64,000 nucleotides of DNA from Branchiostoma floridae (lineage: Eukaryota > Chordata > Leptocardii > Amphioxiformes > Branchiostomatidae): the NCBI RefSeq assembly GCF_000003815.2, contig NC_049982.1, positions 8,115,200 to 8,179,199 of the forward strand. Direction: 5' to 3'. The notes beneath the pieces were generated by a model. It did not search any database, was not told where the DNA came from, and saw only the letters and a program-made list of their open reading frames with translations. This document shows positions 1 to 64,000 of the stretch, piece by piece. The translations under genes and the position numbers were made by a program. The first letter of the stretch is position 1, and each line of letters starts with the position of its first letter.

Positions 1-1242
1 TATTCATTTCACATCCATCTTGCGGCTCGAAAGCCGAATTATCAGGCTGTTTACATTGAGTATCGCACTTTATTGCTACACACAAGAACATATTGTACAA
101 TTATAACATAAACAATACAATAAGACGTGTGCAGATTCGAGTTCAATATCTAAAAGGCAAATTAAAATAGGGTTAAAACTATACATATTAAAAGTCTGAT
201 CATGCTAATACTGGTTGACTTGGACTATATACAACGTTAGCTAAAAACAGATTGTCCTGACTCCAGGTGGAGTATATACATTGAGTCTACAGTTCGTTCA
301 ACGACATCAGTGACCAAAATCGGTTGTGTTTGACCCTGGTATCATAATGGGAATATGATACAACATGCAATGGTATGATTTTAAAGAAAATGTAACACAC
401 AGGGTTTTTTCTAATCCGTTCTTTATCTGTGAAATTCTCATCGTAGTTGTTCAGCAGTCACCCTGAGCATCCAGTGTATTGTTACCACAATACCTTCTTG
501 TACATGCTTCGCTGAGCACATTGTCAGGCATAACGTTTGGTCAAGTGGCTGTTTGTGCTGTTTCTTTATTGTATATGATGTGATGTAAATACAATAGACA
601 ATGCGTTTAAGTAAAGCTACAGCTGTACAGAAATGTTGCAATAAAAGAGCCTATATGTGTGAAACAGTCTGCTTTATTACTGACTATAGTTAAATGCCTG
701 ATAAGTTCTGCACAATTAATGAATTAGCTAACGTAACATTTGTATTGTTATATTGTTTCACCTCCTTGTGTACATACATAAGTCAAGATTTCTCCACTGA
801 CAGTGTAGTAACTAAGGACAGCAACACCAGCATACAAAAAGACAAGAATTTATTCATTCTTCTTCACATCATGAAGCCATTGACATGTTCATCTAGCCAC
901 ATCGGCTACAATATCAAGCGTAATGCTGTAATCACCAGGACATGGTATTAATATAAAATAGGCTGAACATTGTTGTCACAAGCTCTAATCTAAATGGCTA
1001 TTTCTGAACCCAGCTAGGCCACCTAAAAAAAGCGCAGATAAACACCAAGACAAACGAAAAGACCAGAAACAATGTTTCCATTTCTACTGAGTTAATTAAA
1101 TATCAAAGGTAAGACAAAAATGAAGAAAAATACAAAAACTGGTGTTTCACTTCAAACTGCAAAGCAGATACATGTACATGTGCGTCCTGTTATGTTATGT
1201 GTAAATCTGTGCTTTGGAAATCTCCATGTCTGCATGCTGCGT
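1..1242. other. 3' flank of array gene A, no gene seen
   Basis: No convincing coding exon is visible on either strand. The stretch follows the stop codon of minus-strand gene A and probably holds its 3' UTR. Candidate minus-strand poly(A) signals (AATAAA, read as tttatt on the plus strand) lie near 849-854 and 673-678; which is used cannot be told from sequence. Confidence 0.4.
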
Positions 1243-4200
1243 CTAGTCACTGGTGCAGTCCCTACAGAGGAGAACAAAAAATGATTTGTTGTACAGTTGT
1301 ACATCACTTAATGCACGGTGAAAATCTTCAAATGCCTTTACCGACACTTCCTCTTCTGTGTTGTTCACCTTGTCATAGGTCATCAAGTTTCCTTGCTGTT
1401 TTTGTACCAGGGTTTATTTTTACAGGAAGGGGTTGCTTGCGCCTCGTCGAACAGTGGAACCCATTTCATACGTTTTTTCCGAAAGACGGGTGCCGCCCCA
1501 ACCGAGGTGCCCTTCCCCTATAATCTATTGAAAATCACCTTATGTGAAGTCACGTGGAAAGAGAAGACTCCAGTAGTGTACTTACTGTCCCAAGACCTCC
1601 ACCCGCATGCTGATGCGATCATTCCATGTCTGCGGCCAGAACCGGACGTGACGTGCAGTTACCGGCGGATCCAACAGGTGGCGCACTTCAGTGTCCTGAT
1701 CAGAGTTGCCTGAGAAGACCTGGGATGATATTGTGAAGAGAGGAAAGACGGAAAATGATGGCAAACTATAAAAAGGATTTTTAGAAACACATAATGTAAT
1801 ACACACATAATTTCTAAAATTAAAGTAGAACAAGTATATGAATCATAATTGACTAATGTGCCTAAAAGTACGAGAAAATGTGTTTGTTTGAACTTTTGTT
1901 TATTAATGAAATGGTCTAATCGGCCTGAAGGCCGCTTTCATTCAGGTGATGAGGAATAGTTATAAGGGTTAAACAACATATGGCAAAGATACAGATTACA
2001 TAATTTCTAGTCCTAGTAAATATATACACATACACATCATCATCATAGTCACACGGCGTATAACAGCACCGTTGGGGTGGCATACCATTTCTTCTAGCTG
2101 AATACGAGACGGGTATGCGCCAGGTCTTCCGTCCGGGTTTTATTATTATTACACATAAATGTTACAAAACTCATAACAGGGTGCAAGCTTGAATGTTGGG
2201 TTCGTGACCAGCCATCATGGTGGTTTCTCCTTAAGAGTTGAAGATAAGATTTACCAACCTTCTCACGTCCGAATTTGTCCAGATATGTAGACCACGTGAC
2301 TCCGTCTGTGCTGAAGCGCAGTTTGTAGGAGGTCACCCACTCAGTCTGATGTCCCGACGAACTGGCAGCTCTACCCTGGGTGATAACTCCAGCCACAGTA
2401 GTCTCTGCTCCCACGTCAACCTTCACAGGAAGAACACGTCATACTGAGAAACATCACTGTCATCAGCGCGGTACAAAATGCCTGCGGTGTTCAAAATGTC
2501 GTCTGTAGTTGCATGATTGTAAGTGTGATTGGTCAACCCTTAAACTTCAATTGGTCATTTGTCCACTAAATTGTCCATGCTGACATTTGAATCCATATCT
2601 TCTGGTTTTTGATATGTTCTACATGTTCTATTAAGAAACAAAGATTACACAAATAATTAGAAAATAAAATAGATAACTGCGTGAGTCAACATATATCAAT
2701 CAAGTGGCTGTCAGTGGAGCTAGGTTATGCCTAGCAGGGAGCGGAAAGCGAACACTGGATAGAGGAAAGTAGCGGGCTGGCGCTAGCTGAATTGCTGTGA
2801 AGAGGAGGAGAAGGGAGTGCAAGTATTTGTACTATGACGATGAGGATACAAAAACATGCCAGAAGACTTGCATGGCACTATTGACATAGAACAAAAATTA
2901 TTTGATATGATCAAAAGAGTAATCTATACCCTACAGACTCCACCTACCTGTAGCCATTGCTGCTTGTTGAATTGTTCAGCACACCAGGCTCCGGCGCCCT
3001 CCTGGGAATGAAGGCGAGCTTTGCTGGCGGCACAACTGCCAGTATTGTACTGACTGGATGTAGTAATGTGGCCATCAGGAATAGCGCCGCTCTCCATACC
3101 CAGTGGTACTGCAGTGCACGGCTTCTATATACAGGATATGCATTCACTGATGGTAAATGCCATGTTACCCATCATCCCTGGACCATCGGGCACAATACAA
3201 AGTTGTCCAGATACAAACATTTGTAGCTTGATATGAATTTACGACTTCCTTAAAAACGTTCCCCTCGAGCTCAAGTTTAGCTCCGAACAAATGAATGGCA
3301 TCCTCCTAACGCCCGGTCCCCAACGGCATTATTAACACAAGTCGTTTTGACACGACTGTGGTCCCTCTGCGTAGGAGAATGAATGAATGAATGAATGAAT
3401 GAATGAATGAATGAATGAATGAATGAATGAATGAATGAATGAATGAATGAATGAATGAATGAATGAATGAATGAATGAATGAATGAATGAATGAATGAAT
3501 GAATGAATGAATGAATGAATGACATTACCATGAAATAATAACTAAAGAACACACCCTACCTGTTGGCAGGATTGTCCTCCACACCCTCCACATACACCAG
3601 CCGGCCCGGCAGGACCTGGAGGCCCGGGAACACCATCACGGCCGTCCCGCCCGTCTCGTCCGGCCGGTCCCTCAGGACCCCGGAAGGGACCTGCAAAATT
3701 TGAATATCGATTTATATCTACACTGTTTATATCATTAGTGGCAAAAGGATATTGGTGACAGTGCGTTTCATGTCGCCACTTCTTAACAAAGTAAAGGTAC
3801 GTACAGACACCTAAGGGGCTACGTCGACGAGCACTTTAATTTGGGATTTTAGAAAACGTAACAGAAAACTTTTCCAATACTGCAATAGAAAACGTAACAC
3901 AACATAACAACCATATATCGTGAATTTGACACAAGACGTATGTCAAGTACTGACAGTGCAAGCTTCGAGTCTAACAAGGCGAAATTGTGAATAAGAATCG
4001 GAAAGGGACATATATAATAAGAAACGTTACATAAAAACGAACTTTCAAGTCAAGTCCCAACAAAACGCCGATAACCTACATACCGTATGGTGTGACGGAG
4101 TTGGGGGATCGCCTGTACCTCCACAAGGTGGCGTTGTGTTCAGGGACACTGTCAACTTTGTTCGACTTCTCGCCCTTTATAAAAAAAAATGCAGGTTTAT

Positions 4201-5003
4201 AAGACTTTTTATTTAGCTGCTTGTCTTGGCTCTTGAGTATTCCTAATTGCTATAACATCTCAAGAAGGCAAATAAACAGGGAACCAATGGCCTAAACATT
4301 TGCCGGTAAACATTTACAAACCACCGTGCATCGCTGTATGATGATAGCATTTCAGACACACAAGAAGTAGAACAAAAACTCAATTTTCTTCTAACTACAG
4401 ACCTAATGCCGAGATGTTAAGGCTAAGAAGCCAGTGTTGTTATAAGGTTAACTTTAAAACAGCAACATATTCACGGTTCATTGAACTTACAGCCATGCAC
4501 TGTCAGAATTTACTTCCGTGTTGTAGCGAGCTACTGGCAAAAAGTACCTCTCGAAAGTTGTGTTCCTCAGCATGCCCGAGTTGGAACTTGGTTTCCAGCA
4601 CAGCCAGTCTCTCCCTCAGAGACGCCCCGTCAGCTTTCTCCTTCTGTAACTCCGCACGTTCGCTGTCTAATTGAGTCTGCAGGGACGACAGGTGGATTTT
4701 CAGGGCCGTCACTTCCTCCTTGTGCGAGGACGCTTCCTCCTTGTCTCCTCTAGCGGCGCTTTGCTTGATCTCCATGGCCAAGGTACGATCCTTCAGCATC
4801 AGGATCTGGTCTTTCAGTTGAGACACGTCTTTCGAGGACTTCTCACGGACATGCTTAACTTCGTGAGCGAGGAAGACGAGGGCCGCCACCAGCAGCACCC
4901 CCGCCCCGGCCGCCACGGCCACCGTCACCGGTCGGGCCGCGGGTCGGTCTCGGCGGGCCCGGCCGGTAACTTCGCTTACGTTAAGCAGCTTCTCCGAGCT
5001 CAT
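1243..5003 (-). CDS. Array gene A: type II membrane collagen-like protein with F5/8 type C (discoidin) domain
   Basis: Seven coding exons (minus strand, 5' to 3'): 5003-4548, 4174-4084, 3690-3560, 3124-2948, 2420-2259, 1719-1586, 1261-1243. Phases match throughout and sum to 389 aa. Residues 1-24 are a basic cytosolic tail (RARRDR), about 25-47 a membrane anchor, about 50-130 a charged coiled coil (positive-inside, so type II). Exon 2 ends in a linker with the furin-like site RYRR. Exon 3 is a short collagen segment with [10 protein letters not shown]. Exons 4-7 form one F5/8 type C domain: it opens with [19 protein letters not shown], continues through WLQVDVG and [20 protein letters not shown], and closes with a short last exon coding for DCTSD and stop. 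F5/8C domains usually bind carbohydrate or anionic phospholipid, so a surface or shed recognition role is inferred. The start is the Met of MSSEKLL, conserved in all four paralogues. The acceptor of exon 4 is the weakest boundary. Confidence 0.8.
3377..3522. repeat. (GAAT)n microsatellite in intron 3 of gene A
   Basis: About 36 uninterrupted copies of the tetranucleotide GAAT lie between the collagen exon and the first F5/8C exon of gene A. On the minus strand it produces a spurious His-Ser-Phe-Ile repeat reading frame with no coding meaning. A shorter imperfect GAAT/GAAC array occurs near 47750-47850 in the second tetraspanin. Confidence 0.95.
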
Positions 5004-5504
5004 TGTCAGCTTGTAGCGAGAACAGACTGACAGAGAAAGGACAAATCTATAACGTCACTTTCTGTTACCTGAGAGCACTTCCACTTTCAACAGTTGGGAC
5101 TTGAAGTAAGAATAAATACCCTGTGAGAATAGTGCGCATTTTACAGCAACGTTTCAGGGTATAGAAGCATTGACTGATTGAGGTGTACAGGTATAAGGTG
5201 TCATTTCCCAACAATGCCAACTGTGCACCTGACTCCACAAAATCAACACGACAGCAGGTTGTAAACAGTAGTGTCTTTTTCCAAACGATTGTTCCATGCC
5301 AATAATCTGAAAGGAACGGACGATGAAATTTGGTGTCATCGTTCCATTTCCCCGATACAATGTGAGACAATGGTTTGTTTTGTAAAGAGCTGGTACTCTC
5401 CAAGCAGAACATGTTATTTCAAGTTGTTAACGTCCCATTTTCAGAAATTGACGTACAATTCCTCATCAGTATATCAAATGATCAACATTTACCCGTCTGT
5501 CCCC
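5004..5504. other. 5' flank of gene A
   Basis: The sequence lies upstream of the gene A start codon on the minus strand and should contain its promoter and 5' UTR. No clear TATA box or coding exon could be assigned. Confidence 0.4.
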
Positions 5505-5507
5505 TAA

Positions 5508-6025
5508 GGCCACAGCAAGTAAATTTTATGGATGACATCCTCTGCAGACTGCAAAATAGTGCGATAGGGCGAAAAAAACAAGATGGGTGAAAAAAAAAAA
5601 CAAGATGGTTACATTTTCAAAAATAGGCACTATAAAGTTGTGATTACTGTTGTAAAAAGAATTAATGGGACAAAACATGGTATCAGAGCCAACAAGGCAT
5701 TAATTCCTATATGTACTGGTGTGGTAAAAGTGACACTAGTGTGGTAGACTGGCATCACCAACAAAGTCGGTAACCACACTCATAGCTTACATATTGGTGT
5801 CGCTTTTACAACTATCCAATAACTTTCATTTCTACAATTACAGTCCTCGGTACCTTGCAAGTGTCACTTCTACAAGTACAATTATTAGGCTATATAACAC
5901 AATATATTTGCACATTTTGTACTTTATCGTCATGTTGACCATCCCTCCTTGTTTTGTTTTTTTCTGAAATCAGGCGAAAATTAATGCGCGCGTGATGTCA
6001 TCCATAACATTTACTTGCTGTGGCC
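5508..6025. mobile_element. Harbinger-like MITE, copy 1
   Basis: Terminal inverted repeats read GGCCACAGCAAGTAAATTTT on the left and end CTTGCTGTGGCC on the right; the adjoining GATGACATC/GATGTCATC also mirror each other. The element is flanked on both sides by the trinucleotide TAA (5505-5507 and 6026-6028), as expected for the 3-bp TWA target duplication of PIF/Harbinger elements. No transposase frame is present, so it is non-autonomous. A second copy lies at 22340-22851. Confidence 0.8.
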
Positions 6026-6028
6026 TAA

Positions 6029-6783
6029 TTTACAAAACCTGAAACGCGTGATGTATGACACGTATAGCGTCCGTAAATAGGTCCAGATAATGAAATCTTT
6101 ATTGACACGACAAAAGTACAGCAACTTTCGCAAGGTCTATAATAACTACTTATACAACTAAGCAGACATATGTGAATATCTACAGGTATGAATAAGTCAA
6201 CATATTGGGTCTAGCATTTCATTTACGCTATTGGTTCTACGGTATAAAGATATACACACACACGAGTACGGGTCTACAAGTGTTCACAGTACCTAATGTT
6301 TGGTATTGCGACTATGATTAGTACACCTTATGGAATATATCAAAGGGCATTTCTATCTACCCAAAGATGTGGTATTCGGTATTTACACTAAAATTGCCAT
6401 TAGCTAACTATCTTCTTCAGTAGAACTCGAAGCGTAGTGCTTGAGACGACGCGTTCTGCTTTTCTCTTTACCTTGCAATGCGGCTTTAATTTGCTACGAA
6501 AATATCATGCACACGGGATAAGCACCATATGAACTACACATCTCTTTATGTGTGTTGTGTTCTGATATTAAACACCACAATCAAGTTAGTGTGCTTGTGA
6601 AAAATCAAGGTATATCATAATTAATAGATACATTTGCAAACTGATTTTCTCAGCCTATGAAGCATCGAATGAAGATTCTAAAGCCGCGCCAGGCCACGAT
6701 GAGAATCCTGAAATATATGGCTCTCTTCATACTTCCAGGGTCGTACTCAATTGCTGGCCTGTAAACAATGTACCAGTGATCGT
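6029..6783. other. Probable 3' UTR and downstream flank of gene B
   Basis: No coding exon is seen. The stretch follows the gene B stop codon on the minus strand. A possible minus-strand poly(A) signal (tttatt on the plus strand) lies near 6098-6103. Confidence 0.35.
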
Positions 6784-9700
6784 CTAACTGTACACATCGT
6801 CCTGTCCACGCGCCCGGTTACAGTTAGGGCCGTTGCTGCTGCAGTCAAACGTGTCGAGCATGTTATCGAAATCCTGCACCATGGACGGCATCGCCTCGGG
6901 GGCGGTGGCAGGGTTGTTATTGAAGCCCACCACATCTGCTCGCAGGCTTGCAACAGGACCTACGGAGATTAAATGTCAAGGCTTTAAGCTAGTCACCTAT
7001 ACCTTTTACATAAGATCAGGCCTACATGGCTTCTTCTTACCTCCACATTTGGTAGACGGCTTTGAAGAGGACATAAGGAATGTCTCTTCGAAAAAAATCA
7101 CATTGTCGACTCAGGAAAAAATGTGTAAACAGCCAGTTTACTAGCACCTTCGACAGGAAGGTTATGTTTCCGGCAATGTTCTTGCGCGTGCGCGCATGTG
7201 TGCTTGTGTGTATGTGTGTGTCTGTGCCTGTATCTATAACGTTATCTATATCTGTGTGTCTATATGATCATGATAACAATCAAAGGTACCCACCTTGAAG
7301 ATAGTCGTCCTCACCAAGATTTTCCAAATCTGGAGCGGCAAAAGCCACCAGTCGCTCCTCTCCACCACTGTCCGCGTCGTAGACTAGGCTTGTCACATTC
7401 CCTACACGGCTCCAGTGTGTGGCTTCTCTTCTGCGCCTGGTCCCATTGCCGCCCGTGATAGGTCCTTCCCTTCCGCTGAAGGGAATCAAGCCTACCAAAA
7501 GTCAGGAAAAGTGAGACGTTGCAATATTATCTAAAGATAAGTGGAAAGCTTCTAATTCAAAAGGTAACAACTATTAAAAACTGTAACGTTAGACATTTAA
7601 ATTGGAGAATAATATACCGGATGATATTCCTTTTGAAATATCGACTTACCCACATCACGTAAGTCTTCAAGGTCCCTCAGCACATTGCTCAGCCCGAGTT
7701 TCCTAAGAAACCCCGGAGAAGACCTTGTCAGAGCCGTTATTTCAGGGTGTAAGACGTCGTAGTTAACACATGCGTCTGTGGAGTAGTTGTCGTCTGCTGA
7801 CGGACCGTAGAGAGGACGCACCAGACAGGACGCTGTGGCAAGATTATCATAAGGAATGAGCTAAGATCTGATTCCAATGCCGTGGAACATCCTGGAGAAA
7901 TTTTAAAAATTGAGTTGCAATAATATGTAATTAAAATCTATTTCACAGTGAAATCCTTCATAGCCATCAGCACAGTAGCAGGTGTAACCGCCAGCGCGGT
8001 CGATACAAAATCCGCCATTTTAATTTGAAACGTCGAAGAATGACTGGGGGGCACTCCTAGTATCCGGTAGTCCAAGGGGACAAATTTGTGGCTTCGTAGC
8101 CCGACCGGGGCTACATCCCTGGCGGGCACCAGTGCTGTGAGTGTGAATGCTTCTTGAACAACAAATCGTGTACATGATTTTCAAAAGTAAGAAAAGAAAT
8201 GTCTCATTAGGAAAGTAATATCTGTATATGGTGCAGAATAAAGTGTTTTTTTTCTATTTCAGAACTAACCTGTTTGATAGCTGTGACTTCTTCCACACAC
8301 CCCGCAGCACCCACCAGGAGGCCCGGGCGGCCCGGGAACACCATCACGGCCGTCCCGCCCGTCTCGTCCGGACGGTCCCTCAGGACCCCGGAAGGGACCT
8401 GTGGCAGTTGTAGTGAGGTTTACAGTTACATTTGACAGATACACAGGTACAGATGGTGTAGCAGTAGCATCCGTTAGTGTATAAATCGTTATAAATACAT
8501 CAGCCCGGGACAAACTACACTACACTAGCTAATGGCAGTTTTTAAGGTGAGACGAGTAACAATATCAACAATTCCCTTCACCCTGCCACCAGTTGTAAAA
8601 CGTTAGCGTCTTCGTAAAAAATGCAGAGATCAAGTGATCTTTATTTTTGAAATATCACTGTTGTTATTCCAGGTGTGTTCGAGTGGAAAGAACCATGTCT
8701 GCCCACCTAAGCCGTAGGGTGTTGTGATGGTGTTTGCAGCTCTCTTGGACCGTCGCATGGGGGCGCTGTGATCTCCAAGCTTGACGTCATCACCGACATG
8801 ACTCGGTTTCACGTCGGGATCAGTCTCCTGTTGTAAAACAAACAAATGTTCAAAATTTACGATCAGACAGTATATACAACAAGTTCTCTTACAATTCCAT
8901 ACCATCACCGCAATACTAACACTGTTTACAGCTATCTAAAGTTGAAAAACCAGACATGTCGAGTTTTTGCCGGATGGTTACCTTTGAGGTATGGGTGACC
9001 CAACGTGCCCAATTAATCTGCGGTGTTCATGCGTATGATATATACATGAATACATATTCAGACATTATTGTTGTTTTCAATGATATGAGACAATTGTGAT
9101 TCTGAGCGCTATCACAGAATTTTACCATAAAGTAAGGGAAAGGTTATGTAAAATTCTAAGAGTTGATGGAAGAATGACATATCTAAGGTGTGAGATTATA
9201 GCATTATGTATGCTTAAGTATGCTGTATTGAACACCCTAACCTGGTCATAATAAGCAAATCTAATATAAATGGAGTGAAGAACTTTACCTAAAGCTTACT
9301 ATGATGTAACATTGTGTTAACATTGTTGTTATCGAAACGGAAGAATCTGTGTTGCATCCTTACCTCATGAGAGGTTCGGTAGATTGGTTGTTCTTCATTT
9401 TTGAATCCGAGTTGGAACTTGGTTTCCAGCACAGCCAGTCTCTCTCTCAAAGACGTCCCGTCAGCTTTCTCCTTCTGTAACTCCGTCTTCAGTAACGACA
9501 GTTGAATTTTTAGGGCCGTCACTTCCTCGTTGTCTCCAGTAGCGGCGTCCTGCTTGATCTCCATAGCCAAGGTACGCTCCTTCAGCGCCAGGATCTGGTC
9601 ATTTGCCTTTACTAGTTGATCCTCCAGTTGAATTGCGTTCCCCCGAATATATTTGACTTCGTGAGCTAGGAAGGCAAGGGCCGCCACCACCAGCGCCCCC

Positions 9701-9801
9701 GCCCCGGCCGCCACGGCTACCGTCACCGGTCGGGCCGCGGGTCGGTCTCGGCGGGCCCGGCCGGCAACTTCGCTTACGTGTAGCAGCTTCTCCGAGCTCA
9801 T
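6784..9801 (-). CDS. Array gene B: type II membrane collagen-like protein with unrecognised C-terminal domain
   Basis: Six coding exons (minus strand): 9801-9364, 8827-8707, 8398-8270, 7832-7650, 7491-7294, 6959-6784. All junctions keep phase and give 414 aa. Exons 1-3 are the constant part of the family: tail, membrane anchor, coiled coil, linker ending RRSKR (furin-type) and a collagen segment with [10 protein letters not shown]. Exons 4-6 (residues about 230-414) encode a domain I do not recognise. It contains DACVNYDVLHPEI, a tetra-arginine stretch (TRRRRE) that could be another proprotein cleavage site, and a Cys pair near the C-terminus (DCSSNGPNC). The protein ends QDDVYS. The exon 3 donor and the 7832 acceptor fit each other in phase (1), skipping an EGF-like relic in the intron. 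The extracellular ligand is unknown. Confidence 0.72.
7942..8019 (-). pseudogene. EGF-like exon relic in intron 3 of gene B
   Basis: The minus strand encodes the C-terminal half of an EGF module, NGGFCIDRAGGYTCYC followed by ADGYEGFHCE, matching the C-x-C-x2-G-Y-x-G-x2-C end of EGF domains. An in-frame TAA precedes the Asn codon (8020-8022), no acceptor AG or donor GT lies at suitable positions, and the first EGF cysteines are missing. The flanking exons splice in phase without it. It reads as a decayed EGF exon. Confidence 0.7.
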
Positions 9802-11426
9802 AGCGAGAATGTGACTTGGCGTGACAACAAACCCTTAAATTTCTCACGTTGACTGTAGACAATTTTCTACCTGACTGAGGACAGTGTGGCAGTGTCAGAT
9901 ACCGAAATGCGCAGCTGATATGAAGAATACCAGTGGTCGAAGGTCATTGGTTAGAACACCTGTGGCATTCAATTATATTCATGCATGACATCTGATTAGT
10001 TGGTTGGTGTTACGTAAAACGTTTTACTAACGATGTGAACTATGCTCTTCTCATGACGGTTTACATAAAACTCTGAGACAATTTCTTGACACATCTTATG
10101 ACGGCGCAGGCGACGTATCATAATTCCTCCTTCGTGAAAAGTTTCGTTCCGATCCGTTCAGCATTAGGAGGTCCTTCGGCGGTCTTAAGCATACATTTTC
10201 TCTTGAAAATTACAACACTGCATCAGTAAACTAATTCTGTCCAGGTAAACACTCGCATGTATACGTGACCTTTTCCTACTTGAATGAATACACCGGCACA
10301 TCATGACTCGATGTTCACTGCCACTGGCCCAATCCCAACACATAGCGCAGATCGGTCCGAGAGTTAACTGAACACACCATTTCATTTCAAACAAACCTGA
10401 CGAACGAAGAAGAGAAAGGCACACTTACATCCATTAACGAGGAAACGACGGCAGAAAGAAAATAAAATAAGTCAAGTCGAAAATTACTAAATCACAGCAG
10501 CCTGGGGCCAGATTGAGACGTTTTAGGAAGGTCAGAAAGGCGAGAAAATATTTCTTTCAAAGATCTAATTTGTTATTGGAGACGTGCAGTCACAGTTACT
10601 AAGTTTCCCAAACGTACAGTCCATGTCATGTTTTAAATACACGTATAAAGACAGGAGGATAAAACCTGCTTTTAGCATGTGTCCTTGATGTCTGATATAC
10701 AGCATTCCCATTAGGAATTCATGACCTCCTCGTTTACAATCATGAACATACCCCCTACGAATCAAGTATTTGCCTTCTTGGAACCTGCTTGGTATGAAGC
10801 GATAAAGGTTCTTCTTCGAAGTGCTAAGCGAAGGAGAGGGGGAAATGGTGGCGTGATGCCATCAGTATGTAGTGTCTTCGTCTGATTTGAACAGGTTTTT
10901 AGACACTGGCACCTATCCGGTCTTTGTGTTTTATGGACCTATGCTAGTCTATCACGACATAAGGCGTGTAACTGTTACTAGTACTTAAACTCCGCAAGTA
11001 TGGCTTCAGCTAAGCAGCAGATGCAGACGTAGTAATGTAATGAATAACAGGCGATCAGACAACTTTATGAAGTTCTACCCAACATCTGCTTAGAGATTAC
11101 TGACAAGCACGTAAAGAGAGAGGCAACAAAGATCAGCAGCAGAGCTGACTTTTGCTCACTACAAAATACATTTCTGATGCCATGGCTAGATTATCTGAGA
11201 GATAATACATTTTAACAATTAGTATACATGAAATCATATGCTATGTATTCTTACTTACATGTATCTTTAAGGTTTTAAGGTTTTTTTATCCAGAAGAAAG
11301 CTGGAGCTTCAAGATGCAATGAGGTATTGAGGTATTTGAAGATGTGGTGAGCATAGGGGCACCTTTGGATTAACTACGTACAAATGATTCCAGCCAAGCA
11401 TATGACAATACAAGTGCTGAAGATTG
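9802..11426. repeat. Duplicated 5' flank of gene B
   Basis: No coding exon is seen. About 9850-10190 is closely matched by about 16625-16990 upstream of gene C (shared strings such as GGTCGAAGGTCATTGGTTAG and GACGGCGCAGGCGACGTATC). About 10200-10440 matches about 21710-21960 upstream of gene D. These are segmental-duplication copies of the 5' flank and presumably carry the shared promoter. Confidence 0.75.
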
Positions 11427-11432
11427 TTTATT
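11427..11432 (-). terminator. Poly(A) signal, gene C
   Basis: AATAAA on the minus strand (tttatt on the plus) lies about 1.08 kb past the gene C stop. The surrounding 400 bases are conserved at the equivalent place after gene D, which supports a real 3' UTR end. Confidence 0.55.
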
Positions 11433-12505
11433 GCGTAGTACATGGAATTCGCACAAATCTTCCAGAGACAAAATGAACATACAAAAATGAAACAATACTC
11501 ACTTGTTTACTGTATAGCACGATAAAAATCATGTTGAAACAATTCCAAAATGACTAAAGAAATATGCCTTTGTTGATAGAGCATGCAGCACTTAAATCCC
11601 ACAAAGACCACCAACAAACTTAAGGACCACAGAATACTGCATTGTCAATTGTACAGCATAGTTTTCCTGTTCACAAATTAACAATAAATTGTTCTAGTTT
11701 CTTTCCAAGTTGAGGTGATGAAAAGCATCTTGATTATGAATAGTTGCACACAGCAAAGGAAACGTGTCTGAAACTAGTGTCTAATGAAGGAGTAATATTT
11801 TGAAACAAAAGTAGATTCAGAATAGATCTATATCTAGCTTTATAGGGCCTTCACACTGAAACCGAATTAACAGGGATCAAGCAGAACCAGTCGGAATGAA
11901 GTATTTGCAAAATTCCTGCCACATTCGGGGTCATTCGGGTGGGAATTCCAAATGGACCTTATATCCCCTTCACACGAGAAGGAATGAGCCCAAATGCCGT
12001 CAGAATGAAAATTCTTTTCTATTCCTGGGAATTCGTAGTGTATTCTAGAAATTCTCACTGCATTCCAGATATTCTTTTGGCCACATTCTAACAGGATTCG
12101 AAGTGGCTTGCCATTTCGGTTCTCCATCGAATGAGATAAGAATGTTTCGAATAATGTTGGAATGCCGTAGAATGCGGTCATACTGCAGTTAGAATAGTTA
12201 GAATACACTTAGAATATACCTTGAATGACATTCGATATCTCTCCACTTCAAATGTATCTCGACAGTTTTTAACATGTCAAAATCTGTCGGGCCAGCCAAG
12301 AGAACGGGCACAAATAGCTGGAACGCAGTGAGAATTTCTGGAACACACTACGAATTGCCAGGAAATGACAGGAATAGAAAAAAAATACATTCTGACGGCA
12401 TTCCGCGTGATTCTTGCTCTCGTGTGAAGGGGGCTTTAAAAGACGACTTACTGTTTTGTATAGATTTACTTGACAATCTCTAATTTTGGGAAGATGCCAG
12501 AGCTA
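11433..12505 (-). other. Probable 3' UTR of gene C
   Basis: About 11440-11790 is recognisably homologous to about 17125-17460, the region after gene D, for example around GTCAATTGTACAGCA. It is interrupted by the inverted-repeat element at about 11843-12437. Confidence 0.6.
11843..12437. mobile_element. MITE-like inverted-repeat element
   Basis: The ends are inverted copies: GGCCTTCACAC on the left and GTGTGAAGGGGGC on the right. Interior segments also mirror each other: CCTTCACACGAGAAGGAATG and AATGCCGTCAGAATG on the left against CATTCTGACGGCATT and CTCGTGTGAAGGGG on the right. It is rich in the words GAATTC, ATTCC and TTCTAG and has no coding frame. The target-site duplication is unclear. 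Confidence 0.6.
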
Positions 12506-16599
<4,094 letters not shown>

Positions 16600-17115
16600 T
16601 GCGAGAATGTGACTTGGCGTTACCAAGATTGTAGACAATTTTCTAGACGACCGAGGACAAAATGGCAGTGTCGGATACCGATATGCGCAGCTAATATGAG
16701 GGATACCAGTGGTCGAAGGTCATTGGTTAGAACACCATTGGCATCATTCATGCATTCATTCATGCATGACATCTGATTAGTTGGTTGGTGTTACGTAAAA
16801 CTTTTTACTAAACGACGTAAGCTATCCACGTCTCCTGGCGGCTTTACAGAAAACTGCACACCTTTTCTCTGAGACAATTACTTGACACATCTTCAATATG
16901 ACGGCGCAGGCGACGTATCATAATTCCTCCTTCGTTCCTAAATTTTCGTTCCTATCCGGTCAGCATTAGGAGGTGCTTCGGCCCTTAACCAAACATCCCA
17001 ACACTGCCTCTCTGCACTAACCCTGTCCTCAAGATTTGGTGAGCAACTTTGGGATGATTACACACAGATAGTTCCAGCCAAGCATGAGACATTAGATGTA
17101 CGTGCTGAAGATTTT
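16600..17115. repeat. Duplicated 5' flank of gene C
   Basis: The segment upstream of gene C is a close copy of the segment upstream of gene B (about 9850-10190), in the same orientation relative to the gene. No coding exon is seen. It presumably carries the shared promoter. Confidence 0.7.
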
Positions 17116-17121
17116 TTTATT
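17116..17121 (-). terminator. Poly(A) signal, gene D
   Basis: AATAAA on the minus strand lies about 0.86 kb past the gene D stop, at the position equivalent to the gene C signal at 11427-11432. Confidence 0.55.
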
Positions 17122-17977
17122 GTGTAGAACATCGACTTTGACGTAACGTTGCCGACAAAATAACATAGATAGAAATACTCTCGTACTTTTTGTACATCCC
17201 GATAAAGTCATCTCGGAACAATCATAAAATGACTGATAGAAATGCTCCATTGTTTACAGAAGAGCACGCCAAAACAAACTAAAGGACCATAGAGTACAGT
17301 CTTGTCAATTGTACAGCAAAGGTATCCTGTTACCAACCAAAAGGTATATGGAAATAGTTCCTTTCCAAGACGAAGTGATAAAAAGCTTGTTGATTATGAA
17401 CAATATCATACAGCAAAGGAAACTTGTCAGCAAGTGTCTAATGAAATAGATCTGAACTGAAAAGGTGATGTTAAGGTAATGTTAGACATGTTATTAGATA
17501 TGAAGATTGAATTGCTTTGCGCTTGTTGGAGGTACACATGTCATTTACTGTATTTGAAAAACACAGCTCAGGGTATCCAGATTGGCATGGCATCAACAAC
17601 ATTTACAATATCATTTAAGATTGTTACTAATGTTAGTACTCCTTAAAAAAAATTTAAAAGCGACATAATCAATTCCTCTCAGTAAATCAAATAAGCGTTT
17701 TGATAATAAGCGACCCATCTATATCTAACTTGACCTTCCTTTTTGCTACCCCTACCCATCCATTAAATATTATGTGGAACCATTCACTGCTTCTCAAGTT
17801 TGGTTGTGCACAAACTTTTTACACCTGCTATCTGCCTACCAAATATCAGATAAAGATTCATTCACAGCTTCTCGAGTTAAGATGTTGACATACATACAGA
17901 CGCACAGCATAGCTACTACACCCTGGCGCAACTGAAAACGTAACCTTCTTGGCTAATGTAATAAGTTGGGTACAGTA
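17122..17977 (-). other. Probable 3' UTR of gene D
   Basis: The distal part (about 17122-17460) is homologous to the gene C 3' UTR. The proximal part (about 17470-17977) is unique within the window. No coding exon is seen. Confidence 0.55.
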
Positions 17978-20900
17978 CTAACTGCAGCGATATTGATACA
18001 TAGTGGCCAGTCCAAAAACATTGATGTTAGTGGTTGCCCAGTCAATCACGTTGCCATGATGACCACAGAAGACTGACCAGTCTGTCCCTATCTCAGCTGG
18101 AGTCAGCACGCGGTCCCAAAGGTTCACCTGTGACAGTTCTCCGATGAACGCTTGATCCGGCTGGAACCCTCCCCCGACTCTGTCTTGATCTTGTGCAAGG
18201 ATCCATGTTCCACCACTGCGCACTGCCCCTCCTACGCTCAGCCCCGAGCCGGAAGCCTGAAGAGCGCCGTCAATGTAGACCTGCCAGGCTCCGTTGGTGC
18301 TGCGCCAGGTGGCACATACTGCATGCCTCTCACCATCCCAAACAGGCAAGACACCAACGGCAGCCTGATTACCTTGTACGAACAACTGAAAAATACATTC
18401 CAAGGGCATTGACTGTTATCTTGGGAAATTTACCATGTGTTTGTAAGTTAAGTATTGAGAAATTAAAGATCATCAGAGTGGCGAGTTAGATAACAGAGGT
18501 TTGTGATTGTCAACTTACTAAGAATCCGCCCGCTCCGTTTTTGAGGATGAGTATCTCATTGTGATGTTGTTGTACAGCATAGCTGACCAAACCTGCTGCA
18601 CTGTTGGAACTCATGTCGCTACGCATTTGCAGACATAAAGTAAAACTTCTTAAGTTCTGAGACCATGTTGTTCCCAGCTTGGCGTAGTTACCGACGCTTT
18701 GTGGAGCCGGAAAGGTTGTCTTTTGCAAATAAGTTGCTGTATTTGACAGAAAAGACATATCTTTGTCAAAGCTTTATTTTCGGTCAAATACTTTCCTCGG
18801 GATGCCAAGTCGCAGGTTGAGGACACTATGGGTGATCGTAAAGTCTGGTTGGACGTCCTTGGTTGGACGTAGTCCGGGCAGCACGCTCGAAATCACAACG
18901 ATGATGGCATCTTTGGAGTTGCGGTGGAGTAAAACTCCTCTGCCGGCTAAACTCCTTGCCCAGCTCATGTTACTGTCTTAAACCACCGCAAGATCTGCTT
19001 GGAGATTAATGTACAGTATCTATAGGTTCATTGACATTGTGGTAATTCCTTCCGACAAATACATGTATACAGCAAAATTTTTAGTCTTATTCGTGTATTA
19101 CCAAAATAGTGTGAGTCCTACGGGTATTTTGAGATCCCAAGACTCAGTACTCAAAGAAGAAGGGAGGCTTGTCTCAAAGAAGAAGGGAAGTTGTAGAAGG
19201 AGAATGTGTGTATAATTTGAGTAGATCCCTTTCCATACCATGAGGTATCTGACCCCTAGCCTGGGCTATTCCATTTATGTCTCAGGGGTTTTCACTCTTC
19301 ACAGCTTCTCGAATTATGCTGTGTATACAGGCACACAACACATCATGGCACAGCTGAAAACATAACCCTCTTGGCGAAGGTAACTAACCTGTTTCATAGT
19401 TACCTCGTTCACAAATCCCGCAGCATCCGCCAGCAGGACCAGGAGGACCGGGAGGCCCGGCAACACCATCACGGCCGTCCCGCCCGTCTCGTCCGGCCGG
19501 TCCCTCGGGACCCCGGAAGGGACCTGCGGCAGTTGCAGTGAGGTTCATAGTTACATTTAAAGGATACATGATGGTGTGGCAGTAGCAACCGTTAGTGTAA
19601 AGATCGTTATAAGTTACAAACACCTCAAGGACAAACTACACAAGATAATGACATTTGTCGACGAGTAACAACATTAAGAACTCATCCTGCGCATGCGCAC
19701 CATTGCAGTAGTAAAGAGTTGTTGTCCTCTTAAAAACAATGGCAAAGTTCAAGTGATCTTTATGTTTAAAAAATCAATTTCGTTAATCGATTAGTGGAAA
19801 GAACCCATGCTTGCCCACCTGAGCCGTAGGGTGTTGTGATGGTGTTGGCCGCTCTCTTAGACCGCCGCAAGGGGGCGCTGTGATCACCAAGCTTGACGTC
19901 ATCACCAACTTCACTCGGTTTCACATCGGGGTCAGTCTCCTGTTGTAAAATGCTTAAAATTTTACTCCGCATCCGCACTTCTCGGTTCAATAGATAGATA
20001 AATCATACTTAAAGTACGTCCATTAGATCAATTTGTGATGGCCATTTCGTTTTAGCCCAGTCAGGATTTCATCCAACCAGAGCTCCGCGGAAATTTTGCC
20101 GCTGATTCTCAAGTGTTTTGAATTTTTGTCTTCTGATCACTTCATTCAACATGGAAGATCACACCCTATTATATCATGTATGCTTCAATCTTCTTTCCGT
20201 ATGTCCAAATTAATCACGTTACGTTTCTGAGATAAGATTCTGCTCCTTTTCTCCTCCCTAATTCGACATGTCTCCGTCGGCCTTGCCTCTCATAGTAATA
20301 ATCATAGCACTACTAATGTACGTACGTGTTTACGTATATTATCATTATACTACTTTCAGACATTTTATACAAACAAGCCCCCAACAATTCTACATCATCG
20401 CCGCGCACATAAACGCTGTTTACTGCTTCACCCTTAACCTCTGAAAGGGTCGTTACTTACAGCTATCTAAAGTTGAAAGACCAGACATGTTGAGTTTTTG
20501 CCCGAGGCAAGTTACCTGTCAGTGCGGGTGACCCAACCTGCCCAATTATTCGCGGTGTTTATGTGCATGATATATACATGGCAGCTTAACATGTACAAAG
20601 GGAAAACATTCTGCGCTTTCCCGAAAATGTTTGTTTCGTAGTTGAATTTTCAATCTGCTGTATTGAACACCCTTCCCTGGCCATAACAGGCAAAATTGAA
20701 TATGGAAATGGCGAATAACTTTTTACGAAACTTTCCTGTAATGTGATGAGTCGGGAGCGTTAGCAGGAAAGGCGGGGAGTGTTATTGAATAAGAAAAAAT
20801 ATGTTGCCCCCTTACCTCATGAGAGGTTCCGTAGGTTGGTTGTTGTTCGTTTTCGACACCGAGTTGGAACTTGGTTTCCAGCACAGCCAGTCTCTCCCTC

Positions 20901-21295
20901 AGAGACGCCCCGTCAACTTTCTCCTTCTGCAACTCCGCACGTTCGCTGTCTAGTTGATTCTGCAGGGACGACAGGTGGATTTTCAGGGCCGTCATTTCCT
21001 CCTTGTGCGAGGACACTTCCTCCTTGTCTCTCGCAGCGGTTTCTTGTTTGATCTCCATGGCCAAGGTACGATCCTTCAGCGCCAGGATCTGGTCATTTGC
21101 CTTCGCTAGTTGATCTTGCAGGTGACTTGCGTTCTCTCGGACATATTTGACCTCGTGAGCGAGGAAGACGAGGGCCGCCACCACCAGCACCCCCGCCCCG
21201 GCCGCCACGGCCACCGTCACCGGTCGGGCCGCGGGTCGGTCTCGGCGGGCCCGGCCGGTAACTTCGCTTACGTTAAGCAGCTTCTCTGAGCTCAT
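17978..21295 (-). CDS. Array gene D: type II membrane collagen-like protein with pentraxin domain
   Basis: Five coding exons (minus strand): 21295-20816, 19939-19819, 19523-19389, 18736-18519, 18385-17978. Phases agree and total 453 aa. Exons 1-3 are the constant part: membrane anchor at about 25-47, coiled coil slightly longer than in B and C, linker ending RRSKR, then a collagen segment with [10 protein letters not shown]. Exons 4-5 (about 207 aa, normal for the family) encode a pentraxin domain. SFTLCLQM and HAVCATWRST supply the two cysteines of the conserved disulfide and the H-x-C-x-[ST]-W-x-[ST] pentraxin signature; GELSQVNLWDRVLT and GNVIDW are typical of its C-terminal half. Pentraxins bind phosphocholine or glycans in a calcium-dependent way, so a membrane-bound or shed pattern-recognition role is inferred. 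The start is the conserved MSSEKLL; the frame is open further upstream but that part is not conserved. Confidence 0.82.
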
Positions 21296-23439
21296 TGCGA
21301 GGATACGACGAGACGGAACCGCCAAACCCTCAGATATCTCACTGTAGACAACTTTCTGCCGGACCGAGGACGATATGGCAGTGTAGTCCACAATTGTCCC
21401 ACTCCACCGACTAAAAAAAGTGCGTAGAGCTAGTAGGATATAAGAATCCCCAGTGATTGAATGTCGATGACATGTAATCTGATTGGTTGGTATAGCGTCA
21501 AACCTTTCACTAAACGATTTAAACTACGCCCATCACCTGGCGGTTTTGCAGAAAACTGCACGCCTTTTCTCTGAGACAACGTAACGATGACGCAGGCAAA
21601 GGCCTACGTCACATTTCCAAACCGGGGCCCAGCCGGGCAGCTTTCGGGAACGAAAAGTATTATATAAACGACACCAAACTACACAAGACGTTTTACTACA
21701 TTGATGAAAAGTATCACTCCACTGCCCCTGTAAGCATTCACATGTGAACTTTTTCCACTCGGTTGAATGAACACAGTGGCACATAATGGCTGACATGTCA
21801 CTTTCTCAGGATTTGTCAGCTGCATTCTACTGCATTTCTAGTCAGCAGATCGCTACAAGAGTTCACTGAATATTTGCTCACACCATTTCAAACAAACCTT
21901 GTAAAACTGAACAGCAAAGTATTCTTAGTTCAATCAAACCTACGAGGAAACGACTGTCCAAAATAACAGAATCAGTCTAGCGGAAAATTGCTGAAGACTA
22001 CAAAAAAGCCAAGGGCTAGATTGAGAGATATTGTCATTAAGGCGAGGACCAGGCAGAAAATATTTGTTCCCATGATCTGCTTCGTGTACGTGATGATGGA
22101 TATACAGCACTTATACAGGCTTGGATGATTCTCATGTGTAAAGTCTATTTCAGATTTTTTTCAGTCATGTTCAGTCAGAGTCATGTTCTCTAAAATAATT
22201 ACTAGTACGCCATCAGGTCACATATATCAGTCGATGACCCTGAAATAATGCGTCTGAAGAGAACTCCAATGAAGCACCCCCAGTGTAAATCATGATTCGG
22301 GAGGGGGAGGGGTGGTACCGTAAGTGGTGTTATATGTAAGGCCACAGCAAATAAATTTTATGAATGACATCCTCTGCAGACTGCAAAAATAGCGAGGTAG
22401 GGCGAAAAAAAGGTGGGTAAAATACTGCTAAATTATCAAAATAGACACCATAAACATTGTAACAAGAACTAAAGCAATAAAACACAGTATCACAGCCAAA
22501 AAGGCATTCAATCCTGTATTTAACCCGTGCACTGGTGTAGTAAAGGTGACACTAGTGTAGTGTCACTTAGTTACCAAGTTGGCAACTACACTCGTGGCTT
22601 CCATATTGGTGCCAGCTCCACAACTGTCTGACTAATTTCACTTCTACAGCTTAAGTCATGGTTACCTTGTTAGTTTCACTCATACAAGTGCAACCGTTAG
22701 GCTAGAACATAACTATGATATTTTCTCATTTTGGTTATTTCTCGTCATGTTGACCATCTCCATAGAAGAAAATTTCTTGATTTTTTCTCTGAAATCATGC
22801 AAAAATTGATTAGCGAGCTGATGTCATCCATAAAGTTTACTTGCTGTGGCTTAAGCTGTAATCTACAGGGTATATAAATGAACAATTCATGATACAATCG
22901 TTCACAATTATGTACTACTTTTAGTGCATGATAATTGTACTGCCTCTTCTATTTCGTTCTTATGTGGATAATGCAGTTATTGGAGTGGACGCACAATGTG
23001 GGTCTGGCACACCTGCACCACAGACATGCCTGATGTAGGTGGCGTTAGGTATGGTATTGATAACGTTACCAAAGTTTAGTCTAGTGTGGCATATTCAACT
23101 TCTCCAAGAAAGTTATATTTTCGGTGCTGTAGTTTTGTTTGTTTCTTTGGTTGTTTGGATATTGTGTTAACTTGCGTCTTTGTGAACAGCATAACTCAAG
23201 GAGTCATTGTTGGATCCGTCTCAGATATAGATTTAGATATGTGTATATGTGTAGGAAAAACGAAGGTCGGGCTCGATCATGGACCTCCTAGCGGCTATCT
23301 TTCGTGATGCAGCACGAGTCAACGGATCGTCATGATTTTTGGTAGGCAGATAGGTGAAGAAATGATTAACTTAAGTAGATACCAATTAATGACATCATTT
23401 TATAGATTCGCTGCGTTTCATGACAGGAGTATTTGATAA
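21296..23439. other. 5' flank of gene D and spacer
   Basis: About 21350-21960 resembles the 5' flanks of B and C. The rest up to the NLR 3' end shows no coding exon apart from the MITE at 22340-22851. Confidence 0.5.
22340..22851. mobile_element. Harbinger-like MITE, copy 2
   Basis: The left end reads GGCCACAGCAAATAAATTTT and the right end CTTGCTGTGGCT, flanked by TAA at 22337-22339 and 22852-22854. Sequence and internal layout match the copy at 5508-6025 in the same orientation. Confidence 0.8.
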
Positions 23440-23445
23440 TTTATT
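23440..23445 (-). terminator. Candidate poly(A) signal of the TIR-NB-ARC-WD40 gene
   Basis: AATAAA on the minus strand, about 460 bases past the stop codon at 23903. The distance is plausible but there is no further support. Confidence 0.35.
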
Positions 23446-23902
23446 ATTGAAATAAAGAGTAATATCGGACGTTCATATTCTTTAAGTTAAGAAAAGACAA
23501 TATACATAGTCAAATAATTGTCACATTTATATAAATGATGTAATACTACAAGAGCCTTCTTGGCTGAGATATAAATATTTCCATACTTTGAACAACTTGT
23601 ACCATTTGGGTGGAGAAGACTATCAACTGATGATAGAATTTTTGCAACTGAGGACCTTATTTGCATACTCAAAGAGAAACATTTTTGACACGTCAGTCGT
23701 TAAGGTTAACATCATTTGGCAGGGTTGTTTCCTGTCGCTCATGAGAACCGGCTTATGTACAATACGCCTCGACATGAGTTCATGGACCAAAGGATCCAAA
23801 GTGAATGATCGATTGGAGTGCACGATAATCGGTAGAGGGTACGTTGCCATAATTCATGGCCGTTTGACACCGTACTTAACGAGAGTCACCAGACTGTAAA
23901 CG

Positions 23903-26900
23903 TTATTTTAAAGGACTTGATGGATTTTTCAGTTGTAGAAAGCACACTTGTCCATTTCTCAACCCCACGCATATTTTCCCGTCTTTCGCCACGGCCACCG
24001 CGAGAGGTTGATGCTCGAATGTAAACCGACAAAGCTGGAAGAACTTCTCCCGCTTGACGCACCAGACCCTGACAGACTTGTCTGCCGATCCGGAAACCAC
24101 CAGGCGTCCGTCTGACGTCACTGTCACGCAAGTGACATCCTGTTGGCTCCTGGTGACTTCTGCTTGGTACGGACCTAGAGGCTCCTGCTCACTCAGTACA
24201 GAGCCGCTCATGCGGTCCCAGATGATCAGTTTGTTGAGAGAATTTCCAGTCACGACTGTTGCGCTGTCCCCAGCGATGGCCGAGAAGTGGCACCACGTCC
24301 CGAACCCTCGCGAACAGAAGTCCTGTTTAAGTGTCGAGCTTTCCGCAGTGTTGAAGTTCCAGGCTTCGAGGTAGCTGCCGTTGTAGCTGCACATGAGTTC
24401 GCCGTCGTCACCCGTGAAGCCCACACAGTTGACGCCGTAAAATTCGGACGTGTACTCTCTGAGTAGTGCTCCATTGTTCACGTCATACGCACGAAGCTTG
24501 TTGTCAGCAGAGCCGGTGACGACGTAGGATCCACCTGATGTTACTGACAAATGGGTGGGAGCTGGACAGGAATCTGGTACGAGTATGGTTCTCAGTGGTC
24601 TTCCATACCGCGTAGTGGCATTCACAGACCATATCTTTACGGTGTGATCCAGGGATGAGCTGAGAACGACAGGTTCGTGCTCTAGCGTGGTGGCTACTAC
24701 CGAGGTCACATCCCCTGTGTGTGCTCCCCAACACTCGGTTTGTCGAGATGCCTTGCGGATATCCCAGACAGCGAGGAACCCGCCAGCGCTACCCGACAAC
24801 ACACTGCTGTCTCCTACGTCACAAAAACATGTTATCCTCCCCGGCGTTTTTCCGATGTTAATAACAGCCATTTCCCCGACAGGAGCGCGACTTCTGTTGC
24901 AATGCCAGAACCGAACAGCTCCCTCTGTATCTCCGGTCAGGAATGATACCCCGTCCTCATGCCGTGTGAATAGTATTGCACTGACGTAACTAGCAGATTC
25001 TTCGACGTTACTGACGTAGTGGATGGCTTGACTGTCCCCACAAAGACTTACGGTCGTGATAGTGCCACCTGTTGATGCCGACAGGAGGAGATCATATTTA
25101 TGGTCTACCGCCAACGCCGTGATGACAGCGCCGTCAGGATGGCCGCAGTAGCCCCGGGACTCCCTCCCCGTCTCGTCCCAAACACGGTACCGCCCTTCCT
25201 CGGGGCAGCCGCTTACGATCTTCTTCTGATGAGGAAGTACTAGAGCTGGATAAGACAGCCACCTTGCTTCAGGCCCATGGACTGTTGAAGTGGGACGTGT
25301 CACTGTTGTACCCACCAAGCTCCATTCACAGGATATGTTGTCCCTCGAGCAAGCTAATATGGTGTCATCCCCCGAAAAAGCAACAGACATGACACCGTAA
25401 CTCACATGACGGAACGTCTGTACAACCTCCGCTGTTTGAATGTTCCAGACAACAACAATTCCGTCCCATCCCCCTGACGCAGCGAGCTTCGAGTCTTTAG
25501 AAATGGCAACAGCTTGGACCGTTCCCCCGTGACAAGTGAGGACGTGCTTCCGGATAAGTCTGAAGGTTCCAGGTTTGTCTGGTTGCGGTAGCAAGGACCA
25601 AACTTTCACCTGCCGATCCTTGGAGCCGGAAACAAAGGTGTTTCCGTCCTGAGCCACCGCCACTGCGCGAATTGACCTAGAGTGGGCACTTGTACGGATG
25701 GCAACGAGTTCCCCTGTACGAGCATTCCAAGCCCTCAGTTCGCCGTTCCGGGACCCCGACACCGCTCGGCTCCCATTCACACTAATGGCTACAGCGTAGG
25801 TGGCGAGGTCGTGTCCTGGCAATCGATGTACTTCCTGTAAGCTTCCTTCCATACGCCAGAGTCTGCAAGTGGTGTCCAAAGACCCGGAGAGTAACAGCGC
25901 ACCCTGTGCCGACTTCACCACTCTGACGCACCGTATGCTGTCGCTGTGTCCTCTGTACACACACACCTGCTTCCCCTCTCCGAGACTCCAAATCCTGATG
26001 GTATCATCGTCCATTCCCCCTCCTGACACAATTCTGGTATCGTCCGGTGACAATGTGACAGAGTACACGGAGTTTGTGTGGCCGTGCAGTTTATGTATCA
26101 GCTCGCGCCTGTTCGTGCCCCACACCCCAACTGATCGGTCACCTGAGGCCGATACCAAGTACTTGTCGTCATTTGTTATGGCTAGGCTGAAGACAATGCC
26201 GTCGTGCCCTGTCAATTTGGAAGAGCTAAAGTTGCGCATGTTCCATATCCTGATGGTGTTGTCACTCGAACCAGACGCCACGTTGTTGCTGCGGTGAAAG
26301 GCGCACAAAGCTCGCACCTGTCCAGTGTGACCTGTCAACACCTTTGACGTCGACGTAGAGGTGAGATCCCAAACCCTAACTGTTTTGTCACTTGATCCTG
26401 AAACGACTCTTTTACCATCATCGACGAACGCGACAGCATTGACTTTATCACTATGTGATGTCAAAGTCCAGAGATTTTCCAACTTGTCAGCATCCCAGAT
26501 TTTGACGGTCGTGTCATAAGAAGCCGAGGCCAGCCGACGGTCATCTCTAGACAGAGCCATGGCGTACACATGGCTGCAATGCCCACGCAGTATGCCGAGA
26601 TCCCTCAGTGATTCCAGTTCCCACGCCCTGATAGTGAAGTCTGCGGATCCGGTGAAGACTCGCTTGGTGCGGTCAGAGGTGACGGCGATGCACAGCACAG
26701 CGTCCGTGTGTCTGTCGTATGTCTTCACAATGGGTCCACCTGGGGCGACCAGACACGATTGGCAAGGGTGCAACACAGATATGTCCCTCTCGCTGTCGTT
26801 CCGCCGCACCTGCTCCACCAACCCTCTCACCGCCTCCTCGGGTGAATCTGACAACCTGCCGAGCAGCTGGCCACCTAACTGTGACTTGTCTGTAGACAGC

Positions 26901-29900
26901 ACGTGTCCCGACAAGTGGAGAGCCTTGCATACCTGATCAACGAAATGGCTTGGTTGGACAACCTGAGAGAAGTCTGATAACAGCGAGGCTATGTCTGTCT
27001 TCTCAAGCTTCCTTTTAAGCCACCGAAAGTCAGTCAGCAGTGATGCCATCTCGTCATGAAGACAAGCGCAGCTCATGTGGTACATCACGTAGTGAAAGAA
27101 ATATCCGTCATTAGGGTACTCCCTCTGTTTACTGAGGTACTCAGATTTGTAAGCCTTGAGTAGTTTTCTGTGCGTAGACGCCTGTTTTCTAAGCCTGTTT
27201 CTCGCATAATCTCTAACGATCCTGTGAATCCGGTAGCTATTTTCGTTTGTTCCTGTCGTCAAGAGTGACCGATGATAGAGACGACAGGCAGTCCTTTTGG
27301 CCCTAAGCTGCAGAAGAGATAAATCTGCATCTCCAGCAGCTTCGAGCTGCTGGCAAGTTGAATCTGGGTAGCACCAAAGTAGGACCAGCGTTTCCTCCGG
27401 AATGTCTGTGTCTTCTGGGAAAATGCCGCACATGACGAACCGTTTCTGGTCGATGTTGGAGGAAAGCGCCCTGTAGCTGACATCAATGGACGCCTCGACG
27501 ATTCTTTCTTTATCCCCACCTAAAGCATCTATTCCGACCTTATCCAGCTCATCTGCTGTGTCGATCCACTGCTGCACATTCTCGGGTTTTGTTACAGAGG
27601 ACGCGACAACAGAAAGGGCCAATGGATTGCACTGACAGGCCTTAAGTATCCGCTGTACCGACCGTGACAGTTCCTGGTCCCTATGGTCAGATGCATCCGA
27701 GAAGCCAGCCGCATTGAACACGAATTTCTCCGCGTCGGATTTTGTCAGCGGTTTCAGCTCGAAGAGATGGCGTACTTTGAGACTGACGAGTACATCTTTG
27801 TTTCTGGTGATGACCAGTACTTGACACGTGCCCGACACGGCCTCGGTGATGACCTGTGCTTCGTTCAAGTTCCAAACGTCGTCCAGGACGATCAGGTCAT
27901 CTTTATACTGAGTTTGCTGAAAAATATCGCTTACTGCGTCGCTGATGTTGCTGAAGGACCTGGGTGTGTTGGCCATGCCGCTGGCGAGAAGGGCGAGATT
28001 CTCAAGGACGCGTGGTCTCTGTTCCCCCATGGTGACCCAGAAAACCTGGAGAACAGTAGAGAAATGTTTAGATTTTGTATATATACTAGTGAAATGTGAA
28101 ATATACCATACTGTGAAACACACCATCGCTGCACTAAATACATGTTCACCATGAGAATGGCTCAGTAGGGCAACATGTGAAGGGCTATCCTTGATGATAC
28201 ATGAGTACTGTGTGGAATACGGTCTTTTGTCATCTGTTTTGACGTGCAAGGAAAACAGCAATCTTCCTACCTGTCTACTCTTTTCCAGTTTTTGGGCCAC
28301 CATCAGCGCTAGGACCGTTTTGCCAGCTCCTCCCATTCCCCAGATCCCCACAACGTTGTCCCCAGTCTGGCGGATGAGAGACTCCACTGACAGCTCTCTT
28401 GTGGATGCAGCAATAAGCGTTGTCACCTCGGCGATAGCGGCATCCCTGCCGAAACACCTGGATGGCAGCTTCGGGAGCAGTATTCTCTGCGCCGGTTGTG
28501 TGGGGGTCCGGTGACCTGAAACTGCGAGTATATTGTGCTTTAGATTTATAGCGGAGACCAGATTAATTATTGTAAGTTAAGGTATCTCGGTCGGCTAAAT
28601 TGGCATTTTGACCTTCCACAGTTTTCTTATTTATAAATTAAGAAAGAATGGAGCCGTAACGAATGTTGATAGATGGGCATTAGAGAATTCTAGATCTGAT
28701 TTTTTGGGGGCCGAATTGATGACGTCATCATTTTTATTACCTCTGATATCATTTTTTCTATGACAAAATACAACACTTTGGTACACACCACTGTAATGAA
28801 ACTTCGTTTTTCGTTACATAATGATGCAAGCTACAAACGTAGTGTTGCGCAAATTGATATCTACTAATGATCTGTAGTAATTAGAAATTGTTTGTTTTCA
28901 TCTAAATAAGAAAAATTAATTCTTAATAACTACAGATCGTTAGTAGATATCAGTTTGCGCAACACTACGTTTGTAGCTTGCATCATTATGCAACGAAAAA
29001 CGAAGTTTCATTACAGTGGTATGTACCAAAGTGCTGTATTTTGTCATAGAAAAAATGATATCAGAGGTAATGAAAATGATGACGTCATCAATTTGGCCCC
29101 CCAAAAAATCAGATTTAGAGTTCTTTAATGCCCATCTATCAACATTCGTTATGGCTCCATTCATTCTTAATTCATTAATAAGAAAACAGTGGAAGGTCAA
29201 AATGCCAATTTAGCCGACCGAGATAAATTAAAACAAACAACTTGGCAAACAAACAGTTTCCTGGAGTACCTCCCTAGTCAATGTCAATGTATTGTTTTGA
29301 CAGAGGAGAAATCGGGAACAGAATAACAATTGATAATAGAATTTCATCTGTATATTCACATTTACATGGGTGCTTATACCTTTATCATTCTTCTGACTGG
29401 TTGCAGCCAGGAGTCTTGGCCAAAACAGTTTATCCTGTCGATATTCGAGACACACCCGGCCCTGTACGCCAGCGGGTAGAGCGCAATCCTCCAGTAGAAC
29501 GGCGATCAGTCTCTTACTGGAGGCGAGGGACAGTTCTAGTTCCCGCCGGCACAAGCCGCTCTCCAAGTAGCCTCGCGACAACACGAGAACGATGTTGGTA
29601 CACTCGGGTAACCACTCACAGAAGGACTCGATCTGCGATATCCCGACATCGTAGTCCCTGTCTTTGACCTTAACGACTGTCTTCTCTTCTTCTTCAAGGC
29701 GACACGTCAGTTCTCCGGCCACCCATTGTCTGTCGTCATCACAGTAGGACACCAGGGTGATGGGAGTGATGCAATCTACGAAAAAATATATAAAAGTAAC
29801 AGTTAAGAAAAAACACGTCAAAGGACATTTATATCTAATACTTTCACGCCATTGGAATACTGAACGAGGCTGAGATAACGTTCTTTTGTATTAGTCAAGT

Positions 29901-30503
29901 CTGCAAAAAAAGAGCATGTGGGTAAAGATTATCGCAGCTATAAAAGACTGTGTGACTCACTCTTCACTCACACATGCACTGATCGAATCTTCATCACCTT
30001 TTAGTGGGCCCATTGTGGGCCGATTTTAGCACATTTCTGGACGGTAAATTAGGCACTGTCCAAATATAACGCAACGTAGAAGCATACCAGTTAAGGGATG
30101 CCATAATAATATTTATATATAAATGTACAAGTCACTATGTGATTACGTTTTAGAAGAGTGTGGCTGTGAAATTATGACCCTCCATTATGTGATAACAGTC
30201 TTAAACCCCAACCTCCAATGTTAAAAGACTAAAGGCTTTGCTGTTTACATTGTTGGCAACCGCGCGATAATAACCTAGCAACAGTGATGTGCTCATGTCG
30301 TTCGTTTTTCGCGTGCTATTTTTGTCACATGAAGGCGCTCTGTGCCTGGTAACGTTATGACCTTGACATGGTACAACATACATGTATGTACCAATGCAAC
30401 ACAGGACTAACTGCAGGCTGAACGTTAGAGCTGGCCTCTGTTATGTCTTACCGACATAATGATTTTCCGTATCATTAATTTGAAATAGACATAATTGACA
30501 CAT
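23903..30503 (-). CDS. TIR - NB-ARC - WD40 protein (NLR/APAF-1-like)
   Basis: Exons (minus strand): candidate first exon 30503-30452 (17 codons, weak), 29775-29380, 28515-28271, 28045-23903; about 1611 aa. The second exon is a TIR domain: ITLVSY (box 1), RDYDVG (box 2), SRGYLESGLCRREL with the glutamate at the place of the NADase catalytic Glu of plant-type TIRs, and FW (box 3). It ends in phase 1, which the next exon accepts. NB-ARC follows: P-loop GMGGAGKT, Walker B DDLIVLDDVW, VLVITRN, CNPLAL and an MHD-like IHRIVRDYA. From about residue 730 to the end run roughly twenty WD40 repeats (e.g. DKTVRVWDLT, DHTVKIWSVN), more than the 15 of APAF-1 and enough for about three propellers. NB-ARC/WD40 proteins oligomerise on ligand sensing; TIR would be the effector or adaptor part. 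Cytosolic (inferred: no signal peptide or membrane segment). Two things are uncertain: the true N-terminus, and whether the 225-base intron 28046-28270 is always removed. Confidence 0.82.
28583..29224. mobile_element. Long foldback (inverted-repeat) element in the TIR/NB-ARC intron
   Basis: Two arms of about 295 bases (about 28583-28880 and 28928-29224) are near-identical reverse complements around a spacer of about 50 bases. They begin and end TATCTCGGTCGGCTAAATTG / CAATTTAGCCGACCGAGATA. The flanks offer TTAA on each side as a possible target duplication. No protein-coding frame is credible. It lies wholly inside the intron between the TIR and NB-ARC exons. Confidence 0.85.
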
Positions 30504-32024
30504 CACATCTTTCCCATACTAGAGTTTGGACCTTGGGCATAATGCTCTTCCTCGGACAATCTCGACCACATTGTGTTTGTGGGGAGGGGGGCATCGGTGA
30601 CACCAAGACTGAACCTGAGATTGTCAACGCACAATCAATGCTGAGGTATGGCCTCTATTACTATGTATCCTCCATGTCACACCACCCTAAACATCTTCAA
30701 CGCAACATCCCTCAGTATAATGTGCTACTGCGTAATATAACAACCCCTGCATACCTGGATCGTGCTGAACTAGAGACACCGTGTTTTTTTTAAGTGAAGG
30801 ATATGTGTAACCCGGCGGATGGTAAGGGTGGCTTGTTACACCTCTTTGTTCCGACACCCGCTAAATCTAACCCTGAAACAGGCGTATGGGAACATCGGTT
30901 TGTCCACATCCACTAACGAAAACAGTGCTAATACGACCGGTAACAACTTCAGAATGCTACGTTGTAACACAATAGCCCAGGCCCATGAAAGTGAGAGAAC
31001 GGAGGATACCAACACCTGAAAACTGGTCAGTTCAAACGAAGACACCACGGATGACTTCACACCACCCTCCTCACCTTGTGGGTCCATGTGTCCTACAGCA
31101 AGTCTCATCCAGGACCCAGGGAACAGTCCTCCATCAAAGCTTGCCTTCGCGTAGCTTCAAGAAATAGCCTTCCATGATCGTACCAAGCGAGTCCAAAGGT
31201 CACAAGAGGAAAATATTTGCTCAATGCCATGTTTACAGTGGCTACGTCATCATCATTCAGTTAACACAAATGCGAGACCAATAGTCTTCGGTTCACGGAC
31301 GCGAGGGAAACGTTCTTTAAGTTGGTTAATGTTTACAGTAATTACGTCATCATCATTCAGTAACAAATGCGAGACCTTTAGTCTTCGGTTCAGATTTATT
31401 TCCACATTCTGTTTCGTACTACTATGTACGTACACTTGCTCTCTTCTGTACGAAGAGTATTGTGTTGTGTTTTTGCGACTCAGTGTGTGTGTATGTGTGT
31501 GGACTTTACTGGGATTTACATAGTTGCCGTAATTGAATTTTAACATGACACACACGCGAGCGCGCGCGCACCACCACCACCACCACCACCACCACACACC
31601 CTCTCCCGTCTGCAGTGTAACGTTCCTGCTTTGACATGATCCTTCTTTGGACCGATGCCAAAATAAGTCAAAAGACGGTCACGTGGGTTGAAACAAGAGC
31701 TGTCTATTCAATGGCATTATGTAGGGTCAAAGAAAACACAGCTGTAAATACAACAAATGCTCAGCCTCTCGCATATCCCCTCAGAGTTCAATGTTGTGGA
31801 ATAACCTGCCCAACCTGTGGACCACGTGGGACAGCAATTGAATATGTTTCGAACTGGACTTATTAGTCTTCGGTCTCTACTCAACGTTGAGGTTTACAGC
31901 ACTGCGAGACGACAACAACCACCCCCGCCATTTTGTGTCGCCGTGACTTCCGGGGTTTACAGAGGTTTTTATTTTAATCGTTATCTTAAACCTTCCCGGT
32001 ACAAACAAAGATACTGTTCATACC
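30504..32024. other. Divergent intergenic region
   Basis: This lies between the minus-strand NLR gene and the plus-strand thioesterase-like gene and may contain both promoters. A (CACCAC)n tract occurs near 31570-31594. Around 31785-31830 the plus strand reads SMLWNNLPNLWTTWDSN, resembling the end of a LINE reverse-transcriptase frame, so an old LINE remnant is possible. Confidence 0.35.
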
Positions 32025-33467
32025 ATGGTTCGCGACTGTGGAGTCGCCCAAGTACGGGGCTTGATCCAACCTGAGCCACGAAGGCTGGTTTGAACGGTTG
32101 CAGAGGGAGGGGGTTATCTGCAAGCAGATATATCAGTCGGGCTTGTTTTGAATATATATATTTGGCAGTGTTTTGTAGGTTTTACTGGAGATTGAGTCAT
32201 TTGTAGAGATCCTAGAACACAATCGTTATGTGTAAAAAGTTCAAAATCTTCAAATTTTAAACCAAGATGGAGGAGTAATCTTAAGCAACTAACGTCACTT
32301 ATGTAGTCTCTATCTTCCCCCGAATCTGAAGAATGCTCAGGTCAAACTTCAAAATCAGAGGATGCCAAAACGTCATCTCATCATCATGCCCACCCAGCTG
32401 TAAAGACGTGGTTCGACGATAAAGACCGCTCTATCTCTGCAACGTACAGGCCCCAGCCATGGGATTTCGATCACACAGGTAACAAAATATCTTTCATACA
32501 ACTACCAGGAGATAAAATACATAATAAACCGTATTTTTTCTTGTACAAACCTATTGTTAATCATTGATGTGGTGGTAGATATAACTGTAGCTAGTTTATC
32601 CATAGGCATAGTTTTCTTCAACAATATAATCACTGACTACATTTGCTTGTTTCTTTACATCTTCAAACTATTTCTTGTTCACCATGCATTGTAGGTGCTG
32701 TCCCGATTTGGAAATTTCTTCAGCAAACCAGTTTTCAATGGATGGATATGTATCCTCACTGGTTTACACCTCCGGAAAACGGACCACCGTTTACAGACCT
32801 GTTCATTACACGGTGCATGTTTATTGAATTTTCCCGCTCATTTCACAACCAAATATTTCCCGGCTGCTCCTTACCTTACACATTGAGAATCTGTAAGGTT
32901 GGGAAGACGTCCATCGTCCTTAAGCAGCAGATCCTTGATACCAACTGTAAAGACGTGATAGCAGAAGATCGCAAGCACTGTATAAGCGTGTCGTCCAAGA
33001 CGCGTCGCCCCTTGCCTTGGGCGGCCTGGCTGCCTCAGCGATATCCCGACTTGTGTTCGGCTCCTCCTGTATCCACGGTGGAACCGTTCGAGTCCATACC
33101 AGCTGAGCCATCGTTTGTTCACACCGTGCAGGTCGCTCCAAGCGACACGGATAACTACAGACACGTCGGCTGGTTTCAGTACGTGCGATACTGCTGCGAT
33201 TGTGCCTCCTTCGGAGCTGAACAGGGTGCGTACGCGGCCATCACGGGTGACACGGTGCAGTGCAGGGTAAAACGCGCGGAGGCGCTGTACCAAGGAGAGG
33301 CGCGAGCGGGCGACGTGCTGACTGTGGCATCTTGGGAGGACCCTCAACAGCCTGACTTGATCAAATTCCAAATAAAGAAAGGGGAAGACAATATCACCCA
33401 GTGTTCACTTCAGTTTTTCACCACACTGCAAACTAGTGCAAAGCCACAAAGACTGGAACTAAACTGA
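32025..33467 (+). CDS. Double hot-dog thioesterase-like protein
   Basis: Proposed exons: 32025-32051 (weak), 32307-32478, 32695-33467; phases 0 and 1 match, about 323 aa. Two hot-dog-like halves are visible. The first includes CKVGKTSIVLKQQILD and ends with SKTRRPLPWAAWL, like the VxxETRRPxPLP end of 4HBT thioesterases. The second runs from FVHTVQVAPSDTDNYRHVGW, with a D-x-x-x-H-V type motif typical of acyl-CoA thioesterases, through RAGDVLTVASW to QCSLQFFT. The family hydrolyses acyl-CoA or acyl-carrier thioesters; the substrate here is unknown. No targeting signal is clear. The last exon is well supported and the first is a guess based on a Kozak-like ATG and an in-phase donor. The N-terminal section (SSHHHAHP, Ser/Lys-rich) looks unstructured. 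Confidence 0.62.
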
Positions 33468-35469
33468 ACCCTTGACTTCGTCGTTGGAATTGATCATGCA
33501 CGACGTAAAAGTATGACTGAAAAGACAACAAAACGTAAAATATCGTTTTATCTATTAAAATAGTTGACAATCTGCCAGATCGCTCGGTGGCAGCCAGGTC
33601 TTGGCCGCTGTATTGGAATTGCGGTGTTGCATGTACATTGTACATGAATTCACCCCACCCAACAACCATTTTACGTTCAATGACTTTTTTCAATAAATCA
33701 GACGATACTTGGTAAATCTACGTCACCCAGTGTGATCTATAGTGATATATACTGTCCAAACAGCTGTCTTTGAACTTAAGATCCTTTAAGACATAGCTTG
33801 TAGCTTATAAAGTATCTTACAAGATACCCTAAAAGCTTCAATGACAATGCTCAGTAGACACCTATGAATAGATGGATGGATCTTTTATCCGCTGATCTTA
33901 TCTTTTGTTGGTGTCGAACATATATTATTGATGGTTGACATGCTACATTAACCACATCACGAAGACGTCGACGAAGGAAATACATCTAAGGAATACGATG
34001 AAAAGACAATGTTGCTCAAGCAACTGAATAGATTCTATAAACGATCAGGAGTTGCAGATCATCTGTGCATGCATGTCTCTCACGAGAGGTATTAGATGTT
34101 ACCTGAAAAGTCTGACCCTTTACAAAGTCTATCCAGCCGCTTGAATGACCTATGTCTTAGACATGATGAATAATTTACGATCGAGGACAATGATGAAAGT
34201 AACGCCCTCCGTAAGGTGTTTGTACTCGGCACGTAGCAGCCACCATGCTGGTTGACTGAACCTGAAAAGTAACGACGCTACTTGTACGTTTAAATGTGTG
34301 ATCAGAGTGACAGTTATCATATCATAAGTTAAGAATTCAAATTAACGTTAACTATCCAACATGGTGGGTGGTAATAAAGAAACACTCTAAATTATACTAT
34401 TACCAGTGCTGAAGATAAATCATGAGCTATTCACAGCAAGAATATCAAGGAGAAAAAAGACAAAACTCTGTGCACCGTTTGTTTGGTATCTGTTGTTTTC
34501 TGTTGAGGAAAGTGTGGTATGAACTAACTACTAGTATGGCCAATATAACGTCATTTGTATGAGACATCGGCAATGCGGATAAAGATCATGCGTAAGACTA
34601 AAGTCACTATACCAAATATAGATTTTTTCTATAGTTCAACTCTGTTCTGTTACGTCCTGGCGGGCGGCGTATTGTACATGCATGTAACGAAACGTACTCT
34701 CGTAAAGTTGTCTCTTGTTATGATGTCTATAGTCAGGGATTTATGGTTTATTGTAGCCTTATAAACAAATAATTGTAAAAAAATAGATTATAGCATTTTC
34801 ACGTTACTGAAGATGAACACTTATATGTACAAGACTGACTGTTGTAAAAGACTTTAAGAAGCCATGTGTAATTTTGCTGTCTCCCGCAAACCGACAAAGA
34901 CGGAAGAGTCCATTTTAGTGAAGTGTAACATCTTGCACATATATAGGATAGCTTCGGAAAGCCTGACAATCAACGAGACAATATTATTAACATACTAGCA
35001 ACACGTGGAGTATGCAAAGAGCTGAACTAAAGATAGCAAATATTGTATTACGTATCTGAAATAAAAATTCTAATCTCCAGTCATCTCCTCCCATGCACGG
35101 AATGAATGGTATCGCCCTATCTAGCCTTTAGGCATTCACTTAAAATAATGACATGCGGCCCAAAATAAAGCGCGCATCATCGCCTTTGTGTTAGTCAGAG
35201 GCTCGAGGTTAACTGGCGGACCCTGGTACTGTGTTTCCCGGGCACACCCTGTCTACGTCACGTAATTACCTGTCGACGTCACAATAGACTACACTCACCT
35301 GTGCGTGAGGATTGGTCGGTTGCCTAAATAGATAAAGGTTCGTCCGCCAGGAGGTGGCATAGCTAACAGACAAGTTACGGAGCTCAGCTGTGTTTGGAGA
35401 ATACTACAAGTGCGTCTCTGTTTGTTTTGTGTTTTGCCGTTCATCCCGACCAAGAGAAAAAAAGCCAAA
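33468..35469. other. Intergenic region
   Basis: No coding exon is supported on either strand. The left part is the thioesterase-like gene 3' UTR; the right end is the promoter and 5' UTR of the first tetraspanin. Confidence 0.4.
33692..33697 (+). terminator. Poly(A) signal of the thioesterase-like gene
   Basis: AATAAA lies 225 bases past the stop codon, followed by T- and G-containing sequence. Confidence 0.55.
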
Positions 35470-38400
35470 ATGTCGTCTGGAGATCTGAGTGGCGGGATGA
35501 AATGTCTGAAGTATCTCCTGTTCCTGTTCAACCTGATTTTCTGGGTAAGTGGAGTTTTTTTCTTTCGATGTCGCCAATGGCACGATAACCTTACGATGTC
35601 CTTTATGATACAGGTGTGCTTCTTACCATGTTGGGTGCACAAATGTAGTCTAATCTCAGCGCAGACAACTCTAAATCGACCTGTAGCACTAGTATTTGCC
35701 ACGAAAGAAATTGTCGCTGGCAAAAGTAGACGCAATAGTTTTAAACAGATCAAGCGGTCAAACTGGTTAGCTGGACTGCTCGGCTAACGTTACAGTTTAT
35801 TTGGGCTTCTAATTCTACGTTTCTGCCATTTTTAGCCCCACCTAAAAGAGGGTAACTGATAGACTGTGTGCCATGGAATTGAGGATTTATAAATTTGCAT
35901 GAGGGACTTAACAGGGACCAAAATTCTTTGTACTGTGGGTCTAGAAACAGGAATTCAATTATAGCCGCGAGGTCGACAAAATTACAGGTCTTTGTTGTTA
36001 CGTACGTCAGGGTCTGTACAGGATATGTGTGTAACTAAAATGATACAACATACAGGATATACCTCTGAAGGGAAACAAAAACACTAATTTTGGCGAAGAA
36101 CTTGCCATGTAAATCTTCAATAGAATAATAAGTTTATACAAGGAAATATCGACGAAAGAGCTCAAGATACATAAGAAGGAACAGGTGTTTCAATTTAGAA
36201 GACAATCTTGAAAAGACATCTTGGCTGCAAATAGTGAAATAGTATACGAAGATTCTTGTATCACATTCGTAGAACGAACGTCGTACGATCGAAAACTGGA
36301 GGTATTCTCGGGAAAGTCTGGCATATATCGTACAATTTTAATTTGTCTTGATACAAAGAAGGCTGTCTTAGAAAGTAGTCTTAGATCCTCGTCAGTGGAT
36401 GGTTCTGCCACTGTCTGGTTGAAAAGTCGTGTGTGTCTATGGGTAACGGAAGAACGGTTCGGGGAATGCATATTTCCCTGTTTTCAAACATGTCTTGCCT
36501 GCAACACCGCGTCCTGTTGTCTAAATTTATATATAGTTTCATTCACTTTAACCTCGCCTTGTGATAGAGAGCTTAGTTAGAGGGCTCAGGAATGTCAATT
36601 TCTCACAGCCTTGTAGCTGCCAATTGTCGGTAGATAACAACATACAATCATTTCTTGGTGCACTGTAATTTATGGGTACGTGCAACATGGCGACACACGG
36701 CACTGTACTCAGTGTACTGGAATGTCACAGGTGAAGCTAAAGGATATGCGTACGTCATTTGATTGACATATCCTCCAGACAATGGCGTAACGGTAACCAG
36801 TGGCAACATTTTGTCGGCGCAACAAAGACTGCAATCTTCTCGTATGGATAGTCACGTAAGGAACGTACACTTAACATGATTGAGGCTTAACAATCGTAGG
36901 GCCTAATGTGCCAGGCGATGAAGTGCAAAATGCGGTCTGCAACATGTAACGTTATGGACATAATCACCATGACATAACGAGGTCTTGAGAACAAAGTCAC
37001 ATGATGGCAGAAACTGAACAAGAAATGTTGATAAAAATCGAGGCTATCAGTAGGGATCAGATGCAAAGCTCAGGGTCTAGATAGTCAAGATTTTTCTAAT
37101 TGTTTGCCAAAATTCAGGAAAAATTATTGGCAACGCCTCGGAGGCGGAGCTGCTAGCTAGCATAAGCAAGCTAGATATTACAAGGAAAACGTAATTAACG
37201 TTTCAACCTTTCCAACCACGCTATTGCGGTTAACTATTGTTCTTTTAAACCATGTGCGATCTGAAGAGAAATGAGTTGGCTATCACATAAATCACAAACC
37301 CGCTTACCAAAGACCACATTATTAAACAAATGCTCATAAAAAATTGTACAACGCCTGGAATGGTATGAAACTGTAAGGTTATTAGATAGTTGTACTAGTA
37401 TCTCACGTAGAGTTATCTTTTATCACGTGGCCTTTTTGTACATGTATATGCTATTTTCCTGTGTGTCATATAGGTTTTGTTCAGAACTATCTATGTCGAT
37501 AAACACCACTGGAAGATGTACATGCACATTGTTAAGTTAATTGAGGATGTGAAAAACTCAAAACCAAGACGTCGAAAGACCCAAGTAAATATACTGGTGA
37601 TGACAATGATCTTTATTGCATATTCTTGCCCAACATGGGCTATGGTTAAATGCATTTAGTTATTTTTTATTTATTCGTTCAGCTGTAGACGTACAGCCAG
37701 GGTTGCCCAACTAGCCATGGGCTATTGTCAAGGGCTAACCCTGGGAGAGAATACATACATGTTACATATTACAAATACAATTTGCTGCAATAAACATAGA
37801 ATCATAAAATCACTAGCATTAACTTACGTTGTTTAAGCAAAACAGTTATATATTTACATCATGTACATATATATACAATCTGTACACATAGAATAGTCAC
37901 ATTAGTTCACATAGAATGGATCACCGAGGGAGAGCCAGGCTTTGGCTTTGAAGGATGATAATGTGGAAGCTGTTTGTATTTGGATTGTTCCATAACTGAG
38001 TGCATTAAATGCATTGAGTTAGATAACTAAAGTATAGGTGTAAAGAGGTTACATTTTATATCATCTAAAATCTACAAAGTCTCTTCTCTCTTTCTAAAAC
38101 TTGTGTAAACAAATTTTACATGTAATAATAAAAAAGTGAAATCCTCCTCGCTCCCCACAGATTGCAGGTGTGGGTTTGATCGGCGTGGGTATCTGGGTGC
38201 TTGTTGACACCGGAACCTACAACGTCCTGAAGCTGGCGGAAGTAAACACGCTGATGCTGTACCTGGGAGGGTACGTCCTGATCGGCGCCGGCATGGTCAC
38301 CATGATCGTCGGCTTCCTGGGCTGCTTCGGCGCCGTGAAAGAGAACACCTGTCTGCTGGGAACGGTAGGTTGTAGTTATGGTTCTCCTCCCTAGTAATTT

Positions 38401-41292
38401 CATCGTCAGTATATATTCTACAGCCATTACAGGAATACAGGATAATTTGTAACAAACCATCTTCTATTTTACACAAAAACCAAATGATTTATTATCCAAT
38501 AGACAACCTTTTAACTTCGATATAACGTGAAAAGTTAACATAGTTGTATCCTTTTTCTGTACTAACATTAAATGGACAAGCTTAAAATATAAGCGTTGAA
38601 GTCCTAAAATAGAATACCTTTCGCAAATACCTTTTTTGGTTATTGTTTTACTATAACGATTCAATCGGATTCAATACACTGCCTCCTTCTTTAGAAGTGG
38701 CCCTTTCATCACTATTGAGTTACAGAATTTTACATGGAATAGCAATTCACTATATAGTGCCAATGTTTTTTTTAATTCTCTTTCCCGTTTTAGTTCTTCA
38801 TTTGCCTGCTGCTCTTGTTGTGCTTGGAGATCGGCATTGGTATCTACTCCGCCGTGCAGAGAGACCAGGTGAGTAAAATTACGCTCCTTGCGACATCGTG
38901 ATGATTTGCATCCATAAGATTATTAGAGCAACGATATGTTGTTTAGTACCCTTGCAAAAAATCGCTCTTTATAATAACATAATATATTTGATGACATTCC
39001 TCCATAAGAAGTACATTTCCCCTGTTTTGTGTCTGCTTTTTAAATCAAAAACAAAATTATTTGTTCCTATATATATACACATGTAAAAAGAAGCGAGATG
39101 TTGACCATCCTGTTTTCTTAGCACCTTCAAATAGTTAAACTGCATACTATTGTTTCCGCGCGCTTTCCTGGATATGTCAGTTACGTCATGATATTAGCGA
39201 CCTGTACCTATCCCGTCGAGACATAAAGGCCTTTCATTCATTTGAAATTCTTTACTTTAAGCACCGACTGGCTCGTAGTGCACACGTAACAACATTGAAT
39301 TTTATCTATTTTCGTTTATTATTCCCAGTTCTATGGCGTGATTGAGAAGGCGATGGATGGTCTGTCCAAGACGAACTACGGCGACAGGGACCAGGCCTCG
39401 CGCAGTGTCATCGACTTTGTGCAGAAAAACGTGAGGAACCAGGGTTATCAAATCACCCGCATGGAGGCCTGGCGAACCTCCATTCCGTATTAGCCACACG
39501 GTGATTTACATCAGCGAAAGGGTATGTCACCCCGTGAGGGGCGGCATAACCCCGCCGTGTGTAAGCATGTGCGAACATGCACAGGGTTAGCCCTTGGCAA
39601 TAGCTCCTGGCTAGTTGGGCAACCCTGGCTGTTTGTTAACAGCTGAACAAATAAATAAAATAAATAAATAAATATGATATGTATAGTGTATTCCGAGTCA
39701 CTGTACTGCTCCTTTATAAACGAATTAATTCCTCTAAGTACGTTGAAATACACCAGCCACTGCTGCGTCATACAGACAAAAAACGTAGACTGTATTGACA
39801 TAATAATCGATGAAAAGACAAACTGAAGATATCATTCTAAGTATTAAATAAACTAACACGCTGTGCATGTTTTTCTGTCATTCTACGTTATGCCAAGCTA
39901 TAGCATCTGATAAGATTACATGGCAAACGTACTAGTACCTCTAGACTTTTGCACGAAGAGTTGAAGCGTAGGCGTCATATTCTTATTTATTTCCATACTT
40001 ACTTCTCGTGTTGTTAGCTGGAATGTTGTGGCATGAACTCCACCACCAACTGGGACCCCAAGCCGGCCTCCTGCGCATGCACCAAAACCGTCAGCTACTG
40101 CAGCGCTTCAGGGAACTCAACAACAACGAACTGGAGTCGGGTGAGTCCGGAATAGCCTTTATAATGTTGGACAACGTCAAAGTTCCTCAGCTTAGTCAGT
40201 GACTTCAATGTAAGTTTATATACTACTGTCATACTACTATCATCGTTTGTTTGCCAAAGATTTCAAACCCACAGTCGTACAAATTACCCCAACAAAAAAT
40301 TTGAAAGACTAGATATAGTAAAAGTAAAATAAAAGTGGCTATCTAATGCAAAACGTTGACCAATACTTTATTGTTTTGTAATCCTTGTGGCCTATTTCAT
40401 CTATCAACTAACTTTGACCGAAAAAACGCACACTGATGATTGGTATTTTATCCTGGACTTTTAATTCAGTTCTTATCATCGAGTTCAAATGATGTCATTT
40501 GGTAACGGGATCGCAACAAGAAAGCTACTTAAACAAACTTACTATCATTAAAGAAAAACTTAATTCTTGCAGATCCAAAAACTACAATGGTGGAATAAAA
40601 ATAATCTTGGCTCGTGAACTATGACGTTTATTTCCGTTTACCCTGTACCCTGTGCAGCCGTGTGACGTGCAGGTGCGGATGTTCCTCATGGACAGTGCTG
40701 TCATCATCATCGGAGTGGCCTGCGGGATCGGCGCCATTTTGGTTAGTCCAGAATCACTTCTTACAACATATAATGTTAAAGCTAAACTTTGAATAGTGGC
40801 CTATTTCTGTCTCAAGTTGGAGATTGGGGTTTGGAGTTATGTTTTCCTGATTGTTCTGTAACACTTCGTTGTTAGATGCATTGTTGTGATGGCATCAGTG
40901 TAAGTTATTACAACTCGAGCTTGTCCCCACATTCTGTTTGCGATATCATATGAAAAAGAAGAACCACATGTTGCAGTGTATATCCAATGTATTCCAAGAA
41001 ATTAGGCAACATGCGGTTATGATACATCATATGCAATTAGTGCTGTGATGAATTGCGCTGAACCCAAAACAATTGACATAAACTTTTTCTGCCCATCTCA
41101 AAAGTCATAAGAAGAAATTTTCATCTTATTCGACCTCATCTGGTATCACTAAGGGCTGTCTGTTTATCTGTTCATTTTGTTTCTTTCAATATTTGTCTTT
41201 AACCCAATTTTCCCGCCTTTTTTCAGGTGCTCGGAATGATCCTGTCCTGCTGTATTATCAGGAGCAAAGGAGGGTCGTCGGACGTCGTGTAG
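35470..41292 (+). CDS. Tetraspanin (copy 1)
   Basis: Seven coding exons: 35470-35544, 38161-38364, 38794-38868, 39329-39430, 40018-40140, 40658-40741, 41227-41292. All introns are phase 0, total 242 aa, usual for the family. Four membrane segments are seen: LKYLLFLFNLIFW running into IAGVGLIGVGI; GGYVLIGAGMVTMIVGFLGCFGA; ICLLLLLCLEIGIGIY; SAVIIIGVACGIGAILVLGMIL. The small loop and the KEN after TM2 are typical. The large extracellular loop has the diagnostic CCG, then SCAC, YC and PCD, giving six cysteines for three disulfides. The short cytosolic tail ends GGSSDVV. Tetraspanins organise membrane microdomains with integrins and Ig receptors (CD9/CD63-like group). Intron 1 is 2.6 kb and holds a LINE fragment. 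Confidence 0.9.
37655..38035 (-). mobile_element. LINE 3' end fragment in tetraspanin 1 intron 1
   Basis: The minus strand encodes TIQIQTASTLSSFKAKAWL then a stop, resembling the C-terminus of CR1/L2-type reverse transcriptase frames. It is followed by a 3' UTR ending GGGCAACCCTGGCTGT and an AATAAATAAA tail. The terminal part is shared with 39550-39673. Confidence 0.5.
39550..39673 (+). mobile_element. LINE 3' UTR fragment in tetraspanin 1 intron 4
   Basis: It contains GGGTTAGCCCTTGGCAATAG and CTAGTTGGGCAACCCTGGCTGT, the reverse complement of the fragment in intron 1. It ends in a (AAATA)n tail as expected for a target-primed insertion on the plus strand. Confidence 0.55.
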
Positions 41293-43316
41293 CTGACGTA
41301 CCGGAAATGGATGTCACGTCATATCCTGTATGATATAGCGGAAGGCTTTGTACTATTTTCTACAACGCGTAATGCCTAGTGGCGCAGTTGATAATACAGC
41401 ACTGTCAGCAACAACTTCCGTTGAAACAATACCTTGTCGTTTTCTTGCTTAGTTATTTTACTTACACATGTATTGGCAGCTAGTTGTAGATCGAATCACT
41501 TTCATTACCTCAAAGATAGGTATCATAAATTATTGTTATCTCCAAGTATCTAACTCAAACTTTTTGTATTTTATTTACTGTTTCGATGAGACTAGTATCT
41601 TAGCAGGCTTTTACGCTACGTCAAATCTTATTTATAAAGTTAGAACTGGGTAAAGCGTAAAGAAGAAAAAAACTGTACATACACCTGTACTTTCAACATT
41701 TCTATGATATATGTACATTCAACCTGTGACTATAGATAAAAGCAAAGCTACTTATGATAATGAAATACTTTTGAACCTTATGTCATTTTCTTGAAATAAA
41801 AAGAAAGATGTAACTAACATAAAAATCTGTGATTTGGTTTATTCTTAAGATGACCTTAAAAGCGGCCACACAATACATGTACATTCTCTCATTCTCGCTT
41901 ATTGCGAGAAATCTTTCTCAGACCATAGTTTGTAGCTAAGGTGTCTGTGAGTAACTGTCCCTCCAAAAGTCACCCCCCTTATGAGAAAACGAAAGAGTAA
42001 AAATTATGACTATAGTATAGTATAATACCCCCATTGAAATGAACCGTTACATGACCATGACTATGAGTCATTTTATTGGTAGGTGCAAGTGTGGTCAACA
42101 ACCTTTTTTTTATGAATGACTGGAACGAATTGTAGAGCAATATTGAAAATGATTTTTTAACGAAATGCACAAAAATCACAGTTTAAACAATATATTCTAC
42201 TGTACAGGTAACCACGGGTCGTTAATGTGCACTGTTTTACTGGGTATATATGATATACACGCGGGTCGATGTACTGACGATATGTTGTAAACTCACGTCC
42301 GGTACCTGTTGCACATACAAATACCCGGTATCGCAATCGTAAACGAATAAAGTTCTCCAGTATTTCCAGTAGTCTAGTAGTTTGTATAATACCCCACGGG
42401 GATTGATAAAGACAATATACATTTTGTATCTCCCTGTACGCCCGGAGGCCTAACCGGAGTGACTTAACACAAACAAATAACCCGGCAGTGAGTCATACTC
42501 AGGTCGGCTTGATTTGTACACCACACGTACCATGTACCTGTTCATACACGCAAATGACTGTTGTGCTAGATCTATTTAGAGTCACTGACGAAAGGTAATT
42601 GGTATTATAATACGTCTGGCCGTTTCCAAAAATCATATCCAGTTGTTGGAATAATTGCTATTTGGCGTAGATTATTGTGCTATATGGACGGAGATCCACG
42701 CTTTAGTTCCCCTTTCCACACCTTTTCACCACCACCATCGTTTCTTTTGTGATTCGCAATAAAGATCACGGTTTCATATGACACCGACTGTGAATACGAA
42801 GCTTATCTGTGCCCGTGGGCGCGGCAGGTAGATCTATTTCTATGGTTGTGTAGATCTGTGTTTGTTGTTGAACAATGTCAGGTGGATCGTATGTCTGGTC
42901 ACGACGTGCCACAATAAGGAAAGAACCAGTAGGGCTTGTGAGGAGGGGGGTGAGGGTACAATCTCTGAGCAATTCTTTCAAAAATCTACAGTTCCTGCAT
43001 CAATCATTTATCTAAATGCATTATTTTGCATTCTCGTAAACTGTTATGGGACCATATCTTATCGTTCCGATCGGGGAAAAACTTTTGAATGTATATTTCC
43101 AAAAGAACAGCCCCCGTAATCGTCTGTGGTTCGGTCCTAGGGATGAAAAGCTTTGGTGACTGGTACAACATTGCGTACCCGCACCACCGCGCCCTACACT
43201 GCGCAACTACGTCATCACACTGTTTGACAAGACCACTCACAATTAGTCTGACTTTCTATTTCCTTGAAGAACTTTTCGTCCGTCTGTAAGGTGCCAACGG
43301 ATTCCAAGACGTCAAA
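41293..43316. other. 3' UTR of tetraspanin 1 and intergenic spacer
   Basis: The tetraspanin 1 3' UTR extends to about 41815. The remainder shows no supported exon and leads into the promoter of tetraspanin 2. Confidence 0.45.
41795..41800 (+). terminator. Poly(A) signal of tetraspanin 1
   Basis: AATAAA about 500 bases past the stop codon in an A/T-rich 3' UTR. Confidence 0.6.
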
Positions 43317-46300
43317 ATGGAGGGGTGTGGACTTAACTGCATCAAGTATCTCTTGTTCGCTTTCAACCTGATTTTCTGGGTAAGTTTTTCTTGGTAGATT
43401 TTGTATTTTAAATCTCAACGTCTTCCTCTCATGTTACACATGTTACACTAACCCTAATGAGACCTTCTGTTGAAACGTTACCGTGTTACGTAGTTATCTG
43501 GTCTGTTGTTAACTATCGGTGTGACTGCGCCCCTCTACACTATACGGTATAATCAACAGAGAACTGCGATCGTACAAACATTTTGTGTTTTTAAGCGTTA
43601 CATTAGCCTAACCCCGGCAACAGGTTTCAAGACGGTCCACTGATATACAGTTAACAATTTCATACAAAAACAGATCGTTAAGAAGGCCCTGTCATGAACT
43701 TCAAACAGCCAATATCGCCAATTAGTACTATATGCCTTTTAAAAAGATTGCAGCTATTCATTGCGATCATTTGTATTGACGGAAACTCTACATTCCCCGC
43801 TGTCAACAAGGTGTAAACGACTTTTCAAACGCATTTGCTACCCTCCGGTGTTGCGAAACCACGTCTCAAAGTGAATGATAGGAGGTCGTATGAGAGGAAA
43901 GCACAATTCTGAACAGTCGTTGAAAGTGCTAGTTTTTGTGACAGCATGGTTTGAAAGTGTGTGGCACAGGTAGCTAGTAGTACGGTTATGGAAAGTGCTC
44001 AAGATGGCGGCTGTGCCTTCGTGCCGTCACGGTGCGGTAACTTGAACCGCTCCAGTGCCTCTCGAAAACAGGTGAATAGCGGAGCTCGCCGATAATAAAC
44101 ACAGGTGAACACACCGTGCAAGGGGTTTGGGCGATGTTTAAAAACAAGTCAAATCGAAAAATAAAGTGTAATACACGCGTGAGATCGCACGTCGTGTACA
44201 GGAACAGATGATGTCAGTGCTGTTAACGATACTCTATTTGTTTTTTTAACACTTGACTTAACAGTCAAGTTTTCTTGGTATCGACGGATATGGCACCAAT
44301 ATAACTCTAATGCTTGAGGTGTATATCACGGTGTTTGAGGAACTGCATTCGAACTTAAGGTATACAATTTCACTGCACTGAAAGCATATTTGTCAACTGT
44401 CTGAATAGGGACCGTAGAGGAGCGGTCGGACAAACAAGGTTTTAAAAAGATTTAATCTAATTTCTTGGCGGTCAAGGTCATTGGTGGTTGAAACTTCAAA
44501 TGGAGATTTCTCCTGTGTGAGCCTAAATCTGACTATTCTGGTTGGCCTTGTAGAATTTCCAACCACCAATCATAGGCGGCGATATCCGGTGACTAATTCC
44601 TTCCATCGCCCTTTCCAAATTCTCTTGTCTCGGACACACCTGTCGGTAAATCTGACTGGTCGCCATGTCCCCCCCAATGGCTTAGGGTTATTCCGATGAC
44701 AAAAATGAGCAACCAATCTAGTGAATTCAGGAGAGGTGGTGCCAAGTCAATATTTAAATATTTTTGGGAAATTCAAATTTGGAGTTCCTTTTTCTAGTGT
44801 CTTTTTCTAAGGGGTCTGATTTCTTTCAGTCGAAAACTGCGTTTTTAGAATGTGTCTGTGTTGTACGCACGTTTTTATATCTAGTGTGCTGTTAAGAACA
44901 TGATACGGGGTGGAAGCTTAGTGACCCTTTTCTGTGGTCTAGGAGCTAGCCTCAGGTTTTGTTCAACTCGACTAACTGCTTGTCGAGTCAGGGCTTGTAT
45001 CAACAAAGAGCAATCTTCCGTGTCCTCGAAATCTCAAGAGTAGAGAAAACACTTTCTGAGGACTCAATGCAAGGGATATAACCATGAGGGGTGTGGTGTT
45101 TTTCAACGTCCCTTCCCTCTATGTAGACAGGTAATGCAGCATCATCATTCTAATGTATTGAAATCTGCTTGAAACCTACCTGCTGCGTTATTCTTGCGTA
45201 ATACTGTAGACGGAGACGGAAAATTCCCCATACGAGATCACGCATATTCCACAAAGGATTTGAATCATCCATGGTATCAATTTCCATACATAAAATAAAC
45301 AATACGCCCTTCATGTGAAAGGTCTGCACGCCACTGTGCACGTAGGCCGCACGCTGTTGACGAGGAACTGTTTTTACTGTATGGTCCGTTGGGCAACGTG
45401 ACGGTGTCAACAAATAACACGGTTTGGCACAGCGTCTCGGGCCGGGTTATTGTGTTCGTAGTAAAGACCATGATCACAGGAAAAAGGCAATTCTAAGTAA
45501 GACACTTGCCAAGCATTGTTTTAGAGGCCATGACGTTCTCAAACATTTAAAAGCCTTTGATCAATAACTAGTTTGCATTCGGAAGCGTTCAAAGGAACAG
45601 ACGGTAAACAAAACGCCCCCTATAAGTCAGAAAACCCGACGTTGTAGTGTGTGCCGTAAATAACATGGAGTGCCTAATGATGGTAGTAATACATTGCATT
45701 AGATCAGATGAAATGTAGACTACCTTTCTTTCTGAAACAGACAAGGTGATAAGCAAAAATAAAAGTAAGACCAATACAGGTACCAAGAACGTGTCTCTAA
45801 GAATTTTCAACAACAAACTTTCAGAGGCATAAAATGAGGAAAAGTACAGACAGCGGTATTTAACTACTGCCTGCCTCCATAATCTCTGCAGAACAGCCCT
45901 TAAACGTAGAACTTGAAGATCAAACGTTTGTCGAATTCTTGTAGACAAGAACTACAAGTTAGGGATGTTCCACTTTGACCCTCACTATGAGCAGTTGAAA
46001 CTAGAAAGTGTTCATCCGTGTGGAAATATGACTCCAAGAATGCCTAGGTCACATTTCAAAACCACACACCGGGGCCCGACCGGACAGTTTGTGGGAACGA
46101 AAAGTCTGATATAGAAAAGAACAAAAACACCTAAAACGTAAAAAGAATTAGTCATGAGCACAATTAGTGCATGTTTCTTGATAGGACCCCTTATTCCCAA
46201 AGCAGACCNNNNNNNNNNNNNNNNNNNNNNNNNNNNNNNNNNNNNNNNNNNNNNNNNNNNNNNNNNNNNNNNNNNNNNNNNNNNNNNNNNNNNNNNNNNN

Positions 46301-49300
46301 NNNNNNNNNNNNNNNNNNNNNNNNNNNNNNNNNNNNNNNNNNNNNNNNNNNNNNNNNNNNNNNNNNNNNNNNNNNNNNNNNNNNNNNNNNNNNNNNNNNN
46401 NNNNNNNNNNNNNNNNNNNNNNNNNNNNNNNNNNNNNNNNNNNNNNNNNNNNNNNNNNNNNNNNNNNNNNNNNNNNNNNNNNNNNNNNNNNNNNNNNNNN
46501 NNNNNNNNNNNNNNNNNNNNNNNNNNNNNNNNNNNNNNNNNNNNNNNNNNNNNNNNNNNNNNNNNNNNNNNNNNNNNNNNNNNNNNNNNNNNNNNNNNNN
46601 NNNNNNNNNNNNNNNNNNNNNNNNNNNNNNNNNNNNNNNNNNNNNNNNNNNNNNNNNNNNNNNNNNNNNNNNNNNNNNNNNNNNNNNNNNNNNNNNNNNN
46701 NNNNNNNNNNNNNNNNNNNNNNNNNNNNNNNNNNNNNNNNNNNNNNNNNNNNNNNNNNNNNNNNNNNNNNNNNNNNNNNNNNNNNNNNNNNNNNNNNNNN
46801 NNNNNNNNNNNNNNNNNNNNNNNNNNNNNNNNNNNNNNNNNNNNNNNNNNNNNNNNNNNNNNNNNNNNNNNNNNNNACGTGATGTTTGCGTACGGCGTGC
46901 GTGACGTGCTGTCCCTGCTGAATCTGTGACTCCAATAACATGTGAAAATGTGCTTATTTAAAAATTAAAAGTCAGTACTTTCTTCTTCCTTCAGCTTGCC
47001 GGAGGCGGGTTGATCGGAGTGGGGATCTACGTGATGGTTGCGTACGGCGTGAGTGACGTGCTGTCTTTGCTGAACCTCAGCACGCTGCTGCTGCACGGCG
47101 GCGCCATCACGCTCATCGTGGTCGGCGTCATCACCTTCATCGTCGGCTTCCTGGGCTGCTGCGGCGCCATCAAGGAGAACCGCTGTATGCTGGGAACGGT
47201 ACGTTCCTTCAACTTTTGGTCTTCAACGTAAAGTTTTAAAACTGATATAGATAACCTCCTTGATAGAACAGCTGTTGTGTAAAACTCCCGCACGGTGCCT
47301 GCTTGGTATGAGTTTATGACATTTACATGATAGCAAGTATAGTAGCGATAGGATTGGTCCTCGCTACAAAGTTACCGGGTGTGATTTAGCGTACACGGGG
47401 GGTGGGGTGGGGGGCGGGAATCGGGTGTCTAAATTTTGTCTGTGTAGTAGATGATGGAACTGTACTCTAGTAGGGAGTGTTGTGTTATACTTAACCTTTT
47501 ATGCTTTAGAAGAAGGCGACAGTGGCCGCTGAAAATTTGATCCATGTGTAATTTTGTGTTGGAAGAAAGTTTAGCATTGTATAATGGTTACTACCAACAC
47601 ATATGAGCTTCCATAGTAACGTTAACCTTTTATTGCATTTTTCTCGAAAGATACTTGCATCATATTTGCGCAGTTTGAACAAGAAACATAGATAAATCGA
47701 TCGATCAATTGATTGATTGATTGATTTGTTATGACCTGGTGATTGGTGGGATGAACGAATGAGCGAATGAATAAATGAACGAACGAATGAATGAATGAAT
47801 AAATGAACGAACGAACGAACGGATGAATAAATAGATGGATGAATGATGGAATGACTTTATTCTTGGTTGTCTCCCTGCAGTTTTTCACCCTGCTGCTGAT
47901 CCTGCTGCTGGCGGAGATCGGGGTGGCCATCTACGCCTTCGTGCAGCGTGACCAGGTGAGATGCAACAGCAGGATTTTATCTATCTTAGAAAACAATCCT
48001 CCTCTTACACAGAGACATCCTAGGACAAACTGCCTTTTGTCTGTAGTGTGTGTAATGGAAATCAATCGACTTGTAGATATGTGTGCGTTTTTTTTGCTGA
48101 GGATCAATGCATTTGTAAAATAGCTGTATACTTACCTACTATAGACACAGTTCTGCTCATGGACAGAAGCTTTATATATGTTATCCTAAGAGAAGGTCAT
48201 ATTGCAGCGATGTGTATCATATTTTTTGTCTCATATATATCGTTGTCCATCAAACAAGAGATAATGATGGAAGCACTTTTTTATGTATGAGGTGGCAGTT
48301 TCTCCTCGTAGTGAAGCCCCTAAGGAGATACACATATAATTATGTAGGATATTCATCAAGTTGTCTTCGTTCCCGTGTAGTTCTTCGGCCTGATCGGCAC
48401 TGCTGTGGACGGGGCCTCCGTCAATCAATATTCCAGCCTCGACCAGGCCGGACAAAGGCTGATCGACTTCACCCAGACTCATGTGAGTGCCGATCCATAT
48501 TACTGTCGAGACGACGTCGTCGCTGTGACACGTGTGGCTCAACTTGTAGTGCCTATAGCTAGTAGGATAGCAAGTTTTCGGGTGCATTTTTGCTAACCCT
48601 TTAAGCTTCCCTTATAACGTCTTTGGGACACTTCCTCGAACATGGATCACCATTTTACGTCCAAAACATGTGCAGCCCGCACTGAGATGCCCCTTTTCCG
48701 GGTTTGAACCGGGGTCTCCCAACTAATTGGAACTACAGGGCATTCCTTCACATCCATGTGTATTTTTTAAGTAATCTATTTAACAGATGAATGGTATAAA
48801 ACTTGCCAGTACATGAAATGACGCGAGCGAGCTCACTTGCTATACGCCAGGCTAGAAAAACCGGTACCGGAGCATGCTGTACTGTCAAAGCAGAGGTTCG
48901 GCTCCAGCTGTTTTTTTTTTATAAATGTATGTGTTCGTATGCGTTTTTGTCGGGCTTTCGATTTTGTTCCGTTTTCTTTATGTCTGGCGGTCGCTGGATA
49001 TAAAAGCCCGATAAAATAGAAAGCCCGATAAGAACGCCTAAAACACGTAAAGGATTAGCCGGAGCCGAACCTCCGCTTGGCGACAGAGTAGGGCATGTTA
49101 TATTCCACAATGTAGTTGCAAGACGTTTGATTTCGAAATGTTCAGCCAATTGTGACCTCTTCCTATACCACTGCCCTAACAGTACAGCTGAAGNNNNNNN
49201 NNNNNNNNNNNNNNNNNNNNNNNNNNNNNNNNNNNNNNNNNNNNNNNNNNNNNNNNNNNNNNNNNNNNNNNNNNNNNNNNNNNNNNNNNNNNNCGCCAGC

Positions 49301-50804
49301 ATTTACCAAAATAATCATCCCATTCCTCTAACGCATCATGTAAGCTCTGTCTTCCATTTACGAAGAACAAAAATGCCCTTATTTTTTTTCTTTCCAGCCC
49401 TGCAAAACCAACATCATCTCCTTCCTGCAGCAGCAGGTTCTGATTGTGGGCGGGATCGGCATCGGCATCGGCCTTACTCAGGTTGGGCATTAGATTGTAT
49501 ACACGCGTAATATCCATGCTTTAGGCAGTGATAATAGTGCATGGTAGCCTGGGTAACATCCGGATAGTAATTCGCTCCTATGTTCTCTTCTGCTACAGCA
49601 GAGAAGCGACTGTATGTAGCCTATAATAAAAGTCAGAGAGAGAAGCGACTGTGTATAGTGTATAATAAACGTCGGGGTGAGAAGCGACTGTATATAGTGT
49701 ATAATAAACGTCGGAGAGAGAAGCGACTGTATATAGTGTATAATAAACGTCGGAGAGAGAAGCGACTGTATATAGTGTATAATAAACGTCGGAGAGAGAA
49801 GCGACTGTATATAGTGTATAATAAACGTCGGAGAGAGAAGCGACTGTATATAGTGTATAATAAACGGAGCGAACTGCTATAGGGATGGTACCCAGGCTAG
49901 GTGCATGGACACACAGGGCTTAAACGTTCTTGTTTCCGGCTTTCGGAAGCGAGATCATTCCATCATGGGCATGTTGTTTCCATAAGGGGCCTTTCATTGT
50001 CATAGAATCGTAACGGCCTGGCTATGTCAGTGCAGAGTAAGTTAGATAACAGACAACATTACTAATTTTGATTGGTTACTTAGAGTTGTATGTCCAATTA
50101 TATTGCGGTATCGAAATTTAAAAAAAAAGATGTCATTATTCAGCCTTTCTTTGGTTCACAAAGAAGACTCGGTTCACAAGGGTTATTTGAGTGATGTTCA
50201 GCACCAAGGACAGAGCTATGTCCCACTGCTTAGTCAGTGGCACCCCCTTTCCACTAGAGTCTGCGATCGCTGAACGACCAAAGATTTGACGAATCTGTCA
50301 AAAATTTAAAAGAGGAAAAACATACCTTTTAACGTTGTGTAGTGTAATTGTCTTGTAATATTACTTTTATATCTTGCACCACATTCCAATTATAAAGTCA
50401 AAGGTCAAACAAATTCGATTTTGTTCGCTGGATGTACGGTCGCCCAGAGGTTGCCGTCTTGTCGAAAATGACATTGGTTGGTGCAAATTGATTATCAGTG
50501 AAGGTTGTGGGTAAGTTTTTTATATCTTAATGGTAAAGGGACTAGGTAGGTAGGTTCAAGGTTGATGTTTCTGACTTAGGGAGAAGAGATGCTGCTCCAG
50601 TGAGAATTAGCTCAGTGCCCACAATTGGTCCATGTGGCCTTACACTCGAGCAAACTCGTTAAAAAGCACATTCTATGGTCTTTGTTTATCTGTGGCTCAC
50701 CGGAAGTAACAAGTCTATTTTGTGTTATTGTGTTTCAGCTGATCGGGATGATTTTTGCCTGCTGCTTGTTCCATGCGAAGGGAAAAGAGAGCGACATCGT
50801 GTGA
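43317..50804 (+). CDS. Tetraspanin (copy 2), incomplete because of assembly gaps
   Basis: Visible exons: 43317-43379, 46995-47198, 47881-47955, 48381-48482, (missing exon), 49398-49481, 50739-50804. Exons 2, 3, 4, 6 and 7 have exactly the lengths of the corresponding exons of copy 1 (204, 75, 102, 84, 66), so the two are tandem duplicates. TM segments match: [20 protein letters not shown]-type TM2 ending [34 protein letters not shown], and [21 protein letters not shown]. The tail ends KGKESDIV. The exon carrying CCG in the large extracellular loop is not found between 48482 and 49398 and probably lies in the 100-N gap at 49194-49293. Function as for copy 1. It should not be called a pseudogene on this evidence. 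Confidence 0.82.
46209..46876. other. Assembly gap (668 N)
   Basis: A run of N inside intron 1 of tetraspanin 2; any reading frame spanning it is artificial. Confidence 1.
46877..46929 (+). pseudogene. Broken duplicate of tetraspanin 2 exon 2 next to an assembly gap
   Basis: Immediately after the N run the sequence encodes [16 protein letters not shown] then a stop. This matches the start of real exon 2 ([17 protein letters not shown]) about 120 bases downstream. It is either a truncated tandem exon or the remnant of a second haplotype joined at the gap. Confidence 0.65.
49194..49293. other. Assembly gap (100 N)
   Basis: Exactly 100 N, the usual placeholder for a gap of unknown size. The missing loop exon of tetraspanin 2 is expected here. 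Confidence 1.
49545..49900. mobile_element. hAT-type MITE carrying a minisatellite
   Basis: The ends mirror each other: TAGCCTGGGTAACATCC and AGTAATTCGCTCC on the left, GGAGCGAACTGCTA and GGATGGTACCCAGGCTA on the right. The element is flanked by a perfect 8-base direct repeat GTGCATGG at 49537-49544 and 49901-49908, the target duplication size of hAT transposons. There is no transposase; the interior is the 39-base tandem array. It lies in the last intron of tetraspanin 2. Confidence 0.85.
49602..49868. repeat. 39-bp minisatellite inside the MITE
   Basis: About seven copies of a 39-base unit beginning GAGAAGCGACTGTATATAG; the first two copies are diverged and the later ones nearly identical. 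Because 39 is divisible by three the array stays open in one frame as a 13-residue repeat, which is not evidence of coding. Confidence 0.9.
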
Positions 50805-53372
50805 ACTACAGTCACTACAGGAGATTGGAGTGTCCAAAATTATGTCCGCAGTATCTAGAAAGTTCTTATCTTTTCAACAAAGTTGTATCGAGATTTATCA
50901 TCTTATGCTGAGTATTTTGGATGGATAGAATGTATTACAAGGAATAAGACAAAAAGTAAGAATGTATTACAAGGAATAAGAAAAAATCTTTGTAGATAAT
51001 TGTAGGTGTTTGAGCTAACTTGAGTGAATCGTTTATGATTATAATCCATCAGATGTTATGAACCAAGCAGGAAGGGTCGTAGGACACACATCGCACAAGG
51101 AAGTTTAAGAAAACACATAGGAAGAATCATCTGGGCATTCATCTGGGCACAGTTATCAAAGTAAGGCTTTTTTGTTTCACCAGCAGTACATTCTCAAGGC
51201 AATGACTTGTTTTGAAACAACAATTATTCACTGGTGTTTCCACATAATCCCCTACGACTCTTCCTGACAATCTCTTTAACATTATTGTAGGTGTTCTGTC
51301 CACGATTATGATTGTAAAAAAGTGCAGGATATTTTTGTAGACTGAAATAATATGAAATTGGTATCCCTTGTTCTCATATCAATCCTAGTCGGATAGATCA
51401 TGTATATGTACTTGTGTAGACGAGTTATGCTGTACATTGAGAGCCCGGCTAAAACTTGCATATCATTTTAGTTCGATTGTGTTGAACATAGCTTCTGCAA
51501 CTGCGCCTTGGATTATAAATGTTTGCATAGAATTCAGTAACTGAAGCAACATGTCGATGTCATTGCGCAACATTATACATATCACGTTTTGTACAAAGTC
51601 CACAACACTTTCAAGTCTGCCTTGGGGGTGAGAAAAATCCTGCAAGCTGTCGTGCTTAAAAATACCGCAAGGTGTCACTGTTTCCATTCAAATCATGGTC
51701 TTTGCTTTCTAGCTTGGTGATTCGACTCTCTGTATGGAAGAACAATATCTTACAGAAGCTGTAAGGTACGTTTCTAGGCACATAATTATGTATATGTACT
51801 CGCTCTGGGTAATGCAGTTAATAGAACAAAATCTTTTTGGACGTGAAGCAGTTTGTCTTGTTCTTCTGTACCCGTGAATAGTTTCATCGGGTTGGTTGGT
51901 CACTAACTAAAGAGAATCTTTATCCTGATCTTTTGTACCCTTTTTATTCTTTTGTGCCACATTTAATCATGTAGAAGTTTCTACCATGTATATGACCCTT
52001 CATATGGGAACGACAAACCGTCTTGTCCTCTCTTATTACGCGGCATGTTACTAAAAGAAAAGAAAAGGAATAGTGAAATCATGTAATGTTTATTTCAAGG
52101 CTAGAGAAGGTAGAAAACCCAAACAGCTTTGTGACACTGACAAAATCATGGTAGGTTTTGATTGAAGAAATCATATTCATATTCTATTCATTCATTTTTC
52201 ACTACCTATCCACTGTTGGTAACAGTACAGCCACAAAGTTTAGGATACTTCTAGCTTTATGTCATAAAGTACACAAATAGTACGTCTAGTATCTTCTATA
52301 GATAGCAAACCAGGGTAATCAGGAAAATAAACGTGGATTAGACTTGATACATCAAGACTCCTCTACTTTGCCGCCACTCATCGACCCGCTTGTGTTACCC
52401 AGAAGCGTGCTGCTTGTTTGTCAAACACATCTCTGGCCACTTATGCCAGTGGTTACCATAGTCTTTGATGACGTACAATGTTTCTACTATTAGAAGATAA
52501 CGTTATATGATATGGTGAAGCAGTCGGTAATCCCCACTGCCCCACTGCGGCAGGTTATGAAGCAGAACAATGAATAAAACTTCAGTGTTCTGCTGAGGCG
52601 ACGTTGATGGATATTTTATAGTTGGAGTATATCTAGTTGTAATTTCTATTCTCTGTCAGTGTGAGCAAATTTCATCTGCTCAAATTACAAAGTATTCATT
52701 TCTGTCTTTTCGTATCTTGTGAACAATATGTCCTACCAGCTTACATAAACCGTCTATTTCATTGAGGTGATGGTGATATATCCAACGGCCTTTCTATTTA
52801 CAATGATTACTAGTATACTGATTGACTCTACTGTATGGTCCACTATAGTTCATTTCTCCCACTTTGCTATTCAGCTAGTACTAACAACAAACCAGTAGAT
52901 GACGAAGATAGAAATGACATGAAAAGAAGGGAAGGGTTGGAACACCAAACACGGTATTCATGCCATGCCATATCTACAGTAGTTTGTGCAACACAAACTC
53001 CGCTGTCAGGGACCGTAATTGAACCCACCCCAAACACACTCACACATGTGGCCGGCCAAAATGTTTGGCGGGCTGCTATAAGCGAGATTTAATCAGGCTA
53101 TATATACAAGGCATGTAATTTTTCAAAGGCAAGAAGCTGTTCTGTACAACACAAATTTTACAATGCAGGGCAGCAAGTATATCACAGCTTCAAAATTAAG
53201 TACACAAAGTATCAAATGGCCTGTTTTGAATGTCAGTGGCATATCATTGTCCCCCAGAATGAGTTGATAAAGTTGCATTGGGAATATATCTATTGACACG
53301 CTGCATATGTGAAGGAACGTCTATGTGGGGTTCTGTGCTGGATGCCAATAGTTATTCCTACAACAAAGCAGT
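50805..53372. other. Intergenic region
   Basis: No coding exon is supported. It contains the tetraspanin 2 3' UTR on the left and the 3' flank of the minus-strand GIY-YIG-like gene on the right. Confidence 0.4.
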
Positions 53373-54911
53373 TCACGAGCGTCCATTCATGCCGCACTCC
53401 ATTTTCGTCAGCTGCAAATCCTTTATGAGATCCTTTTCTGCCTTCTCCATGGCCTTTTCATTGGTCTTGACACCAACTGCGTCCTTCCCGTACGCCTTGT
53501 AAACAAAGAGTGCGATATTATCGTGCGATGTTTCAGTTTCAGTGAAGTATTTCCTACCACCCTCCGCGTACAGTCTACCGATTAAAACGTCGACGAGTAA
53601 AACGGATTGCAAAGGGGTAGCACTGAATTTCGTAAGATCGGAAAAGAGCTGCATAAGGTTCTTTGAAGCTAGCGCATGTTCCATCCATCTCTTCTCTACT
53701 CCATTCTTTGCCTTCCCTGCGTACGCCTGTACTCTGGCTTCGTCAGGTACACCCTCTCCGTTAAAGCGACAGAGAAGGAGGTACACCGCGTTCTTATGAT
53801 CATCCCCACGGAACGGTTTTTCGGTCGGCTGAAACCTGCTCATATTGCTGTAGAGAATATCTCCCTGAGCTCGAGCCTCTTTGATATAATTGACAGCCCA
53901 GAGCGGAGGGTCTGTATTCTTCGGTTTGTTGTCTTTGCGGTACGGGTTCCACTCTGCCCAAGTTGGTTCAGCCTCCCCCTTATCCTTCAACCAATACATC
54001 ATTGGCAGCAGTGATCTGGGGTATAGGACACCCTCTGAGTCACCAGATGAAACCCGCCGCCATAACTTTCCTGCTTCGAATAGTTTTCTTTGGCCATATG
54101 TTACCGTCCCTGAGAAATTGGTAATGTCTCCTTCGCTGACCTCGTCGACATCGTCAGTCTCCCATCTGATTTGTCCGGCTATGGATAGTTCGATCAGCCT
54201 TTCTGTCATGTACTGTGGGGCATCCAGGAGCTCGAGTATTTCCATCGCGAAGATATGACAATCCATTGTAGTATTGATACGCAAAACAAACTCGCGGATC
54301 TTCCGCTTATACAGGTCTTTACTCAAGTCGAGCGCCACTATCAACTCATCTGCGAGCGTTTTCCAATCAGCCCTTCCAGTACGAAAGTTGATTTTAAATT
54401 CGCGGCAAGGATGCCTCTGCTTAAGAGGGTCTTGATTGCCAGCCGTGCTACTCACTTCGTCAGTATCCCACTTGATTTGTCGGGCTGAGGACAGTTTGAT
54501 CAATCTTTGTTTTATGCAATTTGGGGCTCTCATCTTCTCAAGTAAGTCAATAGCGGGGGTTTGACCATCCATGATGACGTGTTCAGCATTGATCCACTCA
54601 ACAAACTTATCGACCACCTTACCAGCCTTCCCGGACACCTCCCCTTTCTTCTCTTCGACGAGCGCCGCTCTTAACTCACCTTTGAGGGTTTTCGGATTGT
54701 TCCTTCCGGTACGAAAGTTAATCTTAAAGTCGGGGCGAGGATGGCTTGGTTTCAGCCTGTCATAGAAAACCCAACAATTTGAACGTCCACCAATCTCGTC
54801 TACATCGACATACGGTTCTTTCAACATTTGGTTGTATATCAATTTAACTTTGTCCTCCGCTTCCTGGAGGCGGTAGGACGCTTCCTCTGCCTCGGAGGGA
54901 TAAGAGGCCAT
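53373..54911 (-). CDS. GIY-YIG-like domain protein, copy 1
   Basis: A single open exon of 512 aa. I start at the Met followed by ASYPSE, because it has a Kozak-like context and aligns with the start of copy 2; the frame is open 19 codons further upstream (54968). Residues about 50-155 and 165-265 are two copies of one unit (EFKINFRTGR ... TL..EL ... RLI.LS.A.QI.W.TD.V), an internal duplication. Residues about 374-475 resemble a GIY-YIG nuclease: NAVYLLL, then VQAYAGKAKNGVEKRWMEH. This places Tyr, Tyr-x-Gly, Arg and His at the family's catalytic spacing, followed by a conserved HDNIALFVYKAYG. GIY-YIG enzymes cut DNA using a metal ion, but here the first motif is degenerate, so activity is uncertain. 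No signal peptide or membrane segment is seen. The N-terminal unit is not recognised. Confidence 0.7.
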   Translation of the reverse strand: MASYPSEAEEASYRLQEAEDKVKLIYNQMLKEPYVDVDEIGGRSNCWVFYDRLKPSHPRPDFKINFRTGRNNPKTLKGELRAALVEEKKGEVSGKAGKVVDKFVEWINAEHVIMDGQTPAIDLLEKMRAPNCIKQRLIKLSSARQIKWDTDEVSSTAGNQDPLKQRHPCREFKINFRTGRADWKTLADELIVALDLSKDLYKRKIREFVLRINTTMDCHIFAMEILELLDAPQYMTERLIELSIAGQIRWETDDVDEVSEGDITNFSGTVTYGQRKLFEAGKLWRRVSSGDSEGVLYPRSLLPMMYWLKDKGEAEPTWAEWNPYRKDNKPKNTDPPLWAVNYIKEARAQGDILYSNMSRFQPTEKPFRGDDHKNAVYLLLCRFNGEGVPDEARVQAYAGKAKNGVEKRWMEHALASKNLMQLFSDLTKFSATPLQSVLLVDVLIGRLYAEGGRKYFTETETSHDNIALFVYKAYGKDAVGVKTNEKAMEKAEKDLIKDLQLTKMECGMNGRS

Positions 54912-55639
54912 GATAAAAGCGAGACACCTTTCACCTTTCCGTGATAAGAGCGAGTTAATGAATGACAAATCTTGGTACTGGACGACTTTTATAACCTGGG
55001 CATCACCCTCCGTTGCAACCGCTGGCTCAATCTTCCCTCAACACGTTCTCCTTCTCCGATAGAGTGTTGCAAGTTGGAATCTACCGACTGTCTCGGTGCT
55101 TCTAGCGCTGTAACGTTTCACCGGCGTACCCACACTTTGGGGCAACACATCAGCTTATGGGTGCAGCTTTTTATATGGCAGTGAACGACCCAGATAATTA
55201 ACAGACCAACGTTGCTACACCTGTTGGTAAACTTTGTACTCACAGTTCTGGACAGCAGAGAAAGCTAACTCTCCTCCTTAATAAACAGGTTTAGTTCTTG
55301 CTAGGCTGCAGTGAAGTGCTCACACGTACCTCAAGTCATACGTGGTCACTTTAAAACGTCCACAAGTGGTAAGACACAAGGGCGAAGGTGAAGAGACAAA
55401 ATCTGATTCTGACACTCACGACCGTCACCCAAAGGTCCGCTGATTATTTGTCCGACGCACCCATGATCACGTCACATGATGACGTGACGTCAGGTGCTGA
55501 CGTTTTATGATATCATCGTGAGAAGAGCAAATACGCAATGTGTTTTCGCACCACACCTGATGCTGGCATATCATAGTGCAAACAGGCGATATTGACAAAG
55601 GTGACATCATTACCTGCATGTATGCAGGTATGGTTTTGA
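54912..55639. repeat. 5' flank of GIY-YIG-like copy 1 (repeat family R, copy R1)
   Basis: About 55180-55610 is homologous to about 60390-60850 (5' flank of copy 2) and to gene-less segments at about 57800-58140 and 58330-58680. Shared strings include CTGACGTTTTATGAT and GAGAAGAGCAAATACGCAA. Confidence 0.7.
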
Positions 55640-56255
55640 TGCTGGTGGAAACTTTTCGGTAGCCGGGGATGTAGGGCGCTGTATCTCGTGAACGGATGGT
55701 GCGAGCACAACGATTTTTGGTACGTGGGTTGGGGGTGGTAGCCTGACACTCAGGTGTGATTTTGGGCCTCCTGGCGCTTGACCTTGACATTGAAGGTGGC
55801 ATTTTTTGTGTTTTTGGGGCACGTTTGGCGCTGTGTGTCCGGAACGATACGCGCCATTGCAACGATTTTTGGTGCATGGGTGGGGGGTTGTTGCCTGTTG
55901 CCTAGGATTGACTTTGGGCCTTGTCGCGTTTGAACTTGACCCGGCAGGTCGAATTTTGTGTCCGGGAGGGGTGTTTCCGGAGTTATATCTTCTGAACGGC
56001 TGGTGCTGGCGCAATGATATTTGGCACATGTGTCGGCGGTGGCTGAATAATGCTCAATTTTGATTTTGGCGCCCTTGGTGCTTGAACTTGACATTTTAGG
56101 TTACCTTTTGTGCGGGCACGGGGCGTGCGCTGTATCTCCGGAACGCAAGGTACCATTATGTTGCTATTTGGTACGTGAGTTGTTTGTGGTGTCCTGGTGG
56201 TCAGGTTTGATTTTGGGCCTCCTAGTGCTTGAACTTGATACTGTATAGGTTGACC
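55640..56255. repeat. Degenerate tandem repeat, unit about 150 bp, four copies
   Basis: The marker TTTGGGCCTC or TTTGGCGCCC followed by CTTGAACTTGACAT recurs at 55761, 55913, 56064 and 56212, i.e. spacing 148-152. Each unit also contains a version of GTATCTCCGGAACG and of ACGATTTTTGGTACGTG. Several overlapping reading frames open across it but reflect base composition, not a gene. Confidence 0.75.
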
Positions 56256-56530
56256 CTGTTTTTGTGTGGTTGGAGCATCCTCCCAATATCTGCTTGGTTT
56301 TAAAAACAGATTATGGTTGGGTGTAGAACCATCATCTGGCCTGGGCCACCTTCAATGTATCAGGTTACTTAGTGGCACTGACAATTTGCCAGATGACGGG
56401 AGTGTACAAGATTATATATCTGTTGGTCAGGTATAATTGGAGTTTGCTTATTACTCTTTGTGGTGTTTCTAGAGCTGTATAGTACTGAGTTTTAAGTTCC
56501 GGTACAAGTTCCTTTACCCTGTTGGCAATC

Positions 56531-56614
56531 ATGGTTGAACTTGAACTTAAACAGAAGAAGATGCAATTTTCTAATGTGGAGGAGAACTGTATAGAGTGTG
56601 GGAATAAGAGAAAG
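56531..56614 (+). CDS. Possible short coding exon (weak)
   Basis: A Kozak-like ATG opens a 28-codon frame, MVELELKQKKMQFSNVEE then NCIECGNKRK, ending exactly at a good donor (AAG then GTATGTG). The C-x2-C pair suggests a zinc-binding start. No partner exon could be identified, so this may be chance or part of a transposon. Confidence 0.2.
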
Positions 56615-57799
56615 GTATGTGTATGATTTGTCCTGTGTTTCTTTTTGTTTCTTTGGTAATGCCATTTCCATACTGTATACAGGTAATTTGTTGTTTTGGG
56701 CCAGTCATATTCGCTTGGTTTTTGGGCCTGCTTAATCTATGGTACAGGCAGGGTTAAGTGGTGGAGGCTTAGCTTTGTTCTGTTTTGAATTCAGTATCGT
56801 TTGTTGCATTTTGTCGCGGCAAATATATGATGAAATTCCCCTTCTAAGCAACTGCTCATTGGTTTGCGGGGATGTTTGCTGGGTGTTTGCTCTGACTACA
56901 ACAGCTTCTGAACTTTTCAAAGCTTCCATTGCCAGCAGCTTGCCATCTATAAATGGGATTGACAAGGACATTTTTCATAGTAAATTGTGCTGTTAAATTT
57001 GGCTTAGATACTACAGGAGATTTAGGTTTGGGTTGGATGGATTGAATGAAAATATCATACCACCCTGGGGACTAACTGTTGCTGCTGCATGGGGGCTACC
57101 ACTATTCATATTGTCTAATGTCTATGGAACTACAGATAAAAGTATCATTGGTCAAATTATGCAAGTAACATTCCGATGTCAAGTGAATAACACCCCAGAA
57201 ATAAATCTTTAATGAATATCATTGGAAGAACACAAACCAAGGAGACTTAGCAGCTGCATTAGGTCAGTACATTGAAATAGGAAGATATTAGTATATCATG
57301 TGACAGAGTAACTACATGTGCATGGGCCATCTGAGACAAAAAAAGGTAGCGTCTCAACAACTTCAAAGTACTGTGGTTGGTTACATACTTAAGAAATCCA
57401 AAATAAGTAATGTTCATCCATGTCCAAACTTACAAATTCAGAAAATGGAATTTCAGAGTCAGACTTTTGCATGGTGCACAACCAACACGGTAAAAAGCTC
57501 ATTTTTCCAACCACGTACCATAGACAAAAAGGCAAAAATACACAATAGGTCTACAGAAACCCAATACATTTCATGCAGGCCTGAGGTCTACGAACTCTTG
57601 TTGATACTGCGACCATCGACACACGGCGCCAGGTAGTAAGGTACATCCGAATATTTCATTTGTCGTTTTATTTCACAAAGTTTGAAATAAATCATTCCAC
57701 TTAGTGTCAAATTGTTACGACACAATGTTGGCACACATAAGCAAGGTCCTCTGACACGGTTTGGTATGTTTTATGGACCTTCTGGCGACCTTTAGCCAA
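56615..57799. other. Intergenic region, nothing supported
   Basis: A/T-rich sequence without a supported exon or recognisable element. Confidence 0.4.
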
Positions 57800-58680
57800 C
57801 TCTCCCCCTTAATGTAAAATCCTTAATGGACAGACTCGCCAGACCTCCATTCATACATGTAACTTTAACGTCCACAGAGAGTAGACACAATGGTGAAGGT
57901 GAAGCTACGAGATTCTCCTGCCTGCTCTGTCCTAATGAGATTCCGCCACTCTTTTACTCGGCCATCACCCAGAGGTTCGCTGCTCAGTATTTGCCCGACG
58001 CACCTAATGTGGTGAAGTCACATGATGCTAGGTGCTGACGTTTTATGATACCATCGCGAGAAGAGCACATACGCAACGTATTTTCGCACCACACCTGATG
58101 CTGGCATACATATCATAGTGCATACAGGCGATGTTGACAAAGACGATATTTACACTGCGATAATCTACACACGATGACAAATAGCAAGGTACATCTCTAT
58201 ATTTAATTTGTTGCTTTATTTCACAAGCTGTGAAATAAATCATTTCACATAATGTAAAATTGTTACAACACGATGTTGGCACACACAGACAAGGTCCTCA
58301 AAGGTTGGTATTTGCCTTAGACCTGCTGACGACCTATGTACTCGCAGTTCTGGACAGCGAACTCTGCCCCTGAATTGACAGATCTAATCTAGTTCTCGCC
58401 AGACCTCTAGTCATACGTGCTAACTTTAAAACGTCCACAGGGGGTAGACACAACGGCGAAGGTGAAGGTACAAGATTCTCCTGTTGTGCCGCCGATGAGA
58501 TTCCGCCACTGTGTGACCCAGAGGTTCGCTGCTCATTTGTCCGACACACCTCTGGCACGTCACATGATGCTAGTTATAGGTGCTGACGTTTTATGATATT
58601 GGCTTTGTGAGAAGAGCAAACAACGGCGTGTTTTCAGATATAGTGCAAACAGGCGATGTTGGCACAGGCGATGCTCACAC
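57800..58680. repeat. Two gene-less copies of the GIY-YIG 5' flank (R2, R3)
   Basis: R2 (about 57800-58140) and R3 (about 58330-58680) repeat the 5'-flank sequence of the two GIY-YIG-like genes, including GTGCTGACGTTTTATGATA and AGAGGTTCGCTGCTCA, in the same orientation but with no coding frame attached. Confidence 0.65.
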
Positions 58681-58945
58681 ACGGGGATAGGTAGCAAGGT
58701 AACCCTTGATGTTTTCATTTTTATTTTATTTTAAGCATGTTCCAGATGTCAATTTTTCTCCTCCGTTACGATTTTAACACCCACGGTTTTAAACAATGTG
58801 AGCCTTAGCCTGTCTCAATGTACATGAAATCTGCTACGCTAATAAAATTCTTTGATTGATTGATTGATTGATTTCACTTAGTATGTATATATATGGCCTC
58901 CTTCGGTCAATATTGACCATGGTAAAATCCTAATTGATATCCGCC

Positions 58946-60235
58946 CTACAGCGTCGACTGTGTCCCGCTCCCTTCTTCCTCTGTCCCGCTCCCTTCTTCC
59001 TCTGTCCCGCTCCCTTCTTCCGCGGCCCCGCTTCCTTCTTCCGTGGTCCCGCTTCCTTCTTTCTTCGTCCCGCTATTTTCTTCCAACTTCTCAGTCTTGC
59101 TCGCCCCGTAAGCGCGGTAAACAAAGAGTGCAATATTATCATGTTTCTTAGTTATGTTTTCGGTTAGGTACATCCTGTCACCTTGTGCGTAAAGTCTACC
59201 GTTTACAATCTCAACAAGTAAGGCTGAGCATGAACTTAAAGGCTTTTCACAAAATGGCATTAAATTTTTTGCATCGTCATAGTAGTTTTGTATCAGTTTC
59301 TTGGACTTGTCCGCATGCTGCTTCCATCTGTGTTCCACTCCGTTCTTAGCCTTCCCCGCGTAAGCCTGAACTCTGGCTTTCTTAGGTACACTCTTCCCGT
59401 TAAAGCGACAGAGAAGGAGGTACACCGCGTTAGTATATTCATAAGGTTTCTGTCCTGGGGGAAACGTCTGTATTTGTTCATCAAGAACCTTTTTCTTCTT
59501 TAGATCATCAATATAGCGAGTGGCCCACGACGGAGTTTTTTTCTTTGATGGGACTGATGCCCCAGGGATATACTCCATCCAATAGCTCTTCTGCTTTGAT
59601 GATGTTCTTGCATTGTCGTCCTGCTCTAACCAGTACATAACTGGTAGAAGGTCTTGACTGTCCCCCCTACGTGACACACTACACAGCGTACAGCAAGAAT
59701 AAAGCTGCGATGCTTCAATCAGTTTTCTTTCGCTATAATCAAAATCCCAAAAATTTGTAGTGCCCTTTTTGGCCTTCTCATCTTTAGTATCCCATGCAAC
59801 CTGTCCGGCAAGGTGCAGTTCCATCAAGTTACGTGAAATATATTGAGGTGGTCTCTGTGCGGGCGTCATGGACTCCATCACTGTCTTCGTTGAAATCGGG
59901 CCTTTCATCCTACGCTTATTTCTCATTGCAGTTTCGACAAAAGCGTTCATCTTCTCCTCAACTCCACGTGTCCAATTTTCGGTTTCTTTGACAGCTTCTT
60001 CGATCTCTCCTATGAGAGTTTGTTGGTCCATCCGTCCACTTTTAAAGTTGATTTTAAACTCGGGGAATTCTGATGGAAGAAGCTGGCTTGGTTTCAACTG
60101 GTCGTGGATCTCCCTACATGCTGCCTTTTTCTTATCTTTGCCGCCCTGCGTTTCGCCAAACTTCATTGAATATATAGCTCTAAGCTCGGTCTTTACTCCC
60201 TGGAGACGATCGTCCAGTGAGAGATTAACTGCCAT
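58946..60235 (-). CDS. GIY-YIG-like domain protein, copy 2
   Basis: A single open exon of 429 aa starting MAVNLSLDD, paralogous to copy 1. It has only one copy of the N-terminal unit (EFKINFKSGR ... TLIGEI, about residues 50-155), a conserved middle (LLPVMYWLEQDD, PSWATRYI) and a GIY-YIG-like domain at about 269-375 (NAVYLLL, VQAYAGKAKNGVEHRWKQH, HDNIALFVYRAYG). After that comes a tail of about 50 residues made of an acidic seven-residue repeat (GSGTEEE), encoded by 21-base repeats at about 58960-59085 and absent from copy 1. Two overlapping minus-strand poly(A) signals lie near 58720-58730, about 220 bases past the stop. The function is not known. Confidence 0.7.
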   Translation of the reverse strand: MAVNLSLDDRLQGVKTELRAIYSMKFGETQGGKDKKKAACREIHDQLKPSQLLPSEFPEFKINFKSGRMDQQTLIGEIEEAVKETENWTRGVEEKMNAFVETAMRNKRRMKGPISTKTVMESMTPAQRPPQYISRNLMELHLAGQVAWDTKDEKAKKGTTNFWDFDYSERKLIEASQLYSCCTLCSVSRRGDSQDLLPVMYWLEQDDNARTSSKQKSYWMEYIPGASVPSKKKTPSWATRYIDDLKKKKVLDEQIQTFPPGQKPYEYTNAVYLLLCRFNGKSVPKKARVQAYAGKAKNGVEHRWKQHADKSKKLIQNYYDDAKNLMPFCEKPLSSCSALLVEIVNGRLYAQGDRMYLTENITKKHDNIALFVYRAYGASKTEKLEENSGTKKEGSGTTEEGSGAAEEGSGTEEEGSGTEEEGSGTQSTL

Positions 60236-61379
60236 GATAAATAGGTAGTTGATAAAGAAATGTCGTCTTCTTCTTCAATAGTTTGAATCTGCCGGCTATC
60301 ACAATGCCACGTTACGCCCCACTGGCAACGTCACCATTCGGCGCAACGCACCAGCTTCATAAGAAGACGATGACAACTTGTTAAATGTACATGGTAGCGA
60401 ACGACCCAGACAATTAACAGACTAACGTTGTTACCCCTGCTGGCGAACTTTGTACCAGTTCTGGACAAGAGGAAAAAGCCAACTCGCCTCCTGAATAGAC
60501 ACAGGTAGTTCTCGTCAGACTCCATTAAAAACGTTCACACGCACGTCTAGTCATACGTCTAGTCATACGACTTTCACTGACCTTCAGAATGGGGTAGACA
60601 CATAGACACATGGCGAACATGAAGCCGTTAGGCTCTCCTGACTGTGTCGCGCTTAAGATTCAGCCTCTCTGTGACTGCAACTATGTGTCCGACACACCTA
60701 TAAGGCCAGGTATGTTTAACATTCGTTGCCAATGTTACCGATGACGTACATTGTTGTGTCTGCCAGGAGCTAATGTTATGTGCATGATACGTGCCTTAAG
60801 AGAAGAACAATCACGACGTGCTTTCACTGCACACCTGATGTTGACACGTCTAGAGTGAACTTTTCTTCCCCTCAGGCGAAGTTGACACATGGGGATATGC
60901 ATTTGTGTGTCGTTTATTGTTTTACTGCCCAACCTGCCAGAACCAAAGATTCCTCTGCTGTGCCACCAGTGGAATTATTAAAGATTTATAGCTTCTTATT
61001 CGTCCAGCACACCCTAGACTACTTATGCTTGATATTCGTTACCAACGTTACCGATGACGTTAATTGTTGTCGTTGCCAGGATTTACGAATATGTGGTATG
61101 GGCTTCAACACACGACGTGAATTTTCACATCACAGCTGATGTTGACACTGCGTGTTGTAGGTAGTGTTAACTATTCTTCCCCTCAGGCGATGTTGATAGG
61201 CATTTAGGTACTCCTCGATGTTTCATAACCATGATGATAACGTTATATTATTTTATTTCACAACCTACCATATCTACACACTCTCCTGTGCCACCAGTCA
61301 GTCAGTCAGTAGCCACTCTCATGGTGACTTGTACCTAACGACCAAAGTTCGCTGCTCATGTTAAAATTATAGTCCAACA
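60236..61379. repeat. 5' flank of GIY-YIG-like copy 2 (R4) and diverged repeats
   Basis: About 60390-60850 is the R-type flank. A related unit of about 130 bases (ATTCGTTACCAACGTTACCG ... CACCTGATGTTGACAC) occurs at about 60718-60850, 61035-61150 and 61600-61735. No coding exon is seen. Confidence 0.6.
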
Positions 61380-61381
61380 TA

Positions 61382-61577
61382 CTGTAAATGCATAAAGGGG
61401 ATTTGATTTCGCGTTAGCGGGAAAGTGGAGTGTTCGCTGTGATTTTAAGTTCGCGGTAGTGTCATACACTGTAGTCACATACTCTAATGGAAAAATGTTC
61501 GCGGTGGTTTTAAGTTCGCGGCAAGACTGCCTCAAACCGCGAACACAAAACCACCGCGAACATTTCTGCATTTACAG
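61382..61577. mobile_element. Tc1/mariner-type MITE
   Basis: Inverted ends CTGTAAATGCA and TGCATTTACAG are flanked by TA on both sides (61380-61381 and 61578-61579). The interior is a palindrome rich in TTCGCGGTGGTTTTAAGTTC and its complement. There is no coding capacity. Confidence 0.8.
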
Positions 61578-61988
61578 TATACATAGCCACCTATGTTTGA
61601 CATTCGTTACCAACGTTACCGATGACGTTCATTGTTACCACTTCCAGGAGCTAATTAAGGTTATATGGTATGGGCTTCAGACGAGAACAAATACGCGTGA
61701 TGTTTATATCACACCTAGTTCTGCGCTTGAGGTACGATGTTGGCACACACACGGACAACCTTTGCACACGTTCTATGATTCCCGCACCCTTACAGTGATT
61801 TTCTTTCCAGTTTGAGGAGTATACAAGCCCATTTGCTCGTAATACAAGCTGAAACTTTCAGTCAGCCTGGACCTAATCATATGTGAATACTTATGGGATG
61901 ACCGGGGATGGGCGATACTCAAAACAATGGTCCATTTCGCTAAAGGGTTCTGTTAGGAGGAGTATCCGACGTCCATTGGCGTTTTGAA

Positions 61989-62901
61989 AACCTGCCTTCG
62001 TATAAACAACACTACTACCTTTGTTTTAGACCAAGATTGACCATAGAAGCTTGGGAAAATGACTTTCAATTCTCCTCTACTTCGCTCTTGTTTTTTCTTG
62101 GGCCTGTAACCAAAAACGCCAGCCGATATAATCTGTTCATTTTCGAATCGGTCCAGCATTCGGTCTACTGATTTTTTCTGGACTGGTGCAACATTTCAGC
62201 ATTTGACACTGGTAACGAAAAGTAAACGGTATTCATCAAAACAAACTTTATGAAAGCGTTTGTTCCATCGTACAAGACATCTTGATGATTATCTACGATT
62301 CGCTGCTGACGTCATCTTCCGACTTCCGGAACATCAGTGAAGCGAATCGTACATCTAAAGAAGGTCGACAAGTTTGACCGAAAACTTATGATGAGTTCCT
62401 TTCTTTTGTGTTAGACATCTTCGTACCAGTAGTCTCCGTGAGCTACAGCTGAATAAGGGAGACTTGTAGGTGAGTAAGATATCGCTAGAGGTCTCTCTCA
62501 GTACAAAGTGCAAACATGTTCTCATCTGGCTCGAGTCAAACTTTCGGACAATGATGATGTTTTGCTGTCCGATGTCATAGAGACAATCGTAGAGATTGAA
62601 TTATTGCCCTTGCCACACTTTTCGTCCTCCAACAAAACACCCGACATAGTGGTTGAAGTTGCCGAATCAAAAAAATGAAAAACTAATATGTAATGTTGAA
62701 ACAAAACTCACCTTTGTAGAGATGTAGATGGAATGTAGCATTATTGTAAATCAGATATCTTATACTCTGTTGGGCAGGAATGTGCACTTGTAACGAAACT
62801 AAGCACGTTTTACCAATGGGTACGATTTTGTGCGAACGGTTCGCCCAAAGAAAGTTTAATATGACATCTTGGCCGCTGACCGTCAAGTAGAATACATATA
62901 C
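61989..62901 (-). CDS. Possible exons of a partial minus-strand gene (weak)
   Basis: About 62901-62711 lies between a good acceptor (GTCGCAG) and a good donor (AAAG then GTGAGT). It encodes VYVFYLTVSGQDVILNFLW and on to FHLHLYK, phase 1 at the end. About 62168-61989 is open in the matching phase (MLDRFENEQIISAGVFGY) but has weaker boundaries. I recognise neither. They could be internal exons of a gene extending past the right edge, or chance. Confidence 0.2.
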
Positions 62902-64000
62902 CTGCGACACCAATACTTAGAATCAGACCACGTTACCACAACGCTATTATTATACACAATACCTTAAATATTTGTGCCAAAATACTTTTTCATTCATAAC
63001 TTCTCTGTTACAGATACCCTCGTTGTATGCCTTTCATTGCTTTTGTTTTGTTTGCAATTTGCCCTCGGTTACGGGTTTGTATTCGGTTTTTGTTCTTATA
63101 AATCGTTATTTTTATTATTTGGATTCCCTAAAACTGGGACCATATATATTGCTTACTCATAACTGTACCTCCTTACTCATAACTATAACTCCTGTGCCTT
63201 TTGTACTATAAACGTTGACAACAATATTTTCCAGGCTATCCAAAATACTTCTCATGCACATATATCGATAACCACTGATTCGCGAAAACCGAAACAACTG
63301 TGACCCCTCCCCTCCAGCTACACCCCCCCCCCCGACCAACACTCAGCGGTTGATACCAAACACTTTGGGAACAAATTCAAAGAACGTTTAAAAGGCACAT
63401 TTCTCTTTAATCATGCAAAAGTTCCTGTTCATACAGGAGCACTCTACAGGATCTTCTTGCTCATAACCCTCCTTGGTTCCTGTCGCTTGTTGATACAGCG
63501 GTAAATGACATGTCCAGCTTATAATACACGGCTTGTCTTTTTATATACGGACTCTACTGTACACGTAGCAGAATACACTGTATGCTCCATGTGATGAGTA
63601 CATGTCAGTGCAACTTTGGTACTCACCTAGCGCCTATAACAAACCAATGAAGAAAATGAAGATATGTACAGTATGATATGAGAGTTGGAACACCAGATGT
63701 GATCCCATGCCTATAAGCCTAGAGGACATTATCTCATGTCCTTTGTTAAAAATCAACTTGGTATTCCGTACGTTATAGAACTTAGTTAAACACTATGTGA
63801 TCTGTTCTGAATCTCAGTTGTATATTATTGTCATTTGGAATAGTAAGGATGGGTTGTTTATATATGACATGTTTGAATTAAGGGGGTAATGACCCACCCC
63901 GAGGTGTATATGGTGTCATAACGCCTGTCCTTTGCTATAACCCCCCGCGAAGGTTTTATCCAATAGCTCCAGGACCTAGAGTTCAGCTTTTACTAGTTTT
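62902..64000. other. Right edge, nothing supported
   Basis: No convincing exon, RNA gene or mobile element is seen. A poly-C tract lies near 63325-63334. Confidence 0.4.

What the first reader, a model, noticed from the sequence alone, without database searches (positions are those of the whole stretch)
1243..21295. Tandem array of membrane collagen-like proteins with one constant stalk and four different heads
Four consecutive same-strand genes share exons 1-3 almost unchanged (MSSEKLL tail, membrane anchor, coiled coil, [10 protein letters not shown] collagen). They end in unrelated extracellular modules: discoidin, an unknown domain, long collagen plus a Cys-rich module, and pentraxin. This is a constant-region/variable-head layout built at the level of genes. 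Collagen stalks with pentraxin or discoidin heads suit multivalent pattern recognition. The sequence shows the architecture; the recognition role is inferred.
Basis: partly seen in the sequence, partly recalled or inferred. Interest (0 to 1): 0.92.

Follow-up and report, generated by a model that had tools for sequence, protein, structure and literature searches.

The report
Forty-three collagen-stalk genes with swappable heads
Four neighbouring genes that put different binding heads on one membrane collagen stalk are the edge of an array of 43 stalk copies, probably in a lancelet, whose heads and binding loops have been shuffled between genes, which looks like a way of building a varied recognition repertoire.

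Summary
Four minus-strand genes carry a pentraxin head (Pfam E 9e-40), collagen plus an unknown Cys-rich module, an unknown domain, and a discoidin head (F5/8-C, E 1e-31). They are the upstream edge of one array: 43 stalk exon-1 copies on one chromosome and strand over 305 kb. Heads by my census: 25 discoidin, 13 Cys-rich, 1 pentraxin, 1 unknown, 3 headless fragments. New: (1) all 27 exon-2 copies found (among 32 stalk copies read) carry a furin-type site before the collagen, so ectodomains may be shed. (2) Discoidin variation sits in four loops that line up with the factor VIII C2 binding spikes; loop 1 has pN/pS 2.1, loops 2 and 3 are below 1, loop 4 is unresolved. (3) Stalk exons, head exon D1 and head exons D2-D3 show independent histories in 14 genes; one gene is a clean chimera. 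(4) A similar stalk occurs outside the array with a fifth head downstream. Exon 2 comes in two diverged types, so 'exons 1-3 almost unchanged' is only partly right. A recognition role is inferred; no expression or binding data were available.

The parts
20816..21295 (-). Pentraxin-head gene, exon 1: cytoplasmic tail MSSEKLL..., transmembrane segment, coiled coil
   Evidence: hydropathy peak 2.69 over 19 aa; heptad contrast reached by 14 of 1000 shuffles
19819..19939 (-). Pentraxin-head gene, exon 2 (type a) with furin-type site RSKR
19404..19523 (-). Pentraxin-head gene, exon 3: [10 protein letters not shown] collagen stretch and cysteines
18519..18736 (-). Pentraxin head, first exon
17978..18385 (-). 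Pentraxin head, second exon, ends in stop
16162..16599 (-). Cys-rich-head gene, exon 1
14484..14607 (-). Cys-rich-head gene, exon 2 (type a), furin-type site RSKR
14087..14208 (-). Cys-rich-head gene, exon 3, short collagen
13372..13654 (-). Cys-rich-head gene, extra collagen exon, 31 G-X-Y triplets, 18/54-base repeat
13016..13193 (-). Cys-rich head, first exon
12506..12683 (-). Cys-rich head, last exon ...[12 protein letters not shown], ends in stop
9364..9801 (-). Unknown-head gene, exon 1
8659..8827 (-). Unknown-head gene, exon 2 (type a); 3' end uncertain, other type-a models have 121 or 124 bases
8270..8398 (-). Unknown-head gene, exon 3, collagen
7650..7832 (-). Unknown head, first exon
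7294..7491 (-). Unknown head, second exon
6784..6959 (-). Unknown head, last exon; ends earlier than the relative read at C4:8.88 Mb
4548..5003 (-). Discoidin-head gene, exon 1
4084..4174 (-). Discoidin-head gene, exon 2 (type b), furin-type site RYRR
3560..3690 (-). Discoidin-head gene, exon 3, 12 G-X-Y triplets and cysteines
2948..3124 (-). Discoidin head exon D1 (loops 1 and 2)
2259..2420 (-). Discoidin head exon D2 (loop 3)
1586..1719 (-). Discoidin head exon D3 (loop 4)
1243..1261 (-). Last 19-base exon (Q)DCTSD-stop, brings a cysteine that can pair with the one before AVPLGMES
   Evidence: read by eye; the equivalent exon in other copies is predicted; neither model run chose it for this gene

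Best explanation
Each gene makes a type II membrane protein: short basic tail inside, one membrane span, a coiled coil that trimerises it, a furin-type cleavage site, a collagen rod with terminal cysteines, and a head. It works either as a surface receptor or, after cleavage, as a shed collectin-like oligomer that presents three or more heads and binds repetitive microbial or altered-self surfaces. The array diversifies by unequal crossing-over and gene conversion through introns, which re-pair stalks with heads and re-pair the loop-bearing exons inside the discoidin head. Rarer heads (pentraxin, unknown domain) were captured, with their introns, from families elsewhere in the genome. Shown from sequence: layout, copy number, conserved furin-type motif, loop-focused variation, reassortment. 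Inferred: trimerisation, shedding, direction of head capture, ligand binding, immune role.
For: 43 exon-1 copies in one same-strand array. R-X-[K/R]-R in 27 of 27 exon-2 copies found, against 3.2% when their residues are shuffled; a distant stalk relative on C12 also has it (RRRSKR). Tail-membrane-coil order by hydropathy (4 window proteins) and heptads (one protein). Discoidin loops: pN 0.32 against 0.047 in the framework, 0 of 20000 random block sets as high, 17 of 17 head sets with different loop combinations; loop 1 pN/pS 2.14, bootstrap 1.58-3.25. Reassortment: among 14 discoidin genes exon 1/2/3 distances correlate (rho 0.47-0.55, p 0.001), D2-D3 correlate (0.56, p 0.001), stalk against head and D1 against D2/D3 do not (0.01-0.16, p 0.09-0.45); with any one gene left out the linked pairs stay at 0.36-0.74 and the unlinked at -0.08 to 0.31 (10 of the 15 pairs re-run). 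Chimera 7962855: diagnostic exon sites 119:1 for 8062065 before the break, 4:27 after it in favour of 8054523. Pentraxin and unknown heads have relatives elsewhere that match exon by exon. Purifying selection on exon 1 (pooled pN/pS 0.49 over 28 copies, one with a stop) says many copies are functional.
Against: No transcript, protein, ligand or expression evidence. Exon 2, and so the furin-type site, was not found in 5 of 32 copies: three headless fragments but also two genes with heads (8114549, 8088840); the exon-2 queries contained the motif, so a copy without it could be missed. Loops 2 and 3 have pN/pS below 1, loop 4 is unresolved (0.72, 0.42-1.39), and loop 1 exceeds 1 only among the ten heads with the nine-residue form (0.388 against 0.152), not among the seven with the short form (0.082 against 0.199). 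Loops of any discoidin family may vary more than its core; no unrelated family was run as a control. Synonymous change is also three times higher in loops, which points to recombination and old alleles as much as to selection. The collagen stretch is short (7-12 triplets) in discoidin, pentraxin and unknown-head genes and absent in 8114549, so a stable triple helix is not assured. Six of the 32 copies read are broken or fragments. Stalk and head class are not fully independent: nearest exon 1 has the same head class in 20 of 28.
Confidence: 0.58

Rival explanations
1. Adhesion or matrix family: membrane or shed collagens that organise gill, gut or cuticle matrix, with heads for matrix partners, and expansion without an immune purpose.
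For: The closest described membrane collagens with furin shedding are collagens XIII/XXIII/XXV and COL-99 (PMC4678570, passages), which are matrix and synapse proteins (recalled, and titles and abstract starts); discoidin heads bind many non-microbial ligands in vertebrates (recalled; PDB hits include factor V/VIII, neuropilin, DDR, lactadherin).
Against: 43 tandem copies with variation concentrated in binding loops and reassorted head exons would be unusual for matrix proteins (my judgement, not searched).
Confidence: 0.22
2. Neutral churning: ordinary birth-and-death plus gene conversion in a tandem array; loops vary because they are least constrained, and shuffling is a by-product.
For: Loops 2-4 have pN/pS 0.60, 0.52 and 0.72, and the short form of loop 1 shows no excess; broken copies and headless fragments are present; no physical-distance signal.
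Against: Loop 1 pN/pS 2.14 with bootstrap above 1 in 1000 of 1000 draws; framework strongly conserved; 17 of 17 loop combinations distinct.
Confidence: 0.25
3. Alternative-head splicing: some stalks feed two heads, so the array is partly a protocadherin-like cluster in which one stalk is spliced to its own or a downstream head.
For: Three discoidin head sets lie downstream of a Cys-rich-head gene without an exon 1 of their own (two read; one placed from hit coordinates); the two sets read keep open collagen, D1, D2 and D3 exons with AG and GT signals where expected, and exon 2 ends in phase 1, the phase at which the collagen exon starts.
Against: The other heads each have their own stalk; the stalk before one orphan set has a stop in exon 1; 5' truncation after duplication explains the orphans more simply.
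Confidence: 0.1

Closest known systems
Class A scavenger receptors (SR-AI, MARCO, SCARA3/4/5)
   Same: Type II membrane proteins with coiled coil, collagen and a C-terminal end that differs between members (PMC3567963, passages).
   Different: Heads here are pentraxin, discoidin and unknown modules, not SRCR or C-type lectin; a furin-type site is conserved; 43 tandem stalk copies with reassorted exons against the five members named in that paper.
MACIT collagens XIII/XXIII/XXV and C. elegans COL-99
   Same: Type II, juxtamembrane furin-type site and collagen; ectodomain shedding shown for them (PMC4678570, passages).
   Different: They are described as largely collagenous with a conserved C-terminal region; here the collagen is mostly short and a folded head follows. 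That paper reports no MACIT in Branchiostoma floridae or B. belcheri.
Sea urchin SpTransformer (Sp185/333) genes
   Same: Clustered, similar genes with mosaic sequence in a rapidly diversified immune family (search listing and abstract starts only).
   Different: Small two-exon genes with internal repeats (listing); no membrane anchor, collagen stalk or swapped folded domains (recalled).
Clustered protocadherins
   Same: Constant and variable parts encoded in a tandem cluster (recalled).
   Different: There the constant exons occur once and are shared by splicing (recalled); here the constant part is copied with nearly every head.
Neuronal pentraxins (for the pentraxin head)
   Same: Best PDB matches of the head, E 1e-34 and 7e-33; membrane-linked forms exist (recalled).
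   Different: No collagen stalk or array (recalled); here the head is one of four in a collagen-stalk family.

Membership tests
Class A scavenger receptors | Type II topology with N-terminal cytoplasmic tail | tested here: inconclusive
   Best hydrophobic segment within the first 98 residues at 28-46 or 29-47 with net +3 before it in 4 of 4 window proteins; no dedicated predictor run
Class A scavenger receptors | Coiled coil followed by collagen | tested here: met
   Heptad contrast 0.56 against 0.34 in shuffles, 14 of 1000 as high (one protein); G-X-Y runs in 26 of 27 models (27 of 32 copies modelled); Pfam Collagen passes its cut-off only in the Cys-rich-head gene of the three tested
Class A scavenger receptors | SRCR or C-type lectin head where a head is present | tested here: not met
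   Pfam: Pentaxin, F5_F8_type_C, and none for the other two heads
Class A scavenger receptors | Binding of modified lipoprotein or bacteria | not testable with these tools
   needs protein
MACIT collagens | Juxtamembrane furin-type site | tested here: met
   27 of 27 exon-2 copies found; exon 2 not found in 5 of 32 stalk copies
MACIT collagens | Largely collagenous ectodomain | tested here: not met
   7-12 triplets in discoidin, pentraxin and unknown-head genes (none in 8114549), 12-58 in complete Cys-rich-head genes, then a folded or Cys-rich head
MACIT collagens | Conserved C-terminal 34 residues | not tested
   no direct comparison made
Pentraxin domain (head of the first gene) | Pfam PF00354 over most of its length | tested here: met
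   E 8.9e-40, profile positions 5-190 of 194
F5/8 type C (discoidin) domain | Pfam PF00754 over full length | tested here: met
   Window head E 1.1e-31, positions 2-127 of 127; a neighbouring array head E 2.7e-32
SpTransformer family | Two-exon genes with element mosaic in exon 2 | tested here: not met
   complete models have five or more exons
Clustered protocadherin type | Single shared constant region | tested here: not met
   43 copies of the constant exon 1

The most novel reading that the evidence does not exclude
An invertebrate chordate keeps a 305 kb germline library of shed, collagen-stalked recognition proteins in which three blocks (stalk, loop 1-2 exon, loop 3-4 exons) are freely re-paired by recombination, new heads are captured from unrelated families, and some stalks may also choose between two heads by splicing; haplotypes of different animals would then carry different head libraries.
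Probability: 0.3. Interest if true: 0.87.

Novelty: new variant of a known kind. Interest (0 to 1): 0.74.

Why it matters
If right, it is a constant-stalk/variable-head recognition repertoire built from whole genes and diversified by exon recombination, in what looks like an invertebrate chordate. It gives a concrete, testable case of how binding loops can be diversified without somatic rearrangement, and of unrelated heads joined to one stalk with their exon structure kept.

Tried and rejected
Considered and rejected: (a) chance: 43 same-strand copies, many with open frames and distinct sequences; an assembly artefact is not excluded for near-identical copies, and gaps of N lie in the array. 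(b) One transcription unit with many alternative heads: heads have their own exon 1 except three orphan sets. (c) Retrocopies: heads keep introns. (d) Strict coupling of stalk type and head type: Cys-rich and discoidin heads occur with both exon-2 types; nearest exon 1 has the same head class in 20 of 28, more than shuffled labels (mean 12.8; 69 of 5000 as high), so coupling is partial.

Led nowhere: Pfam for the Cys-rich, unknown and fifth heads and PDB for them (only weak hits with E 0.8 or worse). First ab initio models often read the collagen exon in the wrong frame; replaced by homology-guided models, which cover 27 of 32 copies, still mis-end several genes and insert a minisatellite in 8048823. 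No structure prediction was run. Literature searches for this array showed nothing on it in their listings, each cut to its top 5-20 rows; a 2008 survey of the amphioxus immune repertoire that I recall was not seen.

Dropped before counts: the discoidin alignment holds 17 sets = 15 regular plus 2 orphan sets, leaving out 8081723 (only D3 found) and 8009289 (no D1 found), both next to runs of N; the Mantel set of 14 also leaves out the orphans and 8114549 (no exon 2 or 3 found) and includes 7938538, whose exon 1 lacks its start; these sets use the matched pieces of exons, not always whole exons. Exon-1 alignment: 28 of 32 copies. The 11 copies at 7,831-7,913 kb were not read in full; their heads come from hit positions (34 of 34 candidates scored; 150 of 922 candidates scored, list cut).
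Full report
Setting. The window is C4:8115200-8179199 of a 513 Mb genome in 431 contigs.

Observation. On the minus strand four genes start at 21295, 16599, 9801 and 5003. Homology-guided models give: pentraxin-head gene, 5 exons, 448 aa; Cys-rich-head gene, 6 exons, 440 aa; unknown-head gene, 6 exons, 430 aa; discoidin-head gene, whose last exon I place at 1261-1243 by eye, against the model, which runs past it and out of the window. Exon 1 encodes the tail, a hydrophobic segment (19-residue hydropathy 2.44-2.69, net +3 before it in 4 of 4) and a coiled coil (heptad contrast reached by 14 of 1000 shuffles, one protein). Exon 2 encodes a linker with a furin-type site; exon 3 the [10 protein letters not shown] collagen and a cysteine cluster. 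Heads: Pfam Pentaxin E 8.9e-40; F5_F8_type_C E 1.1e-31 on the window's own head and 2.7e-32 on a neighbouring copy; no Pfam match for the other two. The best PDB matches are neuronal pentraxins and, for the neighbouring discoidin copy, factor V/VIII chains. Collagen is below the Pfam cut-off of 27.2 bits in exon 3 of the pentraxin gene (18.2) and the discoidin gene (22.2), and above it in the Cys-rich gene with its extra collagen exon (65.8).

Scale. Exon 1 as protein finds 43 distinct loci, all on C4 at 7,831,275-8,136,494 and all minus strand, plus one weak match on C12 (E 0.0014, 27%) (one search gave 40 scored of 43 candidates with DNA). I read 221 kb of the array (and the window), with 32 of the 43 copies. 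Census: discoidin 25 (17 read, two of them with head exons missing beside runs of N and one without exons 2 and 3; 8 placed from hit coordinates), Cys-rich 13 (10 with exon 1 read, one of these with its head placed; 3 placed), pentraxin 1, unknown 1, fragments without a head 3. Three further discoidin head sets have no exon 1 of their own. So the window's four heads are an unusually diverse edge. The pentraxin and unknown heads share an exon 3 variant (GGCCG) that ends in phase 1, whereas discoidin and Cys-rich models mostly end exon 3 in phase 0.

Constant region, corrected. Exon 2 was found in 27 of 32 copies; it has two diverged types, a (RSKR, 9 copies) and b (RYRR, 18 copies), alike around the basic site and at the exon end only. 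Both keep R-X-[K/R]-R: 27 of 27, against 3.2% when the residues of these exons are shuffled; the queries contained the motif, so a copy without it could be missed. It was not found in three headless fragments and in two genes with heads, 8114549 and 8088840. The window's discoidin gene has type b, the other three type a. Furin shedding is established for the similar membrane collagens XIII, XXIII, XXV and shown for COL-99 (PMC4678570, passages seen); that paper found no such collagen in Branchiostoma. Shedding here is inferred. Collagen length: 7-12 triplets in discoidin, pentraxin and unknown-head models, none in 8114549, 12-58 in complete Cys-rich-head models.

Variation in the discoidin head. 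Seventeen head sets (15 regular, 2 orphan) were aligned. The loops were placed by lining up with factor VIII C2; that residues M2199/F2200, V2223, L2251/L2252 and the W2313-Q2316 region form its binding face is recalled, and the loops were defined after I had seen the alignment. Loops: pN 0.323, pS 0.404; framework: pN 0.047, pS 0.136. No random choice of four blocks of the same lengths reached the loop pN in 20000 trials; all 17 sets differ in loop combination. Per loop, pN/pS is 2.14 (bootstrap 1.58-3.25), 0.60 (0.46-0.77), 0.52 (0.46-0.59) and 0.72 (0.42-1.39); framework 0.34. The loop 1 excess comes from the ten heads with the nine-residue form (0.388 against 0.152); the seven short forms show none (0.082 against 0.199). 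So positive selection is indicated for one loop in part of the family, not for all loops, and higher synonymous change in loops shows that recombination and age of alleles also matter.

Reassortment. In 14 discoidin genes with all six pieces, distance matrices of exons 1, 2 and 3 correlate with each other (rho 0.47-0.55, p 0.001), D2 with D3 (0.56, p 0.001), but stalk with head exons and D1 with D2 or D3 do not (0.01-0.16, p 0.09-0.45); physical distance explains nothing (-0.14 to 0.02). Leaving out any one gene, in the 10 of 15 pairs re-run, keeps linked pairs at 0.36-0.74 and unlinked ones at -0.08 to 0.31. The linked pairs show that the test has power at n = 14. Gene 7962855 is a clean chimera: 96-100% identical to 8062065 per 200-column window through exon D1, introns included, where 8054523 is 49-90%; then 94-98% to 8054523 (0.89 in the last, short window) against 87-94% to 8062065, with the change in the intron between D1 and D2. 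Diagnostic exon sites are 119:1 against 4:27, Fisher p 1.6e-24 (linked sites, so the p-value is nominal). Since loops 1-2, 3 and 4 lie on separate exons, such exchange recombines binding loops.

Origin of heads and stalk. The unknown head has exon-by-exon relatives on C4 at 8.86-8.90 Mb, C2, C7 and C362; the one I read lies next to EGF-like repeats (Pfam EGF 1.4e-9 on one of them). The pentraxin head has many relatives, best 83% on C3, with the same two-exon split. The Cys-rich head has relatives on C3 and C11 and weaker ones elsewhere. An outside discoidin on C10 is 66-67% identical in two exons and lies downstream of a possible signal peptide with no stalk seen in 8 kb (by eye). The direction of capture is inferred. 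The stalk has relatives too: the C12 locus has tail, membrane span, coil, RRRSKR and [10 protein letters not shown] exons (by eye), and with it as query further loci appear on C9, C8 and C19, two weak coil-only matches on C6 and C4, and array members at 24-33% identity. In three of these places read (C9:23.22 Mb, C8:7.54 Mb, C9:11.87 Mb) a furin-type site and, downstream on the same strand, a fifth head follow (GRTTCP...GGGA/TN...CLP...CAVC); it has no Pfam match (one copy) and resembles the short-chain collagen C4 end domain as I recall it. These genes were not modelled. So the stalk plan is probably older than the array and may have carried at least five heads.

Orphan heads. Two of three orphan discoidin sets were read: collagen, D1, D2 and D3 exons are open with AG and GT signals, and 9.4 and 10.5 kb upstream hold no exon 1 or 2 match better than E 0.1. 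They may be truncated relics or alternative heads for the upstream stalk; phases allow splicing.

Mechanism. I favour a shed or surface oligomeric recognition protein diversified by recombination (0.58). The expansion, loop focus and reassortment argue for recognition; what is recognised, and whether in defence, is not shown. An adhesion role (0.22), neutral churning (0.25) or partial head choice by splicing (0.1) remain open; these overlap with each other and with the favoured reading, so the odds do not add to one.

Known or new. It works like a class A scavenger receptor or a shed membrane collagen, but fails their defining heads or collagen content, so I file it as neither. Searches of the open library listed no paper describing it in the rows shown; subscription papers are not covered, and the individual genes are probably in public annotation under automatic names (recalled). 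PMC2575513 (passages) treats domain shuffling in the amphioxus innate immune network; the words collagen, discoidin and pentraxin do not occur in its main text.

Noticed in passing
window 23906-29890, minus strand: Directly upstream of the array, same strand: an ORF with many WD40 repeats and a P-loop (GMGGAGKT, read by eye; 25 of 48 Pfam rows shown), preceded by a TIR_2 exon (E 2e-12): probably a TIR/P-loop/WD40 gene of innate-immune type.
   Followed up: partly
C9:23.22 Mb (L032), C8:7.54 Mb (L033), C9:11.87 Mb (L034), C12:6.77 Mb (L031): Sister stalk genes with the same exon plan; in L032-L034 a fifth, C4-collagen-like head lies downstream (one copy scanned, no Pfam match).
   Followed up: partly
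window 6653-6820: After the stop of the unknown head another frame continues the C-terminal tail seen in the relative at C4:8.88 Mb, so this head looks shortened by a frame change.
   Followed up: partly
window 53373-55037 and 58946-60274, minus strand: Two long ORFs sharing NAVYLLLCRFNG...VQAYAGKAKNGVE (by eye), no Pfam match at E 0.001.
   Followed up: no
window 3377-3522: A perfect 36-copy GAAT microsatellite in an intron of the discoidin-head gene.
   Followed up: no
window 11940-12430: A stretch with inverted end sequences (by eye), like a small transposable element, between the unknown-head and Cys-rich-head genes.
   Followed up: no
window 49600-49866: 39-base repeat, 6.8 copies, 95% matches.
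   Followed up: no
C4:8046253-8047297 (L022): A minisatellite with an open frame (NTCMALIHCQ repeats) in the Cys-rich-head gene 8048823; the model took it as an exon, probably wrongly.
   Followed up: no
C12:6771444-6773120 (L031): 559-codon reverse-transcriptase-like ORF (LINE type, by eye) behind the C12 stalk gene.
   Followed up: no
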